Position numbers and translations under genes: made by a program
In this document: one piece after another, positions 1-64,000 of the stretch
Numbering within the stretch: the first letter of the stretch is position 1
Layout: each line of letters begins with the position of its first letter
From: Pseudoxanthomonas sp. JBR18
Lineage (GTDB): Bacteria > Pseudomonadota > Gammaproteobacteria > Xanthomonadales > Xanthomonadaceae
NCBI RefSeq assembly: GCF_028198165.1
Contig: NZ_CP116339.1
Coordinates: 1,035,001 to 1,099,000, forward strand
Direction: 5' to 3'
Length of the DNA stretch: 64,000 nucleotides
Notes under the pieces: generated by a model
Told to the model about the DNA's origin: nothing
Databases searched by the model: none
Seen by the model: only the letters and a program-made list of their open reading frames with translations

Positions 1-105
1 GATCCGCAGCGGCCGGCCGGTGCGCAGGCGCTGCTCGAGTTCTTCGAGCTTGAGGATTTCATCGGCCCCACGACCGATCAGTTGCAATGCTTCCGCGTGT
101 GACAC
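1..105 (-). CDS. tyrS: Tyrosine--tRNA ligase, N-terminal 35 residues (cut by window edge)
   Basis: Only the first 35 codons are inside the window; the gene runs off the left edge. TyrS charges tRNA-Tyr in the cytoplasm. The visible residues (GTG start, then SHAEALQLIGRGADEILKLE and a GRPL motif) match the N-terminal helix seen in gammaproteobacterial TyrS of the longer (about 400 aa) class. It is divergent from the M23 peptidase gene, an arrangement I recall from Xanthomonas. GTG at 105 is the first plausible start in frame. The Rossmann-fold catalytic core is outside the window, so the call rests on the N-terminus and context. Confidence 0.72.
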   Translation of the reverse strand, partial: MSHAEALQLIGRGADEILKLEELEQRLRTGRPLRI

Positions 106-287
106 GTGACTTCCTGAATGAATGAAGACAGGCGGGCCGTGACGACAAACTTGAACGTACGGTTAAACCAAGGTTAACGACGATCTGGACGAAAAATCCA
201 ATCGGCTCAAAGGTTTGACCTGCACTTCCCGCCTGTCTATGGTAGCCGGATTGGGCCTTCCTCTTGGGCCCCAGGGTGAAGACATCG

Positions 288-1745
288 ATGCAGATACCGG
301 GGGACGGCAGCCGCCGCAATAAGCAGCGTTTCCGCGAAAGACTGGAAGTTCTCAGGGAATCGGCGATCCATCAGCACGTGACCCGGCACCTGCCCAAGGG
401 TCGCTGGACGCGTCGGCAGTGGATCCATGCCTCCTTGTTCACGACCATCGGCATCATGGTGGCGACGATCGTGCCGGGCTTCTCGACGGCCATGCAGCCG
501 ACGATCAAGCCATTGGCCACCTTGCCACTGGCGCTGCCGCCGCTCGATGCGGACAAGGCCAGCGCGGCCCTTCCCGATAACTGGATGACCGTGAGCGTGC
601 GCCCCGGTCAGACGCTCAGCGGCATGTTCGAGGACATGGGCGTGCCGGCCTCCACCCTGGCGCGCATCCTGGAGAACAAGGATGCGGCCCAGGCGTTGAG
701 CCACCTGCATCCGGGCGATGAGCTGGCCTTCGATCTGCCGCAGGGCGGCGCGCTGCGTGCGCTGCGCTACGACCGGGACATGGCCACGCGCGTCCAGCTC
801 GACGTGACCGACAGCGCGGTTGCCGAAAGGGTGATCAAGCGCGACGTCAGCACGCGCACCGCCGTGCTCAGCGGGCGCGTGGGCACTTCGCTCAATCGCT
901 CTGCGCGCAAGGCGGGACTGACCGCGGCCAACATCAACGCGCTGACCGACGACATCTTCAAGTACGACATCGACTTCAATTCCGACCTGGACGCTGACGA
1001 CCGCTTCAGCGTGGTGGTCGAGCAGACCTGGCGCGAAGGCCAGCTGGTGGCCACCGGTCCGGTGCAGGCGGCGACCTTCACCGTGGACGGCAAGCTGCAT
1101 TCAGGCTTCCGCTTCACGCCGCCGGGCGGCCAGGCGCAGTATTTCACCGCCAACGGTCGCCCGCTGAAGAAGAGCTTCATCCGCATGCCGATTCCCTACG
1201 CGCGGCTGAGTTCGCGCTTTGGCGCGCGCCACCATCCGGTGCTGGGCAAGATGCGGATGCACAAGGGCGTGGACTACGCGGCCGCCAGCGGCACGCCGAT
1301 CATGGCCGCCGGTGACGCGCGCGTGCAGTTCGTCGGGCAGCAGCGTGGCTATGGCAACGTCGTGATCCTGGATCATGGCCGCGGCCGCACCACCCTGTAC
1401 GGACACATGTCGCGCTTTGCCAAGATCCACCGCGGCGAGCGGATCGCCCAGGGGACGGTCATCGGCTACGTGGGCATGACCGGACTGGCGACCGGTCCGC
1501 ACCTGCACTACGAATTCCGCGTCAACGGCGTGCACCGCAACCCGCTGACGGTCACCATGCCGCCGCCGGAGCCGCTGTCGGGCAAGGTGCTGGCCCAGTT
1601 CAAGACCCAGACCTCCAGCGCAATGGCACGGATCCGCACGGTGGAAAGCGCGATCTATGCCGATGCCGCGCCGGCGCCATCGCAGGGCAAGGTCAGCCTG
1701 GCCCAGGCGCTGGACGCCTCGCACAGCCCCCTTTCCAAACAGTGA
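288..1745 (+). CDS. M23 family metallopeptidase (membrane-anchored, LytM type)
   Basis: A predicted zinc endopeptidase that cleaves peptidoglycan cross-links or peptide stems in the periplasm. From ATG 288 it is 485 aa: a basic cytoplasmic N-terminus, one membrane segment at about residues 48-66, an OapA/LysM-like segment from about 101 ([15 protein letters not shown]), and a C-terminal M23 domain at about 320-425. The M23 zinc ligands are visible as HKGVD (H325, D329) and HLHYE (H405, H407), so it should be catalytically active rather than an EnvC/NlpD-type activator. In-frame TTG 264 and GTG 276 could extend it slightly; ATG was preferred. Its stop overlaps the anmK start (GTGA), so hydrolysis of the wall and recycling of its fragments are translationally linked. 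Confidence 0.9.
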
Positions 1746-2896
1746 CTCCGCCAGGCGCGCCACGTGCCGGCGGACCGCTGGCGCGCAAGGCCGCGCCAGG
1801 CGACCTCTATCTCGGCCTGATCTCCGGAACGAGTGCCGACGGAATCGACGCGGCCCTGGTCCGCTTCGACCCCGATCCGCAGCTCGTGCTGGGCCGCACC
1901 TATCGCTGGGACGACGCGCTGCGCGCCCGCCTGATCGAGCTGGGCCAGGGCGGCGAGGCGACTTCGCTGGACGAACTGGGCGAGCTGGACGTGCAGGTGG
2001 CCCTGGCCTTTGCCCATGCCGCCGGACGCCTGGTCTCTCAGGCCGGGCTTGAACCCAAGCAGGTGCGCGCGATCGGATCGCATGGGCAAACCGTCCGCCA
2101 TCGCCCTGAAGGGGCCTTCCCTTTCACCTGGCAGATGGGCGACGGCAACGTGATTGCAGAGCGCACCGGCATTTCCACGGTGGCCGATTTCCGCCGCCGC
2201 GACGTGGCCGCTGGCGGGCATGGCGCGCCACTGATGCCCGCCTTCCACGCCGCCATGCTGCACAGCGCCCAGGAAGACCGCGCGGTGCTGAACCTGGGCG
2301 GCATCGGCAACCTGACCTTGCTGCCCAGCCAGGGCGAGATCCGTGGATTCGACACCGGCCCGGCCAATGCCCTGCTCGATGCCTGGTGCGAGCGCCACAC
2401 CGGACAGGCCTTCGACGCGGGTGGCGCGTTTGCGGCCAGTGGCCAGGTCGATGCCGACCTGCTCGAGCGCCTGCTGGACGAGCCCTGGTTCGCCCTTCCT
2501 CCGCCGAAGAGCACGGGACGTGAGCAGTTCCACCTGGACTGGGTGGACGCCAAGCTGGGAGACGCGACGCTGGCGCCGGCCGACGTGCAGGCCACGCTGG
2601 TGGAGCTGAGCGCACTGACCGTCGCCGAGGCGTTGCGCGCGACCCAGGCCGAGACCAAGCGGGTCATGGTCTGCGGAGGCGGTGTCCACAATCCGCTGCT
2701 GATGCAGCGCCTGGCCTTGCGCCTGGTCGGCATGACGGTCGAGTCGACCGAGGTCCACGGCCTGCATCCGGACTACGTGGAGGCGATGGGCTTTGCCTGG
2801 CTGGCCCGCGAAACCCTGGCCGGCCGACCGGGCAACCTTCCCAGTGTCAGTGGCGCCAAGGGCCTGCGCGTGCTGGGCGCGCTCTACCCCGCGTAA
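1742..2896 (+). CDS. anmK: Anhydro-N-acetylmuramic acid kinase
   Basis: AnmK hydrolyses and phosphorylates 1,6-anhydro-MurNAc to MurNAc-6-phosphate, a step in recycling peptidoglycan fragments in the cytoplasm. The 384-aa product has the N-terminal nucleotide-binding signature [15 protein letters not shown], the internal segments IGSHGQT and RGFDTGPAN, and the C-terminal [10 protein letters not shown], all in the order expected for the family (about 370-390 aa). The start is GTG at 1742, which overlaps the peptidase stop by 4 bp. AmpG, the importer of anhydromuropeptides, is encoded about 5 kb downstream on the other strand. Confidence 0.95.
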
Positions 2897-2916
2897 GCCT
2901 TGAGTTTCCTTCGGGA

Positions 2917-2942
2917 GCGCTACACCCCTTGGGGTGCAGCGC
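2917..2942. terminator. Bidirectional hairpin between convergent anmK and gloA
   Basis: Inverted repeat with 12-bp arms (GCGCTACACCCC / GGGGTGCAGCGC, one mismatch) and a TT loop, lying between the convergent 3' ends of anmK and gloA. There is no U-tract, so termination is inferred from position and stem strength. Confidence 0.55.
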
Positions 2943-2954
2943 ACGGTGTCCGGA

Positions 2955-3488
2955 TCAACGGCCCAGATTGGCGTTAAGGCTGGGCTGGACGATCTCGATC
3001 CAGTAGCCGTCCGGGTCCTTCACGAAGGCCACGTCCTTCATCCTGCCCTGCTCGGGCCGCTTGACGTATTGAACCCTGTTGTCGTCGAACCACTGCACCG
3101 CCTTGGCCAGATCCGGCACGGCAAAGCAGATGTGGCCGAAGCCCTGCGGCTGCGCGTTGCCGTCGTGGTAGGCGAAATCGGCCTGGTCCTCGGTGCCCCA
3201 GTTGTGGGTCAGCTCCAGGATCCCGCGCTGGGCGAAGGTCCAACTGGTGCGTGCGCCGACATCCTCAGGCACCTGGTCCTCGTCATTGAGCCGGGCCAGG
3301 AAGTAAAGCGAGAACTTCATCTCCGGGAAGTCGAGCTTGCGCAGCAGGCTCATGCCGAACACATGCGTGTAATAGGCCAGCGACACCGCCGGGTCCTTGA
3401 CCCGCAGCATCGTGTGGTTGAGCACGAAACCTTCGGTGTCGGCGGTCGGCGGCTTGACGCCGGGGTGGGATTCGGAAGTGAAGGTCAT
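2955..3488 (-). CDS. gloA: Lactoylglutathione lyase (glyoxalase I)
   Basis: Isomerises the methylglyoxal-glutathione hemithioacetal to S-lactoylglutathione, detoxifying methylglyoxal. The 177-aa product has the vicinal-oxygen-chelate fold sequence of the long GloA form. The four metal ligands can be placed at H25, E92, H119 and E165 (segments NHTMLRVKD, LELTHNWGTE, GFGHICFAV, GYWIEIVQP). The long insert between strands (NDEDQVPEDVGARTSWTF) is typical of the eukaryote/Pseudomonas-like zinc-type GloA rather than the 135-aa E. coli form. It is the last gene of a minus-strand run with the SDR and GMC genes, 104 bp after the SDR. Confidence 0.94.
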   Translation of the reverse strand: MTFTSESHPGVKPPTADTEGFVLNHTMLRVKDPAVSLAYYTHVFGMSLLRKLDFPEMKFSLYFLARLNDEDQVPEDVGARTSWTFAQRGILELTHNWGTEDQADFAYHDGNAQPQGFGHICFAVPDLAKAVQWFDDNRVQYVKRPEQGRMKDVAFVKDPDGYWIEIVQPSLNANLGR

Positions 3489-3592
3489 GGGGGATCCTTA
3501 AGTTTTGGCACAACCCGCTGCAGAGGCGTGTCGCCCAGGCAAACGGTGCGGCGTTGGGGGAGGAAGCGGGCCACGGACGGCGCAAGCCGCGA

Positions 3593-4384
3593 TCAGGAGA
3601 ACTGGATCCCGCCGTCGATCATCACCGACTGGCCGGTCATGTAGTCCGAATCGGGCGAGGCTAGATAGGACACAAATTGTGCGACATCCTGGGGCACCGA
3701 GACACGCCCCAGCGCAATGGCCTCGGAATACTTCTTGAGTGCCTCGCCCTTCTGCATGCCCTCCTCGGAGGCGAGCTTCTCGTCGATCAGTTCCCACATG
3801 TCGGTCCCGACGATGCCCGGGCAATACGCGTTGACGGTGATCTTGTGTTTGGCCCACTCCATGGCCGCGGCCTGGGTCAGGCCCCGCACGCCCCACTTGG
3901 AAGCCGAATACGGGCCCAGCAGCGCGAACGGGCGATAGGCCACGATCGAGGCAGCACCGATGATCTTGCCACCACCGCCCTGCTTGATCATCTGCCGCGC
4001 CGCGGCCGTGTAGCACAGGAAGGCCCCGCGCAGGTTGACCGACATGATGCGGTCCCAGGTCTCCACATCGACCTCCAGCAGCGAGGTGACGTTGGCGATG
4101 CCGGCGTTGGCGACCATCACGTCCAGCTTTCCCAGGTCCTTGGTCACCGCATCGACCATCGCGGTCACATCGGCCTCCTTGGAGACGTCGGCCAAGGCAA
4201 CGGTGCTGCGCACGCCTTTGGCGTGGATCTCCTCGGCGGTCTTCTCGGCCAGGGACTGGTTGGCGGGGACGTCGTTGATCGCCACATCCAGGCCATCGTC
4301 GGCCAGGCGCAGGGCGATGGCCTTGCCGATGCCGCGACCGGCACCGGTGACCAGGGCGACGCGATTGGAGCTTGCTGCATTCAT
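3593..4384 (-). CDS. SDR family oxidoreductase, acetoin/butanediol reductase-like
   Basis: A 263-aa classical short-chain dehydrogenase. The cofactor motif TGAGRGIG is at residues 13-20, NAG at 93-95, and the catalytic triad at S146, Y159 and K163 (GPYSASKWG). The C-terminal half, with CPGIVGTDMWELID and MTGQSVMIDGGIQFS, resembles meso-2,3-butanediol dehydrogenase / (S)-acetoin-forming diacetyl reductases, but the same subgroup includes sugar-alcohol dehydrogenases. Following a GMC dehydrogenase, it may oxidise or reduce a polyol or ketone linked to that enzyme. Function by family; substrate unknown. The start at ATG 4384 is preceded by GGAAACCCTCC, a modest ribosome site. Confidence 0.8.
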   Translation of the reverse strand: MNAASSNRVALVTGAGRGIGKAIALRLADDGLDVAINDVPANQSLAEKTAEEIHAKGVRSTVALADVSKEADVTAMVDAVTKDLGKLDVMVANAGIANVTSLLEVDVETWDRIMSVNLRGAFLCYTAAARQMIKQGGGGKIIGAASIVAYRPFALLGPYSASKWGVRGLTQAAAMEWAKHKITVNAYCPGIVGTDMWELIDEKLASEEGMQKGEALKKYSEAIALGRVSVPQDVAQFVSYLASPDSDYMTGQSVMIDGGIQFS

Positions 4385-4502
4385 TGGAGGGTTTCCTTTT
4401 GCTCAGCGGGGGAACACGCGGCCGCGCCCGGCGCGGAAACGCCGGATGGAGCCGTAAGTCGAAGCGGTGGGGCGCCACGCTGCGCGGCGCGGGTGAGCCG
4501 GC

Positions 4503-6089
4503 CTACACGGCGCGTGCCTGCATCTGCGCGGCGATGTACTCGGCCTGGCGGATGGCCAGGGTCACGATCGTTAGCGTCGGGTTTTCCGCGGCCGAGGTGG
4601 TGAATTGGCTGCCGTCGGACACGAACAGGTTGGCGATGTCATGGCTCTGGCCATGCTTGTTCACCACCCCATCGGCCGCCTTGGCACTCATGCGACAGGT
4701 GCCCAGGTTGTGCGTGGACGGATAAGGCGGCGTGCGATAGGTGCGCTTGGCGCCGGCAGCCATGTAGATTTTCTCGCCCGCCTTGAACGCATGCTCGCGC
4801 ATCGCGTTGTCATTGGCATGGTCGTCGTAGTGCACGTTGGCCACCGGAATGCCCCACTGATCCTTCACGTCGCCGTTGAGGGTCACCCGGTTGCTCGCTC
4901 GAGGCATGTCCTCGCCAACGATCCACATCCCCGCCATTCGCGCATAGCTGTCCATGGCCTCGGTGAACTCCGAGCCCCAGCCGCCCGGATTGAAGAACGC
5001 CGCCATGAACGCCGGTCCCAGGGAGATGGTTTCCAGTTCGTAGCCACCGACAAAGCCGCGCGATGGATCATGCCGGGCTTCGTCACGCACGATGCCGGCC
5101 ATGGTGGTGCCGCGGAACATGTGCACCGGCTCGTCGAACACGCCCCAGACGCTACCGGTGGTGTGGCGCATGTAGTTGCGGCCGACCTGGTCGGAGCTGT
5201 TGGCTAGGCCGGTATCGAAGGTGCCGGAGGCCGAATTCAGCAGCAGGCGCGGGGTCTCGATGGAGTTGCCGGCCACCGCGACGATGCGCGCCTTCTGGCG
5301 CTGTTCCTTGCCGTCCTTGTCGAAGTACACCACCGCGCTGACCTCGCCCCTGGCATCGTGCTCGATGCGTGAGACATGCGCGCCGGTACGCAGTTCCAGG
5401 TGCCCGGTGGCCAGACCCTTGGGGATCTCGGTATACAGCGTCGACCACTTGGCGCTGTAACGGCAGCCCTGGAAGCAGAACCCACGCTGCATGCAGTGCG
5501 TGCGCCCATCGCGCACCACCGGGTTGATCGCCATGCGACCGGTGCTGACGTCCTTGTAGCCGGCCTTGGTCGCGCCATTGTACATCACCTTGAAGTTGTT
5601 GTTGCCCGGCAGGCCAGGCAGGCCTTCGGTGCGGGTGATGCCCATCTTCTTCTCGGCCAGCGTGTAGTACGGCGCCATCTCTTCCAGCGTTACCGGCCAG
5701 TCGAGCAGTTGCGCACCGTCCAGGTCGCCATAGGTGCTGCGCGCGCGAAACTCGTGCGCATCGAAGCGCAAGCTGGCGCCGGCCCAGTGCACCGAGGTGC
5801 CGCCGACGGTCTTGCAGATCCAAGCCGGCAGGTTGGGAAAGTCGCGTGCCACGCGCCAGTCGCCGGTGACCGTGCGCATGTCGGTCCAGGCGAGCTGCTG
5901 GAAGGACGGCCACTCATCGGCGATGAAGTCGCCCGGGGTGTGCAGGGCCCCAGCTTCCAGTAGCACCACATCGATGCCCTTCTGGGCCAGTTCGTTGGCC
6001 AGGGTGCCGCCGCCGGCGCCGGACCCGATGACCACCACCACGCTGTCGTCGGTGTTGGCGTAGGTCTTCTTGTTGTCGTATTCGCCCAT
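4503..6089 (-). CDS. GMC family oxidoreductase (gluconate 2-dehydrogenase alpha-like)
   Basis: A 528-aa flavoprotein of the glucose-methanol-choline family. The FAD-binding motif IGSGAGGG lies near residues 21-28, followed by the acidic LLEAG strand end; WICKTVGGTSVHWAG is the GMC flavin-contact segment; the C-terminus has STHNLGTCRM and ENPTLTIV, which hold the catalytic His and Asn of this family. A cysteine-rich stretch (HCMQRGFCFQGCRYSAK) is characteristic of the gluconate-2-dehydrogenase-like branch. No signal peptide is visible, but the partner encoded just upstream (46 bp) has a Tat signal, which suggests co-export of the pair. No cytochrome c subunit gene is nearby, so the electron acceptor is unknown. 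Confidence 0.88.
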   Translation of the reverse strand: MGEYDNKKTYANTDDSVVVVIGSGAGGGTLANELAQKGIDVVLLEAGALHTPGDFIADEWPSFQQLAWTDMRTVTGDWRVARDFPNLPAWICKTVGGTSVHWAGASLRFDAHEFRARSTYGDLDGAQLLDWPVTLEEMAPYYTLAEKKMGITRTEGLPGLPGNNNFKVMYNGATKAGYKDVSTGRMAINPVVRDGRTHCMQRGFCFQGCRYSAKWSTLYTEIPKGLATGHLELRTGAHVSRIEHDARGEVSAVVYFDKDGKEQRQKARIVAVAGNSIETPRLLLNSASGTFDTGLANSSDQVGRNYMRHTTGSVWGVFDEPVHMFRGTTMAGIVRDEARHDPSRGFVGGYELETISLGPAFMAAFFNPGGWGSEFTEAMDSYARMAGMWIVGEDMPRASNRVTLNGDVKDQWGIPVANVHYDDHANDNAMREHAFKAGEKIYMAAGAKRTYRTPPYPSTHNLGTCRMSAKAADGVVNKHGQSHDIANLFVSDGSQFTTSAAENPTLTIVTLAIRQAEYIAAQMQARAV

Positions 6090-6135
6090 GGCGATGTCTC
6101 CTGATCTGTGTCTGGAAGGAAGCGCGCGGTGCGCG

Positions 6136-6690
6136 CTAGACCGTCGGCACCGGGCCGCTCGCGGCCAGCGGTGGATCGGGCAGCCAGGTCAGATCGTTGA
6201 AGCCACGGAAGATGTAGCCGGCGTCGCCTTCTGCGCCGCCGTAGCCGAAGTACGCGTAGGCCATGTCGTTGCTGTAAAGGGACACCACGGCGGTGGAGCG
6301 CACCTTCTCGAAGAACGGCGTGCCCGCCAATGCCTTCACCTTGTCCGCCTGCGCCTGCGGGCTGGCCTTGAGCCAGGCACCGTCCCGGTCTAGCTGGGTC
6401 ACGCCCTCCAGCAGCAGCTTGCGCACCGCTGGATCCTTGGCCGCCGCCGCGTCCAGATCCTTGACCACCAGGGCGTAGACCGCATCCTCCATGTCCTTGT
6501 GCGGATACAGGTGGCGGGTGAAGGTGAGCAGCACCTTGCCCTGCGTCTCGTCGAAGGCCTGCATGGGCAGCGCCCAGCTGCGCGAGGGTGAAAGCAGCGC
6601 CACAGGTCCCGCGGCGAACAGCAGCGTGCCTGCCAGCATCCCGCCGGTTCTGCGCAGGAACCGCCGACGCGTGAGTTGAAGTTCGGACAT
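6136..6690 (-). CDS. Gluconate 2-dehydrogenase subunit 3-like protein (Tat-exported)
   Basis: A 184-aa small subunit for the downstream GMC enzyme. It begins with a twin-arginine signal (MSELQLTRRRFLRRTGG, then a hydrophobic stretch ending near residue 35). The mature part is helical with no cofactor motif, as in subunit 3 of membrane gluconate dehydrogenases, which acts as a chaperone or structural partner and carries the Tat signal for the FAD subunit. ATG 6690 was chosen over an in-frame extension to 6804 because it has a good ribosome site (GGGAGGGG) and puts the Tat motif at the N-terminus. Confidence 0.85.
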   Translation of the reverse strand: MSELQLTRRRFLRRTGGMLAGTLLFAAGPVALLSPSRSWALPMQAFDETQGKVLLTFTRHLYPHKDMEDAVYALVVKDLDAAAAKDPAVRKLLLEGVTQLDRDGAWLKASPQAQADKVKALAGTPFFEKVRSTAVVSLYSNDMAYAYFGYGGAEGDAGYIFRGFNDLTWLPDPPLAASGPVPTV

Positions 6691-6814
6691 CGTGCAACCC
6701 CTCCCGAGGTGTCGTTCCGATGCGAGGCCAACCGGCCACCCCATCGATGGGCGGCGATGCAGCGACTGCCTCGCCATGCCGTCCACGCTAAGCGCCCTGG
6801 GCATGAGGCGGGTA

Positions 6815-6844
6815 ACAGCGACGTACTACAGCGACTTAGGTCGC
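6815..6844. promoter_or_regulatory. Repeats and palindrome upstream of the GMC operon
   Basis: In the 257-bp divergent gap between the GMC operon and the RHH gene, ACAGCGACGTA (6815-6825) recurs as ACAGCGACTTA (6828-6838), 13 bp apart. The second copy overlaps the dyad GCGAC-TTAG-GTCGC (6831-6844). Close repeats in a divergent promoter region suggest an operator; no regulator can be named. Confidence 0.35.
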
Positions 6845-6947
6845 ATACGTCGGTTCATGCCCCGGTGCTAAGGTGCCTTGACTGCGGCGCGGCATGCTGC
6901 GTCGCGACATCGCGAGCACAGCCATACCTCAACGCCAGGAGTTTTCG

Positions 6948-7250
6948 ATGTGTCATGTCTATGCGTCGACCGAGCCGTCGCGCTATGAGAGCACCACCCG
7001 TTCGGTCCGCCTGCAGGGTTACGTGACCAGCGTGCGGCTCGAGAACGAGTTCTGGGGCATCCTCGATCTCCTCGCCGCGGATCAGTCGATGACGACCGCG
7101 CGTTTCATCAGCAAGCTCTATGACGAGGTCACCGCCGACAAGGGCGGCGTGTCCAATCTGGCCTCGATGCTGCGCGTGGCCTGCGCCGTTTACCTGCACG
7201 GCCAGGCCGAACTGGCACGCGCCGCCGAGCCAGTGCGCGTTCGCGCCTGA
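6948..7250 (+). CDS. Ribbon-helix-helix domain protein (RHH_4-like)
   Basis: A 100-aa protein with a predicted ribbon-helix-helix DNA-binding fold. The segment RSVRLQGYVTSVRLENEFWG supplies the beta strand and first helix, and TTARFISKLYDEV plus NLASMLRVACAVYLHG form following helices. This resembles the PF13467-type RHH proteins found as single small genes in Proteobacteria, with no partner toxin beside it. ATG 6948 was chosen for the AGGAG site at 6937-6941; an in-frame upstream TTG/CTG-type extension to 6894 has no such site. Target and role unknown. Confidence 0.75.
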   Translation: MCHVYASTEPSRYESTTRSVRLQGYVTSVRLENEFWGILDLLAADQSMTTARFISKLYDEVTADKGGVSNLASMLRVACAVYLHGQAELARAAEPVRVRA

Positions 7251-7293
7251 ATGCTGCGGTCGCGACGCATGGGCGCGACCGCCACCTGAGGCT

Positions 7294-7521
7294 TCAGAAC
7301 GTCGCGCCCTGCGGCACGGCTCTGAGGGCGGCAATGGCGTCGGACAGGGCGCTGACTTCGGGATCGCTGAAGCCTCCACGAACCTCGGACTCGACCGAGA
7401 ACAGTCCGTGTTCGAGCAAACGGATGATGGTTTCGGGGATGCTCCAGCCACGGGCGGCCGACACCCGCTGGATGCGGTCGGTCAGGATTGGGTCGAGGTC
7501 ACGGATGAGCAGGTCGGTCAT
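7294..7521 (-). CDS. Small FitA/Arc-like ribbon-helix-helix protein
   Basis: A 75-aa protein whose N-terminus (MTDLLIRDLDPILTDRIQRV) has the beta-strand-plus-helix pattern of FitA/Arc-type antitoxin DNA-binding domains, followed by a second helix (SIPETIIRLLEHGLF). No PIN-domain toxin follows it; the next gene is the convergent RHH gene. Its ATG at 7521 lies inside the 3' end of ampG (23-bp overlap), so it is probably translated from the ampG message. An upstream in-frame start at 7584 would embed more of it in ampG and was rejected. Function unknown. Confidence 0.7.
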   Translation of the reverse strand: MTDLLIRDLDPILTDRIQRVSAARGWSIPETIIRLLEHGLFSVESEVRGGFSDPEVSALSDAIAALRAVPQGATF

Positions 7522-8845
7522 GGGCTTCGGGGGCAGCGCCTGTCCTGGATTCGGGCTCCTTGATACGACGCCACAGCCACGCAAGCAAGCCCAGGGTGGG
7601 GATCACCGTCAGCGCGCTCAGGGTGAAGAAGGCTGAATAGGACGTCGCCTCGACGATATAGCCCGACACGCCGCCCACGAACTTGCCCGGCAGATTGGCC
7701 AATGAGACCAGCAGGGCGTACTGGGTCGCGGTGAAATTGCGGTCGGTCAGCGAGGACATGAACGCCACCAGCACCGTGCCGGCAAAGCCCTGCGAGAAAT
7801 TGTCCGCGCTCAACGCCGCGTAGAAGGCCCACAGCTGTCCCGGGTGCTGGGCCATCAGCAGGAAGGCCAGGTTGGACAGGGCCACGGCCAGCGCCGCCAC
7901 CAGCAGCATCCGCCGGAAGCCGAAGGCGGCGATCGCCACGCCCCCGCCGAAGGCCCCCACGATGCTCATCCACACCCCGAACAGCTTGGAGACCGTGGCG
8001 ATGTCGGCCTTGGTGAAGCCCGAGTCCAGGTAGAACGGGCCGGCCATCACCCCGATCACCTGGTCCGGAAACTTGTACAGCCCGACGAACAGCAGCAGGC
8101 CCAGCGCCAGCTTCCAGCCATTGGTGGTGAAGAAGCTCACGATCGGCTGCCAGAACGCCCCGGCGAAGTCGATCCGGCGCACCACGGTGGCCTCCGGCTG
8201 CACCGGCTCACGACTGAGCAGCGTGGTGAGCACCGGGATGAGCATCAGCGCGGCCATACCGAAGTAGGCGATGCGCCAGCCCTCGAACTGGGCCAGGTAC
8301 AGCGCGCCGGCACCGCTGACGATCAGCGCCACGCGGTAGCCGAGGATGTAGGTCGCCGCCAGCGCGGCCTGCGCGCTCTCCGGCGCGATCTCGATCCGGT
8401 AGGCGTCGACCACCGAATCCTGCGTCGCCCCGGCGAAGGACCCCACCAGCACCCAGGCCACCAGCCCGCCCACACCCAGCTCCGGACGCATCGCGCCCAG
8501 GGCGAACAGGCTGACGGTGACCAGGACCTGCGCAGCCAGCAGCCACGAGCGACGTCGGCCCAGCCCGGCCAGCAGCGGCAACCGGTAGCGGTCGATCAGC
8601 GGCGCCCAGGCGAACTTGAGCAGGTAGAAGAAGCTGGCCAGGCTGATCAGGCCGATCTCGCCCAGCTGCAGGCCCACGTCGCGCAGGCGCGTGGACAGGG
8701 TCTGCGAGGCGATCAGCAGGAACGGCAGGCCGCTGCCGAAGCCCAACAGGGCCATGGTCAGCGCCGAGGGCGTGCCGAAGGCGTCGCGGATGCCACGCCA
8801 GCCCTTGTAGCGCCGCGCCGGGGCAGGCGCCTTGCGATCGCTCAT
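7499..8845 (-). CDS. ampG: AmpG family muropeptide MFS transporter
   Basis: A 448-aa major facilitator permease that imports anhydromuropeptides (GlcNAc-anhMurNAc peptides) into the cytoplasm for recycling. About 12 hydrophobic segments are visible. AmpG hallmarks include GFGSGLPFLLIASQTLSTRL near the N-terminus, FAWAPLIDRY, GLGRRRSW after helix 2, and AGATQDSVVDAYRIE. In Gram-negatives AmpG flux controls AmpC beta-lactamase through AmpR, and anmK in this window uses products derived from the same pool. The start overlaps the xth stop as ATGA, so the two are co-translated. Confidence 0.93.
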   Translation of the reverse strand: MSDRKAPAPARRYKGWRGIRDAFGTPSALTMALLGFGSGLPFLLIASQTLSTRLRDVGLQLGEIGLISLASFFYLLKFAWAPLIDRYRLPLLAGLGRRRSWLLAAQVLVTVSLFALGAMRPELGVGGLVAWVLVGSFAGATQDSVVDAYRIEIAPESAQAALAATYILGYRVALIVSGAGALYLAQFEGWRIAYFGMAALMLIPVLTTLLSREPVQPEATVVRRIDFAGAFWQPIVSFFTTNGWKLALGLLLFVGLYKFPDQVIGVMAGPFYLDSGFTKADIATVSKLFGVWMSIVGAFGGGVAIAAFGFRRMLLVAALAVALSNLAFLLMAQHPGQLWAFYAALSADNFSQGFAGTVLVAFMSSLTDRNFTATQYALLVSLANLPGKFVGGVSGYIVEATSYSAFFTLSALTVIPTLGLLAWLWRRIKEPESRTGAAPEAHDRPAHP

Positions 8846-9642
8846 TGCGCGTAGTCCACGATGAACGGCGCATGGTCGGAGAAGCGTTCGGCCCGATAGA
8901 TCGCGCAGCCCTGCAGACGCTCACGCAGGGACGGGGTGGCGAACTGGTAATCGATGCGCCATCCCACGTTGTTGGCCCGGGCCTGGCCGCGATTGCTCCA
9001 CCAAGTGTAGTCCTCACCGGCCGGATGCAGCGCGCGATAGACATCGACCCAGCCGCGCCCACTGGCCAGGTCGGCATCGGCTGCCTGGTCGGCGCACAGG
9101 CCGTTGAGCCAGTCGCGCTCCGGTGGCAGGCAGCCGGAGTTCTTCTGATTGGATTTCCAGTTCTTGATATCCAGCGCGCTGCGCACGATGTTCCAGTCCC
9201 CGCACAGCACGTAGTCGCGGCCACTGGCCAGCCACTGATCCAGGATCGGCCGCAGCCAGTCCATCACCTTGAACTTGTAGTCCTGGCGCACCTCGCCCGA
9301 CGAGCCGGACGGGATATAGAACGACACGACGCTCAGGTTGCCGTAGCGCGCCTCGATGTAGCGCCCCTCCTCGTCGAAGGCCTCCCAGCCCAGCGCGGTG
9401 CGCACTTCGTCCGGCTCGCGGCGGCTGTAGATCGCCACACCCGAGTAGCCCTTCTTGGTGGTGGCGTCGCGAAACCAGGCCTTGTAGCCGGCCGGCAGGA
9501 ACGCCGGCCCGGTGAGCTGGTGCTCCTGGGCCTTGGTCTCCTGGACGCACAGCACGTCGGCGTCCTGCTCGTTGAACCAGTCGAAAAAGCCCTTGGAGGC
9601 GGCCGAACGCAGGCCGTTGGCGTTGAAGCTGATGATGCGCAT
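8842..9642 (-). CDS. xth: Exodeoxyribonuclease III (AP endonuclease)
   Basis: A 266-aa Mg-dependent exonuclease III family enzyme for base-excision repair: AP-site incision and 3' end cleaning. Visible family motifs are the start MRIISFNANGLRSAASKG (catalytic Asn), CVQETKAQ (metal-binding Glu), SGVAIYSR, LCGDWNIV (Asp/Asn) and SDHAPFIVDY (catalytic Asp-His pair). Length fits the family (about 255-270 aa). The in-frame extension to 9885 would run into the pyrE promoter and gene and is rejected. Divergent from pyrE (106 bp) and 4-bp coupled to ampG. Confidence 0.94.
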   Translation of the reverse strand: MRIISFNANGLRSAASKGFFDWFNEQDADVLCVQETKAQEHQLTGPAFLPAGYKAWFRDATTKKGYSGVAIYSRREPDEVRTALGWEAFDEEGRYIEARYGNLSVVSFYIPSGSSGEVRQDYKFKVMDWLRPILDQWLASGRDYVLCGDWNIVRSALDIKNWKSNQKNSGCLPPERDWLNGLCADQAADADLASGRGWVDVYRALHPAGEDYTWWSNRGQARANNVGWRIDYQFATPSLRERLQGCAIYRAERFSDHAPFIVDYAQ

Positions 9643-9748
9643 GAGGTCTGACAAGTCTGGAGCAGCGGACAAGCCCCCAGCATACCGTCCAGCGACCGGT
9701 GCGCTGCCTGTTACCCTTTCGCGCCCCCCACTTCCAGGCCTGTCCGCC

Positions 9749-10408
9749 ATGTCCGACCATCGCTCGCGCTTCCTGCAGCTGGCCCTGCGCGCCAACGCGC
9801 TGCGCTTTGGTGAGTTCACCCTCAAGTCCGGGCGCCTGAGCCCGTATTTCTTCAACGCCGGGCGCTTCGACAGTGGCGCGGCCATGGCCGAGCTGGCCGT
9901 CTGCTATGCCGATGCCATCGAGGCGGCGGGCGTCGAGTTCGACCTGCTGTTTGGGCCTGCCTACAAGGGCATCCCGCTGGCCACGGCGCTGGGCGTGGAA
10001 TTTGCCCGCCGCGGGCGCGATCTGCCGCTGGCCTTCAACCGCAAGGAGGCCAAGGACCATGGCGAAGGCGGCACCCTGATCGGCGCGCCGCTGGACGAGC
10101 GCCGGGTGCTGATCGTCGACGACGTGATCACCGCAGGCACCGCCATCCGCGAGGCCCTGGCCCTGATCGACACCGCCGGCGGCCGCCCGGCCGGCATCGT
10201 GGTGGCGCTGGACCGCCAGGAAATCCTGAACGAGGCCGGCGAGCGGCGCTCTGCCGCCCAGAGCGTAGCCGCCGAGACCGGCGTGCCGGTGATCGCCGTG
10301 GCCAGCCTGCAGGACCTGCTTGCATTCGCCGGGGAAAACGCCGAACTTGTCGGCCATCGCGAGCAGTTGCTGGCCTATCGGGCCCGTTACGGCTCGGCCG
10401 CGACGTAA
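9749..10408 (+). CDS. pyrE: Orotate phosphoribosyltransferase
   Basis: Transfers ribose-5-phosphate from PRPP to orotate, giving OMP in pyrimidine biosynthesis. The 219-aa product has LKSGRLSPYFFNAG at the N-terminus, the orotate/PRPP loop FGPAYKGIPLA, the mobile catalytic loop FNRKEAKDHGEGG and the PRPP-binding signature VLIVDDVITAGTAIREA, all in the order expected. ATG 9749 follows directly after the divergent xth promoter region; an extended reading from 9512 would lie antisense to xth. Confidence 0.97.
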   Translation: MSDHRSRFLQLALRANALRFGEFTLKSGRLSPYFFNAGRFDSGAAMAELAVCYADAIEAAGVEFDLLFGPAYKGIPLATALGVEFARRGRDLPLAFNRKEAKDHGEGGTLIGAPLDERRVLIVDDVITAGTAIREALALIDTAGGRPAGIVVALDRQEILNEAGERRSAAQSVAAETGVPVIAVASLQDLLAFAGENAELVGHREQLLAYRARYGSAAT

Positions 10409-10429
10409 CCGACAGCAGGGGGCTGTCTC

Positions 10430-11083
10430 ATGTCCAGGTCCATCCTCGCTCTGCTCCTGATTCCGCTGGCGGCGACGGCCCTGCCGGCACAAGCCGCGCA
10501 GGACAAGGCAAAGCCCAAGAAGCTCTACTGCTGGAACGACCCCAAGAGCGGTCGTACCTGCAGCGATGCGCTGCCGCCGGACCAGGTGAACAGTGCCCGC
10601 GACGAGTTCAGCGCCAAGAGCGGGATGCGCGTGGGCGAAGTGGATCAGGCCATGAGTGCCGATGAGCGCGCCGAGGCCGCCGCCGCCGCCGCACAGGCCC
10701 GGGCCGACAAGGCCGCCGAGGACACCCGTCGGCGCACCGAGCAGGCCATGCTGCTGTCCTATCCCAATGAAGAGCAGCTCAAGCGCGTCTTCGACGAACG
10801 CACCTCGATCGTGGACAACAGTGTGGACACGGCCCGCTACAACGTCGCCAGTCTGCGCGACGGCCTGGTCAGCAAGCTGCAACAGGCCGGCAGCGCCGAG
10901 CTAGCCAGCAAGCCGGTCAACGCCAAGTTGGCCGATGAGATCCGCCAACGCCACCTCGAACTGATGCGCCAGCAGGCGCTGCTGCAGAGCTTCGAACAGC
11001 AGCGCCGTGAACTCAGCAGCGAGGTCCAGGACACGCTGCAGCGCTACCGGGAACTCAAGAGCGGCAGCACGCCGACCGGCTGA
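10430..11083 (+). CDS. Secreted DUF4124-like coiled-coil protein
   Basis: A 217-aa exported protein of unknown function. A Sec signal peptide covers about residues 1-22 (hydrophobic ALLLIPLAATALPAQA). The next segment, KLYCWNDPKSGRTCSDALPP, resembles the DUF4124 motif of proteobacterial periplasmic proteins (aromatic/Cys pair, x-D-x-x-G). From about residue 80 the protein is highly charged and Ala/Glu/Arg-rich, predicted helical or coiled-coil to the C-terminus. It follows pyrE by 21 bp, so the two are probably co-transcribed. No catalytic motif seen. Confidence 0.75.
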   Translation: MSRSILALLLIPLAATALPAQAAQDKAKPKKLYCWNDPKSGRTCSDALPPDQVNSARDEFSAKSGMRVGEVDQAMSADERAEAAAAAAQARADKAAEDTRRRTEQAMLLSYPNEEQLKRVFDERTSIVDNSVDTARYNVASLRDGLVSKLQQAGSAELASKPVNAKLADEIRQRHLELMRQQALLQSFEQQRRELSSEVQDTLQRYRELKSGSTPTG

Positions 11084-11477
11084 TCCCAGCGCCGGACCAG
11101 CGTCTCAGGGAGGAGACCTTGCACCAGGACGGCCCGCACGCCGCCAGACAGGTCGACGCCATCGCCCAGGCGAGACTGCAGCAGTGCGTCCACCACCAGA
11201 GCTGGCCCACGCCCCCGCCGCTGCCTGTGGTCACTATGTGCGTCCCGGGTTCCAGCGAGCCGCGAGACCGTGGCCGTGCTTGGCATCGCCGTGATAGCCA
11301 CGGCGGGCTTGTGGATGGCACAGCCCAAGGAGCACGTCGCGCCGACGCTCTGCCTGGGGTCGCCGGGGCTGTCGCCGTGCATCAAATCCCCACGCTAGCG
11401 CGGCTCGCCTTCTGCAGTCACATCAGCGGCAGCTCTGGTCGGCTGCCGCTCGGCCCGCTCGGCCCTACCAGGCTCGG
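11084..11477. other. 394-bp gap with no confident gene; possible small membrane ORF
   Basis: No recognisable protein is encoded here on either strand. On the plus strand, a frame with GTG at 11270 ends at the TAG at 11396-11398 and reads as one hydrophobic segment (VAVLGIAVIATAGLWMA) plus a short Cys-containing tail ending CIKSPR. A GGAGGAG at 11110-11116 precedes a different frame beginning TTG. This could be a small membrane protein or a decayed, frameshifted gene. Confidence 0.35.
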
Positions 11478-13826
11478 CTAGAACGTGAGCGTCAGGTCCG
11501 GCGCGACGGCCTTGAGCTGCTCGCGGAAGGCGGAGCGGACCCGCTCCAGCGCGGCGGTGTTCTCTCCCTCGAAGCGCAGGACCAGGATCGGCGTGGTGTT
11601 GGATGCCCGGATCAGACCCCAGCCGTCGTCCCAGTCCGCGCGCAGGCCATCGATGGTGGACAGCCGCGCGCCATCGAACTGGGCCGACGCCAGGAACTGC
11701 TCGACGATCGCATGCGCATCCCCACTGGCGACCGGGACCTTGATCTCGGGAGTCGACACACTGTCGGGTAAGGCGTCGAGCACCTCGTCCGGGGTCTCGT
11801 CGCGGGCCGCCAGGATCTCCAGCAGACGCGCCGCCGCATACAGGCCGTCGTCGAACCCGTACCAGCGCTCCTGGAAGAAGAAATGGCCACTCATCTCACC
11901 GGCCAGCTCGGCGCCGGTCTCGCGCATCTTGGCCTTGATCAGCGAATGCCCGGTCTGCCACATCAGCGGCGTCCCGCCGTTGCGCAGGACCCAGCCCTGC
12001 AGGCCACCGGTGCATTTGACGTCGTAGATCACCATCGCACCGGGATTGCGCTCGAGCACGTCGGCCGCGAACAGCATCAGCAGGCGATCGGGGAACACCA
12101 CGCGGCCGGCCTTGGTCACCACGCCGAGCCGGTCGCCATCGCCGTCGAAGGCCAGGCCGATATCGGCATCGAAGCGCTTGACCGTCTGTTCCAGGTCCTT
12201 GAGGTTGTCCGGCTCGCTCGGATCGGGATGGTGGTTGGGGAAGGTGCCGTCGATGTCGCAATACAGCGGCACCACCTCGGCGCCGATCGCCTCCATGAGG
12301 ATCGGTGCCAGCTCGCCGGCCACGCCATTGCCGGCATCGACCACCACCTTGAGGGGACGGGCCAGCTGCACGTCCTCGGCAATGCGCTGGACGTAGTCCT
12401 CGGCCACTTCGCGCTGCTGCAGGTTGCCGCGCTCGGCGCTGTGCAGACGGTTCTCGCTGATCCGCGAGTACAGGTCGGTGATGGTGGCGCCGGAGAGGGT
12501 CTCGCCGCCGATCACGACCTTGAAGCCGTTGTAGTCCGGGGGGTTGTGACTGCCGGTGACCGCCACGCAGGTGCCGGTGCGCAGGTGGAACGCCGCGAAG
12601 TACGCCACCGGCGTGGGCACCATGCCGATGTCGATCACATCGCGGCCAGCCTTGCGCAGGCCTTCGATCAGGGCCGAGGACATTTCCGGGCCGGACAGGC
12701 GGCCGTCGCGGGCCACGACCACTTCGGTCAGGCCCTGCTCGGCCATCACCGAGCCGATCGCCTGGCCGATGAGTTCGGCCACCGGCACGCTCAGGGTCTT
12801 GCCGACCACGCCGCGGATGTCATAGGCGCGGAAGATGCCCGGATCCACCGTGACCGAACGCGCGGCCTTGGCCACGACAGCGGCCTCGGCGCTCGCGGCT
12901 GCGGCGGCCGGGGTCTCGGCGGGGGTCCCGGGCGCGCCCGGCGAGGGCGGCGCAGACGCCCCGACCTGCAGGGCCTGGCCCAGGGTCAGGCCCGAATCCT
13001 CTTCCTCGCCTGCGCCCTTGCGCGCCAGCTTGGGCACCTTGAGCCGGCCCATGGCCAGCAGCGCCACCAGGATGGCCAGCACCACCAGCAGCCCCGCCAC
13101 GATCAGGCAGGGCATCGCGCCCAGACCCATCGGACCCTCGGTCTTGGCCGGCAATCCCGCGACCACGCGCAGACCGGAGCTACCCACCGGGCGTGACAGC
13201 GCATCGGCGCTGCCGGACAGATCGGTCTGCCCGATCTCGCGCAGTGTGTAGTCTCCCTGCCGCAGGCCGAGGTAGGCGTCAGACACGCGGGCCTGGTCCA
13301 GCGCGCCGGTCAGCAGGGTGATCGGCAGGCGCACATAGAGCAAGCGCGAACTCACCGGCACCGCCATGCCCAGGCCGGTGTCCTTGCCATCGCGCACGGC
13401 GCGTACCACCGCACCCTTGGCCTGTGCGGCCGACTCCAGCAGCGCCAGGCGGCTGTAGCCGAACGTGGCCGCATCGGCATAGGCCTGCTGCAGCTCGATC
13501 GGCAGCAGGGCCACGCTCTGCACCTCCGGCCAGCCGCTCTGGATGGCCGCGCCGACGGCCACGGTGTCATCGGCCGCCACGGCGGCCTGCATGGCCGGGC
13601 TGGCCACGCGCTCGTTGAGACGATCGGTCTGACGCTTGATGGTCTGCGTCAGCGCGGTGACCGCGGCATCGCGTGCTTCGATCAGCGCGTCATGGCGCGC
13701 GTCCTCGCGCATCTGCACCCAGCCACTCCAGCCGAACCATCCAGCCAGCAGTATCAACAGGACCGACAGCAGCAGGATCTTCTGCGTCGAATCCTGCTTG
13801 GCGTTCCCCAGTTTCGATCCGGCCAT
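11478..13826 (-). CDS. Phosphomannomutase/phosphoglucomutase with N-terminal membrane domain
   Basis: A 782-aa protein that interconverts hexose 6- and 1-phosphates for polysaccharide precursors. The C-terminal 450 residues are a complete alpha-D-phosphohexomutase: FRAYDIRGVVGK, the phosphoserine loop TGSHNPPDYNGFK (S426), the metal loop DGDGDR (561-566) and the sugar loop GEMSGHFFF. Unusually, about 330 residues precede it: a first membrane helix at about 14-35, a periplasmic domain of about 200 residues, a second helix near 270-300 and an Ala/Pro linker. That layout resembles a sensor or anchor domain fused to a cytoplasmic enzyme. Family enzymes (AlgC, XanA) are about 450-465 aa. It lies 17 bp after dut. 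Confidence 0.93.
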   Translation of the reverse strand: MAGSKLGNAKQDSTQKILLLSVLLILLAGWFGWSGWVQMREDARHDALIEARDAAVTALTQTIKRQTDRLNERVASPAMQAAVAADDTVAVGAAIQSGWPEVQSVALLPIELQQAYADAATFGYSRLALLESAAQAKGAVVRAVRDGKDTGLGMAVPVSSRLLYVRLPITLLTGALDQARVSDAYLGLRQGDYTLREIGQTDLSGSADALSRPVGSSGLRVVAGLPAKTEGPMGLGAMPCLIVAGLLVVLAILVALLAMGRLKVPKLARKGAGEEEDSGLTLGQALQVGASAPPSPGAPGTPAETPAAAAASAEAAVVAKAARSVTVDPGIFRAYDIRGVVGKTLSVPVAELIGQAIGSVMAEQGLTEVVVARDGRLSGPEMSSALIEGLRKAGRDVIDIGMVPTPVAYFAAFHLRTGTCVAVTGSHNPPDYNGFKVVIGGETLSGATITDLYSRISENRLHSAERGNLQQREVAEDYVQRIAEDVQLARPLKVVVDAGNGVAGELAPILMEAIGAEVVPLYCDIDGTFPNHHPDPSEPDNLKDLEQTVKRFDADIGLAFDGDGDRLGVVTKAGRVVFPDRLLMLFAADVLERNPGAMVIYDVKCTGGLQGWVLRNGGTPLMWQTGHSLIKAKMRETGAELAGEMSGHFFFQERWYGFDDGLYAAARLLEILAARDETPDEVLDALPDSVSTPEIKVPVASGDAHAIVEQFLASAQFDGARLSTIDGLRADWDDGWGLIRASNTTPILVLRFEGENTAALERVRSAFREQLKAVAPDLTLTF

Positions 13827-13843
13827 GCGTACATCTGCCCCTG

Positions 13844-14302
13844 TCAGCGGACGCCCGTGTGGCCAAAGCCCCCTTCTCCACGCGCGCTTTCTACGAAAGT
13901 ATCCACGATCTTCAACTGAACGCGCGCGATGGGCAACACCACCAACTGCGCGACGCGGTCCCCGGGCTGGATCACGAAGGACTCCGCGCTGCGATTCCAC
14001 AGGCTGATCAGCAGGGGGCCCTGATAGTCGGCATCGATCAGGCCGGTGCCGTTGCCCAGCACGATGCCGTGGCGATGCCCCAGGCCCGAGCGCGGCAGCA
14101 CCACGGCACACAGGTTGGGATCGCCCAAGTGGATGGCGATGCCGCTGGGGACCAGCGCCGACTCGCCCGGGGCCAGCGTCAGCGACGTTTCCAGGGCCGC
14201 GCGCAGGTCCATCCCGGCAGACGCGGCGGTGGCATAGGCCGGCAGCGGCCAGCTGTCGCCGAAGCGCGGGTCGAGCAGTTTCACTTCCATGGGCAGGCTC
14301 AT
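13844..14302 (-). CDS. dut: dUTP diphosphatase
   Basis: Hydrolyses dUTP to dUMP, keeping uracil out of DNA and feeding dTMP synthesis. The 152-aa product has the five dUTPase motifs: [42 protein letters not shown] and the C-terminal Gly/Phe-rich arm [12 protein letters not shown]. Length equals the family norm. The start ATG at 14302 overlaps the coaBC stop (ATGA); a second in-frame ATG at 14290 is possible. The coaBC-dut order is common in gammaproteobacteria. Confidence 0.96.
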
Positions 14303-15525
14303 GCGGTCAGGCGCTCCTGGATCAGTTCGACCAGCGCATCGGCCAGTTCGGTCTTGGGGGCCGAAGGGAACTCGCGCTGACCATCCTTCCAGAAGGCGGT
14401 CATCGCATTGCGATCGCTTTCGAAACCGCCGTCGGGAATGCCCACGCGGTTGGCCACGATCATGTCCAGGCGCTTGGCCGCCAGCTTGCCGCGCGCGTAG
14501 TCGGCGACGCGCTCGGTCTCGGCGGCGAAACCGACCACCAGCTTGAGCGGCTCCTCCGAAGCGGCGACCTCGGCCAGGATGTCCGGCGTGCGCACCAGGT
14601 CCAGGGCCAGCGACTCGCTGGACTTCTTGATCTTGTTGGGCGCCGGCACCCGGGGGGTGTAGTCGGCCACGGCGGCCGCGCCGATGTAGATATCCGCCGG
14701 CAGCGCGTCGAAGACCGCCGCGCGCATCTGCGCGGCCGAGCGCACGTCGATCCGGGTGACGCCCGACGGGGTCTTGAGGTTCACCGGGCCGGCGACCAGG
14801 GTGACCTTGGCTCCGCGACGCACCGCCGCCTCGGCCACGGCAAAGCCCATCTTGCCGCTGCTGCGGTTGCCCAGGTAGCGCACCGGGTCCAGGTCCTCGT
14901 AGGTCGGCCCGGCGCTGACCAGCACGTGCAGGCCCGACAGCGGGCCATCGGACACCATGGCTACCGGCGCGGAGTCGGCCGACCGCCCAGCCAGGGCGGT
15001 CACGATGGCCTCCGGCTCGCTCAGGCGCCCCGGCCCGGACTCGCCCTCGGCCAGCGGGCCGTCTTCCGGACCGATCACCTGCACGCCACGGGCGCGCAAG
15101 GTGTCGACATTCGCCTGAGTGGCGGCATGCCCCCACATGATGTGGTTCATCGCCGGGCACACGGTGATCGGCGCGGTGGTCGCCAGCGCCAGCGTGGTGA
15201 CCAGGTCGTCGGCCAGGCCGTGCGCCAGATGGGCCAGCAGGTCGGCGGTGGCCGGGGCGATCAGGACCCGGTCGGCCCAGCGCGCCAGTTCGATGTGTCC
15301 CATGGACGCCTCGGCGGCGCTGTCCCACAGGCTGGTGCGGGTGGGCTGGCCGGACAGGGCCTGGAAGCTCAGCGGGGTGACGAACTGCTGCGCCCCGGCG
15401 GTCATGGCCACCTGCACCTGCGCGCCGGCCTGGCGCAGCCGGCGCACCAGTTCCAGAGATTTATAGGCGGCGATGCCACCCCCGACACACAACAGGATGC
15501 GTTGTCCTTCCAGGGCCTGGGCCAC
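14299..15525 (-). CDS. coaBC: Bifunctional phosphopantothenoylcysteine decarboxylase / phosphopantothenate--cysteine ligase
   Basis: Carries out two steps of coenzyme A synthesis. From GTG 15525 it is 408 aa. The N-terminal flavoprotein (CoaC) domain shows [38 protein letters not shown] and the PAMNHIMW active-site segment; the C-terminal CoaB domain has [20 protein letters not shown] and the late [10 protein letters not shown] segment with NKIKK. GTG was chosen because it gives the usual N-terminus just before the first strand; an extension to 15630 has a poor composition and would reach toward the radC promoter. No strong ribosome site is visible. Confidence 0.94.
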
Positions 15526-15659
15526 GTCAGATTTTTCCGAACCGAAACAGGCCGACAGCTTACCCGACCGCCCCGCGCGCCCTGATAGCGCCTGGGCACC
15601 GACGCACGCACAGTGGGCATGAGGCCGCACGGAGGCGGCCGCCCGGCAAAGGACCCGCC

Positions 15660-16334
15660 ATGCACATCCGCGACTGGCCCGTCGACGAGCGCCCCCGCGA
15701 AAAACTGCTGGCGCGCGGCGCCGGCGCCCTGTCCGACGCCGAGCTGCTGGCGATCTTCCTCGGCTCGGGCCTGCCCGGGCGCGACGCGGTGCAGACCGCG
15801 CGCGACCTGCTCGGCGCCCACGGCCCGCTGCGGGGACTGCTGGACCGCAGCCCCAAGGCCATGGCCCGGCTGCCGGGGCTGGGACCGGCGCGCGCCTGCC
15901 AGCTGGCCGCCGCGCTGGAGCTGGGCCAGCGCCACCTGGCGGCCGGCCTGGAGCGCGGCGAGGCCATGACCGACCCGCACGCGGCCGGTCGCTATTTCGC
16001 GCTGAAGCTGCGGGCGCAGCCGCGCGAGGTGTTCGCCGCGCTGTTCCTGGACACCCGGCATCGGGCCCTGGCCTTCGAGGAACTGTTCAGCGGCAGCGTG
16101 GACGCCGCCGAGGTCCATCCGCGCGAAGTCGTGCGCCGGGCGCTGGCCCACAACGCCGCGGCCGTGATCGTCGGCCACAACCACCCCAGCGGGAACCCCG
16201 AGCCCTCGGCCGCCGACCGCGCGGTCACCGCGCGCCTGAAAGAGGCGCTGGCGTTGGTCGACGTGCGCCTGCTGGACCATTTCGTGATCGCCGATGGCCC
16301 GCCGGTCTCGCTGGCCGCGCGCGGCTGGGTCTGA
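15660..16334 (+). CDS. radC: RadC family JAB-domain protein
   Basis: A 224-aa DUF2466/RadC protein. The N-terminal helix-hairpin-helix region ([19 protein letters not shown]) precedes a JAB1/MPN-type metalloprotease-like domain with the motif [17 protein letters not shown] near residue 174, so the His/His/Asp zinc set is intact. The start [17 protein letters not shown] is the standard N-terminus. Despite the name, a DNA-repair role for the family has been withdrawn and the biochemical activity is not established. Divergent from coaBC. Confidence 0.93.
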
Positions 16335-16374
16335 CCACGGCGTCCTGTCCGCGAGGACCTCGAAGCCATTCAGG

Positions 16375-16407
16375 CGGGCCGGCGCGCGGCCCGGTCTGCG
16401 CTAAAAT
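16375..16407 (+). promoter_or_regulatory. radC-argS gap: hairpin followed by argS -10 box
   Basis: CGGGCC-(7 nt)-GGCCCG at 16375-16393 can form a stem after radC. It is followed by CTAAAATG, giving a good -10 hexamer TAAAAT at 16402-16407. An ATG at 16406 overlaps this -10 box, which argues that argS starts later, at GTG 16442. Confidence 0.5.
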
Positions 16408-16441
16408 GCGCGGTCCCGCGTTTGCCGCAGTGACCTCCCAC

Positions 16442-18133
16442 GTGAAATCCGAACTCCGCGCCCTCATCGACCAGGGCATCGACGCCCTGCGCCAGGCCGG
16501 CACCCTGCCTGCCGAGACCGCCACCCCGGACTTCACGGTCGAGCGCCCCAAGACCCGCGAACACGGCGACTTCGCCACCAATGCGGCCATGCTGCTGGCC
16601 AAGCCGGCGCGCACCAATCCGCGCGCCCTGGCCCAAGCGCTGGTCGACGCGCTGCCGGCCAGCGACGACATCGCCAAGGTCGAGATCGCCGGCCCGGGCT
16701 TCATCAACTTTCATCTGGCCAACGCCGCCTATCAGCGCGAGGCCGTGGCCGCGCTGACCCAAGGCGCGCAGTACGGCCGCAACGCCTCCGGCGCCGGCCG
16801 CACGGTGGGCGTGGAATACGTCTCGGCCAATCCGACCGGCCCGCTGCACGTGGGTCATGGCCGCGCCGCGGTGATCGGCGACTGCCTGGCGCGCGTGCTG
16901 GCCGCCAACGGCTGGAACGCCAAGCGCGAGTTCTATTACAACGACGCCGGCGTGCAGATCGAGAACCTGGCCAAGTCCACCTCCGCGCGCCTGCACGGGC
17001 TCAAGCCCGGCGACGCCGACTGGCCGGAGGCCGCCTACAACGGCGACTACATCGCCGACGTCGCCGCCGCCTACCTGCGCGGCGATGCGATCGAAATCGA
17101 AGGCCACACCATCACCGGTGCGGCGGACATCGAGGACCTCGATGCCATCCGCCGCTTCGCTGTGGCCTACCTGCGCCGCGAACAGAACGCCGACCTGGCC
17201 GCGTTCGGGGTGGGCTTCGATGTGTATTTCCTGGAAAGCTCGCTCTACAACGACGGCAAGGTCGACGAGACCGTCGCCAAGCTCAACGCCTCGGGCCACA
17301 CCTACGAGGAAGGCGGCGCACTGTGGCTGCGCTCGACCGATTTCGGTGACGACAAGGACCGCGTGATGCGCAAGTCCGACGGCACCTATACCTATTTCCT
17401 GCCGGACGTGGCCTACCACCTGTCCAAGTGGCAGCGCGGCTACGAGCGTGCGATCACCGAGCTGGGCGCCGACCACCACGGCTCGCTGGCGCGCGTGCGC
17501 GCCGGCCTGCAAGCCCTGGATGTCGGCATCCCCAAGGGCTGGCCCGAATACGTGCTGCACCAGATGGTCACGGTGATGCGCGGCGGCGAGGAGGTGAAGC
17601 TCTCCAAGCGCGCCGGCAGCTACCTGACCCTGCGCGACCTGATCGAGGAAGCCGGCGCGGATGCCACGCGCTGGTTCCTGATCGCGCGCAAGCCCGATTC
17701 GCAGCTGACCTTCGACATCGACCTGGCCCGCGAGCAGAGCAAGGACAACCCGGTCTTCTACGTCCAGTACGCCCACGCCCGCGTGTGCAGCCTGCTGCGC
17801 CGGGTCGAGGAGAAGGGTTATGCGGCCTATGACCAGGCGGCCGGCATCGCCGCCTTGCCGTCGCTGACCGACGCGTCCTCCATCGCGCTGATGGTGGAGC
17901 TGTCGCGCTATCCGGAAGTGGTCGAGGCCGCTGGCCTATCGCTGGAACCGCACGCCATCGCGCAGTACCTGCGCGAGCTGGCCTATGCTTTCCAGGCCTG
18001 GTACGACGGCGAGCCGATCCTCATCGACGATGCCCACGCCCGCAACGCCCGCCTGGCCCTGGCCTGCGCGGTCCGCCAGGCCCTGGCCAACGGTCTGGAG
18101 CTGCTGGGCGTCTCCGCGCCCGAGCGCATGTAA
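16442..18133 (+). CDS. argS: Arginine--tRNA ligase
   Basis: Charges tRNA-Arg. From GTG 16442 it is 563 aa, the usual size of bacterial class Ia ArgRS. It shows the N-terminal Add1-type domain ([18 protein letters not shown]), the HIGH-like motif [10 protein letters not shown] near residue 132, the KMSKS-like [11 protein letters not shown] near 385, and the C-terminal DALR anticodon-binding domain ending in [13 protein letters not shown] was preferred over ATG 16406 because the latter falls in the likely -10 box. Confidence 0.96.
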
Positions 18134-18158
18134 CCCCTTTCAAGAGACGAACACACCG

Positions 18159-18977
18159 ATGCCGGCAAAACGCGGGAAATCCCAGGCCAAGCGCAACACC
18201 AGCCACGGCACGCCCGGCTGGGTCTGGCTGATTGCAGGACTGGTGCTGGGCGCGGCCGCCTTCTTCATCGTGCCGGGCCTGCTGAAGAAGGACGGTAACG
18301 ACTTCGTGCGTCCGCGCCCGAATCCCGACGCCCAGCCTGCCGCGGCCGCCAGCGACGACGAGCTGCCGCCCCCGGTGGCCAGTGAGGACGGCCCGGCCAC
18401 CACCGCCGGCAAGACCAAGCCCAGCAAGCCGGCCGACAAGCCCACCCAGTACGATTTCTATACCCTGCTGCCGGGCCGCGAAGTGCAGATGTCCGACGCC
18501 GAACTGGCCGCCAGCGCGCGGGCCGAGGAAGAGCGCAAGGCGCGCGCGGCGTTGACCCAGCAGGCCGAAGCGGCCAAGGACGACAAGGCCCTCGGCAACG
18601 GCAAGCCCAACCCGGATGCGGCCCCGTTGGCCTCCCAGCAGCCCACGCCGCTGGACGAGATGACCAAGACGCCCAGCGCCTCGCCTGCCCCGACCTCGGT
18701 CGCCGCCGCGGCCCAGTCCAATGCCGTGGCCAGCGCCGCCGGCGATGTCGCCTACATCCTGCAGGCCGGCAGCTTCAGCGCCTCCGGCGATGCCGAGGCG
18801 ACCAAGGCCAAGATCGCGATGCTCGGCCTGAGCGCGCGGGTCGAATCCGGACAGTCCGGCGGCAAGACCGTCTACCGGGTGCGCATGGGACCGTACGGCA
18901 CCGCCAGCGAACTGGCCGAGGCCAAGCGCAAGCTCAGCGCCAGCGGACTGCCGGCGATGGCGATCAAGGCCCGGTGA
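18159..18977 (+). CDS. SPOR-domain inner-membrane protein (FtsN-like layout)
   Basis: A 272-aa bitopic protein. A basic N-terminus is followed by one membrane helix at about residues 20-42 (WVWLIAGLVLGAAAFFIV), a long Pro/Ala/Lys-rich linker, and a C-terminal SPOR domain at about 190-272 (YILQAGSFSASGDAEATKAK to RVRMGPYGTASELAEAKRKL). SPOR domains bind peptidoglycan stripped of stem peptides at the division septum. The layout and position directly after argS match FtsN-like genes elsewhere in gammaproteobacteria, but the short FtsN essential segment cannot be recognised by eye, so a symbol is withheld. Confidence 0.88.
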   Translation: MPAKRGKSQAKRNTSHGTPGWVWLIAGLVLGAAAFFIVPGLLKKDGNDFVRPRPNPDAQPAAAASDDELPPPVASEDGPATTAGKTKPSKPADKPTQYDFYTLLPGREVQMSDAELAASARAEEERKARAALTQQAEAAKDDKALGNGKPNPDAAPLASQQPTPLDEMTKTPSASPAPTSVAAAAQSNAVASAAGDVAYILQAGSFSASGDAEATKAKIAMLGLSARVESGQSGGKTVYRVRMGPYGTASELAEAKRKLSASGLPAMAIKAR

Positions 18978-19414
18978 GCCGGGCTGCGATGAGCCCGCGC
19001 CGGCGCATCGTGGTGGCGGCGGCGATCGCCTTCGCCCTGGATTTCGCGCTGGGCTTCCTCGCCGCACGCCTGTTGCCGGGCCGCCTGTTGATGCTGGAGC
19101 TGGGTGGCAACAGCTTCGTCCAACCGGCCAGCTGCGTGATCCTGGCCCTGTGCATGGCGCTGGGCGGATGGATCGCCGGGCGGCGCTTCCTGCCGGTGGC
19201 CGTGGTGCTGGTCCTGGTGCTGCAGCTGGTGGCGACCGGATTGCTGGTCCAGATCGCACACACGACGATGCCGCACAGCCCCCTAAGCTTGGTCGGTCAG
19301 ATGGTGCTGCGCAGCTACGCGCTCGGCTTCGGCCTGCAACTGCTGGCCACAGCGCTGGGCGCCCTGGCCGGCGCCGCGCTGCATCGATCGCGCCCGTTCC
19401 CGCTGCTTCGCTAG
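18974..19414 (+). CDS. Small four-helix membrane protein, unknown function
   Basis: A 146-aa hydrophobic protein with about four membrane helices (near residues 11-32, 48-67, 73-95 and 112-136) and an Arg-rich start (SPRRR). GTG 18974 overlaps the stop of the SPOR gene by 4 bp, so it is co-translated with it. No family recognised; an accessory envelope protein is possible only from context. Confidence 0.75.
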   Translation: MSRAAMSPRRRIVVAAAIAFALDFALGFLAARLLPGRLLMLELGGNSFVQPASCVILALCMALGGWIAGRRFLPVAVVLVLVLQLVATGLLVQIAHTTMPHSPLSLVGQMVLRSYALGFGLQLLATALGALAGAALHRSRPFPLLR

Positions 19415-19424
19415 GAGTTCCTGC

Positions 19425-20177
19425 ATGTCCAAGACTGTCCTGATCACCGGTGCCACGTCCGGCTTCGGTGCTGCTGCCGTGCACTTGTTCGCCAAGGCCG
19501 GTTGGAAAGTGATCGCCACCGGCCGCCGCCAGGAACGGCTGGCGCCCCTGGTCGAGGCCTTCGGCCGCGACGTCGTCCACGCCGCCGCATTCGATATCCG
19601 CGACGCGGCAGCGATGGATGCCGCCATGGCATCGCTGCCCACGGAGTTCACCGACATCGACGTCCTGGTGAACAACGCGGGCCTGGCACTGGGCACCAAG
19701 CCGGCCCAGGACGCGGACCTGTCCCAGTGGCGGCAGATGATCGAGACCAACATCACCGCCCTGGTGACGCTCACCCACCGCCTGCTGCCCGCGCTCATCG
19801 CGCGCAAGGGCGCGATCATCAACATCGCCTCGGTGGCCTCGAGCTATCCGTATACCGGCGGCAACGTTTACGGCGGCACCAAGGCGTTCGTGAAGCAGTT
19901 CTCGCTGGGCCTGCGCAGCGACCTGCACGGCACCGGCGTGCGCGTGACCAGCATCGAGCCGGGCATGGCCGAAACCGAGTTCACCCTGGTGCGCACCGGC
20001 GGCGACCAGGCCGCCTCGGACACGCTGTACGGGGGCGCCAGCCCGATGACCGCGCAGGACATCGCCGAGCAGATCTTCTACGTAGCGAACCTGCCGGCGC
20101 ACCTCAATATCAACCGATTGGAGATCATGCCGGTCAGCCAGTCCTTCGCTGGCTTCCAGGTCGCGCGCAACCCGTGA
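19425..20177 (+). CDS. ydfG: NADP-dependent 3-hydroxy acid dehydrogenase (YdfG-like SDR)
   Basis: A 250-aa SDR. It has TGATSGFG for cofactor binding at residues 8-15, NNAGLALG, the catalytic serine in NIASVASSYPY, and YGGTKAFVKQFSLGLRSDL with the Tyr/Lys pair. The C-terminal IEPGMAETEFTLVRTGGD and the NINRLEIMPVSQSFAGFQV ending match E. coli YdfG, which oxidises L-allo-threonine, L-serine and 3-hydroxy acids such as 3-hydroxypropionate. Cytoplasmic. It follows the membrane-protein gene by 10 bp. Confidence 0.92.
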   Translation: MSKTVLITGATSGFGAAAVHLFAKAGWKVIATGRRQERLAPLVEAFGRDVVHAAAFDIRDAAAMDAAMASLPTEFTDIDVLVNNAGLALGTKPAQDADLSQWRQMIETNITALVTLTHRLLPALIARKGAIINIASVASSYPYTGGNVYGGTKAFVKQFSLGLRSDLHGTGVRVTSIEPGMAETEFTLVRTGGDQAASDTLYGGASPMTAQDIAEQIFYVANLPAHLNINRLEIMPVSQSFAGFQVARNP

Positions 20178-20207
20178 CGGCCTGATCCCACGCGCGGCTC
20201 AGGCCGT
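20177..20207. terminator. Bidirectional terminator hairpin between ydfG and the acyltransferase
   Basis: Perfect 9-bp inverted repeat ACGGCCTGA / TCAGGCCGT with a 13-nt loop, overlapping the two convergent stop codons. No U-tract; inferred from position. Confidence 0.5.
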
Positions 20208-21347
20208 CTCGCGGGCCACGACCGGCGGCCTGCGCGTGCCCAGCACCCGGCCGCGCAGGCGCAGGCCCGGCCGTTCCACCGCGTAATACAGCACGGCCGC
20301 CACCAGCAGCGCGGCCCCGCCGTAGACCAGTACCTGGGCCACGCCCAGGCCGGCGATGGCATCGCCCAGGTGCAGCTGGACCTGCTTGAACACCGCCTTG
20401 TGCACCAGGTACAGGCTGTAGGAGATCCCCGCCAGCCAGCCCACGCCCGGCACCTGCCAGCGCCCAATCAGGCTGCCACGCGCAGCCCCGGCGAATACCA
20501 GCAGCGCCAGCCCAGCCGACAGCACCGGCCAGCCCAGGGCGTTGGACATCAGATCGACACGGGCCCGTGTCAGCCAGAAGGCGAGTGCCATCACGGCCAG
20601 GCCCAGCATGAGCACCCCATTCGCCTTGGCCTGCGCGCGTGCCCACAGCGCCGGCCGGAACACCTTCAACGTCGCCAGCAGCACGCCGCACAGCAGGCCA
20701 TCGAGCCTGTTCCAGGTCGGGTAGTACAGATCCTCGACGAACCAGTTGCGCTGTGGCGCGCCCGCCGCCTCGGCCGCGGTGTCGTGCAGCCAGATCCCGC
20801 TCCGCAGCGCGACGCCGCCGACCACCACGCAGGTGGCCAGGACGCTCACCTTCCACACCGCCGGCCGGCGCATCAATGCCCAGGCCAACAGCGGGAACAC
20901 CAGGTAGAAATGCTCTTCCACGCACAACGACCAGGCGTGCGAGAACGCCGAGCGGCTGTAGTCGTTGTCCAGGTTCATCACCATCAGCGCGAACTTCCAA
21001 AGCGGCTCCATCAACGGCGCCTCGCTCCAGGCCGGGACCAGCACGTACAGCGCCAGCACCACCCAGTACGCCGGCAGGATGCGGAAGGCCCGGCGCAGAT
21101 AGAAGTCGCCAAAGCGCAACGGCTCGCCCCGCGACAGCGGCGCCAGCACCTGCTGTCCGATCAGGAAGCCGCTGAGCACGAAGAACAGGTCCACCCCCAT
21201 CCAGCCGTAGTAGGACAGCCAGCGCCAGTCCGGCCCCAGTCCACCGACCACCCAGGAGTGGAAGAACATCACCCACACGATGGCGATGGCGCGCAACACA
21301 TCCAGGCCTGGAAGATGTCCCTGTGCGGGGCTCGGCGTCCGGGTCAT
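20199..21347 (-). CDS. OafA/YrhL-type membrane acyltransferase (copy A)
   Basis: A 382-aa acyltransferase-3 family protein with about ten membrane segments; such enzymes O-acetylate or acylate surface glycans, glucans or peptides. The N-terminal signature LPGLDVLRAIAIVWVMFFHS contains the family's catalytic His (FFHS), and GWMGVDLFFVLSGFLIGQQV plus RRAFRILPAYW are the conserved loop motifs. C-terminal SYSLYLVHK and YYAVERPGL are typical. The start ATG 21347 overlaps the response-regulator stop (ATGA). A close paralogue, copy B, lies upstream in the same operon. Substrate unknown. Confidence 0.9.
   Translation of the reverse strand: MTRTPSPAQGHLPGLDVLRAIAIVWVMFFHSWVVGGLGPDWRWLSYYGWMGVDLFFVLSGFLIGQQVLAPLSRGEPLRFGDFYLRRAFRILPAYWVVLALYVLVPAWSEAPLMEPLWKFALMVMNLDNDYSRSAFSHAWSLCVEEHFYLVFPLLAWALMRRPAVWKVSVLATCVVVGGVALRSGIWLHDTAAEAAGAPQRNWFVEDLYYPTWNRLDGLLCGVLLATLKVFRPALWARAQAKANGVLMLGLAVMALAFWLTRARVDLMSNALGWPVLSAGLALLVFAGAARGSLIGRWQVPGVGWLAGISYSLYLVHKAVFKQVQLHLGDAIAGLGVAQVLVYGGAALLVAAVLYYAVERPGLRLRGRVLGTRRPPVVARETA
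21051..21206. repeat. 156-bp direct repeat, copy 1 (inside acyltransferase A)
   Basis: Aligned base by base with 24219-24374, this stretch shows 5 mismatches in 156 bp, no gaps and the same orientation. It encodes the conserved FVLSGFLIGQQ...RILPAYWVVLAL part of both acyltransferases. Identity this high in one segment of more divergent paralogues suggests gene conversion. Confidence 0.9.
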
Positions 21348-22105
21348 GTCCGTCCGCCCTGCAGTCGCGCGCGCAGTCCATCCACATAGGTCCGACTGAC
21401 CCGGATCACCGCGCCTTCCTGGGTCCGCACCAGCGCATCGCGGTTGGTCAACGCACGCAACTCGGCAACCGCCTCCACGCGCACCAGGGTCGAGCGGTGC
21501 ACACGGACGAAACCTTTCGGCTCCAGCTCCGCCTGCAACTGTTGAAGGGAACGCCGCAACAGCCCGTGTCCTTGCGCGGTATGCAGTTGCACGTAATCGC
21601 CATCTGCCTGGACCCAACGCAGATCCACCAGCGCGATCCAGCGCACCACATGCCCGACACGGACGGCATAACGTTCCGGCGCTCGCGTCAGTCCGGCCTC
21701 GCCGCCGACATCCGCACGCGCCTCCGGAACCGACCTCAGCCGCCGCCGCGTCCTAGCCAGCGCATCGTCGAAACGCTCATCGTCGATGGGCTTGAGCAGA
21801 TAGTCGATGGCGTCCAGGGCGAATGCCTCAAGCGCAAACTGCGCGTGGGCGGTGAGCAGGATGACGTGTGGCCGCTGGGCCGGCGCCAGGCTACGAATCC
21901 ACTCAAGTCCGGACCGGCCGGGCAACTGGATATCGAGCAGCACCAGATCGGGGCGTTGCTGATCCAGACACACGGTCGCCGCCTCCACGTCCCCAAACTG
22001 GCCTATCAGTGTGAAATCCGGACACTGTCCAAGTCGCAGCGCGATGCCTCGCCGCGCCAAGGGTTCATCGTCCACGATCATGGCGCGAATGGGTGCCGAC
22101 ATCAT
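21344..22105 (-). CDS. LytTR-family response regulator
   Basis: A 253-aa two-component regulator. The receiver domain at about 1-120 has the acidic pocket VDDEP, phospho-acceptor D58 (LVLLDIQLPG), and LLKPID with the conserved Lys. The C-terminal LytTR DNA-binding domain spans about 150-250 (IALVDLRWVQADGDYVQLHT, FVRVHRSTLVRVEAV). Members bind paired direct repeats upstream of target promoters. It overlaps the kinase stop and the acyltransferase-A start by 4 bp each, so kinase, regulator and acyltransferase are translationally coupled. Confidence 0.93.
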   Translation of the reverse strand: MMSAPIRAMIVDDEPLARRGIALRLGQCPDFTLIGQFGDVEAATVCLDQQRPDLVLLDIQLPGRSGLEWIRSLAPAQRPHVILLTAHAQFALEAFALDAIDYLLKPIDDERFDDALARTRRRLRSVPEARADVGGEAGLTRAPERYAVRVGHVVRWIALVDLRWVQADGDYVQLHTAQGHGLLRRSLQQLQAELEPKGFVRVHRSTLVRVEAVAELRALTNRDALVRTQEGAVIRVSRTYVDGLRARLQGGRT

Positions 22106-23184
22106 GTGCCGGCGTCCTGCTCTTTGAACCCAGTGAACGGGATCGTGATCTCCACGCGGTAATCCGACATCCCGAGCCGCCGGGCCTGAAACGCGTACGC
22201 GCCCGGATACAGCTGCTTCAGGCGGCTGACGAGATTGGCCTGACCAACCGGGCCCGCGGGCGGGGCGGTCGCCATATCGGCGGCGGCGTCGACACCTTCA
22301 TTCTCCACGCGCAGGTGCAGACGCTCGCCCTCGCATGTCGCCTTGATGGACAAGCGCCCTGGCTCACGACGGCGGGCGATGCCATGACGGATGGCGTTTT
22401 CGGCGAGCGGCTGCAGCAGCAAAAAAGGCACACGCGCCGCCAATACGTCAGGGCCAATGTCCCATTGCACCTTCAAGCGCTCGCCCAGCCGCGCCTGCTC
22501 GATCGCCAGGTAGGTTTGGGTCAGGGCGATTTCCTCGGCCAGTGGCACCTCGTGCGCTGGCGCATCCAGCGTGGTGCGCAGCAAGCTGGCCAGATCGGCA
22601 ATCATCCGCAGCGCCGCCTCATGACGCCGGTCGGCCACCAGGGTCGAGATTCCATTCAACGCGTTGAACAGGAAGTGCGGCTGCAGCTGCTGACGCAGGG
22701 CGCGCAGCTCGGCCTCCCTGGCCACCAGTTCCATGTCGCGCAACCGGCTCTGTTCACGCTGCAGCGCAATGGTGTGGACGACCAGCGCGTGTAACGCACA
22801 GAAGGCGAGCAGCGCCCACCAGCAGTCATCCAGCCCACCGAACAGGGACAGCCGGGACCAGCGACGCTCCGGTTGCCAGGCCAACGCCTGCGACATCGCG
22901 ATGCCCAGCACGTTGTTGACGACCGACATGGCGTAGGTCACCACCAGGATCAGCCCGATCCAGCGCCAGGCCGACCAGTTCCGGCGCCACACGCGCCATT
23001 GCAGCGCGGCCAGGACTGGGAACCAGACCAGGCAAGCTGCCAGATAGAGCGTGCGATAGATCGCCCCACGCGGGCTGAAGGCCAGCATGCCCATGATCAG
23101 CATGCACACCACCATGGGCAGGGCCGCCACCCAGACCAACGACCAGGACGGCTGCACCCGTGCCAGCTGCCCGGTCCTGGGCAT
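22102..23184 (-). CDS. LytS/YehU-type membrane histidine kinase
   Basis: From ATG 23184 it is 360 aa. Four hydrophobic helices (within about residues 15-145) precede a His_kinase (PF06580) domain with the phospho-acceptor motif LQPHFLFNALNGIS (H170) and a HATPase domain (PLAENAIRHGI for the N-box, then a GQANLVSRLKQLY segment). This is the LytS class that pairs with LytTR regulators. An in-frame TTG at 23301 would add 39 residues and create a 4-bp TTGA overlap with copy B, matching the other junctions here; but it lacks a ribosome site and the extension looks uncharacteristic, so ATG 23184 was preferred. Confidence 0.9.
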   Translation of the reverse strand: MPRTGQLARVQPSWSLVWVAALPMVVCMLIMGMLAFSPRGAIYRTLYLAACLVWFPVLAALQWRVWRRNWSAWRWIGLILVVTYAMSVVNNVLGIAMSQALAWQPERRWSRLSLFGGLDDCWWALLAFCALHALVVHTIALQREQSRLRDMELVAREAELRALRQQLQPHFLFNALNGISTLVADRRHEAALRMIADLASLLRTTLDAPAHEVPLAEEIALTQTYLAIEQARLGERLKVQWDIGPDVLAARVPFLLLQPLAENAIRHGIARRREPGRLSIKATCEGERLHLRVENEGVDAAADMATAPPAGPVGQANLVSRLKQLYPGAYAFQARRLGMSDYRVEITIPFTGFKEQDAGT

Positions 23185-23297
23185 CCTCGACAGGAGAGCG
23201 AGAGAACGATCTGGCAAAGGGGCGCTCACGACAGAAGATGCTGCACATTGGAGCCCAGGTGCGCCGCACACGCCAGCGATCGGGCGCGATGTTGCGC

Positions 23298-24488
23298 TCA
23301 ATCGTGCATCGTGCGCGACAAACCGGGGCGACCGGGGGTCGCCGGCTCGCGCGCATTCTGGAAGCCCGGCCTGGGGGACACGTCCTGTGGGTCACGTCGC
23401 CGCGCCAGCCAGCGCGCGCGCAGCCGCAAGCCCGGGCGTTCGACGGTGTAGTACAGCAGCGCACCGCCAGCGAGGGAGGCACTGGCATACGCGACGAAAC
23501 TCAGCACGCCGTGGCCGTCGACCCAGGGGCCCAGATGCCGATGCACCAGGCCGGCCACGGCGGTGTGGGTGAGATACAGGCTGTAGGACACGCGCGCCAA
23601 CCAGCCCATCCCGGGTACCGGGCGCGCACCGATCCAGCTGTGCGGCGAGGCGCCGGCGAAGACCAGCAAGGCCATCCCCGCAGACAGCAGCGGCCAGCCG
23701 ATCGTGTTGCCGACCGGACTCAGGCGCGACCAGAACGACCACAGCGCCAACCCCACGCCCAGCGACCCGAGCAGCAACGCGGCATTAGCGTGCACCTGCA
23801 GCGATGCCCAGCGCACCGGGCGATACACACGCAAGGCGGCCAGCATCACGCCCGACAACAGGCCGTCGAGTCGATTCCAGGTCGGGTAGTACAGGTCGCG
23901 GCCGAACCAGTCCGCCGCCGTGCCGCCCCTGGCCACCTGCAGCTGCGCGTCGTGGACCCAGATCACGCCACGTAGTACGACGCCGGCGGCCACCACCACC
24001 GCGCATGCCCAACCGAATCCACGCCAGCTCAGCCGCCCGCTGCAAGCCCAGGCCAGCAGCGGGAACACCAGATAGAAGTGTTCTTCCACGCACAGCGACC
24101 ACACCTGCGCGAACACATCCTGCCCTGGGGCATAACGCAGGTTGTAGACGAACAGCGCGTAGTGCCACCACGGCGCCATCTGCTCTCGCTCGCGAAAGCC
24201 GGGCCAGGCCAGGTAGAGCGCCAGCACCACCCAGTACGCCGGCAGGATGCGGAAGGCCCGGCGCAGGTAGAAGTCGCCAAAGCGCAATGGCTCGCCCCGC
24301 GACAGCGGCGCCAGCACCTGCTGTCCGATCAGGAATCCACTGAGCACGAAGAACAGGTCCACGCCCATCCAGCCATGCCGCGCGAACGCATCCCCGACCG
24401 GCCCCAGTCCGCCAACCAGGTAGCTGTGGAACAGCATCACCCAGACGATGGCCAGGGCACGCAGCAGGTCCAGTCCGGGCAATCGCAC
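23298..24488 (-). CDS. OafA/YrhL-type membrane acyltransferase (copy B)
   Basis: A 396-aa paralogue of the acyltransferase at the other end of the operon, with the same motifs: LPGLDLLRALAIVWVMLFHS, GWMGVDLFFVLSGFLIGQQV, SLCVEEHFYLVFPLLAWA, YYPTWNRLDGLLSGVML, SYSLYLTHTAV and YYTVERPGL. About ten membrane helices. The GTG start at 24488 has AAGGA six bases upstream (24495-24499); an extension to 24575 is less likely. It differs from copy A mainly in the periplasmic loops and the longer, Arg/Pro-rich C-terminal tail. It is probably the first gene of the operon. Confidence 0.9.
   Translation of the reverse strand: MRLPGLDLLRALAIVWVMLFHSYLVGGLGPVGDAFARHGWMGVDLFFVLSGFLIGQQVLAPLSRGEPLRFGDFYLRRAFRILPAYWVVLALYLAWPGFREREQMAPWWHYALFVYNLRYAPGQDVFAQVWSLCVEEHFYLVFPLLAWACSGRLSWRGFGWACAVVVAAGVVLRGVIWVHDAQLQVARGGTAADWFGRDLYYPTWNRLDGLLSGVMLAALRVYRPVRWASLQVHANAALLLGSLGVGLALWSFWSRLSPVGNTIGWPLLSAGMALLVFAGASPHSWIGARPVPGMGWLARVSYSLYLTHTAVAGLVHRHLGPWVDGHGVLSFVAYASASLAGGALLYYTVERPGLRLRARWLARRRDPQDVSPRPGFQNAREPATPGRPGLSRTMHD
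24219..24374. repeat. 156-bp direct repeat, copy 2 (inside acyltransferase B)
   Basis: Matches 21051-21206 with 5 mismatches and no gaps, same orientation. Recombination between the two would delete about 3.2 kb, removing the kinase and regulator and fusing the acyltransferases. Confidence 0.9.
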
Positions 24489-24732
24489 GACGCATCCTTG
24501 CGGGCGGGAATGCCCGATTAGAAACCATGCGCCGCACGCATGCCATCTCCCAGCGCGCGGTGGCGCAACCCGCATTGACCGGCGGGACGCGGATCATGCA
24601 CATCACGGGGCGGATCTTTCCGCCACCGGCGGTCCGCACCAGCGGCCGCAGGCCCCGTCCTGTCTCGGTGGCCTGGCAGTTCGCTCGTCGCCCACTCCGC
24701 CGCAACACAAACGGCGCGGGACAAGGCCGGCT

Positions 24733-26220
24733 TCAGGCGTCGTGCGCGGGCACGGCCAGACGCGCGATCTGCGCGGCGTCCTGCAGTTGGGCGACATTCC
24801 AGCAGGCCCCCATCAGCTGGCGCACCTGGGCATCGGGCAGGATGTCCTTGGCCAGGTCGGCAAACTTGGCCTCAAGCTGCGCATCGCTCATCGGCACTTC
24901 CAGGCTGCCGACCGCGTGGGTGATGAACTTGTGCAAGGTGCGGCCGTCGGCCAACGTCATGGTCATGTCCACCTGCTCCGGCTTGATCGCCGGGTCGACG
25001 GTCGCGGTGACCTTGTCGCGAAGCGCGACCACCACCGGGTCGTGCACGGCCTGATCGCTGAACTGGCGTTCCCCGGCCGCGCCCTGCACCAGCGCGATCG
25101 CCACCGCGTGGTAGATGCTGAACTTCCCTTCCAGGCCGGTCTGCGGCGCCTTCTTGCCAGTGAGTTCCAGCACCAGCGGATGCACCTTCAAGGCGACGCT
25201 GGCGATCTGCGCGGGCTGAAGGTGGTACTGGTTGCGCAGCTTTATCGCCGCATCCAAGGCCGGATGGATGACGATCCCGCAGGCGAAGGGCTTGTAGGTG
25301 TTGAGCGCCGCCTCGTAGTGCTCGCCCAGGCCATCGGTGATCTGACCATAATCCTGCTTGGTGCTGAGGACGTTGGCCCAGCCACGCTTGGCTTCGATCA
25401 TGGCGTCGGAACTGGTGAAGTCGCGCGCGGCCAGCAAGGCGGCGAACAGGCCATTGGCCGCGGCCCGGCCCGGATTGAAACTCTTGTTCATCGAACCGAA
25501 CGACTCGCGCAGTCCGACCGGCTGGGAGGCGGCCAGCCCGAGCGCCCAGACCATCTGCTGCTCGCTCAGGCCCAGCACCTTGCCGGTGGCGGCGGCCGAG
25601 CCGAATACGCCGGCAGTGCCGGTGATGTGCCAGCCGATGTCGTAATGGTTGGGATAGACCGCGTTGCCGATGCGACATTCGGTCTCCACGCCCAGCACGA
25701 CCGCGTTGAGGAAGTCACGGCCCGAGACCGGGTGGTATTCGGACAGCGCCAGCAGGGCCGACACCACGGGACCGGCGGGGTGGATGATGGTCTTCAGGTG
25801 GGTGTCGTCGAAGTCGAACACGTGGCTGGCGACGCCGTTGACGAAGGCCGCGTTCATGATGTCGAAGCGCTCGCTGCGGCCCAGCAAGTGCGCCTGCGAC
25901 GGCGCCGCGAACGGCGCCAGCGCCGCCACCGCGCGATCGACGGTCTCGTGATGCGATCCGCCGACCGCCACGCCGACCCAGTTGAACAGCGTCCGGGTTC
26001 CTTCCTTGCGAACCTGCTCCGGAAGGTCCTCGTACTGCGCACCCACGAGGTAGCGCGCCAGGGTCCGGGTCACGCCCTGTCCGGCCCGCACGGTGTCGGC
26101 GTCGGGCGCGGGCGCAGCCTGGCGGTCATTGCCCCCACTTGTCGCGAAGACCGGCACGGCAGCGGTCAACGGTGCAAGGGCGCCCGCCTTCAGCAGCATT
26201 CGACGATTGATGTTATTCAT
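24733..26220 (-). CDS. MmgE/PrpD family protein with Tat-type signal peptide
   Basis: A 495-aa member of the MmgE/PrpD family (2-methylcitrate dehydratase, cis-aconitate decarboxylase, iminodisuccinate epimerase). Family segments are visible: FDFDDTHLKTIIHPAGPVVSAL, GVETECRIG, HITGTAGVFGSAAATGKVLG and SFNPGRAAANGL. Unusually, the N-terminus reads NINRRMLLKAGALAPLTAAV, a twin-arginine signal with cleavage near residue 30, whereas characterised members are cytoplasmic. The family part begins near residue 45, so the leader is an addition to a full-length enzyme. ATG 26220 puts the signal at the N-terminus. A divergent LysR gene is 98 bp away. Substrate unknown. Confidence 0.87.
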   Translation of the reverse strand: MNNINRRMLLKAGALAPLTAAVPVFATSGGNDRQAAPAPDADTVRAGQGVTRTLARYLVGAQYEDLPEQVRKEGTRTLFNWVGVAVGGSHHETVDRAVAALAPFAAPSQAHLLGRSERFDIMNAAFVNGVASHVFDFDDTHLKTIIHPAGPVVSALLALSEYHPVSGRDFLNAVVLGVETECRIGNAVYPNHYDIGWHITGTAGVFGSAAATGKVLGLSEQQMVWALGLAASQPVGLRESFGSMNKSFNPGRAAANGLFAALLAARDFTSSDAMIEAKRGWANVLSTKQDYGQITDGLGEHYEAALNTYKPFACGIVIHPALDAAIKLRNQYHLQPAQIASVALKVHPLVLELTGKKAPQTGLEGKFSIYHAVAIALVQGAAGERQFSDQAVHDPVVVALRDKVTATVDPAIKPEQVDMTMTLADGRTLHKFITHAVGSLEVPMSDAQLEAKFADLAKDILPDAQVRQLMGACWNVAQLQDAAQIARLAVPAHDA

Positions 26221-26318
26221 GCATGATCCTCCGGCATCAACGATGGCAAAACCTGCGAAATGCCATGCTGACGGATCCATTCCGCGTTTAGAACTGCAAA
26301 AATCTGAGGGCCTTATGC

Positions 26319-27233
26319 ATGGCGAGCATAAATACAGACCTGAGCGACCTTCGTGCCTTTGTCGCCGTCGCTGAGCGCGGCAACTTCAGCGCCGCGGCAT
26401 TGGAGATCCATCTTTCCCAGCCGGCGCTGTCCAGACGTATCGCCAAGCTGGAAGGCGCCCTGGGCGTTCGTCTGCTCGAACGCACGACGCGTCGTGTCGA
26501 CCTGACCGCGTTCGGGCGCAACTTCGCGCGCAGGGCGCGCGAGCTGATCAACGAATTCGATGCCTCGCTCCTGGGCGCCAGTGAACTGTCCGCGCGCGTC
26601 GCAGGCGAGGTCACCGTGGCGTGCGTGCCGTCAGCCGTCACCCATTTCCTGCCCGAGGTACTGCGCGACTTCCATGCGCGATTTCCCAGGATCCTGATCC
26701 GCGTAGTCGATCAAGGCGCCAGCGACGGGCTGTCCAGCGTGATCCGCCGGGAGGCCGATTTCGGCCTGAACTACATCGGCGCGCAGGAGCCAGAGGTGGA
26801 ATTCCGACCGGTGCTGACCGAACCGTTCGTGGTGGCCTGTCACCACGCGCATCCGCTGGCCAGCCGCTCCGAGTTGCGCTGGGCCGACCTGGCCGGCCAC
26901 GACTACATCAGCGTGGCGCGAGCCAGTGGCAATCGCTTCGTTCTCGATCTGGCCCTGGCCGGCGCTCCTGAGCTGCCCCGCCCTTTCTGCGAAGTCCGCC
27001 ACATCATGAGCGTGGTCAGCCTGGTCGAGGCCGGGGTCGGCATCGCCGTGGTGCCACGTCTGGCACTCCCGCGCCAAGGCCACCCACTGCTCACCGCCGT
27101 GACGCTGGTGGATCCGGCAGTGACGCGCACGATCGGCCTGGTCAGCCGGCGTGGTCAGCTCCTGTCCACGGCAGCGCACCAGTTCTACAACGCGATCCTC
27201 GCGCGCGGCGAGGACGCCTCCCTGACAGGGTGA
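26319..27233 (+). CDS. LysR-family regulator beside the MmgE/PrpD gene
   Basis: A 304-aa LysR-type regulator. The N-terminal winged HTH is clear (DLRAFVAVAERGNFSAAALE, LSQPALSRRIAKLEGALGVR) and the substrate-binding domain runs from about residue 92 (VTVACVPSAVTHFLPEVL) with the usual EAGVGIAVVP segment. Divergent from the MmgE/PrpD gene across 98 bp, the standard LysR arrangement, so that gene is its likely target and the enzyme's substrate its likely inducer (inference). Confidence 0.92.
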   Translation: MASINTDLSDLRAFVAVAERGNFSAAALEIHLSQPALSRRIAKLEGALGVRLLERTTRRVDLTAFGRNFARRARELINEFDASLLGASELSARVAGEVTVACVPSAVTHFLPEVLRDFHARFPRILIRVVDQGASDGLSSVIRREADFGLNYIGAQEPEVEFRPVLTEPFVVACHHAHPLASRSELRWADLAGHDYISVARASGNRFVLDLALAGAPELPRPFCEVRHIMSVVSLVEAGVGIAVVPRLALPRQGHPLLTAVTLVDPAVTRTIGLVSRRGQLLSTAAHQFYNAILARGEDASLTG

Positions 27234-27408
27234 CGGTCCCACCGTCGCGACTTGTCGTTCATGCAGGCGAGCCGGTTGGGTCGGCTTCCAGCGCGCATCG
27301 GACAGCGCGGACGAGCGCTTGGCAGCCGCCACGCCCTGCGCGTGATCGCCATGGGCCTCAGATCGAGTCGAATGCGCAAACCTGGACCAGGCGCTTGTCC
27401 GCCAGGCG

Positions 27409-27972
27409 TCATCGAGCGCGTCCAAGATCGGGCAACGGCGCTTCCACGCGGGGCGCGGGCGCGGGGTCGCGGATCGACCAGATCACCGAAATGATCTTCC
27501 AGCCAGCCTCGGTGCGGACCAAGTGCCACATTTCCCGCCCCCAGTTGGTCTGCCTGCCGTCCTCCAGGTAGGCATAGTCGAAATCCACGGACGCCACCTC
27601 GCCATCGGTGTCGATCCTGATCTCCGAAAACACCTCCTCGCTGGACTTCGCACTGGAGACGACCGAATCGATGAAGTTGAGGTAATTGGACGCCGGGATG
27701 TACCGGCTCTTTTTCGCATCGGGCTTGAGGCTGTGGAATCGCGCCATGCGCGCGTCGTCGTTGACGAACTGCCAATTCACCCGCTCGGGGTTTTCGGAGA
27801 AGAAGAGCCTGGTGAACCTGGCCTTGTCCTTCTCGACGATGGAGGTTCGGAACGCTTCGACGACCTGGCGCACGGCGGCCACGTCGCGCGGATCATTGGG
27901 CGCGGCAAACGCCGGCCACACGGCCAGGAAGGAAAGAATGACCAGGGTGACCGTGCTGGATCTGATTTTCAT
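27409..27972 (-). CDS. Secreted NTF2/SnoaL-like domain protein
   Basis: A 187-aa exported protein. Signal peptide at about 1-23 (MKIRSSTVTLVILSFLAVWP, then AFA). The rest reads as a nuclear-transport-factor-2-like cone: VRQVVEAFRTSIVEKDKARF at the first helix, SEIRIDTDGEVASVDFDYAYLEDG and WHLVRTEAGWKIISVIWSI as strands. Such domains occur in many small enzymes and binding proteins with no shared activity. ATG 27972 was chosen because the signal starts there. Role unknown; it stands alone between a LysR gene and speA. Confidence 0.8.
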   Translation of the reverse strand: MKIRSSTVTLVILSFLAVWPAFAAPNDPRDVAAVRQVVEAFRTSIVEKDKARFTRLFFSENPERVNWQFVNDDARMARFHSLKPDAKKSRYIPASNYLNFIDSVVSSAKSSEEVFSEIRIDTDGEVASVDFDYAYLEDGRQTNWGREMWHLVRTEAGWKIISVIWSIRDPAPAPRVEAPLPDLGRAR

Positions 27973-28095
27973 GGGGAACGGAGCCGTCCGCGAAGAAGGC
28001 CCCATTCCCCCACAGGCCAGAAGGCAACGCCATGCGCCGGCCCGGTCGATGCGACCAACCGTGCCCGCCCTGCGACGAGCAGGCAGGCCGCGAGG

Positions 28096-29985
28096 TCAGC
28101 CCAGCGGCTCGTCGCTCAGGTAGGTGTAGCCGGTCAGGCCGGCTTCCAGCGCCTGGGACAGTTCGTTCGCGCGCTCGGCCGACAGGCCGGCGGCGGCCAC
28201 GCGCTGGGCGTAGGCGCTGCGCAGGTCGGCCAGCGAATAACCCACGTAGTCCAGCATCACATCGGTGGTGTCGCCACGGCGCTGCTGGGTGATGCGGGTG
28301 GCGCCATCGGCGCAGGTGACTTCCACCGCGTCGGTGTCGCCGAACAGGTTGTGGATGTCGCCCAGGATCTCCTGGTAGGCGCCCACGAGGAAAAAACCGA
28401 TGCGGTAGCTTTCCCCGTGCTTCAGCGGATGCAGCGGCAGCGAGGTGTCCAGGCTCTCGTTCTCGACATAGGTCTTGACCATGCCGTCCGAGTCGCAGGT
28501 CATATCGCAGATGATGCCGCGCCGCGTCGGCGCTTCGTCCAGCCGCTCGATCGGCAGGATCGGGAACACCTGGTCGATGGCCCACACATCCGGGATCGAC
28601 TCGAACACGGAGAAGTTGACGAAGTACTTGTCCACCAGGCGGTCGTTGAGCTCGTCCAGGATCGGGCGATGGCTCTTTTCCTCGTGGCTCAGGCGCGCAC
28701 GCACGGCGTGGGCGATGGCGTAGAACAGGTCGTCGATGCGGGCCCGGGCGGTGAGGTCGATCTGCCCCAGCGCGTAGGCGCTCAGGCCTTCGGCATGGAA
28801 ATGCTGCGCTTCCTGGAACAGTTCCACCGCCGGACGCTCGTCCAGTTCGGCATGGATCTCGCGCAGATGGCGCACGGCGGCCGGCTCGTCGTCATGGGCA
28901 TCGGGCACGCGGCCTTCCGGCGCTTCTTCGACTTCCGAGACGTTGGCGATCAGCACCGCGTGGTGCGCGGTCATGGCGCGGCCGCACTCGGTGACGATGC
29001 GCGGCGCAGGTAAGCCGTGTTCCTCGCAGGCCTCGGCCAGCGGCTGGACGATGTTGCCGGCGTAGGAATTGAGCCCGTAGTTGATCGAGTAGTAGCTGCG
29101 CGAACGCGTGCCTTCGTAGTCGATGCCCAGGCCGCCACCGACGTCGACGTGGCTGATCTTCGCGCCCAGGCGCGAGAGCTCGACGAAGTAGCGCACCGCC
29201 TCGCGCATGCCGTTGGCGATATCGCGCACGTTGGAGATCTGCGAGCCCATGTGGAAATGCAGCAGGCTCAGGCACTCGGCGTATTCGGTATCGCGCAGCG
29301 ACTTCCAAAGGTCCAGCACCTGGCGCGGGGACAGGCCGAACTTGGCCTTGTCGCCGCCACTGTTCTGCCACTTGCCCGCGCCCAGGCTGGTCAGACGCAT
29401 GCGCACGCCCAGACCCGGCTTGACGTCCAGCGCGCGGGATTCCTCCAGCACCAGCTTCAGCTCGGAGGGCTTCTCGATGACGATGAAGGTCTCCAGCCCC
29501 AGCTTGCGGCCGATCAGCGCCAGGCGGATGTATTCGCGGTCCTTGTAGCCGTTGCAGACGATCAGCCCGCCCGGGCGCGAGAGCGCCAGCACGGCCATCA
29601 GTTCGGGCTTGCTGCCGGCCTCCAGGCCAAAACCCTCGCCGTGGTGGCTGGCCAGGGTGCCGGCCACGCCACGATGCTGGTTGACCTTGATCGGGTACAC
29701 GGCGGTGTAGCCGCCGGGATAGTTCCAGTCGGACTGGGCCTGGGCGAAGGCCGCCTGCAGCTTGCCCAGGCGCTGACCCAGGATGTCCGGGAAGCGCACC
29801 AGCAGCGGCAGCTTGGCGCCATTGGCGCGCGCGGCATCGACCACTTCGGGCAAGGCCACGGCCGGACCACCCGGCCCCTGCGGGCTGACCATCACCCGCC
29901 CGGACGCGTCCACGTCGAAATACCCGTCGGCCCAGTGCGGGATCGAGTAGGTCTTGCGGGCCTGGTCGGCGGACCAATCGCTCAT
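28096..29985 (-). CDS. speA: Biosynthetic arginine decarboxylase
   Basis: Converts L-arginine to agmatine and CO2, the first step of the agmatine route to putrescine. 629 aa, the size of SpeA (about 630-660). PLP lysine K100 in YPIKVNQH, then GLEAGSKPEL, HFHMGSQISN, DVGGGLGIDYEGT for the phosphate-binding Gly loop, and ICDMTCDSDG with the catalytic Cys. Start at ATG 29985. Divergent from speE across 162 bp containing a perfect palindrome, so the two polyamine genes may share control. Confidence 0.97.
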   Translation of the reverse strand: MSDWSADQARKTYSIPHWADGYFDVDASGRVMVSPQGPGGPAVALPEVVDAARANGAKLPLLVRFPDILGQRLGKLQAAFAQAQSDWNYPGGYTAVYPIKVNQHRGVAGTLASHHGEGFGLEAGSKPELMAVLALSRPGGLIVCNGYKDREYIRLALIGRKLGLETFIVIEKPSELKLVLEESRALDVKPGLGVRMRLTSLGAGKWQNSGGDKAKFGLSPRQVLDLWKSLRDTEYAECLSLLHFHMGSQISNVRDIANGMREAVRYFVELSRLGAKISHVDVGGGLGIDYEGTRSRSYYSINYGLNSYAGNIVQPLAEACEEHGLPAPRIVTECGRAMTAHHAVLIANVSEVEEAPEGRVPDAHDDEPAAVRHLREIHAELDERPAVELFQEAQHFHAEGLSAYALGQIDLTARARIDDLFYAIAHAVRARLSHEEKSHRPILDELNDRLVDKYFVNFSVFESIPDVWAIDQVFPILPIERLDEAPTRRGIICDMTCDSDGMVKTYVENESLDTSLPLHPLKHGESYRIGFFLVGAYQEILGDIHNLFGDTDAVEVTCADGATRITQQRRGDTTDVMLDYVGYSLADLRSAYAQRVAAAGLSAERANELSQALEAGLTGYTYLSDEPLG

Positions 29986-30022
29986 CGGGACGTGCGCCTG
30001 TCTGCGGGGAAAACGGCCGCGG

Positions 30023-30057
30023 ATTGTAACGTCTGGGGAATTGCGCTTCGTTACAAT
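30023..30057. promoter_or_regulatory. Perfect 9-bp inverted repeat between speA and speE
   Basis: ATTGTAACG (30023-30031) and CGTTACAAT (30049-30057) form a perfect dyad with a 17-bp spacer in the speA-speE divergent region. Each arm contains TACAAT read toward its own gene, a plausible -10 box, so the dyad could be two back-to-back promoters or an operator for both genes. Confidence 0.6.
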
Positions 30058-30147
30058 GCGCCGCCTCGCGCGCAGGACCCTGCCGCACCCTCCCTTTTCC
30101 GCCCGGCGCCGGCCCTTGTGCCCGCCACGCCCGCACAGGACCTCCTC

Positions 30148-31002
30148 ATGAGCGACAACTGGTACATCGAACACTTCCAGCCCACCGGCTCTGCGATCGG
30201 CTTCCGCCTGAAGGGCAAGCTGGACGAGGTTCAGTCGCCGTTCCAGAAGATCGAGATCTTCGAGAGCACTGACTGGGGCAACCTGATGGTGATCGACGGC
30301 GCGATGATGCTGACCACCAAGGACAACTTCTTCTATCACGAGATGATCAGCCACCCGGTACTGTTCACCCACCCGAATCCCAAGCGCGTGGTGATCATCG
30401 GCGGCGGCGACTGCGGCACCCTGCGCGAGGTGCTCAAGCACCCGGGCGTGGAAAGCGCCACCCAGTGCGACATCGACGAGCAGGTCACGCGCATGGCCGA
30501 GAAGTACTTCCCCGAGCTGTGCGAGTCCAACGGCGATGCGCGTGCCGAACTGCTGTTCGACGACGGCGTGGCCTACATGGCCAACTGCCCGGCCGGCAGC
30601 GTGGACGTGGTGATCGTGGATTCCACCGATCCGATCGGCCCGGCCGAGGGGCTGTTCAACCAGGCCTTCTTCGAGAGCTGCTTCAAGGCGCTCAAGCCCG
30701 ATGGCCTGCTGGTGCAGCAGTCCGAATCGCCGCTGGCCCTGCTGGATTTGATCAAGGACATGCGCGCGGAAATGGGCAAGGCTGGCTTCAAGGCTTTCAA
30801 GACCCTGCCCTTCCCGCAGCCGTGCTACCCGACCGGCTGGTGGAGCGTGACCATCGCCTCCAAGGACGCCGGCGCGGATTTCGCGTTCCGCACCCAGGAC
30901 GCGCAAGCCAAGCCGTTCGACACGTTGTACTACACCGCCCACCAGCACACCGGCACCTTGGTGCCGCCGCCGTTCGTGGCCGAGGCCCTGGGCGAAGGCT
31001 GA
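30148..31002 (+). CDS. speE: Spermidine synthase (polyamine aminopropyltransferase)
   Basis: Transfers the aminopropyl group from decarboxylated SAM to putrescine. 284 aa (E. coli SpeE 288). The N-terminal strand domain has SPFQKIEIFESTDWGNLMVI; the dcSAM site is VVIIGGGDCGTLREVLKH; the catalytic Asp is in VIVDSTDPIGP; and PCYPTGWWS is the late gate segment. ATG 30148 was chosen over an ORF extension to 29017 that lies antisense to speA. It ends 31 bp before a strong terminator. Confidence 0.96.
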   Translation: MSDNWYIEHFQPTGSAIGFRLKGKLDEVQSPFQKIEIFESTDWGNLMVIDGAMMLTTKDNFFYHEMISHPVLFTHPNPKRVVIIGGGDCGTLREVLKHPGVESATQCDIDEQVTRMAEKYFPELCESNGDARAELLFDDGVAYMANCPAGSVDVVIVDSTDPIGPAEGLFNQAFFESCFKALKPDGLLVQQSESPLALLDLIKDMRAEMGKAGFKAFKTLPFPQPCYPTGWWSVTIASKDAGADFAFRTQDAQAKPFDTLYYTAHQHTGTLVPPPFVAEALGEG

Positions 31003-31032
31003 GGCGCGCCCTCGCCTGCCGGGCCGACACCC

Positions 31033-31065
31033 AAACCGCGCGGCAGCCCGCCGCGCGGTTTTCTT
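31033..31065 (+). terminator. Rho-independent terminator of speE
   Basis: Perfect 12-bp stem AAACCGCGCGGC / GCCGCGCGGTTT with loop AGCCC, followed by TCTT and a T-rich run. The best intrinsic terminator in the window. Confidence 0.88.
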
Positions 31066-31162
31066 ATTTCGTAGGCCGCACCGGCGCGCTGTCATGCGCT
31101 TGCCACCGCCACCGGCCAGCGTGCATGGTCACCGATCCCGCGTCCCCGCCCCGGAGTCCTGC

Positions 31163-32275
31163 ATGATGCCGATGCGCCTGTTGCTGCTGAGCTGCGTGGG
31201 CGCCGCCGTCTTCTCGCAGGCCCAAGCCCAGGACATGACGCTCACCCCGCTGCCCACCGATCGCCCGCTGGTCATCGCCCATCGCGGCGCCAGCGCACTG
31301 CGCCCCGAGCACACCCTGGCCGCCTACGCCAAGGCCATCGAAGACGGCGCGGATTTCATCGAGCCGGACCTGGTCGCCACCCGCGACGGCGCGCTGGTGG
31401 CCCGCCACGAGAACGAGATCGGCGGCACCACCGATGTGTCCGCACATCCGGAGTTCGCGGCGCGCAAGACCAGCAAGACCATCGACGGCCATGCGGTCAC
31501 CGGCTGGTTCACCGAGGACTTCACCTTGGCCGAACTGAAAACGCTGCGCGCGCGCGAGCGCCTGCCGGAGCTGCGCGGCACCGCCTTCGACGGCCAGTTC
31601 CAGATCGTCACCCTGGACGAGATCATCGACTTCACCGCCGCCGAGGCGGCCGCGCGCGGACGGATGATCGGGCTGATCCCGGAGATCAAGCATCCCAGCT
31701 ACTTCCAGCAGCGCGGCCTGGCGATGGAGCGCAAGGTGCTCGACACCCTGCAGGCCCACGCCTACACGCGCACCGCGCCGGTGGTGATCCAGTCCTTCGA
31801 AGTGTCCAACCTGAAGGAACTGCACGGATTACTGGGACCGGAGCGATCCAACATCGCGCTGCTGCAGTTGATCGACCAGCCCGATAGCCAGCCCGGCGAC
31901 GTGCTGGCCGCCGGCGGCACCCAGACCTATGCCGACATGATCACGCCGGCGGGCCTGCGCGCCATCGCCGCCTACGCGCAGTACCTGGGGCCATCGGTGC
32001 GGGCGATTGTCCCGGTGGAGGACGGCCGGCTGGGCCCACCCACCGCGCTGGTGGGCGATGCCCACGCGGCCGGGCTGCGGGTGGCGCCATGGACCCTGCG
32101 GCCGGAGAACTTCTTCCTGCCCGCCTCCCTGCGCCAGGGCGATGCACCGGCCGCGCGCGCCATTGAAGGCACGCTGGAGGAAATGCATCGCCTCCTCGGC
32201 ACCGGCGTGGATGCCTTCTTCACCGACGACCCGGCACTGGGCCGGCAGGCCGTCGACCGTCTCATGGATCGCTGA
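31163..32275 (+). CDS. glpQ: Periplasmic glycerophosphodiester phosphodiesterase
   Basis: Hydrolyses glycerophosphodiesters to glycerol-3-phosphate and an alcohol. 370 aa with a Sec signal (RLLLLSCVGAAVFSQAQA). The GDPD barrel shows IAHRGASALRPEHTLAAY, DFIEPDLVATRDGALVARHE and LIPEIKHPSYF near the metal site, and FFTDDP near the end. Size and order match E. coli GlpQ (358 aa). ATG 31163 has GGAG seven bases upstream. No glpT is nearby. Confidence 0.94.
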   Translation: MMPMRLLLLSCVGAAVFSQAQAQDMTLTPLPTDRPLVIAHRGASALRPEHTLAAYAKAIEDGADFIEPDLVATRDGALVARHENEIGGTTDVSAHPEFAARKTSKTIDGHAVTGWFTEDFTLAELKTLRARERLPELRGTAFDGQFQIVTLDEIIDFTAAEAAARGRMIGLIPEIKHPSYFQQRGLAMERKVLDTLQAHAYTRTAPVVIQSFEVSNLKELHGLLGPERSNIALLQLIDQPDSQPGDVLAAGGTQTYADMITPAGLRAIAAYAQYLGPSVRAIVPVEDGRLGPPTALVGDAHAAGLRVAPWTLRPENFFLPASLRQGDAPAARAIEGTLEEMHRLLGTGVDAFFTDDPALGRQAVDRLMDR

Positions 32276-32515
32276 GGCGCCGGGCGCAGCACCGCGCCCT
32301 TCTCGGACCGTTCAGCCCTCGGGCACGGCCTGCCTGAACCCAAAACCTCGGATAACCGCTGCGCGTGCAACGGTGTGTCCGCACGTCCTGTCGGAAAAAC
32401 GTTACATCCTGATGTCGTAAAGACGTTAGAATTGATTGCCGAACCACAAAGTACAGTAATCATTTTCCTGCCGTCTGCCGTGACACCGGCGTCGCCAGCG
32501 GGAGATGTCACCCCC

Positions 32516-33175
32516 ATGAATTCCGCCCTGCTTCCCTTCCATCCCGGCGCCCGGCTGCCGGCCAGCGCCAAACTGCTCAAACGCGGCGAGCGCGTCCTGG
32601 AGCCCGACGTCTACGTGACCCCGTATGAGGGCCGCCCAGTCGTGGTCAAGGACTACCGCCGCTATGCCGGCACGCCGATGGCGCCGCTGGCGCGCCTGCT
32701 GGTCTGGCGCGAGGCGCGGATGCTTCGGCATCTGGCGGGCTGGCGTCATGCCCCCATGCTGCTGGGCACTGCGGGCGGGCTCTTGCTGGGCATGGAGTTC
32801 ATCACCGGCACCGCGCTGGGCGGCGAGGCCGCACAGGCCGGAACGGCGGTCTTCCGCCAGCTGCGCTCGCTCATCGCCCAGCTGCACGCGGCCGGCATCA
32901 CCCACAACGACCTGCATACGTCCAATCTGATGGTCAGCGGCGGCACCCTGGTGCTGCTGGACTACGCCTCGGCCATGCGCCTGCCGCGCTGGATGATGCG
33001 CCTGCCCCTGCTGCGTGAGCTACGTCGCTCGGACCTGGCCAACGCGCTGAAGATCCAGCAGCGCCTCACCGGTCGCCAGATCACCGGCCAGCGCGCCCAG
33101 GTGGTCGCCCAGCGCGGCTGGGTGACCGGGGTCCGCAACGGCTGGAAGCGCTTCTACCGCTGGGCCAAGGCCTGA
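32516..33175 (+). CDS. Small RIO/LPS-kinase-like protein kinase
   Basis: A 219-aa kinase-fold protein. VVVKDYRRY gives the ATP-binding Lys (K45), WREARML the paired Glu (E66), HNDLHTSNLMV the catalytic loop (D132, N137), and LLDYASA replaces DFG (D149). The catalytic set is complete, so it is probably active. The compact form with no C-lobe extension resembles WaaP/KdkA-type LPS kinases and RIO kinases; which is not decidable by eye. The C-terminal region is Arg-rich and may touch membranes. The 240 bp upstream hold an AT-rich stretch (32395-32465), the probable promoter. Confidence 0.8.
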   Translation: MNSALLPFHPGARLPASAKLLKRGERVLEPDVYVTPYEGRPVVVKDYRRYAGTPMAPLARLLVWREARMLRHLAGWRHAPMLLGTAGGLLLGMEFITGTALGGEAAQAGTAVFRQLRSLIAQLHAAGITHNDLHTSNLMVSGGTLVLLDYASAMRLPRWMMRLPLLRELRRSDLANALKIQQRLTGRQITGQRAQVVAQRGWVTGVRNGWKRFYRWAKA

Positions 33176-33182
33176 GCCCACG

Positions 33183-33208
33183 CGCCCGGCGCATTGCGCA
33201 GCCGGGCG
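33183..33208 (+). terminator. Hairpin after the kinase gene
   Basis: Perfect 8-bp arms CGCCCGGC / GCCGGGCG with a 10-nt loop, 7 bp after the kinase stop. No U-tract, so it may terminate or stabilise. Confidence 0.45.
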
Positions 33209-33340
33209 TCGATCCGGTCCAATGCACACCCGCCCGCGGGGCAGGCTCGGAATTGTCCGACCCTGCCCCGCGGCATCGGCCGATGGCCGCTTCCGCCCTG
33301 CGGATGCGAGCCTGATGCCCGTCCCCGGCAGGAGTGCCCC

Positions 33341-33595
33341 ATGATCGACCTCAATCCCATCGACGACCTCGCCCGTCGCCTCAGCGACCTGGTGCCCCCC
33401 GGCCTGCGCGAATCGCGCGAGGACCTGCAGCGCACCTTCAAGAGTGCGCTGCAATCCGGCTTGTCCAAGCTGGACCTGGTGACCCGCGAGGAGTTCGAGG
33501 TGCAGCGCGCGGTGTTGTTGCGTACCCGGGAAAAGCTCGAGGCCCTGGAGCGCGAAGTGGCCGCGCTGGAAGCCCGGAGCGCGCCGCAGCGCTAG
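33341..33595 (+). CDS. ubiK: Ubiquinone biosynthesis accessory factor (YqiC/BMFP family)
   Basis: An 84-aa coiled-coil protein of the BMFP family. In E. coli, UbiK binds lipids and helps the Ubi metabolon, probably with UbiJ. The sequence has the typical N-terminal amphipathic part (IDDLARRLSDLVP), the KSALQSGLSKLDLVTREEFE core and a heptad-like tail (LEALEREVAALEAR). ATG 33341 has AGGAG six bases upstream; longer in-frame starts to 33194 lack one. It precedes comM by 28 bp. Confidence 0.9.
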   Translation: MIDLNPIDDLARRLSDLVPPGLRESREDLQRTFKSALQSGLSKLDLVTREEFEVQRAVLLRTREKLEALEREVAALEARSAPQR

Positions 33596-33623
33596 CCCCC
33601 TCCGGCGGACAAGGAGCGTCCCC

Positions 33624-35138
33624 ATGAGTCTTGCCCTGGTCCACAGCCGGGCCCGCGCCGGCGTGCATGCGCCCGGCGTGCAGGTCGAAGTGCACCTGTC
33701 CGGCGGCCTGCCCTCCACCCAGATCGTCGGCCTGCCCGAAGCAGCCGTGCGCGAAAGCCGCGACCGGGTGCGGGCGGCGATGCTCTGTGCCCAGTTCGAG
33801 TTTCCCGCCCGGCGCATCACGGTCAATCTCGCACCGGCCGACCTGCCCAAGGAGGGCGGCCGCTTCGACCTGCCCATCGCCCTGGGAATCCTGGCGGCCA
33901 GCGGGCAGATCGACCGGCAGGCCCTGGCCGGCTGGGAATTCCTCGGCGAGCTGGGCCTGACCGGCGAGCTGCGCCCGGTCGATGGCGCGTTGCCGGCCGT
34001 CCTGGCCGCCGCGCGGGCCCAGCGGCGCCTGCTGGTGCCGCTGGGCAACGGGCCTGAGGCGGCGCTGGTGCGCGATGGCGGCGCCTGCACCGCGCGCACC
34101 CTGCTGGAAGTCTGCGCGATGCTGTCCGGCGCGCGCCCCCCGGTGTTGGCCGAGCCTGCGCAGGTGGCGGCCGTGCCGATGCCTGACCTGCGCGATGTCC
34201 GCGGCCAGGCTCATGCACGTCGGGCGCTGGAGGTCGCCGCCGCTGGCGGGCATCACCTGCTGTTCGTCGGCAGCCCTGGCTGCGGCAAGACCCTGCTGGC
34301 CTCGCGCCTGCCCGGCATCCTGCCCGAGGCCAGCGAAGCGGAGGCGCTGGAGAGCGCGGCGGTGGCCTCGGTCAGCGGCCGTGGGCTGGACCCGTCCCGT
34401 TGGCGCCAGCGTCCGTTCCGTTCTCCTCACCACACCGCCAGCGCGGTCGCCCTGGTCGGCGGCGGTGCGCAGCCACGCCCGGGCGAGATTTCCCTGGCCC
34501 ACCACGGCGTGCTGTTCCTGGACGAACTGACCGAGTGGGACCGACGCGCGCTGGAGGTCCTGCGCGAGCCCCTGGAGTCGGGCACGGTCACCATCTCACG
34601 CGCGGCGCGCAGTGCCGAGTTCCCGGCCCGGTTCCAGCTGGTGGCCGCGATGAATCCCTGCCCCTGTGGCTGGGCAGGCGATACGAGCGGGCGCTGTCGC
34701 TGCAGCGCGCAGGTCATCGCCCGCTACCGCGCCAAGCTCTCCGGCCCGCTGCTGGACCGGATTGACCTGCAGGTCGAGGTGCCCCGGGTTCCGCCGCAGG
34801 ATCTGCGCCCGGATGCCGCGCCCGGCGAGGACAGCGAGGCGGTGCGCGACCGGGTGCAGACCGCGCGCGCCCGGCAGATCGCGCGCAACGGAACGCTCAA
34901 CGCACGCCTGGGCCAGGCCGAGACTTTCGCCTGCTGCCGACTGGCCGACGCCGACCAGGCCCTGCTGGAACGCGCCATCGACCGGCTGCAGCTCTCCGCG
35001 CGCGCGATGCAGCGCACCCTGCGCGTGGCCCGCACCATTGCCGACCTGGCCGGAAGCGAGGACATCGCCAGCGTCCATCTCACCGAGGCATTGGGCTACC
35101 GGCAGCACACAGCGGGCACACAGCCGCACGCGGCTTGA
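33624..35138 (+). CDS. comM: ComM/YifB family Mg-chelatase-like AAA+ ATPase
   Basis: 504 aa, the family size. ComM is a hexameric branch-migration helicase that aids integration of DNA in natural transformation. The N-terminal ChlI domain has PGVQVEVHLSGGLPSTQIVG and APADLPKEGGRFDLPIALG; Walker A is VGSPGCGKTLLASRLPG; the Walker B region is GVLFLDELTEW; the Cys-rich finger MNPCPCGW plus CRCS is intact; the C-terminal Mg_chelatase_C region has SARAMQRTLRVARTIADL. All motifs are present, so it should be functional. Confidence 0.95.
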   Translation: MSLALVHSRARAGVHAPGVQVEVHLSGGLPSTQIVGLPEAAVRESRDRVRAAMLCAQFEFPARRITVNLAPADLPKEGGRFDLPIALGILAASGQIDRQALAGWEFLGELGLTGELRPVDGALPAVLAAARAQRRLLVPLGNGPEAALVRDGGACTARTLLEVCAMLSGARPPVLAEPAQVAAVPMPDLRDVRGQAHARRALEVAAAGGHHLLFVGSPGCGKTLLASRLPGILPEASEAEALESAAVASVSGRGLDPSRWRQRPFRSPHHTASAVALVGGGAQPRPGEISLAHHGVLFLDELTEWDRRALEVLREPLESGTVTISRAARSAEFPARFQLVAAMNPCPCGWAGDTSGRCRCSAQVIARYRAKLSGPLLDRIDLQVEVPRVPPQDLRPDAAPGEDSEAVRDRVQTARARQIARNGTLNARLGQAETFACCRLADADQALLERAIDRLQLSARAMQRTLRVARTIADLAGSEDIASVHLTEALGYRQHTAGTQPHAA

Positions 35139-35333
35139 GGCAACCCGCACACCGGGTCAGGCCACCGTGACCCCATGCGGCATGGGCGAAGAAGTGCCGA
35201 CGTCAGCCCGCCGCGAGCATGCTTTCGCCGGCACGCGGATGACGCAACGTCTTTGGCCAGCGCAGCCGCCAGCCTCGCCGAGCAAGGCAAGCGCGACGGA
35301 ATGCGCCGACCTTCCGCGCCCCTCGGGCACCGA

Positions 35334-36875
35334 TTACGTGATTGGTGCGGGGTTGAACAGCGCCAGATCGTTGTGCAGGTGGTGGTGCTCGGCCCAGGTC
35401 TGCTTGCCGCTGGCCACGTCCAGATAGAGCTGGAAGATGTCCCAGCCCAGGTCCTCCAGCGACTTCTCGCCGGTGGCGACCACGCCGGCATCGACGTCCA
35501 TCAGGTCCGACCAACGCCGCGCCAGCTCGCTGCGGGTGGCGACCTTGATCACCGGCACCATCCCTAGGCCATATGGCGTGCCGCGGCCGGTGGTGAAGAT
35601 GTGCAGGTTCATGCCGGCGGCGGTCTGCAGCGTGCCGCAGACGAAATCGCTGGCCGGGGTCGCGCAGTACTGCAGACCGCGCCCCTTGACTCGCTCGCCC
35701 GGGGAGACCACGCCGTTGATCGGCGAGGAGCCGGACTTGGCGATCGAACCCATCGCCTTCTCCACGATGTTGCTCAGCCCGCCTTTCTTGTTGCCCGGCG
35801 TGGTGTTGGCGCTGCGGTCGGCCTGGCCACGTGCCAGATAGTTGTCGTACCAGGCCATTTCACGCACCAGCGCCTTGGCGACCTCTTCATTGGCCGCGCG
35901 TGGCACCAGCAGCTGGATGCCATCGCGCACCTCGGTGTTCTCCGAGAACATCACCGTCGCGCCGGCGCGCACCAGCAGGTCGGCCGCCACGCCCAGCGCG
36001 GGGTTGGCGGTGATACCGGAGAACGCGTCACTGCCGCCGCACTGCATGCCCACCACCAGCTCGGAGGCCGGGATGGTCTCGCGCCGGCGCTGATCCAGGT
36101 GCTTCAGCCGCGTTTCGGCCAATTCCATGATCGAGGCGACCATGTCCTGGAAGCCCATGCTGGCCTCCTGCAGGCGATAGACGGCGCTGTCGCTGGCGTC
36201 GGCATCGTCCTGCAGCAGCTTTTCCGGGACCAACTTCTCGCAGCCCAGGCCGACGATCAGCGCCTGTCCGCCGAAGTTGGGGTTGCGGCCGATGTTGCGC
36301 AGGGTGCGGATCGGGATGATCGCCTCCGGCGCGGTGATCGCCACGCCGCAGCCGTAGACATGGTTGATCGCCACCACATCGTCGACGTTGGGATACTTGG
36401 GCAACAGCTCGGCGCGGATGCGCTCCACCGCATGGCCAAGCACGCCGACCACGCACTGCACGCTGGTCATGATGCCCAGGATGTTACGCGTGCCCACGCT
36501 GCCATCGCGGTTGCGATAGCCCTGGAAGGTGTGACCTTCCAGCGGCTCCGCCGGAGGTGCCGGTCGCAAGGTCATGTCCAGCGCATCCAGCGCCGGCGCG
36601 GCGGGCATGTCGAGCAGCTGTTCGCTGACCCAGGCGCCGCGTGCGATGTTCGCGTTGGCATACCCGATGGCGGTGCCGTAACGCAGCACCGCCTGGCCCT
36701 TGCCGATGTCCACCAGCGCCACCTTGTGTCCCTGCGGCACCGGCTCCAGCGTGGTCACGCCGTCTTCGAACGTGGCACCGGCCGGGGCGCCGCCATCGTT
36801 GACCACGACGGCGACGTTGTCTTCCGGGCGCAGGCGGATGCTGCGCCACTGGTCGGGGGTGGGAACTGCGGACAT
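35334..36875 (-). CDS. garD: Galactarate dehydratase
   Basis: A 513-aa UxaA/GarD family dehydratase: N-terminal SAF-like domain (about 1-100), then the catalytic half with [54 protein letters not shown] and [13 protein letters not shown]. Length and segments fit galactarate dehydratase (523 aa in E. coli) more than altronate dehydratase, and the cluster supports this: it removes water from meso-galactarate to give 5-dehydro-4-deoxy-D-glucarate, the substrate of the KdgD encoded at the other end of the operon. ATG 36875 follows an AAGG site; GTG codons just upstream are alternatives. Confidence 0.88.
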
Positions 36876-36900
36876 CACGGTCACCTTGCTTGCCTTGTCG

Positions 36901-38259
36901 TTAATGCTGAAGCGCTGCGACCTGGCCGCTCGCGCCGCCCTGCGGCGGATCGCGCAGCTCGATGCGCTCGATCTTGCCGACGATCACCAGGTAGCTGACC
37001 ACCACCAGCGCGCCATTGGCCGCCACGAAGGCCAGCGCGGAGGCGAACGAGCCACTGCTGCCGACCAGGTAGCCGATGACGATCGGCGTGGTGATCGAGG
37101 CCAGGTTGCCGAACATGTTGAACATGCCGCCGGCCAGGCCAATGATCTGCTTGGGCGCGGTGTCCGACACCACCGCCCAGCCCAGCGCACCGACGCCCTT
37201 GCCGAAGAAGGCCAGCGCCATCACCGCCACCACGATCCATTCGGTGGACACGTAGTTGGCCACCACGATCACCGCCGATAGGCCCATGCCCAGCACGATC
37301 GGCAGCTTGCGGGCGAACGTCAGCGAGTGGCCGCGGCGCAGCAGCCAGTCCGAGAAGATGCCGCCCAGCACGCCACCGGCGAAGCCGCACAGCGCCGGCA
37401 GCGACGCCACAAAGCCGGCCTTGAAGATGGACATGCCGCGCTCCTGCACCAGGTACACCGGGAACCAGGTCAGGAAGAAGTAGGTCACGCCATTGACGCC
37501 GTACTGACCCAGGTACACGCCGACCATCATGCGCTTGCGCAGCAGCTGCTTGACGTAGAACCACTGGTTGCCCGACTTCTTCTCGCCCGGCTTGTCCATG
37601 TCCACCAACGCGCCACCGGCGGCGATGTAGTCGATCTCGGCCTGGTTGGCGTGGGGGTGCTCACGCGGGTTGTAGATCACCACGCGCCACACCAGCGCGG
37701 CCAGGATCCCCACCGCGCCCATCACCAGAAACACGTGGTGCCAGCCCAGCGTGGCCACCATCCAGCCCATGATCGGGGCGAAGATGACGGTGGCGAAGTA
37801 CTGGGCTGAGTTGAAGAACGCCGAGGCCGAACCGCGCTCCTTGGTCGGGAACCAGGCCGCGGTAATGCGGCTGTTGCCAGGGAACGAGGGCGCTTCTGCC
37901 ACGCCCACCAGGAAGCGCAACAGGAACAGGGCCGGCACCATCATCCCGCCAGGCAGGATGTGGATGGCGCCCTGCAGCGCGGTGAACACCGACCACAGCG
38001 CGATGCCCCAGCCGTAGACCTTCTTGGCACCGAAGCGGTCCAGCAGCCAGCCGCCGGGGATCTGGCAGATCACATAGGCCCAGCCGAACGCCGAGAAGAT
38101 GAAGCCCAGCTCCTCGGCGCTGATGCCAAGCTCCTTCTGCATCGAGGAGCCGGCGATGGACAGCGTGGCGCGGTCGGCGTAATTGATCGTGGTGACGATG
38201 AAGAGGAAGACGACGATCCACAGCCGCATCCGCGTTCTCTTTTCAGACATTGCGTTCAT
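36901..38259 (-). CDS. GudP/GarP-type hexarate MFS transporter
   Basis: A 452-aa MFS protein of the anion:cation symporter (ACS) family with 12 membrane helices. [15 protein letters not shown] in helix 1, [19 protein letters not shown] between helices 2 and 3, and [17 protein letters not shown] are the hallmarks of D-glucarate/D-galactarate transporters GudP/GarP. Placed between the porin and garD genes, it should bring galactarate across the inner membrane by proton symport. ATG 38259 has GGAG upstream. Confidence 0.9.
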
Positions 38260-38284
38260 CTCATGTGCTCCGAGGTCAATGCGA

Positions 38285-39478
38285 TCAGAACGCGATCTGC
38301 ATGCGGCCGGTGATCGCGTCGGTCTCGTCGCGGGTGAGGTGGGCCAAGTGATCCTGGGTCTGGCTGTGGATGTAGTTCAGGCGGAACAGGACGTTCTTGC
38401 TGGCGTAGTAGTTGACGCCTACCGAACTGGCCTTGACCTCGATGTCGCGCGTGGCCTGCTCGCCGTGTGCGGTGTCGTAGCGCAGCGCGACTTCCCAGGC
38501 GCCGTGCTCGCCGATGTTCTCCGGGCGGGTGAAGCGGGCCTTCTTGAAGTCGTAGCCCCGGGTCTGGCCGGTGATGAACCAGCCCACGGTGGCATAGCCG
38601 GTCTTCAGGTCACCGTCCTGCGCACCATCGTCGTAGTGCGCCTTGCCGGCCTCGGACTGCACGTAGAACGGGCCACGCGAGTACGCGACTTCCCCCACGT
38701 ACTTGTTGATGTCCACCCGGCTGCCGTCGTTGAGCGAGATCAGGGTGAAGCGGGACTGGTCGGACAGATGCCCGGCCGCGCGCACCGAGGCGCTGGCGCC
38801 GGTGTAGACATCGTTCTGGTTGCGGCCGATCTCATCGTGGCCACCGCTCACGCCCAGGTGCAGCAGGCCGTCCTGCTTGGGCAGCGGCAGCCAGACCACG
38901 CGCGCCGACTCGCCCAGGCCGCTGTTGCGGTCGGTATCGGTGTTGGCTTCGTTGTAGAGGTTCACCCCGTAGACCCACTGCGCCGTGTTGCCGACCCAGG
39001 AGGCGCCATAGCGATAGCCCAGCGCCTGGGTGTCGGCCACCCACGAGCGCTCCTGCATGGAAGCCCACAAGTCGTCGGTGGTGTACTCCAGCGAGTAGAA
39101 CGGCTTGATCTGACCCACGCTGATCGAGCCGGGACCGAGCTTGTGCGAGATGGCGATGGTCTGCCCGGTCGCCTTGTTGTTGGCGAAGTCGTAATCGATG
39201 ACGTAGCCCCAATCGCCAAGCTTGCCCGAAAAGGCCAGGCGCACGCGGCGCAGCTCGGTGCCGGCCATGTTGTCCTGGCCGCGGTCGTCGTTGTCGAACC
39301 AACCGCCGTCGAACTGCACACGGCCGTGGATGCCGAAGGTGTACTGGCCATCGTCGGACGCAGCGTTGAAGCCATTGCTGTCCAGCTTGGTGTCGGCCTG
39401 CGCCAGCGGCGCGAACAAGGCGCTGGTCATGGCCAGCGTCAACAACGTGGTGGTGCGATAAGGCTTGGACTTCATCAT
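38285..39478 (-). CDS. OprO/OprP-type outer-membrane porin
   Basis: 397 aa with a signal peptide (TLLTLAMTSALFAPLAQA, cleavage near residue 28) and a C-terminal aromatic residue (GRMQIAF), the outer-membrane beta-barrel signal. FGIHGRVQFDGGWFDNDD and LRRVRLAFSGKLGDWGYVIDYDF match the phosphate-selective porin O/P family. In this cluster the likely cargo is an anionic sugar diacid such as galactarate rather than phosphate (inference). It is separated from the upstream dehydrogenase gene by 178 bp with a strong hairpin, so it may have its own level of expression. Confidence 0.88.
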   Translation of the reverse strand: MMKSKPYRTTTLLTLAMTSALFAPLAQADTKLDSNGFNAASDDGQYTFGIHGRVQFDGGWFDNDDRGQDNMAGTELRRVRLAFSGKLGDWGYVIDYDFANNKATGQTIAISHKLGPGSISVGQIKPFYSLEYTTDDLWASMQERSWVADTQALGYRYGASWVGNTAQWVYGVNLYNEANTDTDRNSGLGESARVVWLPLPKQDGLLHLGVSGGHDEIGRNQNDVYTGASASVRAAGHLSDQSRFTLISLNDGSRVDINKYVGEVAYSRGPFYVQSEAGKAHYDDGAQDGDLKTGYATVGWFITGQTRGYDFKKARFTRPENIGEHGAWEVALRYDTAHGEQATRDIEVKASSVGVNYYASKNVLFRLNYIHSQTQDHLAHLTRDETDAITGRMQIAF

Positions 39479-39615
39479 CCCCTCTCCTGACGATGCAGGC
39501 GCGATGCACGCGGCGCCTGGCGATGCGGTGACATGGTGGCGCAGCGGTCAATGGCCTCCCGGCCCGCTGCGTGATCAGGACGCCATCCGGCGCCCGGCTC
39601 TTCGGTGTTGCGTGC

Positions 39616-39650
39616 CGCATGTGCCGATGCGTGAGGCATCGGCGCATGCG
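39616..39650 (-). terminator. Long hairpin between the dehydrogenase and porin genes
   Basis: A 15-bp stem (left arm 39616-39630, right arm 39636-39650, one G-T type mismatch) with loop GTGAG, just downstream of the dehydrogenase stop. No U-tract follows on the minus strand; it may attenuate read-through or protect the upstream mRNA end. Confidence 0.55.
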
Positions 39651-39656
39651 GGAAGA

Positions 39657-41240
39657 TCAGTCCTTGCCCAGCACCCCGTCGCTGCGGCGCCAGATGCCCA
39701 GCGGGTTGCCGTCGGCCAGTGCCTCGGGCAGCAGTTCGGCGAACAGGTCCTGGTAGCAGACCGGGCGCAGGAAGCGCTTGATCGCCAGGGTGCCCACCGA
39801 GGTGCTGCGGCTGTCGGAAGTGGCCGGGAACGGACCGCCATGGACCATCGCATGGCAGACCTCGACGCCGGTCGGCCAGCCATTGGCCAGGATGCGGCCG
39901 GCCTTGCGCTCCAGCACCGGGAGCAGCGCCTTGGCCATGGCCGTGTCGCCCTTGTCCATCTGCAGCGTGGCGGTCAGCTGACCTTCCAGGTGCTCGCTCA
40001 GCGCGATCAGCTGGGCCTGGTCCTTGCAGCGGATCAGCATCGACGAGGCGCCAAACACCTCGGCCTGCAGTGCCTCATCGGCCAGGAAGGCATCGGCGTC
40101 GGTGGAGAACCATGCCGCTTCGCAGCGGTTGGGACCCTCGCCCGGCAGGCCACGCGCCAGCGTAGTCACCTGATCGTGTGCGGCCAGCCTGGCTACGCCA
40201 TCGGCGTAGGCCTGGCCGATGCCAGGAGTCAGCATGACGCCGGCCGGGGCCGCCTTGAGGGCCCGGACGGCCGCGGACACGAAGGTGTCCAGCTCCGGCG
40301 AGTCGATCGCCAGCAGCAGGCCCGGGTTGGTACAGAACTGGCCGGCGCCCATGGTCAGCGAGCCGACGAAGGCCTTGCCCAGCGCCTCGGCGCGCGCGTT
40401 GAGCGCCTCGGGCAGCAGGTAGACCGGATTGATGCTGCTCATCTCGGCATAGACCGGGATCGGCTCGGCGCGCGCGGCCGCGACCTGGCACAGGGCCATG
40501 CCACCAGCGCGCGAGCCGGTGAAGCCCACCGCCTTGATGCGCTTGTCCGAGACCAGCGCGGTGCCGATCTCGTTGCCCGCGCCATACAGCAGGGAGAACA
40601 CGCCCCCGGGCAGGCCGCACTTGGCCACGGCCCTCTGGATGGCGGTGCCGACCAGTTCGGAGGTGCCGGGGTGCGCGTTGTGCGCCTTGACCACCACCGG
40701 GCAGCCTGCGGCCAGGGCCGAGGCGGTGTCGCCACCGGCCACCGAGAAGGCCAGCGGGAAATTGCTGGCACCGAACACGGCCACCGGGCCCAGCGCGATA
40801 TGGCGCTGACGCAGGTCGCTGCGCGGCAGCGGGGCGCGGTCGGGCAGGGCCGGGTCCAGGCGGGCCTCGAGCCAACTGCCTTCGCGCACGACCGAGGCGA
40901 ACAGCTTGAGCTGGCCGACGGTGCGGCCGCGCTCACCTTCCAGGCGTGCACGCGGCAGGCCGGACTCGGCCATGGCGCGCTCGATCAGGTCGTCACCGAT
41001 CGCCAGAATCTCGTCGGCGATGGTCTCCAGGAAGCTCGCGCGAGCCTGCAGCGAGGTTTCACGATAGGCGTCGAAAGCAGCAGCCGCCAGCGCGCAGGCG
41101 CGCTCCAGATCCGCGGCGGTGGCCAGGCCGTAGGCCGGCTCCAAGAAGGCGCCGGTGGAGGGATTGATGCCCTTGACCGTGCCATTGCTGCCCATGATGG
41201 CGCTGGCGCCGATCAGCATGTTTCCGGTGAATGCACCCAT
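39657..41240 (-). CDS. 2-oxoglutarate semialdehyde (2,5-dioxovalerate) dehydrogenase
   Basis: A 527-aa aldehyde dehydrogenase. Its length and sequence ([58 protein letters not shown]) are those of the alpha-ketoglutaric semialdehyde dehydrogenase (KGSADH) type II/III group. The catalytic Cys is C303 ([10 protein letters not shown]) and the general base E266. It oxidises 2,5-dioxovalerate made by KdgD to 2-oxoglutarate, completing the pathway. The start ATG at 41240 shares its A with the kdgD stop (TAATG), so the two are translationally coupled. Confidence 0.93.
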
Positions 41241-42157
41241 TACCTGCGGTCTCCAATCAGCTTGGTGAGGGTTTCGAGTTCTTCGCCGGTCAGGTCGGCC
41301 AGCGGCGTGCGCACCGGGCCGGCGGTGCGACCCACCACGGTCATGCCGGCCTTGACGATGGACACCGCATAGCCGGCGCGGCGGTTGCGCAGCTCGGTGT
41401 AGGGCAGGACGAAGTCGTTGAGTTCGCGGTAGACGTGGGCCACGTCGCGGGCGCGCACGGCCTTGTAGAAGTCCAGCGCCCACTCCGGCAGGAAGTTGAA
41501 GATGGCCGACGAATACGTGGTCACGCCCATCTCCAGGTACGGCAGGGCGAAGGTCTCGGCGGTCGGCAGGCCACCGACGTACAGCAGGCGCTCGCCCAGG
41601 CGCGCGTAGATGCGGGTCATGCGGTCCACGTCGCCCACGCCATCCTTGAAGCCGACCAGGTTGGGGCAGCGCGCGGCGATGCGTTCGACCGCGTTGGCGT
41701 CCAGCTTGCCGTTGGCGCGGCTGTAGACGATCACGCCCAGCTTGGTCGACTTGCACACGCGCTCGACGTGGTCGGCCACGCCACTGGCGTCGCACTCGGT
41801 CAGGTAGGGCGGGAACAGCAGGATGCCGTCGGCGCCGGCGGCCTCGGCGGCCTGGGCCATCTCGATGGCCATCGCCGTGCCATAGCCGGCCGGGGCGATG
41901 ATCGGGGTCTTGGCGCCGGCCTCTTCCACCGCGGCCTTGACCACGCGGTTCACCTCGCCCGGGGTCAGCGAAAACAGTTCGCCGGTGCCGCCGGCCGCGA
42001 ACAGGCCCGAGGCCGGATAGCCGGCCAGCCAACCCAGGTTGTCGCGGTAGGCCACCTCGTCGAAGGAGAAGTCGTCGGCCTTGAAGTGCGTGACCGGGAA
42101 GGACAACAGGCCAGCACCGAGAGCCTGGGCCATTTCCGTGGGGGTGTATTTGCTCAT
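41240..42157 (-). CDS. kdgD: 5-dehydro-4-deoxyglucarate dehydratase (decarboxylating)
   Basis: A 305-aa DapA-family aldolase-fold enzyme that converts 5-keto-4-deoxyglucarate to 2,5-dioxovalerate, water and CO2. Schiff-base lysine K171 lies in [11 protein letters not shown], the assisting Tyr is Y145 (IVYSRANG), and [12 protein letters not shown] is the carboxylate-binding loop. These residues and the KDGDH-type FPVTHF start separate it from dihydrodipicolinate synthase. ATG 42157 follows GAAGG. It is the promoter-proximal gene of the operon, divergent from a LysR gene. Confidence 0.94.
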
Positions 42158-42230
42158 GAACCTTCGTTCGCGCCGTGGGGTCAGGGCGCCGATCCTAGGA
42201 GCCGGCCTTGATGCAAGTCCAAGCCAATTA

Positions 42231-42248
42231 CGGCATCGAATGATGCCG
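42231..42248. promoter_or_regulatory. Palindrome upstream of kdgD
   Basis: Perfect dyad CGGCATC-GAAT-GATGCCG, 74 bp from the kdgD start. Its form fits a dimeric regulator; position fits the kdgD promoter. Confidence 0.5.
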
Positions 42249-42318
42249 AACATGCATCGTTTAGACTTTGGTCTGAGGCCAGAAAAATTCAGAAGGCCGT
42301 CGTGACCGATCGATCTAA

Positions 42319-42348
42319 CTGACTGAACTTAAAAATAAATTCAGTCAG
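42319..42348. promoter_or_regulatory. Palindrome between kdgD and LysR promoters
   Basis: Perfect 9-bp dyad CTGACTGAA / TTCAGTCAG around the A/T-only-like spacer CTTAAAAATAAA. An operator is more likely than a terminator, as there is no adjoining gene end. Confidence 0.55.
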
Positions 42349-42484
42349 ACGCGGAGGCCCGACCGCGCCCTCGGCCACTCCCCGCGGTGCCGTGTGGCCC
42401 TGGCAGGATTCACTGGGCTCGGCTTGTCCTCCACCATGCGCGAACGCCACGATTCGTGCGTCGCGCCATCCAGGACGGGTATCA

Positions 42485-43402
42485 ATGTTCGACCTCAACC
42501 AGTTGCGCTGCTTCGTCACGGTGGCCGAGGAACTGCACTTCAGCCGGGCGGCCGCGCGCCTGCACATGACCCAGCCGCCGCTGAGTCGGCAGATCCAGTT
42601 GCTGGAGCACAACATCGGTACCGCGCTGTTTACCCGCAGCAACCGCGTGGTGCGGCTGACCCCGGCCGGGCGCACCCTGCTGCCGGAGGCGCGCACGATC
42701 CTGCGCCTGGCCGAGAGCGCCAGCCTCTCGGCCAGGCGTGTGGGCCTGGGCGAGGCCGGCAGCGTCAGCATCGGCTTCACCGCCGCGGCCGGCTACCGGT
42801 TCCTGCCTGAGGCCATCGCCCACCTGCGCAAGGCCCTGCCGGATATCGACCTGCAGCTCAAGGAAATGGTCAGCCATTCCCAGTTGGAGGCCCTGGACAA
42901 CGGCCGCCTGGACCTGGGCCTGCTGCGCCCGCCGATCACCCGCGACGGCATGCGCAGCCGCTGCGTGGTGCGCGAAACGCTCATGGCCGCCCTGCCCCAG
43001 GACCATCCGCTGGCGCAGGAGCCCAGCCTGAAGCTGCGCGATTTCGACCGCCAGCCGCTGGTGATGTATTCGCCGGACGAGGCGCGCTACTTCTACGAGT
43101 TGGTCGGCCGCATCTTCAGCCGCGTGGGCGTGGCGCCCCATTACGAGCAGCACGTCAGCCAGGTGCATTCGGTGCTGTCGCTGGTGCGCGCCGGACTGGG
43201 CGTGGCCCTGGTTCCCGAGGCCGCCAGCAGCCTGCGCTACGAGGGCATCGTCTACCGCAACGTCACCGGCCTGGCGCCGGCGCGTCCGGTGGAGCTGCAC
43301 ATGGTGTGGAAGGACGACAACGACAACCCGGCGTTGCCGCAACTGCTGCCGCTGATCGGGCAGGAGCGCACCGCGCCCCAGCCGGCCGGAGCGGCCAGCT
43401 GA
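42485..43402 (+). CDS. LysR-family regulator of the galactarate operon (predicted)
   Basis: A 305-aa LysR-type regulator: HTH in LNQLRCFVTVAEELHFSRAA and MTQPPLSRQIQLLEHNIGTA, effector domain from about residue 93 (VSIGFTAAAGYRFLPEAI), VRAGLGVALVPEAA near the end. It resembles the BenM/CatR branch that senses organic acids. ATG 42485 sits at the start of the HTH; upstream in-frame codons to 42392 are not LysR-like. Divergent from kdgD, so the galactarate operon is its likely target. Confidence 0.92.
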   Translation: MFDLNQLRCFVTVAEELHFSRAAARLHMTQPPLSRQIQLLEHNIGTALFTRSNRVVRLTPAGRTLLPEARTILRLAESASLSARRVGLGEAGSVSIGFTAAAGYRFLPEAIAHLRKALPDIDLQLKEMVSHSQLEALDNGRLDLGLLRPPITRDGMRSRCVVRETLMAALPQDHPLAQEPSLKLRDFDRQPLVMYSPDEARYFYELVGRIFSRVGVAPHYEQHVSQVHSVLSLVRAGLGVALVPEAASSLRYEGIVYRNVTGLAPARPVELHMVWKDDNDNPALPQLLPLIGQERTAPQPAGAAS

Positions 43403-43409
43403 GGTGGCC

Positions 43410-43437
43410 TGCGCCCCGCCGTCGCGGGCGGGGCGCA
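43410..43437. terminator. Bidirectional hairpin between LysR and MFS genes
   Basis: Perfect 11-bp stem TGCGCCCCGCC / GGCGGGGCGCA with loop GTCGCG, filling the 48-bp gap between convergent stops. No U-tract. Confidence 0.6.
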
Positions 43438-43450
43438 CGGGTGGCCGCAC

Positions 43451-44713
43451 TTATTCCCGGACCGGGTCGTACTGCTTGTCGCGGATGAAGATCGCCGGGA
43501 TCAGGCCGCAAATCAGGTAGGCGGCGCCCACCAGCAGGAAGCCAAAGCCGATCGAGTCACGCGTGGCGAAGAAGCCGATCACCGCCGGCGACAGCGCCGC
43601 GCCGATGCGGCCCACGTTGTAGGCCCCGCCCACCGCCGAGCCGCGGTACTTGGCCTCGAAGCTCTCGGTCATGTAGGTCGCGTTGACGCTGTAGGGCACG
43701 CCGTAGAGGAAGCCGAAGACAATCAACAACCACAAAATGTTCTGCGGATTGTTGAACAGCACGATGATCGGCAGGAACAGCGCCGTGCCCAGGCAGCCGA
43801 AGGCGAAGACCGTGCGCCGGCCGACCTTGTCGGCGACGTAGCCGGCCAGCACCTTGCCCAGGATCGAGGCACCGTAGGTGCCCACCAGGAAGGTGGTCAT
43901 GGTCTTGAACTTCATCCCCAACTCGCTTTCCAGATAGCTGGGCATCCAGTTGTTGACGCCGTAGTTTCCGAACTGCAGGAACCCGGCCGTCACCGCCCAC
44001 AGCGCGAACATGCGCGCGGCCTTGGGGCTGGAGAAGATCTGGTTGAACTTGCCCTTCTCCTTGACCAACGTCGCGCCGCTGGCCGCAAGGCGCTTGGCCT
44101 GCTCGCGCACGCGCAGCCAGGTGGCCGGCTCGGGCACCATCTTCCACATCAGCAGCGCCATCGCGATCGGCACCGCGCCGGTGTAGAACAGCGGGCGCCA
44201 GCCATAGCTGGGCAGGATCCACTTGGCCAGCAGCGTGGCCACGATGTAGCCCACCGACCAGCCGGCCTGAAGACTGCCCAGCACAGTGTTGCGATAGCGG
44301 GTGGGCACGTATTCGGCCATCAGCGTGTTGCACACCACGTAGACCGAGCCCAGGCCCAGCGCCGAGACCCCGCGCACCACCGCGAACTCCACATAGCTGT
44401 GGGTGAAGCCCAGGAAGATCGTGCCGATGCTGAAGAGCAGCACGCTGAAGACCACCGCCTTGACCCGACCCAGGCGATCGGCCAGCCAGCCGCCGTAGAT
44501 GCCCCCCACCGCCATGCCCGCTAGCGTGTAGCTGGCCAGGCTGCCGGCCTCCAGCGAGGTCAGGTTGAACTCGTCCTTGAGGCTGCTCAGGCTGTAGGCC
44601 AGCAGCATCACGTCGGCCCCGTCGATGACCATCGTCAGGAAGCAGAATACGAAGGCCGTGATCCAGATCCTGTTGCCTGTCGCGTTGACCCCGGTTTCCA
44701 CGCTGTTGGACAT
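43451..44713 (-). CDS. MFS transporter, AAHS (aromatic acid/H+ symporter)-like
   Basis: A 420-aa, 12-helix MFS permease. Helix 1 carries the acidic motif MVIDGADVMLLAYSL, the loop after helix 2 has GWLADRLGRVKAV, and the second half GYVADKVGRRTVF. This is the pattern of PcaK/BenK/MhpT-type carboxylate symporters. It is divergent from the hglS-like gene over 333 bp, so it may import the acid that feeds that pathway (inference). GGGGTGGAG precedes ATG 44713. An extension to 44954 is rejected. Confidence 0.88.
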   Translation of the reverse strand: MSNSVETGVNATGNRIWITAFVFCFLTMVIDGADVMLLAYSLSSLKDEFNLTSLEAGSLASYTLAGMAVGGIYGGWLADRLGRVKAVVFSVLLFSIGTIFLGFTHSYVEFAVVRGVSALGLGSVYVVCNTLMAEYVPTRYRNTVLGSLQAGWSVGYIVATLLAKWILPSYGWRPLFYTGAVPIAMALLMWKMVPEPATWLRVREQAKRLAASGATLVKEKGKFNQIFSSPKAARMFALWAVTAGFLQFGNYGVNNWMPSYLESELGMKFKTMTTFLVGTYGASILGKVLAGYVADKVGRRTVFAFGCLGTALFLPIIVLFNNPQNILWLLIVFGFLYGVPYSVNATYMTESFEAKYRGSAVGGAYNVGRIGAALSPAVIGFFATRDSIGFGFLLVGAAYLICGLIPAIFIRDKQYDPVRE

Positions 44714-45046
44714 CTCCACCCCTTTTGGACTTTGTTGAATCGATTGAAAAATCGCCATGCGCAAGTCGCCGCACATGGCGCCCGGGCGATGCGATCCGCC
44801 TGGGCTGCATGCAAAAAATGCGTCCATCGTTTCCCGGGGCCGGCCTGCGCGGCAAGCGACTTTGCGGAATCCCCGCATTCCAATCGCGCATGACCAGGAG
44901 ATCGGCGAGTGAGGCCCCAGGCCCGTCGCCGATGGAGATCACGGGACATTCCATCGAGGAATGATTTATTTCCCAGATCTCGCTTGCCAGTTGCCCCTGG
45001 CCCTTACAGCATTACGTCCCTGACCCTGATCAAGCCAGCCATACCA
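44714..45046. other. Divergent control region MFS / hglS (333 bp)
   Basis: No gene seen. Contains two GGAAT/ATTCC dyads: GGAAT-(6)-ATTCC at 44866-44881 and CATTCC-ATCGA-GGAATG at 44947-44963, and an AT-rich patch at 44960-44975. Confidence 0.55.
44947..44963. promoter_or_regulatory. LysR-type box upstream of hglS
   Basis: CATTCC-ATCGA-GGAATG is a perfect 6-bp dyad whose core TTCC-N5-GGAA fits the LysR T-N11-A consensus. A related dyad lies 66 bp upstream. Two LysR genes follow hglS. Confidence 0.5.
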
Positions 45047-46432
45047 ATGTCGAATAGCTCATTCGTGGACCGCGATCTATTGCGCGCCCGTTTCTCTGAT
45101 GCGATGTCGCAGATGTATCGCCGTGAGGTGCCCCAGTACGGCACCTTGCTCGAACTGGTGGCCGACACCAATCACGCCGTCCTCGCGGCCGATCCCGCCC
45201 TGGCCGAACGCCTGCGCGCCAGTGGCGACCTGGAGCGCCTGTCGGGCGAGCGCCACGGCGCCATCCGCGTGGGCACGCCGGAGGAACTGCGCGACATCCG
45301 TCGCCTGTTCGCGGTGATGGGCATGACCGCCGTGGGCTACTACGACCTCAGCCCGGCCGGCGTGCCGGTGCACTCCACCGCCTTCCGCGCCGTGCATGAG
45401 GACGCCCTGCGGATCAGCCCATTCCGCGTGTTCACCTCGCTGCTGCGCCTGGAACTGGTCGAGGACACCGCGCTGCGCGAACTGGCCGCCGAGCTGCTGG
45501 CCAAACGCCGCATCTTCACCGACCGCGCGCTGGCCCTGATCGACCAGTGCGAACAGGCCGGCGGCCTGACCGAGGCCGAGGGCGAGGAATTCATCGCCGA
45601 GGCGCTGCACACCTTCCGTTGGCACGCCCAGGCCACCGTCACCGCCGCGCAATACAAGGCCCTGCACGACCAGCACCGCCTGGTCGCCGACGTGGTGGCC
45701 TTCAAGGGCCCGCACATCAACCACCTCACGCCGCGCACGCTGGATATCGACGCGGTCCAGCGCGACATGCCCGCGCGCGGCATCAGCCCCAAGGCGGTGA
45801 TCGAGGGCCCGCCGCGCCGCGCCTGCCCCGTGCTGCTGCGCCAGACCAGCTTCAAGGCCTTGCAGGAACAGGTCGCCTTCGTCGACCAGCCCGACGCCCC
45901 CGGCGCGCATACCGCCCGCTTCGGCGAGATCGAGCAGCGCGGCGTGGCCCTCACCCCAAAGGGACGCCAGACCTACGACGCCCTGCTGGCCGCCGTGCGC
46001 GCGGAATTTGGCGGCACGCCCGACGAGGACAGCGCGCAACGCTACTACGCCCTCCTGGACAAGCATTTCCAGGCCCTGCCCGATGACGAGGCCGGCCTGC
46101 GTGCGCAGGGACTGGCCTACTTCACCTACCACGTCATCGATGCCGGTCGCGCCGGACAGGCGCGCGACATCGAGGCACTGGTGGCCAATGGCACGGTGGG
46201 CTTCACCCCCATCGTGTACGAGGACTTCCTGCCGGTCAGCGCCGCGGGGATCTTCCAGTCCAACCTTGGCGAAGGCGCGCGCAATGACCACCTGGCCAGC
46301 TCCAACCAGGCGCAGTTCCATGCCGACCTGGGCGCCGAGGTGCTCGACGAACTGGCGCTGTACGCGCAGACGCAGGAACGCTCCATCGCCCGCTGCCTGT
46401 CCGCGCTTGGCATCGCCTCCGCGGCCGCCTAG
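45047..46432 (+). CDS. hglS: 2-oxoadipate dioxygenase/decarboxylase (DUF1338, HglS-like)
   Basis: 461 aa, full length for the DUF1338 (PF07063) family. In Pseudomonas putida HglS is an Fe(II) enzyme that converts 2-oxoadipate and O2 to D-2-hydroxyglutarate and CO2, in lysine breakdown. The residues I recall as essential there, metal ligands H70, H226, E294 and substrate Arg R74, fall at the same numbers here (SGERHGAIRV, GPHINHLTPR, RFGEIEQRG). ATG 45047 gives the standard N-terminus SFVDRDLLRARFSDAMSQMY; an in-frame extension to 44909 is Arg-rich and unlike the family. The next plus-strand enzyme gene encodes the dehydrogenase for its product. Confidence 0.92.
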   Translation: MSNSSFVDRDLLRARFSDAMSQMYRREVPQYGTLLELVADTNHAVLAADPALAERLRASGDLERLSGERHGAIRVGTPEELRDIRRLFAVMGMTAVGYYDLSPAGVPVHSTAFRAVHEDALRISPFRVFTSLLRLELVEDTALRELAAELLAKRRIFTDRALALIDQCEQAGGLTEAEGEEFIAEALHTFRWHAQATVTAAQYKALHDQHRLVADVVAFKGPHINHLTPRTLDIDAVQRDMPARGISPKAVIEGPPRRACPVLLRQTSFKALQEQVAFVDQPDAPGAHTARFGEIEQRGVALTPKGRQTYDALLAAVRAEFGGTPDEDSAQRYYALLDKHFQALPDDEAGLRAQGLAYFTYHVIDAGRAGQARDIEALVANGTVGFTPIVYEDFLPVSAAGIFQSNLGEGARNDHLASSNQAQFHADLGAEVLDELALYAQTQERSIARCLSALGIASAAA

Positions 46433-46510
46433 GCTGCGCGCTCGCCCTACCTTGTCGGTGATCGCGCCGGCATGGTCCGGGCGGCGCCAGCCCCGCTGGT
46501 GAGTGTTTCG

Positions 46511-47425
46511 ATGAAGCAGAAAAAGCTCCTGCCCTCCATGGTCTCGTTGCAGTGCTTCGAGTCCGCGGCCCGGCATATGAGCTTCACCAACGCCGCCCAG
46601 GAGCTCAACCTCACCCAGAGCGCGGTGAGCAAGCAGGTCGCCCAGCTGGAGCAGGCCTTGCAACGCCGGCTGTTCGAACGGGTGCGCAACGGCCTGGCCC
46701 TCACCCCGGCCGGCGAGCTCTACCACGCCGAGGTCAGCCAGGTCCTCAGCCAGACCGACATCGCCAGCCGCGCGGTGCTGTCCTTCGGCGGAGAGACCGA
46801 GGTGCTGCGCATCGCCACCCAGCCGACCTTTGGCGCGCGCTGGCTGATCCCGGCGCTGGCCGGGTTCGGTGACCAGCATCCACACCTGCGCCTGAGCATC
46901 CGTAACGCGCTGGAACCCTTCGACCTGGTCCGCGCTACGGCCGATATCGCCTTCTTCTACGGCGCCGGCTCCTGGCCGGGCGCGGTGTGCGAGGCACTGT
47001 TCCGCGAAACCGTGGTGGCGGTGTGCACGCCGTTGTTCCTGCAGACCCACCCGGTCAGCGCCGCCGAGGACCTCACCCGCAGCACGCTGCTGCAGTGCAC
47101 CTCACGCCCGGAGGCCTGGTACGACTGGTTCGGCGGCCAGGGCATCACGTCCACCAACAGCTACCACGGCCCGCAGTTCGACACCTTCGACCTGTGCATC
47201 CGCGCCGCCCTGGCCGGTTATGGCGTGGCGCTGGTGCCGCGCTTCATGGTGGCCGACGAGCTGCGTCAGGGCACGCTGGTCATTCCATGGGCGCATGCCC
47301 GGCCCGGCAGCGGCGCCTACTACCTGGCCCACGCCGAGCACACCGGCGAGCTGCCCAAGGTCCGCGCCTTCGTCGAATGGATCCGCACCCGAGCCGCCGG
47401 CGAGCGCGAGCCTGCCGCCGACTGA
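46511..47425 (+). CDS. GcvA-like LysR regulator (following hglS)
   Basis: A 304-aa LysR protein of the GcvA/AmpR branch: LPSMVSLQCFESAARHMSFT, LTQSAVSKQVAQLEQAL, then a ligand domain from about residue 95 (LRIATQPTFGARWLIPAL) and a GYGVALVPRFMV segment. ATG 46511 was preferred over an extension to 46472. It follows hglS by 78 bp in the same direction and converges with a second GcvA-like gene. Control of hglS is the simplest reading. Confidence 0.9.
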   Translation: MKQKKLLPSMVSLQCFESAARHMSFTNAAQELNLTQSAVSKQVAQLEQALQRRLFERVRNGLALTPAGELYHAEVSQVLSQTDIASRAVLSFGGETEVLRIATQPTFGARWLIPALAGFGDQHPHLRLSIRNALEPFDLVRATADIAFFYGAGSWPGAVCEALFRETVVAVCTPLFLQTHPVSAAEDLTRSTLLQCTSRPEAWYDWFGGQGITSTNSYHGPQFDTFDLCIRAALAGYGVALVPRFMVADELRQGTLVIPWAHARPGSGAYYLAHAEHTGELPKVRAFVEWIRTRAAGEREPAAD

Positions 47426-47431
47426 GCCGGT

Positions 47432-47449
47432 GCGCCCCGATCAGGGCGC
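47432..47449. terminator. Hairpin between the two convergent LysR genes
   Basis: GCGCCC-CGATCA-GGGCGC at the convergent stops, overlapping the last codons of the minus-strand gene. No U-tract. Confidence 0.45.
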
Positions 47450-48337
47450 TGGCGGCAGGTCCGCCAGCAACCAGTCGCGGAAGGCCTGCAGCGCGGGCAG
47501 TGCAGCCAGGCGACGCGGATAGGCCAAGTGATAGGTGCGCTGGCTGCGCAGCGGCTCGCCGACCTGCACCAGGCTGCCTGCGCGCAGTTCGTCCTCGACC
47601 AGCAGCTGCGGCACCAGGCCCACGCCGATGCCCGCACGCACGGCCTGGATCAGGTGCGAGGTCAGCTCGAAGGTCGGCCCATCGCGCATGGCCTGCAGCG
47701 GCAGGCCGTGTCGCGCCCACCACTGCGTCCACAGCGGCGGATGGCTGGCCACGCGCAGCAGCGACTGCGCGGCGATCACTTCCGGCGCGGGTGCGGGTTC
47801 TCCGCCGACCACCGCCGGACTGGCGACGACCACCATCGATTCGGCCATCAGCGGATGCACCTGCACGTCGCCGCCCTCGGCCAGGGCCACGCCGATCGCG
47901 GCGTCCACCTGCGCCAGCTCGAAATCCACCGGCTTGATGTGCGAATGAATGTGCACCTGCACCCCAGGGTGCGCGGCGTAGAAGGCATGCAGGCGCGGCA
48001 GCAGCCACTTGGAGCCGAAGGTCGGCAGCAGCGCCAGGCGCAGCGCGCCGCCGCCTTCGCCGTGCGACAGCACCTGCAGGGTGGCCTGGCGGACCTGGGC
48101 AAGCGCCCCGTCCAGCCCGCGATGGTAGAGGCGGCCGACCTCGGTCAGGGCGATGCTGCGGCCTTCGCGCGCGAACAGGCGCACGCCCAGCTGTGTCTCC
48201 AACGCCTGCACCTGGCGGCTGACCGCGCCCTGGGTCAGCGACAGCTCGCGCGCCGCGCGGGTGAAGCTGGCGTGCCGGGCCGCCGCGTCGAAGGCCAGCA
48301 GCAGGGACATGGAGGGGGTCAGTCGACGGCTTTGCAT
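47441..48337 (-). CDS. GcvA-like LysR regulator (divergent from ydiJ)
   Basis: A 298-aa paralogue of the neighbouring LysR: SLLLAFDAAARHASFTRAAR, LTQGAVSRQVQALETQLGVR, LRLALLPTFGSKWLLPRL, AGIGVGLVPQLLVED. It is divergent from the ydiJ-like gene over 97 bp, so that gene is the probable target. The gap has repeated ATGCAT words (48340s and 48434-48452) but no clean T-N11-A site that I can single out. Confidence 0.9.
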   Translation of the reverse strand: MQSRRLTPSMSLLLAFDAAARHASFTRAARELSLTQGAVSRQVQALETQLGVRLFAREGRSIALTEVGRLYHRGLDGALAQVRQATLQVLSHGEGGGALRLALLPTFGSKWLLPRLHAFYAAHPGVQVHIHSHIKPVDFELAQVDAAIGVALAEGGDVQVHPLMAESMVVVASPAVVGGEPAPAPEVIAAQSLLRVASHPPLWTQWWARHGLPLQAMRDGPTFELTSHLIQAVRAGIGVGLVPQLLVEDELRAGSLVQVGEPLRSQRTYHLAYPRRLAALPALQAFRDWLLADLPPAP

Positions 48338-48434
48338 GCATAAAGCTCATGGATGAGGCACCAACTTTACGCTTGATCGCCTCCGCAGCGCAGGAGGAAA
48401 ATCCTGGATCCCAAGGTGCGCCATCGCATGACCC

Positions 48435-51400
48435 ATGCATGCGATGCATGTGGCACCCCAGGCTTTCCAAGGACGTCCCGTGCTTGCTCCACTCCCGGTC
48501 TCCCATCCCACCGCCGCCCCGTATGTCGCCTTTCTGGACGCGCTGCGGACTGCGGGCTTCCGCGGCGAGATCCGCCAGGACCACGCCAGCCGCACGGTGC
48601 TGGCCACGGACAACTCCATCTATCAGCGCTTCCCGCAGGCGGCGGTGTTTCCCCGCGATGCCGACGATGTGGCGCTGGTCGCCCTGCTGCTGGCCCGGCC
48701 CGAGCACCGCCAGGTCACCGTGGCCCCGCGCGGCGGCGGCACCGGCACCAACGGCCAATCGCTCACCGACGGCGTGGTGGTGGACCTGTCGCGGCATATG
48801 AACCAGATCCTGGAGATCGACCCGGAGCAGCGCTGGGTGCGGGTGCAAGCCGGCGTGGTCAAGGACCAACTCAATGCCGCGCTCAAGCCCTACGGCCTGT
48901 TCTTCGCCCCGGAGCTGTCCACCTCCAACCGCGCCACCATCGGCGGCATGGTCAGCACCGACGCCAGCGGCCAGGGCAGCTGCACCTACGGCAAGACCCG
49001 CGACCACGTGCTGGCATTGGACACGGTCCTGCTGGGCGGCGAGCGCCTGCACAGCCAGCCGCTGGCGCCCGAGGCGCTGGCTACCCAGGCCGCGCGCCAG
49101 GATCGCGTGGGCGAGGCCTACCGCTGCGCCTCTCGCATCGCCGACGAACAGGGCGAGCTGATCCAGGCGAAGTTCCCCAGGCTCAATCGTTGCCTGACCG
49201 GCTACGACCTGGCCCACCTGGGCACGGCCGACGGCCGCTTCGACCTCAACAGCGTGCTGTGCGGGTCGGAGGGCACGCTGGGGTTCGTGGTGGAAGCCAA
49301 GCTCAACGTGCTGTCCATCCCCAAGTACGCGGTGCTGGTCAATGTGCGCTACGGCGCCTTCATGGATGCGCTGCGTGATGCGCGGCACCTGGTCGCGCTG
49401 GCGCCGTTGTCCATCGAGACGGTGGACTCCAAGGTGCTGATGCTGGCCATGCAGGACATCGTCTGGCATAGCGTGGCCGAGTATTTCCCGCAGGAAGGCG
49501 ATATTCCCACCCAAGGCATCAACCTGGTGGAGTTCAGCGGCGATGACCCGACCGAAGTCGATGCGCGGGTGGCCGCCTTTGTCGAGCACCTGCGCACCGA
49601 TGCCAGCGTGGTCCGCCTGGGTCACACGCTGGCCACCGGCAACGCGGCGGTCAACACGGTCTACGGGATGCGCAAGCGCGCGGTCGGCCTGCTGGGCAAC
49701 GTGCAGGGCGAGGCGCGGCCACAGCCGTTCGTGGAGGACACCGCGGTGCCGCCGGAACACCTGGCCGACTACATCGCCGAGTTCCGCGCCCTGCTGGATC
49801 GTCACGGGCTGGCCTATGGCATGTTCGGCCACGTCGATGCCGGCGTGCTGCACGTGCGCCCGCTGCTGGACATGAAGGACCCGGCACAGGCCGCGCTGGT
49901 ACGGCCGATCTCCGACGCGGTCGCTGCGCTGACCCAGCGCTACGGTGGGCTGCTGTGGGGCGAGCACGGCAAGGGCGTGCGCTCGGAATACGCACCGGCC
50001 TACTTCGGCGAGCTGTATCCGTCCCTGCAGGCGCTCAAGCGCGCCTTCGACCCGCACAACCAGCTCAATCCCGGCAAGATCGCCACGCCCGCCGCCGACG
50101 CCGCACCGCTGTTGCGCGTGGACCAGGTGCCGATGCGTGGCCAGCTGGATCGCACCATTCCCACCGCGGTGTGGCAGGACCACGGCGCGGCGATGCACTG
50201 CAACGGCAACGGCGCCTGCTACAACTTCGATCTGGACGACCCGATGTGTCCGTCGTGGAAGGCCACGCGCGACCGGGTGCAATCGCCCAAGGGCCGCGCC
50301 TCGCTGCTGCGCGAATGGCTGCGCCGCCAGCACGCGGCCGGCACCGACCTGACCACACCGCCGCCGAGCGGGCCCGGCACCTTCCTGCGCACGCTGCCGG
50401 CGCGCTGGCGCAACAGCCGCCGGGAACCGGAGGATTTCTCGCACGAGGTCTACGGCGCGATGGCCACCTGCCTGGCGTGCAAGTCCTGCGCGGGCCAGTG
50501 CCCGGTGAAGGTCAACGTGCCGGAGTTCCGCTCGCGCTTCCTCGAGTTCTATCACGCGCGTTACCTGCGACCGCTGCGCGATTACCTGATCGGCTCGCTG
50601 GAATTCACCCTGCCGCTGTTCGCGCGCGTGCCCGGCCTCTATAACGCCACGCTCGCCTGGGGCCCGGCCGCGCGCGTGCTGGCCGGGCCGGTGGGCATGG
50701 TCGACAGCCCGCGCCTGGGCCGCTTCGACCTGGACGCGACCTGCCGACAGTGGAACGTCACCACGGCCACGCCGCAGGCGCTGGCCGCGCTAAGCGAGGC
50801 CGAGCGCGCCCGCAGCGTGGTGCTGGTGCTCGATGCCTTCACCCGCTACTTCGAGACGCCGCTGCTGGCCGCGTGCATCGAGCTGTCCGCACGGCTGGGC
50901 CAACGCGTGTTCCTGGCGCCGTATCTCGCCAATGGCAAGCCGCTGCAGGTGCAGGGCTTTTTGCCCGCCTTCGAGCGCACGGCGCGGCGCAATGCGGCGA
51001 TGTTGTCGGCGCTGGCCGCGCACCGCGTGCCGCTGGTGGGCATCGACCCGGCCATGACCCTGACCTACCGTCAGGAGTACACCAAGCTCAAGGGCCTGGA
51101 CGTGCCCAGGGTGCAGCTGCTGCAGGAATGGCTCACCGATGTATATGCAGCGCGCGACGCTGCGACCGAGTCATCTGCCCTGCGCTACCGCCTGATGGCG
51201 CATTGCACGGAGAAGACCAACGCCGCGGCCAGCGTGACCCAGTGGACCGAGGTCTTCGCCCGCGCCGGGCTGTCGCTGGCGGTGCAGAAGACCGGCTGCT
51301 GCGGCATGTCCGGCACCTACGGCCATGAGGCACGCAATGTCGAGACCTCGCGGCGCATCTTCGACCAATCCTGGGCGCCCGCACTGGCGATGGCCGATGC

Positions 51401-51524
51401 GCCCGAAGCCCTGGCCACCGGCTACTCGTGCCGCAGCCAGGTCAGCCGCCTGCAGTCCGACACGCTGCGCCATCCGGTGCAGGCCCTGCTCGACGTGCTG
51501 CGCGGACAGGCATCCGCCGCCTGA
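48435..51524 (+). CDS. ydiJ: D-2-hydroxyglutarate dehydrogenase, FAD/Fe-S (YdiJ-like)
   Basis: 1029 aa (E. coli YdiJ 1018). Oxidises D-2-hydroxyglutarate to 2-oxoglutarate, passing electrons to the respiratory chain. The N-terminal FAD domain has TDNSIYQRFP, PRGGGTGTNGQS, ELSTSNRATIGGM and DASGQGSCTYGKTRDHVL; the FAD_oxidase_C part has YGMFGHVDAGVLHVRP and YGGLLWGEHGKG; a ferredoxin-like segment has CLACKSCAGQCPVK (C679, C682, C685, C689); the C-terminal CCG domain has KTGCCGMSGTYGHE and ATGYSCRSQV. These match YdiJ closely from memory. A second start at 48444 is possible. The gene lies next to hglS, whose product is its substrate. Confidence 0.94.
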   Translation: MHAMHVAPQAFQGRPVLAPLPVSHPTAAPYVAFLDALRTAGFRGEIRQDHASRTVLATDNSIYQRFPQAAVFPRDADDVALVALLLARPEHRQVTVAPRGGGTGTNGQSLTDGVVVDLSRHMNQILEIDPEQRWVRVQAGVVKDQLNAALKPYGLFFAPELSTSNRATIGGMVSTDASGQGSCTYGKTRDHVLALDTVLLGGERLHSQPLAPEALATQAARQDRVGEAYRCASRIADEQGELIQAKFPRLNRCLTGYDLAHLGTADGRFDLNSVLCGSEGTLGFVVEAKLNVLSIPKYAVLVNVRYGAFMDALRDARHLVALAPLSIETVDSKVLMLAMQDIVWHSVAEYFPQEGDIPTQGINLVEFSGDDPTEVDARVAAFVEHLRTDASVVRLGHTLATGNAAVNTVYGMRKRAVGLLGNVQGEARPQPFVEDTAVPPEHLADYIAEFRALLDRHGLAYGMFGHVDAGVLHVRPLLDMKDPAQAALVRPISDAVAALTQRYGGLLWGEHGKGVRSEYAPAYFGELYPSLQALKRAFDPHNQLNPGKIATPAADAAPLLRVDQVPMRGQLDRTIPTAVWQDHGAAMHCNGNGACYNFDLDDPMCPSWKATRDRVQSPKGRASLLREWLRRQHAAGTDLTTPPPSGPGTFLRTLPARWRNSRREPEDFSHEVYGAMATCLACKSCAGQCPVKVNVPEFRSRFLEFYHARYLRPLRDYLIGSLEFTLPLFARVPGLYNATLAWGPAARVLAGPVGMVDSPRLGRFDLDATCRQWNVTTATPQALAALSEAERARSVVLVLDAFTRYFETPLLAACIELSARLGQRVFLAPYLANGKPLQVQGFLPAFERTARRNAAMLSALAAHRVPLVGIDPAMTLTYRQEYTKLKGLDVPRVQLLQEWLTDVYAARDAATESSALRYRLMAHCTEKTNAAASVTQWTEVFARAGLSLAVQKTGCCGMSGTYGHEARNVETSRRIFDQSWAPALAMADAPEALATGYSCRSQVSRLQSDTLRHPVQALLDVLRGQASAA

Positions 51525-51537
51525 GGACGGTCCGGTT

Positions 51538-52464
51538 TCAGTGCTGGCTTTGGGGCGACACCGCGATGCGCCCGTCGCGCGGAGCATCACCGGCATCTGC
51601 TGCAGCCGCGAGGCTGGCTGCGTCCGCTGCCGCTGCATCGTCGGGCGTTGATGCCGGCGCGTCTTGCAGCGGTCGCAACATCTGCAGCGGCTGCCCCTGG
51701 TAGCGGAACGCCAAGGCGTCCTGTAGCGCACGCAAGCGCTCGACCTGGGCGCACAGGCCATCGGCCTGGGCTTCGATCGCAGCGCCGCGCGCCTCCAGCT
51801 TGGCATCGAGCGCGTCGCCCATTGCGTCGGCGCGTGCCTCCATGTTGTCCGCACGCCCGGTGAACACCTGGAACAAGACGTGGCGCGCGATGCTGCCCTT
51901 GAACGCTTCGGCCTGGTCCTCGACGTACTGCTCGAAGTTGCCGTCGAACGCCTCCTGGTCCCAGCGCCCCTTGCCCAGCGTGCCGTCCACGTAGCCGTTG
52001 GCCTGCTTGCGCATGCGCTCGACCTTGCGTGCGTTGCGCCCGCTGCCGGTCAAGATCTCCATCACACCCCCCAGCGCGTCATAGGTGAGGTCCACCACCT
52101 GGTGAGCGATACCGGCCACGCGCGGCATCAGCGCGCGGGCATCGCGTTCCATCTCCCATAGCCGCTGGACGTCTTCCGGACTGACCTGCTGCACCTTGCG
52201 ATCCACGCTCAACTCGCCGCCGTGGAAGAAGATCTCCTGCGGCGTGCCGGTTTTGCGGTACAGCCAGATGCCGCCGTCATCGGCCAGCACGTTGAAGTCC
52301 GTGGACAGGCCGCACTGCTGCGAGGACAGCTGCGGACGATGGTTGTGCGGGTCCGCCTGTGTCTCGGCCCCTGCCGGGACGTCCTGCCGTCCGGCCTCGT
52401 CGGCCTGGGCGAACGCCAATGACGGCAGACACAGCGACAGCAGCAAGAACCAGGACACGCGCAT
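51538..52464 (-). CDS. DUF2884 (YggN-like) periplasmic protein
   Basis: 308 aa with a signal peptide (VSWFLLLSLCLPSLAFA). The segment QCGLSTDFNVLADDGGIWLYR and the following FHGGELSVDRK resemble the DUF2884/YggN family; the middle is rich in charged helices, and the C-terminus is Ala/Asp-rich and low-complexity. Function unknown. It ends 13 bp from the convergent ydiJ stop. Confidence 0.78.
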   Translation of the reverse strand: MRVSWFLLLSLCLPSLAFAQADEAGRQDVPAGAETQADPHNHRPQLSSQQCGLSTDFNVLADDGGIWLYRKTGTPQEIFFHGGELSVDRKVQQVSPEDVQRLWEMERDARALMPRVAGIAHQVVDLTYDALGGVMEILTGSGRNARKVERMRKQANGYVDGTLGKGRWDQEAFDGNFEQYVEDQAEAFKGSIARHVLFQVFTGRADNMEARADAMGDALDAKLEARGAAIEAQADGLCAQVERLRALQDALAFRYQGQPLQMLRPLQDAPASTPDDAAAADAASLAAAADAGDAPRDGRIAVSPQSQH

Positions 52465-52558
52465 GGGAATTGGCCTGCATCACGGGATGAACTGCAGGGT
52501 CGCCGCCAGCGCCCGCGGCGCTCGCGTGCCTAAAGTCATTGGCAGGGCCGTGCGCCGA

Positions 52559-52582
52559 CACGCGGGCAGGCACGCGGGCAGG
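52559..52582. repeat. Two tandem copies of a 12-bp unit
   Basis: CACGCGGGCAGG occurs twice in tandem, followed by a partial third (CACACGG), in the 205-bp gap between two minus-strand genes. Probably replication slippage. Confidence 0.6.
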
Positions 52583-52669
52583 CACACGGTTGGATCCGAG
52601 CACAGGAGCCACCCGGTCGCGTGGCGATGGTCGCCATCGCCACCGGCGCGGCCCTACGCCCCTCGATCA

Positions 52670-53041
52670 CTAGGCGTCCTCCCCCATCGCCAGCACGAGT
52701 TGCATGTCGTCCCGCTCTCCGGCGATGCGCAGCTGGCCGCGGGCCTTGCCGGCCAGGGCGCTCACCCGCGCCCCGCAGTCGGCCAGGTCGGTCCACTTGA
52801 GCTGCCACACGAATGGCACGCGCCCGGCGCTGTCCAGCACCAGGCGCGAGACCGACTCGGTAACCTCCAGGCTGACGTTGTCCACGCCGGGGATGGCGTG
52901 TCGTCGGCCGATCGCGTCGGGCTGCGGACTGGAAGCCAAATGGTCGAGGATGGAAGCCAGCATGGCGATGCCGGGGCGATCCCCGCGAAACATCAACGCA
53001 TCCTGGCCGCGATAGCGGTTGGCATGACGGGCTCGAAGCAT
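52670..53041 (-). CDS. Hypothetical 123-aa protein
   Basis: Not recognised. The reading frame has normal codon use and composition, no signal peptide, and alternating strand-like segments (VDNVSLEVTESVSRLVLDSA, RVPFVWQLKWTDLADCG, GQLRIAGERDDMQLVLAM), suggesting a small alpha-beta protein. ATG 53041 has AAGG nine bases upstream. Same strand as the flanking DUF2884 and aceA genes but separated from both by more than 150 bp. Confidence 0.6.
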   Translation of the reverse strand: MLRARHANRYRGQDALMFRGDRPGIAMLASILDHLASSPQPDAIGRRHAIPGVDNVSLEVTESVSRLVLDSAGRVPFVWQLKWTDLADCGARVSALAGKARGQLRIAGERDDMQLVLAMGEDA

Positions 53042-53114
53042 GGCGCACCTTTCTCAGTGGGTGAACAACGCTGGTTGGGGTTTTGACTGCGGTGGAGCGG
53101 TGGAGCGCGGAACC

Positions 53115-53140
53115 CGCGCCCGGCATGCGTGCCGGGCGCG
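53115..53140. terminator. Hairpin downstream of aceA
   Basis: Perfect 11-bp stem CGCGCCCGGCA / TGCCGGGCGCG with loop TGCG, about 70 bp beyond the aceA stop. No U-tract on the minus strand; likely end of the aceBA transcript. Confidence 0.6.
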
Positions 53141-53211
53141 TCTTGCACCTTGGAGCTGTCCGCGTGGTCCCGCGTGCGCTGGTCAGCGCCGCGGGAGCGC
53201 GGGGCAGCGCC

Positions 53212-54504
53212 TTATGCCGCCTTGTCGGCGGTGAACTGTTCTTCCTCGGTCGAGCCGGTCAGCGCCGTGGTCGAGGACTGGCCCTGCTGGATGGCCTGGG
53301 TCACCGCATCGAAATACCCGGTGCCGACCTCGCGCTGGTGCTTGACCGCGGTGAAGCCCTTGGGCGCGGCGGCGAATTCGGCCTCCTGCAGTTCGACGAA
53401 GGCGCTCATCTGATTGCGCGCGTAGCCGTGGGCCAGGTTGAACATCGAGTAGTTCAGACTGTGGAAGCCGGCCAGGGTGATGAACTGGAACTTGTAGCCG
53501 TAGCTGGCGATTTCCTTCTGGAACTTGGAGATGGTCGCGTCGTCCAGGTTCTTCTTCCAGTTGAAGCTGGGCGAGCAGTTGTAGGCCAGCAGCTTGCCCG
53601 GGAACTTGGCATGGATCGCTTCGGCGAATTTACGCGCGAACTCCAGGTCCGGCTTGCCGGTCTCGCACCAGATCAGGTCGGCGTAAGGCGCATAGGCCAG
53701 GCCGCGGCTGATGGCCTGGTCCAGGCCCTTGTGGGTCTTGTAGAAGCCCTCCACGGTGCGCTCGCCGGTGGTGTGCGGCTTGTCGTTGGCATCGATGTCG
53801 CTGGTCAGCAGGTCGGCGGCCTCGGCATCGGTGCGGGCGATCAGCACGGTCGGCACGCCCATCACGTCGGCCGCCAGGCGCGCGGCGTTCAACTTCTCCA
53901 CGGCCTCGCGGGTGGGGACCAGCACCTTGCCGCCCATGTGCCCGCACTTCTTGACCGAGGCCAGCTGGTCCTCGAAGTGCACGCCCGAGGCGCCGGCCTC
54001 GATCATGGCCTTCATCAGCTCGAAGGCATTCAGCACGCCGCCAAAGCCGGCCTCGGCATCGGCCACGATGGGCTGCAGGAAGTCCACGCTGTCATCGCCC
54101 TCGGCATGGGACAGCTGGTCGGCGCGCAGCAAGGTGTTGTTGATGCGCTTGACCACCGCCGGCACCGAGTCGGCCGGGTACAGCGACTGGTCCGGATACA
54201 TCTGCCCGGCCAGGTTGGCATCGGCGGCCACCTGCCAGCCGGACAGGTAGATCGCCTTCAGCCCGGCCTTGACCTGCTGCATGGCCTGGTTGCCGGTCAG
54301 CGCGCCCAGCGCGTTGACGAAGTCCTCGGTGTGCAGGGAGCTCCAGAGCTTATCCGCACCCAGCTTGGCGATGGAGTGCTCGACCGGGATCGTGCCGCGC
54401 AGGCGCACCACGTCGGCCGCGGTGTAGTTGCGGGTGATGCCCTTCCAGCGCGGATTGGTGTCCCAGTCCTTCTGGATCTCGGCGGCGCTCGGCAGCTTGC
54501 TCAT
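53212..54504 (-). CDS. aceA: Isocitrate lyase
   Basis: Splits isocitrate into glyoxylate and succinate in the glyoxylate shunt. 430 aa, like the E. coli enzyme (434). The catalytic motif [10 protein letters not shown] has C187; [12 protein letters not shown] precedes it, [12 protein letters not shown] supplies metal/substrate residues, and [12 protein letters not shown] is the signature loop. ATG 54504 gives the usual [14 protein letters not shown] start; an extension to 54561 is not family-like. Encoded 110 bp after aceB on the same strand. Confidence 0.97.
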
Positions 54505-54614
54505 GGTGTCGTCCTCGTGTGGATCGTGCGATGTCGTGGAATGCGGCGGCCGACCCGACATGCCGGGCCAGGCGCTGCAGATGAATCCGGAAAAACGTGT
54601 GCGCTGCGGCGGCG

Positions 54615-56261
54615 TCAGTCGATCAGCGCGTAGGCCGGCAGGGTCAGGAACTCGGCCAGCGTGTCGCGGCGTGAGAGTTCATCGAGCAGCGCGATGGCCT
54701 CGGAGACCTTGGCCGCGCCCGGCACGCCGGCGCCGTGTCCAAGCACGGTGGGCAGGTGCTTGAGGGTGGCCTGCAGCAGCGCCAGGTCGATGGCGGTGCC
54801 GTCGTCCAGGTGCAGTCCCTCGGTGTGCAGCCACTGCCACAGCTGGGTGCGCGAGATCTCGGCGGTGGCCGCGTCCTCCATCAGCCAGTGGATCGGAACG
54901 CAGCCGTTGCCGTCCAGCCAGGCGGCCAGGTAGCGCACGCAGACCTCGACGTTGCCTTCGAACCCGGCGCGGGTGATGGTGCCGGTGGACGGCCGGATCA
55001 GGTCGTCGCGGGTCACGTGCACGTCGGCGCGCGCCACGGCGTGCTGGTTCGGCTGCGGCATGTGCGCGTCGAAGATCGCGCGGGCCACCGGGATCAGCGC
55101 CGGATGTGCGACCCAGGTGCCGTCATGGCCTGCGCTGACCTCGCGCAGCTTGTCGGCGCGCACCCGGGCCATGGCCTGCTCGTTGGCGGCCGCGTCGCCG
55201 TTGATCGGGATCTGTGCGGCCATGCCGCCCATGGCATGCGCAGCGCGCCGGTGGCAGGTCTGGATCAGCAGTTCCGAGTACGCCTTCAGGAACGGCTGGG
55301 TCATAGTGACCTGGCCGCGCTCGGGCAGCACCCGGTCGGCGTGGGCGCGAAAGGTCTTGATGTAGGAAAAGATGTAGTCCCAACGGCCGCAGTTCAGGCC
55401 GACGATGCGGCTGCGCAGCGCGTGCAGGATCTCGTGCATCTCGAAAGCCGCCGGCAGCGTCTCGATCAGCACGGTGACCTTCATCTGCCCCTGCGGCAGG
55501 CCCAGGGTGGCCTCGATGTGCGACAGCGCGGTCTCCCACAGCGCGGCCTCCTCCATCGACTGCAGCTTGGGCAGGTAGAAGTACGGCCCGCGTTCCTTGG
55601 TCTGCAGCGCCCGCGCGTTGTGGAAGGCGAAGGTCGCCACGTCGAACAGGCCGCCGGCCATCGGCGCGCCATCGACCAGCACGTGTTTCTCGTCCAGGTG
55701 CCAGCCGCGCGGGCGCACGATCAGCACCGCCTGCTCGGCGAATGGCTTGAGCGCGTAGTGCTTGCCCGGCTTGTCGCCACGGGCCGGCGTGTCGAACTGC
55801 AGGGTGCCGGCGACCGCGTCGATCAGGGCGCGCTGGCCGGTGATCAGGTTGGTCCAGGTCGGCGAGGTGGAATCCTCGAAGTCGGCCATGAACACCTTGG
55901 CGCCGGAGTTCAGCGCGTTGATCACCATCTTCGGGTCGGTCGGTCCGGTGATCTCCACGCGGCGGTCGGTCAGCGCGGCCGGGATCGGGGCGACGGTCCA
56001 GTCGCCCTCGCGGATCTGTGCGGTGTCGGCGCGGAAGTCCGGCAGGGCGCCGGTGTCGAACTCGGCCTGGCGGGCGGCGCGGGCGGCCAGGCGGGCCTGG
56101 CGCTCCGGCTCGATGGCCCGGTGCAGCGAGGTCAGCAGCCCCAGCAGGCCCGGCGGCAGCAAGGCGTCCTGACCGGGCACCTGGGCGGTGAGGGCGATGC
56201 CGGGCGTGGCCCCGGTCAGGGCCGAATCCCGGGGCGGCAGGGCGAAAGCGGTCGCGGACAT
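54615..56261 (-). CDS. aceB: Malate synthase A
   Basis: Condenses glyoxylate with acetyl-CoA to malate, the second shunt reaction. 548 aa, typical of the AceB isoform (about 530-550) and shorter than GlcB. Visible segments: [74 protein letters not shown] (signature) and the C-terminal [10 protein letters not shown] region. ATG 56261. First gene of the aceBA operon, divergent from a LysR gene. Confidence 0.97.
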
Positions 56262-56340
56262 GGCGGATTCCCTTGCAGTTCGACTGGGCCATCACCGTGC
56301 TCCGCAGAGGTATTATTTGACAACTTAGTTTTATCAATCC

Positions 56341-56353
56341 GAATTATAAATTC
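56341..56353. promoter_or_regulatory. Palindrome between aceB and the LysR gene
   Basis: GAATT-ATA-AATTC, a perfect 13-bp dyad in the 117-bp gap, which is strikingly AT-rich at 56310-56362 in this GC-rich genome. Probable operator of the divergent promoters. Confidence 0.5.
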
Positions 56354-56378
56354 TTCTAATACAACCGCTTTCAAGCGC

Positions 56379-57341
56379 ATGCCCAATCACGCAACTCCGC
56401 GTTTTTCCTACAAATCCGACCGGCTCAAGCCCCTGCGCGCGTTCTGCCAGGTGGTCCGGCTGGGATCGGTTTCACGGGCCGCCGAGGCGCTGTACATCAG
56501 CCAGCCGGCGGTTTCGCTGCAGCTGCAGGCGCTGGAACGCGAGTACGGCGCGCACCTGTTCGAGCGCAGCGGGCGGCGGCTGTCCCCCACGCGGGAGGGG
56601 CAGTTGCTGTTCGAGTTGGCGCAGCCACTGGTGGAAGGCGTCGACGGCCTGGCGGCCACCTTCCGGGAGAAGGTCAGCGGGCTGGATGCCGGCGAGCTGA
56701 ACATTGCCGCCAACAGCTCGACCATCCTCTACCTGCTGCCACGCATCGTGGACGCCTTCCGCCGCGCCCACCCGGACGTGCGCCTGACCCTGCACAACGC
56801 CATCAGCGCCGACGGCACCGATTTGCTGCGCGAGGATGCGGTGGACCTGGCGGTCGGCTCGATGGTGGATGTGCCGGCGGATCTGAGCTACGAGCCGGTC
56901 TACCGCTTCGAGCCGATGCTGATCACCCCGCACGACCACCCGCTGGCCAAGAAGTCCCGGGTCACCCTGGAGGACATCTCGCCTTACGGCCTGATCCTGC
57001 CGCCGCGCCGGCAGATCACCTACCGGCTGGTCGACCTGACCTTCCAGCAGGCCCGCGTGCCCTACAACGTGGTCCTGGAAGTCGGCGGCTGGGAGGTGAT
57101 CAAGCAGTACGTGGCCATGGGCATGGGCCTGTCGATCGTCAGCTCGATCTGCCTGGGCGAGGCCGACCGCGGCCGCATCGCCGCACGCTCGCTCAGCGCG
57201 TACTTCCCCTCGCGCAGCTACGGGGTGGTGGTGCGCAAGGGCAAGTACCTCTCGCCGCAGGCGCGCGCCTTCATCGCCCTGATCCGGCCAGACCTGTTCC
57301 ATCCGCGCGACCACGACGAGAGCGGGCATTCGGAGCGCTGA
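56379..57341 (+). CDS. LysR-family regulator divergent from aceBA
   Basis: A 320-aa LysR of the CysB/Cbl-like branch: KSDRLKPLRAFCQVVRLGSV, ISQPAVSLQLQALEREYGAH, then a binding domain from about residue 105 with GELNIAANSSTILYLLPRIV, TPHDHPLAKK and EVIKQYVAMGMGLSIVSSI. ATG 56379 was preferred; the long in-frame extension is antisense to aceB. It likely controls the glyoxylate shunt. Its 3' end overlaps the convergent DUF347 gene by 71 bp. Confidence 0.9.
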   Translation: MPNHATPRFSYKSDRLKPLRAFCQVVRLGSVSRAAEALYISQPAVSLQLQALEREYGAHLFERSGRRLSPTREGQLLFELAQPLVEGVDGLAATFREKVSGLDAGELNIAANSSTILYLLPRIVDAFRRAHPDVRLTLHNAISADGTDLLREDAVDLAVGSMVDVPADLSYEPVYRFEPMLITPHDHPLAKKSRVTLEDISPYGLILPPRRQITYRLVDLTFQQARVPYNVVLEVGGWEVIKQYVAMGMGLSIVSSICLGEADRGRIAARSLSAYFPSRSYGVVVRKGKYLSPQARAFIALIRPDLFHPRDHDESGHSER

Positions 57342-58098
57342 GGCGGCGCCGTTGCGCCGCGGCCTGGACCCACAAGCCGACGACCAGCAGCGTGGCCAGC
57401 ACCACCGAGGCCCCGCCCGTGCCCAACTCCAGCCCGCCTTCGCCCCGCGGCTTGGTCAGCAGGTCGCCAAAGGTCGCGCCGAAGGGCCGGGTCGCCACGA
57501 ACGCCACCCAGAACAGCAGCACGGGGCTGGCCGCGGTGAAGCGCCAGGCCAGCGCGGCGGCGGCGATCACCGCACCGGTCAGCGCCGCGCCCGCGGCGAA
57601 GCCCAGGCCCAGACCATCGGCCAGATAGTCCCCCAGCGCGGTGCCCAAGGTGTTGCCGACCAGGATGGCCGCCCAGTAGAAGACTTCCGTGCGGCGGCTA
57701 CGGATCAGGTCCACCGAAACATTGCGCTCGACCGCGAACCAAACACCGAGCACCGCCGCCAGCGCGACGGCCAGCAGCAGCGCCCCGCGCAGATACCCAA
57801 GACCGAGCGTGCGATCCATGAAATCGGAAATCGCCGTGCCGGCCGTGCTGGTGGCCAGGATCACCGACCAGTACAGCCCGCGATGGAAGCGCCGCACCGC
57901 CAGCTGCCCGGCCAGGGTCGCCGCCAGCACGCCACCAAGCACCAGCACGCCCAGGCCATATCCCAGCCCCAGGCTCATGGTCAGCCAGTCGCCACCGGTC
58001 TCGCCCAGCGTGGTGGCGAGGATCTTGAGGATCCAGAAGCCCAGGGTGACCGCCGCGACCTTGCTGGCGACCGCCGGCCGCGCGTGGTGTTCGGACAT
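57271..58098 (-). CDS. DUF347 (COG4705) repeat membrane protein
   Basis: A 275-aa inner-membrane protein. Four copies of the DUF347 repeat are visible, each around G-x3-x-D: TLGETGGDWLTMSLGLGYG, TAGTAISDFMDRTLGLGYL, TLGTALGDYLADGLGLGFA and PFGATFGDLLTKPRGEGG, each in a helical pair. In some bacteria homologues affect manganese or metal handling, but the function is not settled. The start is ATG 58098; the C-terminal tail is Arg-rich and is the part overlapping the LysR gene antisense. Confidence 0.87.
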   Translation of the reverse strand: MSEHHARPAVASKVAAVTLGFWILKILATTLGETGGDWLTMSLGLGYGLGVLVLGGVLAATLAGQLAVRRFHRGLYWSVILATSTAGTAISDFMDRTLGLGYLRGALLLAVALAAVLGVWFAVERNVSVDLIRSRRTEVFYWAAILVGNTLGTALGDYLADGLGLGFAAGAALTGAVIAAAALAWRFTAASPVLLFWVAFVATRPFGATFGDLLTKPRGEGGLELGTGGASVVLATLLVVGLWVQAAAQRRRLSAPNARSRRGRADGTGLAGSGR

Positions 58099-58208
58099 GT
58101 CCAGCAACCTCCAGGCTCGAGCCAGTCCCTGCACGGTCGCAGCCGCGCTGTCGGATTTCGGTCGCATCGCACGCCGTGGGCGAGTGGCCGCCCGAGCTCA
58201 ACGCCTCC

Positions 58209-59132
58209 TCAGTCTCGACCGCCCGAGGCGGATGCGATCGAGCGAATGAACGCGAGCAGGTCGCGATTGAAGCGGTCCGGTTCTTCCAGGAACGGCGCAT
58301 GGCCGGATTCGGCGTAGAGCACGCTGCGGATCCGCGGATTGAGGGCCTTGGCGCGCGCGATGCTCGGCGCGGCCTCCACCAGCGCGTCGCGCGCGCCGTA
58401 AAGCAGCAGCACCGGGACCGTGGCCCGGCTCAACCCGCCGGCAGCGTCGACGGTCATCGACGGGACGGCTTTCTGCATCTCCCACGACGCCAGCGCCGCA
58501 TTGGCGAGCAGCAGCGAGAAGGTGTCCGGATCGGGCTGACGGTGGAAGCACAGCCGCAGGAAGGCGCGTTCGCCCTGCAGATGGGTCTTCAGGTCCGGGG
58601 CGACCATGTCGCGATAGACGTCCGGATGCGGCACCAGCTGCTCGGGCTTGAGCTCGATCACGCCATCGACATAGACCGCACCGCCGATGGCGCGGTCGCC
58701 GTAGGCGGCGAGGTAGTTCGAGAGCACGGCGCCGCCCAGCGACCAGCCGACGAGGATCGGCCTGCGTGCCTGTGTGGACGCGATGACCGCCGCCAGGTCG
58801 TCAGCCCACCTGCGCCCGTCGGTATAGACGGCGGCGTCGATGGGCTTGCCGGACAGGCCGTGGCCCCGCAGGTCGTAGGTGATCAGTCGATGGCGCTGCA
58901 GCTGGGGGTCGTGCAGTTGCTTGTCCCAGTTCAGCCGGCTGCCCAGCAGGCCGTGGATAAAGATGACTGGAGTACCGTCGGGATCACCGGACTCCTGCAC
59001 GGCCAGCGCCACGCCATCCGGCGCGGAGACGGTGTATTGCCTGGTCGCGGCGAGCGCGGCCGGTGCGCCGATCAGCAGCGCGAGCCCGACGATCAGCGCG
59101 CCGAGCGCGCGGTGAAGCCTGGACGGAAACAT
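58209..59132 (-). CDS. Alpha/beta hydrolase with signal peptide
   Basis: 307 aa. A signal peptide (LGALIVGLALLIGAPAALA) suggests periplasmic location. The hydrolase fold shows the oxyanion loop IFIHGLLGSRLNW, TYDLRGHGLSGKP, the nucleophile elbow GWSLGG, the acid in LLLYGARDALVE and the catalytic His in ESGHAPFLE. The order is that of haloperoxidase/epoxide-hydrolase-like enzymes; substrate unknown. Divergent from a MerR gene with a dyad between them, so it is probably the MerR target. Confidence 0.87.
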   Translation of the reverse strand: MFPSRLHRALGALIVGLALLIGAPAALAATRQYTVSAPDGVALAVQESGDPDGTPVIFIHGLLGSRLNWDKQLHDPQLQRHRLITYDLRGHGLSGKPIDAAVYTDGRRWADDLAAVIASTQARRPILVGWSLGGAVLSNYLAAYGDRAIGGAVYVDGVIELKPEQLVPHPDVYRDMVAPDLKTHLQGERAFLRLCFHRQPDPDTFSLLLANAALASWEMQKAVPSMTVDAAGGLSRATVPVLLLYGARDALVEAAPSIARAKALNPRIRSVLYAESGHAPFLEEPDRFNRDLLAFIRSIASASGGRD

Positions 59133-59174
59133 GGCGAATCCTCATCGATGCCTTGGATGCGCGCAGCCTCAAGC

Positions 59175-59190
59175 CTCACACCAATGTGAG
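59175..59190. promoter_or_regulatory. MerR-type operator candidate
   Basis: CTCACA-CCAA-TGTGAG dyad in the 89-bp divergent gap. On the minus strand it lies immediately downstream of TTGACT (59196-59191), a -35-like box, as MerR sites do between -35 and -10. No convincing -10 follows at 19-20 bp. Confidence 0.5.
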
Positions 59191-59221
59191 AGTCAAGCGC
59201 GGCCTGTGCTAGCGTTCGCCC

Positions 59222-59614
59222 ATGCCCAAGGCCCGTCCCCAAGCTGCCATGTCCATCGGCGAACTGGCCCGCGAGACCGGGGCCAGCCTGCGCTCGATCC
59301 GCCACTATGACGACCATCGGCTGCTGTCGTCGGTCCGCGCCGAGAACGGCTATCGCGTGTTCCCCGCCCTGGCCGTGACCCAGGTCCGCCAGATCCAGCG
59401 CCTGATCGGCGCGGGCTTCAGCCTGGCCGAGATCCGCGAGTTTCCCGATTGCATGCGGATGATCGAAGGCGCGGCGGCCTGTTCGGAAACGACCGAAGTG
59501 CAGCGCCGACGGCTGGCTTCGATCGAGCGGCAGATCGCCGAACTCGAGCAACGACGCAGCCGACTGCGCCAGATGCTGGAAAAGGGACAGCAGACCGATC
59601 GCGATCCGGTCTAG
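59222..59614 (+). CDS. MerR family transcriptional regulator
   Basis: A 130-aa MerR protein. The winged HTH is MSIGELARETGASLRSIRHY with GYRVF after the wing, followed by VRQIQRLIGAGFSLAEIREF and a dimerising coiled coil (ASIERQIAELEQRRSRLRQM). Cysteines at about residues 78 and 88 (PDCMRM, AACSET) are spaced unlike SoxR or metal sensors, so the signal is unclear. ATG 59222; an in-frame ATG at codon 10 (MSIGELA) may be the true start. Confidence 0.88.
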   Translation: MPKARPQAAMSIGELARETGASLRSIRHYDDHRLLSSVRAENGYRVFPALAVTQVRQIQRLIGAGFSLAEIREFPDCMRMIEGAAACSETTEVQRRRLASIERQIAELEQRRSRLRQMLEKGQQTDRDPV

Positions 59615-60720
59615 CGCCTGGATGGCTTTCCCGCAGGGCGTCGGCCGTGCTTGCCCTGCTGCTCGGCCTCACGCTTGGCCAGCTTGGCGGCGGCCGTGGC
59701 GACCTCTTCCTGCAGCTTGAGGTAGTTGGCCAGGCGGCCTGGGTCGAGCACGTCAGCCTCGATGGCGGCCTGCACCGCGCAGCCCGGCTCGCCCTGGTGG
59801 GCGCAATCGCGGAAGCGGCACTGCGCAGCCAGCGCCTCGATGTCGGCGAAGCCGCCTTCGGCCAGGTCTTCCTCGCCGGTGGGCTTGAGCTCGCGCATGC
59901 CAGGCGTGTCGATCAGGCAGGCGCCGGAGGGCAGCGGAATCAGGGCGCGATGGGTGGTGGTGTGGCGGCCGCGCGAATCGGTCTCGCGCACCGCGCCGGT
60001 CTTCATCCTCTCGATGCCCAGCAAGGTGTTGGTCAGGGTCGACTTGCCGGCGCCCGAAGAGCCCACCAGCACCGCCGTGCGCCCTGGCCCCAGCCAGCCA
60101 TGCAACTGGGCGACGCTGGCCGGGTCCTTGGCGTTGACCGTGCGCAGCGGCACGTCCTGCGCGGCCAGGTCAGCGAGCACCTCGAGCGCGTCATCGGCGT
60201 AGTCGGTGCGATCGGCCTTGGTCAGCACCACCACCGGTTGCGGGGCACCGGTCTGCTGTCCGCCCGCACCACCGACCAGCATCAGGTAGCGCTCGATCCG
60301 ACGCGGATTGAAGTCCGCATCCAGCCCGCAGACGATGAACACCACATCGACGTTGGCGGCGATCACCTGCTGGTGGTAATGCTCGCCGGCCGCGGCGCGC
60401 TTGATCGCGGTCCGACGCGGCAGCAGCGCGACGATGCGCTTGGCCTCCTCCACCAGCACCCAATCGCCCACCGCCGGGCGCGCGTGGGCGGGAAAGCGCG
60501 GTCGCTGCCAGTCCGGCAGGGATTCGGGCCTGAGGGTCTGCCCGGGCGCCGGCCCATGGGCGACGACATAGCCGGAACGGTGCTGCTCCACCACCCGCGC
60601 CGGGCGTGCCTGCAGATGGGCGGCGAACAGCGCCTGCCATGCCGGGTCGGCAGGACGGTCGGCAGCCAGGGGCCAGCCGATCCGGCGCAGGTCGGCATCT
60701 TCGGAAGCAACATCGGTCAT
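59611..60720 (-). CDS. rsgA: Ribosome small subunit-dependent GTPase A
   Basis: A 369-aa circularly permuted GTPase that checks 30S maturation. Order G4-G1-G3 is visible: VVLTKADRTD, then VGSSGAGKSTLTN, then DTPGMREL. The N-terminal OB-fold region contains PAVGDWVLVEE, and the C-terminal zinc finger is CRFRDCAHQGEPGC. The Lys/Arg tail is normal. Its stop overlaps the convergent MerR stop by 4 bp. Confidence 0.95.
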   Translation of the reverse strand: MTDVASEDADLRRIGWPLAADRPADPAWQALFAAHLQARPARVVEQHRSGYVVAHGPAPGQTLRPESLPDWQRPRFPAHARPAVGDWVLVEEAKRIVALLPRRTAIKRAAAGEHYHQQVIAANVDVVFIVCGLDADFNPRRIERYLMLVGGAGGQQTGAPQPVVVLTKADRTDYADDALEVLADLAAQDVPLRTVNAKDPASVAQLHGWLGPGRTAVLVGSSGAGKSTLTNTLLGIERMKTGAVRETDSRGRHTTTHRALIPLPSGACLIDTPGMRELKPTGEEDLAEGGFADIEALAAQCRFRDCAHQGEPGCAVQAAIEADVLDPGRLANYLKLQEEVATAAAKLAKREAEQQGKHGRRPAGKPSRR

Positions 60721-60903
60721 CGCAAGATTCTACGGGGTGACCAAGCGCCCGCCGCAGGTCGCTGCATCGACGGCGCGCCGGAGCCGGCCCGCGGCGCACC
60801 AACCGCAGCCGTAAACGCAGGCAATGGTTTCCTTTGAAACGCCCGCAGGGACGGCGTATCAGGCGTATGCTTGGGGCGTTTTTCACCCTTGATCCCGTCC
60901 GCC

Positions 60904-62184
60904 ATGTCCTCCGCTCCCGTCAAGCCGCTCGCCGTCCGTGAACGCCTGTCCGAAGTCCGCTACGAGATCCGCGGAGAACTGGCCCGGCGAGCGCGTGAGC
61001 TGGAGGCCCAGGGCCGCAAGCTGATCAAGCTCAACATCGGCAATCCGGGCGCCTTCGGCTTCCGCGCGCCCGAGCACCTGCAGCACGCGATCGCCGACGA
61101 CATGGGGCGCACCGACCCCTACACCCACCAGCAGGGCCTGCCGGCCGCGCGCGAGGCCGTCGCCGCCTACTACGCGCGGCGCAATGCCCCCGATGCCCAC
61201 CCGGACCGGGTCTTCATCGGCAATGGCGTGTCCGAGCTGATCGACCTGTCCCTGCGCGCCCTGCTCAACCCGGGCGACGAAATCCTGGTGCCCTCGCCCG
61301 ACTATCCGCTGTGGTCGGCCGCGACCATCCTCAACGACGGCCGCCCTGTGTATTACCGGTGCGACGCGGCCAACGGCTTCCTGCCCGATCCGTCGGAGAT
61401 CGAGACGCTGGTGTCCAGCCGCACCCGCGCCATCGTGCTGATCAATCCCAACAACCCGACCGGCGCGACGTATCCGCGTGAGCTGCTCAAGCGCATCGTG
61501 GCCATCGCCGCCAAGCACCGCCTGCTGCTGCTGGTCGATGAGATCTACGACCAGATCCTCTACGACGGGGCGAGCTTCGAGCCGCTGGCACCGCTGGCCG
61601 GCGACGTGCCGTGCATCACCTTCTCCGGCCTGTCCAAGGTGCACCGCGCCTGCGGCTGGCGCGTGGGCTGGGCCCTGCTGTCCGGCAGCGCCGAGTTGAT
61701 CACCCCGCTGCAGCACGCCATGGACCTGCTGGGCGCGCTGCGCCTGTGCGCCAACGTGCCGGGACAGTACGCGGTGGAGGCCGCCATCAACGGGCCGGAC
61801 ACCATCAGCGCCCTGGTCGCCCCGGGCGGGCGCCTGTACGAAACCCGCCGCGCGGTGATCGAGGCCTGCGCCACATCCGAGCACCTGCGGCTGTGTGCGC
61901 CCGCCGGCGCACTGTATGCCTTTCCGGCCGTGGTCGGCGACGCGGCCAAGGGCTTCGACGACTACCGCTTCGCCCTGGATCTGATGGAAGAGGAAGGCGT
62001 GCTGGTGGTGCCGGGTTCCAGTTTCAACGTGCCCTACCGCAACCACTTCCGCGTGACCCTGCTGCCTGACGCGCTCTCCATGCGCGATGTGTTCGCCCGC
62101 ATCGACCGCGCGCTGGCGCGGCGCGCCGAGGCCAACACCAAGGTCGTGCCGATCAAGCCGGCCTCGCGCAACGCCGCGGCCTGA
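60904..62184 (+). CDS. alaA: Glutamate--pyruvate aminotransferase (AlaA-like)
   Basis: A 426-aa class I PLP aminotransferase. It matches E. coli AlaA in LIKLNIGNPGAFGFRAPEHL, GNGVSELIDLSLRALLNPGD, DYPLWSAATIL, INPNNPTGATY and DEIYDQILYDGA; PLP lysine K245 in SGLSKVHR. AlaA makes alanine from pyruvate and glutamate. The C-terminus is about 20 residues longer than E. coli's. It is followed at 2 bp by the SGNH gene. Confidence 0.93.
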   Translation: MSSAPVKPLAVRERLSEVRYEIRGELARRARELEAQGRKLIKLNIGNPGAFGFRAPEHLQHAIADDMGRTDPYTHQQGLPAAREAVAAYYARRNAPDAHPDRVFIGNGVSELIDLSLRALLNPGDEILVPSPDYPLWSAATILNDGRPVYYRCDAANGFLPDPSEIETLVSSRTRAIVLINPNNPTGATYPRELLKRIVAIAAKHRLLLLVDEIYDQILYDGASFEPLAPLAGDVPCITFSGLSKVHRACGWRVGWALLSGSAELITPLQHAMDLLGALRLCANVPGQYAVEAAINGPDTISALVAPGGRLYETRRAVIEACATSEHLRLCAPAGALYAFPAVVGDAAKGFDDYRFALDLMEEEGVLVVPGSSFNVPYRNHFRVTLLPDALSMRDVFARIDRALARRAEANTKVVPIKPASRNAAA

Positions 62185-62186
62185 CC

Positions 62187-62804
62187 ATGGCGGGTGAAAG
62201 CCTGCGCTATCTGGCGCTGGGCGACTCCTACACCATCGGCGAAGGCGTGCCGCATGCCGCGCGCTGGCCGGTGCAGTTGGCCGCGGCGCTGCGCCAGGCC
62301 GGCGTCCCGCTGGCCGATCCGGACACCATCGCCACCACCGGCTGGACCACCGACGAACTGGAAGCAGCCATCGACGCGGCCACGCCGGCGGGCGATTACG
62401 CTCTGGTCACGCTGGCGATCGGGGTGAACAACCAGTACCGCGGCCGGTCGGTGGACGAATACGCCACCCAGTTCGACGCACTGCTGCGACGGGCGATCGG
62501 CTTTGCCGGCCAGCGCGCCGGGCGGGTGCTGGTGTTGTCGATCCCGGATTGGGGCATGACCCCGTTCGCCGCCGCCAATGGCCGCCAGAACGCCACCACT
62601 TCGGCGCAGATCGATGCCTTCAATGCCGCCGCGGCGCAGGTCTGCGCACGGCACGGCGTGCGCTTCGTGGACGTCACCCCGGACAGTCGGGACCACGGCA
62701 TGGCACCAGCGATGTTGGCCGACGACGGGCTGCATCCCTCCGGCGCGATGTACGCGCTGTGGACCGGCCACGCCCTCCCTGCCGCGCTGAATGCGTTAGC
62801 CTGA
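62187..62804 (+). CDS. SGNH/GDSL hydrolase
   Basis: A 205-aa esterase-type protein with all SGNH blocks: block I GDSYTIGEG (Ser), Gly in ATTGWTTDEL, GVNNQYRG (the Asn block) and DDGLHPSG (Asp/His). No signal peptide, so cytoplasmic. Substrate unknown; thioesterase, lipase or carbohydrate esterase are all possible. Two bp after alaA and 36 bp before the methyltransferase gene, so one operon. Confidence 0.9.
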   Translation: MAGESLRYLALGDSYTIGEGVPHAARWPVQLAAALRQAGVPLADPDTIATTGWTTDELEAAIDAATPAGDYALVTLAIGVNNQYRGRSVDEYATQFDALLRRAIGFAGQRAGRVLVLSIPDWGMTPFAAANGRQNATTSAQIDAFNAAAAQVCARHGVRFVDVTPDSRDHGMAPAMLADDGLHPSGAMYALWTGHALPAALNALA

Positions 62805-62840
62805 ACACCTCTCACCCCGCCACGCGCCGAAGGAACGACG

Positions 62841-63539
62841 TTGAGCGAGTCCATCCGTCCCATGCCCGCCTCACAGGCCCTGGCCATCGCCCGTGCCTTC
62901 CTGCCCCGGCGCCCGTGGGGCAACCGCTACGACTACTACTACACCCGCGCCAAGCTACGCACTGACCCGCTCTACCCGGGCGTACTGGCGGCGCTGCGCG
63001 ACCATCCGGGCCCGGTCCTGGACCTGGGCTGCGGTCTGGGCCTGCTGGCCCATGCCCTGCAGGCCGACGGCCAGGCGCGCGGCTATTACGGCGTGGACAT
63101 CGACGCGAACAAGATCGCGCGCGCAAAGCGCATCGCCCAGCGCAGCGGGCTGCGCGACACCCGCTTCGAGGTGGTGGACCTGGCCGCGCGCTGGCCCGCG
63201 CATCGCGGCAACATCGCCATCCTGGACATGCTCCAGTACCTGCCCGACCACGTGCAGGCCGGCATGCTGGCGCACATGGCCGGCATGCTGGAAGGCGGCG
63301 CCCGCCTGGTGATCCGCACCGCCCTGGGCGATGACACCCGCCGCGGCCGCACCTCCAAGATCACCGACCTGATGGCGCACTTCGCCGGCTGGATGCAGGA
63401 AGTCCCCAAGAGCTACCCGACCCGCGACAGCCTGGAACACCACCTCGCCAACGCTGGCCTGCACGCGCGCTTCTCACCGCTGTACGGCAACACGCCGTTC
63501 AACAACTGGTTGATCGTGGCCGAGCGCGTCCACGCCTGA
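62841..63539 (+). CDS. Class I SAM-dependent methyltransferase
   Basis: 232 aa. SAM-binding motif I is VLDLGCGLGLLAHAL, motif II GVDIDANKIARAKR, and VVDLAARWP fits motif III. The N-terminal FLPRRPWGNRYDYYYTRAKL and C-terminal YGNTPFNNWLIV are distinctive but I cannot assign them to a substrate family. TTG 62841 with AAGGA at 62830-62834 is the start; no better in-frame start exists. Same operon as alaA and the SGNH gene. Confidence 0.88.
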   Translation: MSESIRPMPASQALAIARAFLPRRPWGNRYDYYYTRAKLRTDPLYPGVLAALRDHPGPVLDLGCGLGLLAHALQADGQARGYYGVDIDANKIARAKRIAQRSGLRDTRFEVVDLAARWPAHRGNIAILDMLQYLPDHVQAGMLAHMAGMLEGGARLVIRTALGDDTRRGRTSKITDLMAHFAGWMQEVPKSYPTRDSLEHHLANAGLHARFSPLYGNTPFNNWLIVAERVHA

Positions 63540-63615
63540 CCAGCGCTACGCGGCACAGCGCGGTGAACCGATCTCCACCGGATCATGCAGGCGCCCACCC
63601 GCCGATTCCCGTCGC

Positions 63616-63727
63616 GCCGAGCTTGCTCGGCTGGGCTTTATCGGCCATGCCCTAGCCGAGCAAGCTCGGCGCTACATCGGCTGGGCTATCTATCGGCCAT
63701 GTCCCCGCCGAGCAAGCTCGGCTCTAC
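63616..63727. repeat. SMAG/GTAG-type REP array, three stem copies
   Basis: GCCGAGC-(TT or AA)-GCTCGGC stems occur at 63616-63631, 63655-63670 and 63707-63722. On the minus strand copies 2 and 3 are preceded by GTAGC and GTAGA, the head of Stenotrophomonas/Xanthomonas SMAG REPs; copy 1 faces the other way with a degenerate GTCG. The linkers also repeat (GGCTGGGCT ... TATCGGCCATG). They lie between the methyltransferase and deacetylase stops. Confidence 0.85.
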
Positions 63728-63743
63728 AGACGAGTCCACCGCA

Positions 63744-64000
63744 TTACGGCAGCACTGCATGCAGGCCGCGTGCCTTCAGCGCCGCCAGCGCCCGCCGCAG
63801 GATCTCCACGTTATGGCCATGCGCCGCACCTTCGTGCAGCAGGACGACGGCGCCGGGCTTCAGATCCGGTGCGATCCGGGCGAGCACCTGGTCCGGCGTG
63901 CAGCGCACGCCGTCGAAGCCGCGCGCGCTCCAGGCCACGCGGGTCAGGCCGTGACGCGCAAGCACCGGGCCGATAAAGGGATTGGTGTGGCCCACGACCG
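63744..64000 (-). CDS. Polysaccharide deacetylase-like protein, C-terminal part (cut by window edge)
   Basis: The last 85 or so residues of a gene that enters from the right edge. ARIAPDLKPGAVVLLHEGAA followed by the helix EILRRALAALKARG matches the C-terminal motif of NodB/polysaccharide-deacetylase (CE4) proteins, where this His is a late catalytic residue. Metal-binding motifs would be outside the window. Convergent with the methyltransferase gene. Confidence 0.7.
   Translation of the reverse strand, partial: VVGHTNPFIGPVLARHGLTRVAWSARGFDGVRCTPDQVLARIAPDLKPGAVVLLHEGAAHGHNVEILRRALAALKARGLHAVLP

Follow-up and report, generated by a model that had tools for sequence, protein, structure and literature searches.

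A probable horizontally assembled gene block for 2-oxoadipate conversion to 2-oxoglutarate in Pseudoxanthomonas sp. JBR18

Introduction

Do five consecutive genes of Pseudoxanthomonas sp. JBR18, encoding two enzymes, two LysR regulators and a carrier, constitute a single metabolic unit, and, if so, how did its parts come together? The genes were proposed as a block in a first-pass annotation of the window (the whole 64-kb stretch of DNA analysed here), and all five were confirmed in it at 43451..51524, arranged as follows:

43451..44713, minus strand: MFS carrier, AAHS/DcaK-like, probable C6 dicarboxylate symporter (TIGR00895, 340.7 bits; relatives in adipate-type clusters)
44714..45046, no strand: divergent intergenic region of 333 bp between the carrier gene and hglS (from the sequence)
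44947..44963, no strand: CATTCC-N5-GGAATG palindrome, weak candidate LysR operator (T-N11-A), picked post hoc
45047..46432, plus strand: hglS, predicted 2-oxoadipate dioxygenase/decarboxylase (NF049974, PF07063, residues)
46511..47425, plus strand: lysR1, regulator with relatives in plasmid hglS clusters (profile and plasmid loci)
47441..48337, minus strand: lysR2, regulator whose nearest relatives were found divergent to ydiJ (profile and plasmid loci)
48435..51524, plus strand: ydiJ, predicted FAD/Fe-S D-2-hydroxyglutarate dehydrogenase (NF049975, Pfam domains)

The start positions of the carrier (44713), HglS (45047) and lysR1 (46511) are the most likely ones as judged from the sequence. 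Nothing stands out in the base composition of the block, and the upstream region of the carrier is common to hglS only. A galactarate/glucarate-to-2-oxoglutarate cluster adjoins the block (35334-42157, minus strand, with a divergent LysR gene at 42392-43402, plus strand), containing garD, a TIGR00893-type MFS carrier, a porin-like gene, an aldehyde dehydrogenase gene and kdgD; two separate routes to 2-oxoglutarate lie side by side in the window. A tRNA-Ser called by ARAGORN inside this aldehyde dehydrogenase gene (40883-40980, minus strand) is probably spurious.

The explanation that we consider probable is that the block serves as the lower branch of lysine/2-aminoadipate catabolism and was assembled horizontally, HglS acting before YdiJ under LysR control and in the company of a C6 carrier. 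HglS would convert 2-oxoadipate to D-2-hydroxyglutarate and CO2, and YdiJ would convert the latter to 2-oxoglutarate, passing electrons onward via its FAD and Fe-S domain. The effectors, operators and cargo of this scheme we infer only: LysR1, a candidate sensor of 2-oxoadipate or a precursor, most likely controls hglS in response to that effector, and perhaps the carrier too across the shared divergent region; LysR2, a candidate sensor of D-2-hydroxyglutarate, most likely controls ydiJ with that compound as effector; and the compound imported by the carrier is most likely a C6 dicarboxylate, the foremost candidates being 2-oxoadipate and adipate.

Identity of the two enzymes

Family models and conserved residues identify the predicted HglS as a 2-oxoadipate dioxygenase/decarboxylase. 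Specifically, the protein scores 734.1 bits against the cut-off of 550 of the NCBIfam equivalog NF049974 and 541 bits with Pfam PF07063, and its closest PDB entry is P. putida HglS (6w1g/6w1h), which together with 2rjb makes up the two solved relatives found by sequence. Residues H70, R74, H226 and E294 are all in place (we take H70, H226 and E294 to be the numbers of the His-His-Glu triad), as are V397 and S398, corresponding to 402 and 403 in 6w1g, so that the Val/Ser loop is intact. The portion of the P. putida study consulted describes the His-His-Glu metal triad together with Arg74, Val402 and Ser403, and reports both that 2-oxoadipate was the sole substrate used in the panel tested and that the R74A variant was inactive (PMC7286885). 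YdiJ is likewise identified by its family model as a predicted D-2-hydroxyglutarate dehydrogenase, scoring 1545.5 bits against the cut-off of 1350 of the equivalog NF049975; its FAD domains lie above their cut-offs, its Fer4_8 domain reaches 25.8 against 27, and the GlpC model NF008369 gives 112 against 278. The initial assignments of an HglS-type DUF1338 enzyme with its key residues and of a YdiJ-type D-2-hydroxyglutarate dehydrogenase are thus borne out.

With regard to ancestry, an HglS tree was built from 50 rows, omitting one cut family sequence (L027). On a sample that drew on 20 of the 119 further best hits listed, a choice that favours a Pseudomonas-type grouping, the window HglS groups with Pseudomonas-type sequences and not with those of its own family: it falls within a clade of 21 rows (Pseudomonas, Wohlfahrtiimonas, Neisseriaceae and others; support 100/99), while 24 family sequences form a separate clade (support 99/96).

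Linkage of hglS and ydiJ

The first-pass annotation had named beforehand a lack of conservation of the block across Xanthomonadaceae relatives as refuting, and such conservation is ruled out by the genomes surveyed: PF07063 occurs in 26 of 149 family genomes and ydiJ in two (E<=1e-100, with up to five candidates scored in each genome), with both enzymes in one. At the DNA level, the hglS part of the block is matched in 22 of 37 genus relatives, and the longest other match among the matches listed spans about 340 bases. Within 20 kb around hglS in 19 relatives (two of these loci, L029 and L046, being near a contig end), no ydiJ, carrier, lysR1 or lysR2 was seen beside hglS; one relative (L031) has a single LysR match, at 26% identity and 7 kb from hglS.

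Farther afield, the pairing recurs. Among 369 genomes of the class, YdiJ was found in 18 (E<=1e-150), HglS in 15 (E<=1e-60) and both in six. The two genes are adjacent on the same strand in two of the five other genomes that have both, hglS and the ydiJ-type gene overlapping, when read from the first ATG, by 8 bp in G482 (L056) and by 1 bp in G333 (L057); in the remaining three they lie about 250 kb or more apart (G450, G542) or on separate contigs (G308). A plasmid of Paracoccus sp. Arc7-R13 (L079) carries consecutive genes for a LysR protein, HglS, an AASA dehydrogenase, an aminotransferase and an enzyme of the YdiJ type. On a plasmid of Paracoccus AK26, the gene after hglS encodes a FAD enzyme whose closest match is human D-2-hydroxyglutarate dehydrogenase. 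The YdiJ-type proteins paired with HglS in L056, L057 and L079 share only 36-40% identity with the window YdiJ, and none of them reaches the YdiJ cut-off (1013, 1012 and 846 against 1350). The Arc7-R13 cluster resembles the block in uniting HglS with a lysR1-type regulator and with an enzyme of the YdiJ type (37% identical to the window YdiJ, under the cut-off), but differs from it in having upstream lysine enzymes and in being without a carrier of the JBR18 type. A scan of named genomes with HglS returned one locus, in Oceanisphaera, without ydiJ. One or two in-frame stops were observed inside the ydiJ matches of G430 and G525 and the hglS match of G533.

On the strength of this recurrent linkage, the HglS and YdiJ steps are probably coupled, in keeping with the earlier claim that the two enzymes are sequential, the first making the substrate of the second. 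Gene order, through such pairing, provides evidence that enzymes of the YdiJ type act on the product of HglS. Among the closest known systems is the HglS route of P. putida (PP_5260; 6w1g) in D-lysine catabolism, which the block resembles in its HglS equivalog and identical active-site residues, and from which it differs in holding the dehydrogenase and carrier genes in one block; in P. putida, hglS and ydiJ are presumably at separate loci. There, the HglS product is reportedly passed to a YdiJ-type dehydrogenase, and work in that species is said to have joined the two steps already, so that the present pairing extends this point and does not open it. The HglS/YdiJ chemistry is already known, and similar gene pairings occur elsewhere.

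Regulators and the candidate operator

The LysR1 and LysR2 proteins are 38% identical, and the best model of both is GcvA (NF008352), with scores of 271.3 and 252.5. Their earlier description as two paralogous GcvA-like regulators is upheld by the best model and by their mutual identity, though both scores fall under the GcvA cut-off of 288.

The two genes have preferred enzyme partners on plasmids. In 16 plasmid hglS loci hand-picked from 76 records (L063, L064, L077-L080, L094-L103), a lysR1-type gene (36-43% identity) is present in 14, whereas L094 and L100 showed none; the L080 copy is oriented divergently from the aldehyde dehydrogenase gene of its cluster. No LysR of these 16 loci is closer to lysR2 than to lysR1. 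Conversely, a lysR2-type gene (57-58% identity) stands divergent to ydiJ in four of five plasmid ydiJ loci taken from 186 records (L058-L060, L076, L081). These four, from Burkholderia pyrrocinia, Comamonas endophytica and Pseudomonas mandelii (L058-L060, L076), are all without hglS, and two of them are strains of one species; they share the lysR2-ydiJ layout of JBR18 at 57-58% and 69-72% identity, and differ from it in having neither hglS nor a carrier of the JBR18 type within the stretches fetched. Two of them (L059, L076) have an additional LysR gene, 28-29% identical to lysR1 and several kb away. The order LysR-LysR-ydiJ in Burkholderia was considered as the same arrangement and rejected, the first LysR there having no match to lysR1. 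In genome loci, a lysR1-type gene was found beside hglS in none of 22 (L002, L028-L046, L056, L057) and a lysR2-type gene beside ydiJ in none of 11 (L047-L057). The proposal that each LysR gene stands beside its own enzyme gene therefore holds where the regulators occur, as on plasmids, but is not general. The block looks to have been assembled from two regulator-enzyme units, and the preferred partners of the two LysR genes on plasmids are a new point.

The possibility that upstream regions of hglS genes have a LysR operator in common was considered and set aside, since the palindrome at 44947-44963 is not clearly conserved and was a post hoc choice. It is the sole match in 64 kb, with 0.03 expected, having been picked after being seen. 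In a test covering 12 other lysR-hglS gaps, with four further plasmid hglS loci outside it, the candidate lies within one mismatch in two; in control upstream regions of 11 family hglS genes the best match has two mismatches. An apparent match in Rhizobium was dropped for overlapping the LysR start codon. In the lysR2-ydiJ gap, slight conservation was seen near the LysR start only.

Supply of 2-oxoadipate and the carrier

From the lack of lysine genes in the window, the first-pass annotation had argued for direct import. When the block was compared with lysine-type hglS clusters, the AASA/P6C dehydrogenase gene was absent from its cluster and lay outside the window. Of the 16 plasmid hglS loci, 14 have an aldehyde dehydrogenase annotated in the cluster, the exceptions being L078, which lacks one, and L098, which is without annotation; the three enzymes that were scanned (L063, L064, L079) are L-piperidine-6-carboxylate dehydrogenases above cut-off. 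The JBR18 genome does, however, encode one L-piperidine-6-carboxylate/AASA dehydrogenase (NF050084, E<=1e-200; G000:C1:29291-30709; about 765.5 bits against a cut-off of 730), 1.05 Mb from the block, as do 143 of 149 family genomes. Because this gene is present elsewhere in the genome, internal supply of 2-oxoadipate is plausible and the missing lysine genes are no argument for import; that part of the earlier reasoning falls.

Regarding the carrier, the AAHS family model TIGR00895 is the best match, in agreement with the AAHS-type transporter first proposed, but its score of 340.7 bits is under the cut-off of 418.55. Its relatives, among the best 119 of 1228, are 64-74% identical, and all organism names given are Pseudomonas. 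Eight carrier contexts were fetched, of which six hold adipate-type beta-oxidation clusters with carriers 50-67% identical to that of JBR18, as recognized by annotation (L061, L062) or by reading translated frames (L069, L070, L072, L073); a 3-oxoadipyl-CoA thiolase model is above cut-off in L069 and L072, and the thiolase frame was not called in L070. The other two contexts are another acyl-CoA cluster (L065) and an unannotated stretch (L071). The genes for adipate beta-oxidation are given as dcaAKIJP in the part of the literature source used (PMC12543098). The likeness to the carriers of the six clusters extends over nearly the whole protein, and the block differs from them in that no adipate genes are seen beside the JBR18 carrier. 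The name of the adipate carrier we take to be DcaK.

Given these six relatives, it is reasonable to guess at a C6 diacid as the cargo, which lends modest support to the suggested transport of a C6 acid and leaves 2-oxoadipate itself unproven. A screen of the 369 class genomes (E<=1e-100) found the carrier in the JBR18 genome only, and screening 194 genomes from a different order yielded four matches; the carrier-bearing G636 and G712, two of the genomes behind the fetched contexts, are without HglS, which occurs in one of 25 genomes of their genus. No carrier of the JBR18 type was found near hglS in the 22 other genome loci or the 16 plasmid loci. The attachment of a likely C6-diacid carrier to hglS is a further new point.

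Weighing the alternatives

The adjoining galactarate cluster gives rise to two other readings. According to one, the carrier belongs to that cluster or imports adipate, and is unrelated to HglS, a reading to which we assign a substantial chance, if somewhat short of an even one. The adipate-type contexts of six of the eight fetched relatives speak for it, as do the roughly 1.3 kb that separate the start of kdgD from the 3' end of the carrier gene and the absence of such a carrier from every other fetched hglS locus. Nevertheless, an MFS carrier (484.5 against the TIGR00893 cut-off of 395) and a LysR gene already belong to the galactarate cluster, the LysR gene being placed on the opposite strand between that cluster and the carrier in question, and the upstream region of the carrier is shared with hglS alone. 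That the carrier is instead a dedicated importer of 2-oxoadipate, or of a related C6 keto diacid, under LysR1, making the block a self-contained scavenging unit, appears rather unlikely; if true, external 2-oxoadipate, leaked for example by plants or fungi, would be turned directly into 2-oxoglutarate, bypassing intracellular lysine degradation. A brief literature search returned no title on a 2-oxoadipate importer, and the carrier provides a testable candidate for one. According to the other reading, HglS acts on hydroxylated 2-oxoadipate of the galactarate pathway in place of the plain compound. The intermediate concerned, 5-keto-4-deoxyglucarate, is by established chemistry a dihydroxy derivative of 2-oxoadipate, and garD and kdgD adjoin the block. 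Yet we regard this reading as highly improbable, for the checked metal- and 2-oxoadipate-binding residues of HglS are retained, KdgD is available to consume the intermediate, relatives of hglS are found in lysine-type clusters, and the panel described in the consulted portion of the published study records activity on 2-oxoadipate only (PMC7286885).

A further reading concerns the dehydrogenase, which might be a housekeeping enzyme that removes a D-2-hydroxyglutarate by-product of SerA, its position near hglS being a coincidence of insertion between two independent regulator-enzyme units. As far as the source consulted in part goes, deletion of ydiJ in E. coli and P. ananatis leads to build-up of D-2-hydroxyglutarate, the role of YdiJ there being to clear this compound, with SerA as its expected source (PMC9504171). 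The occurrence of ydiJ with a divergent lysR2-type gene and without hglS in P. mandelii, B. pyrrocinia (two strains) and C. endophytica also favours such a role. So does the finding that a FAD-only D2HGDH-like gene, present in five of five sampled genus mates (the G016 copy being nearest to 3pm9 and human D2HGDH), was not found in JBR18 at E<=1e-40, with 11 of 20 candidates scored; ydiJ may accordingly have replaced it. This absence is, however, dependent on the threshold, for the 73 matching family genomes lie at 1e-41 to 1e-52, apart from one hit at 2.5e-73; in a search by guessed synteny, ten further genome stretches neither matched the gene nor were syntenic with the region that holds it in the relatives. 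Against a housekeeping role stand the overlapping pairs of hglS and ydiJ-type genes and the plasmid cluster found elsewhere, as well as the rarity of ydiJ, which is in two of 149 family genomes (E<=1e-100), the one that also has hglS having both adjoining. This reading is accordingly possible but doubtful, and a lower branch of lysine/2-aminoadipate catabolism acquired by horizontal assembly is preferred.

Other observations

In the region that holds the AASA dehydrogenase gene (L068, G000:C1:21000-40999), a cyanophycinase (246 against 126.6 bits) and a cyanophycin synthetase (1001.9 against 850) are encoded in one row with the dehydrogenase and with another synthetase-like ligase that scores under its cut-off. 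Just past the block, a glyoxylate shunt is encoded at 53212-56261 on the minus strand, its enzymes isocitrate lyase and malate synthase A scoring 811 and 690 bits against cut-offs of 562 and 594.5, respectively.
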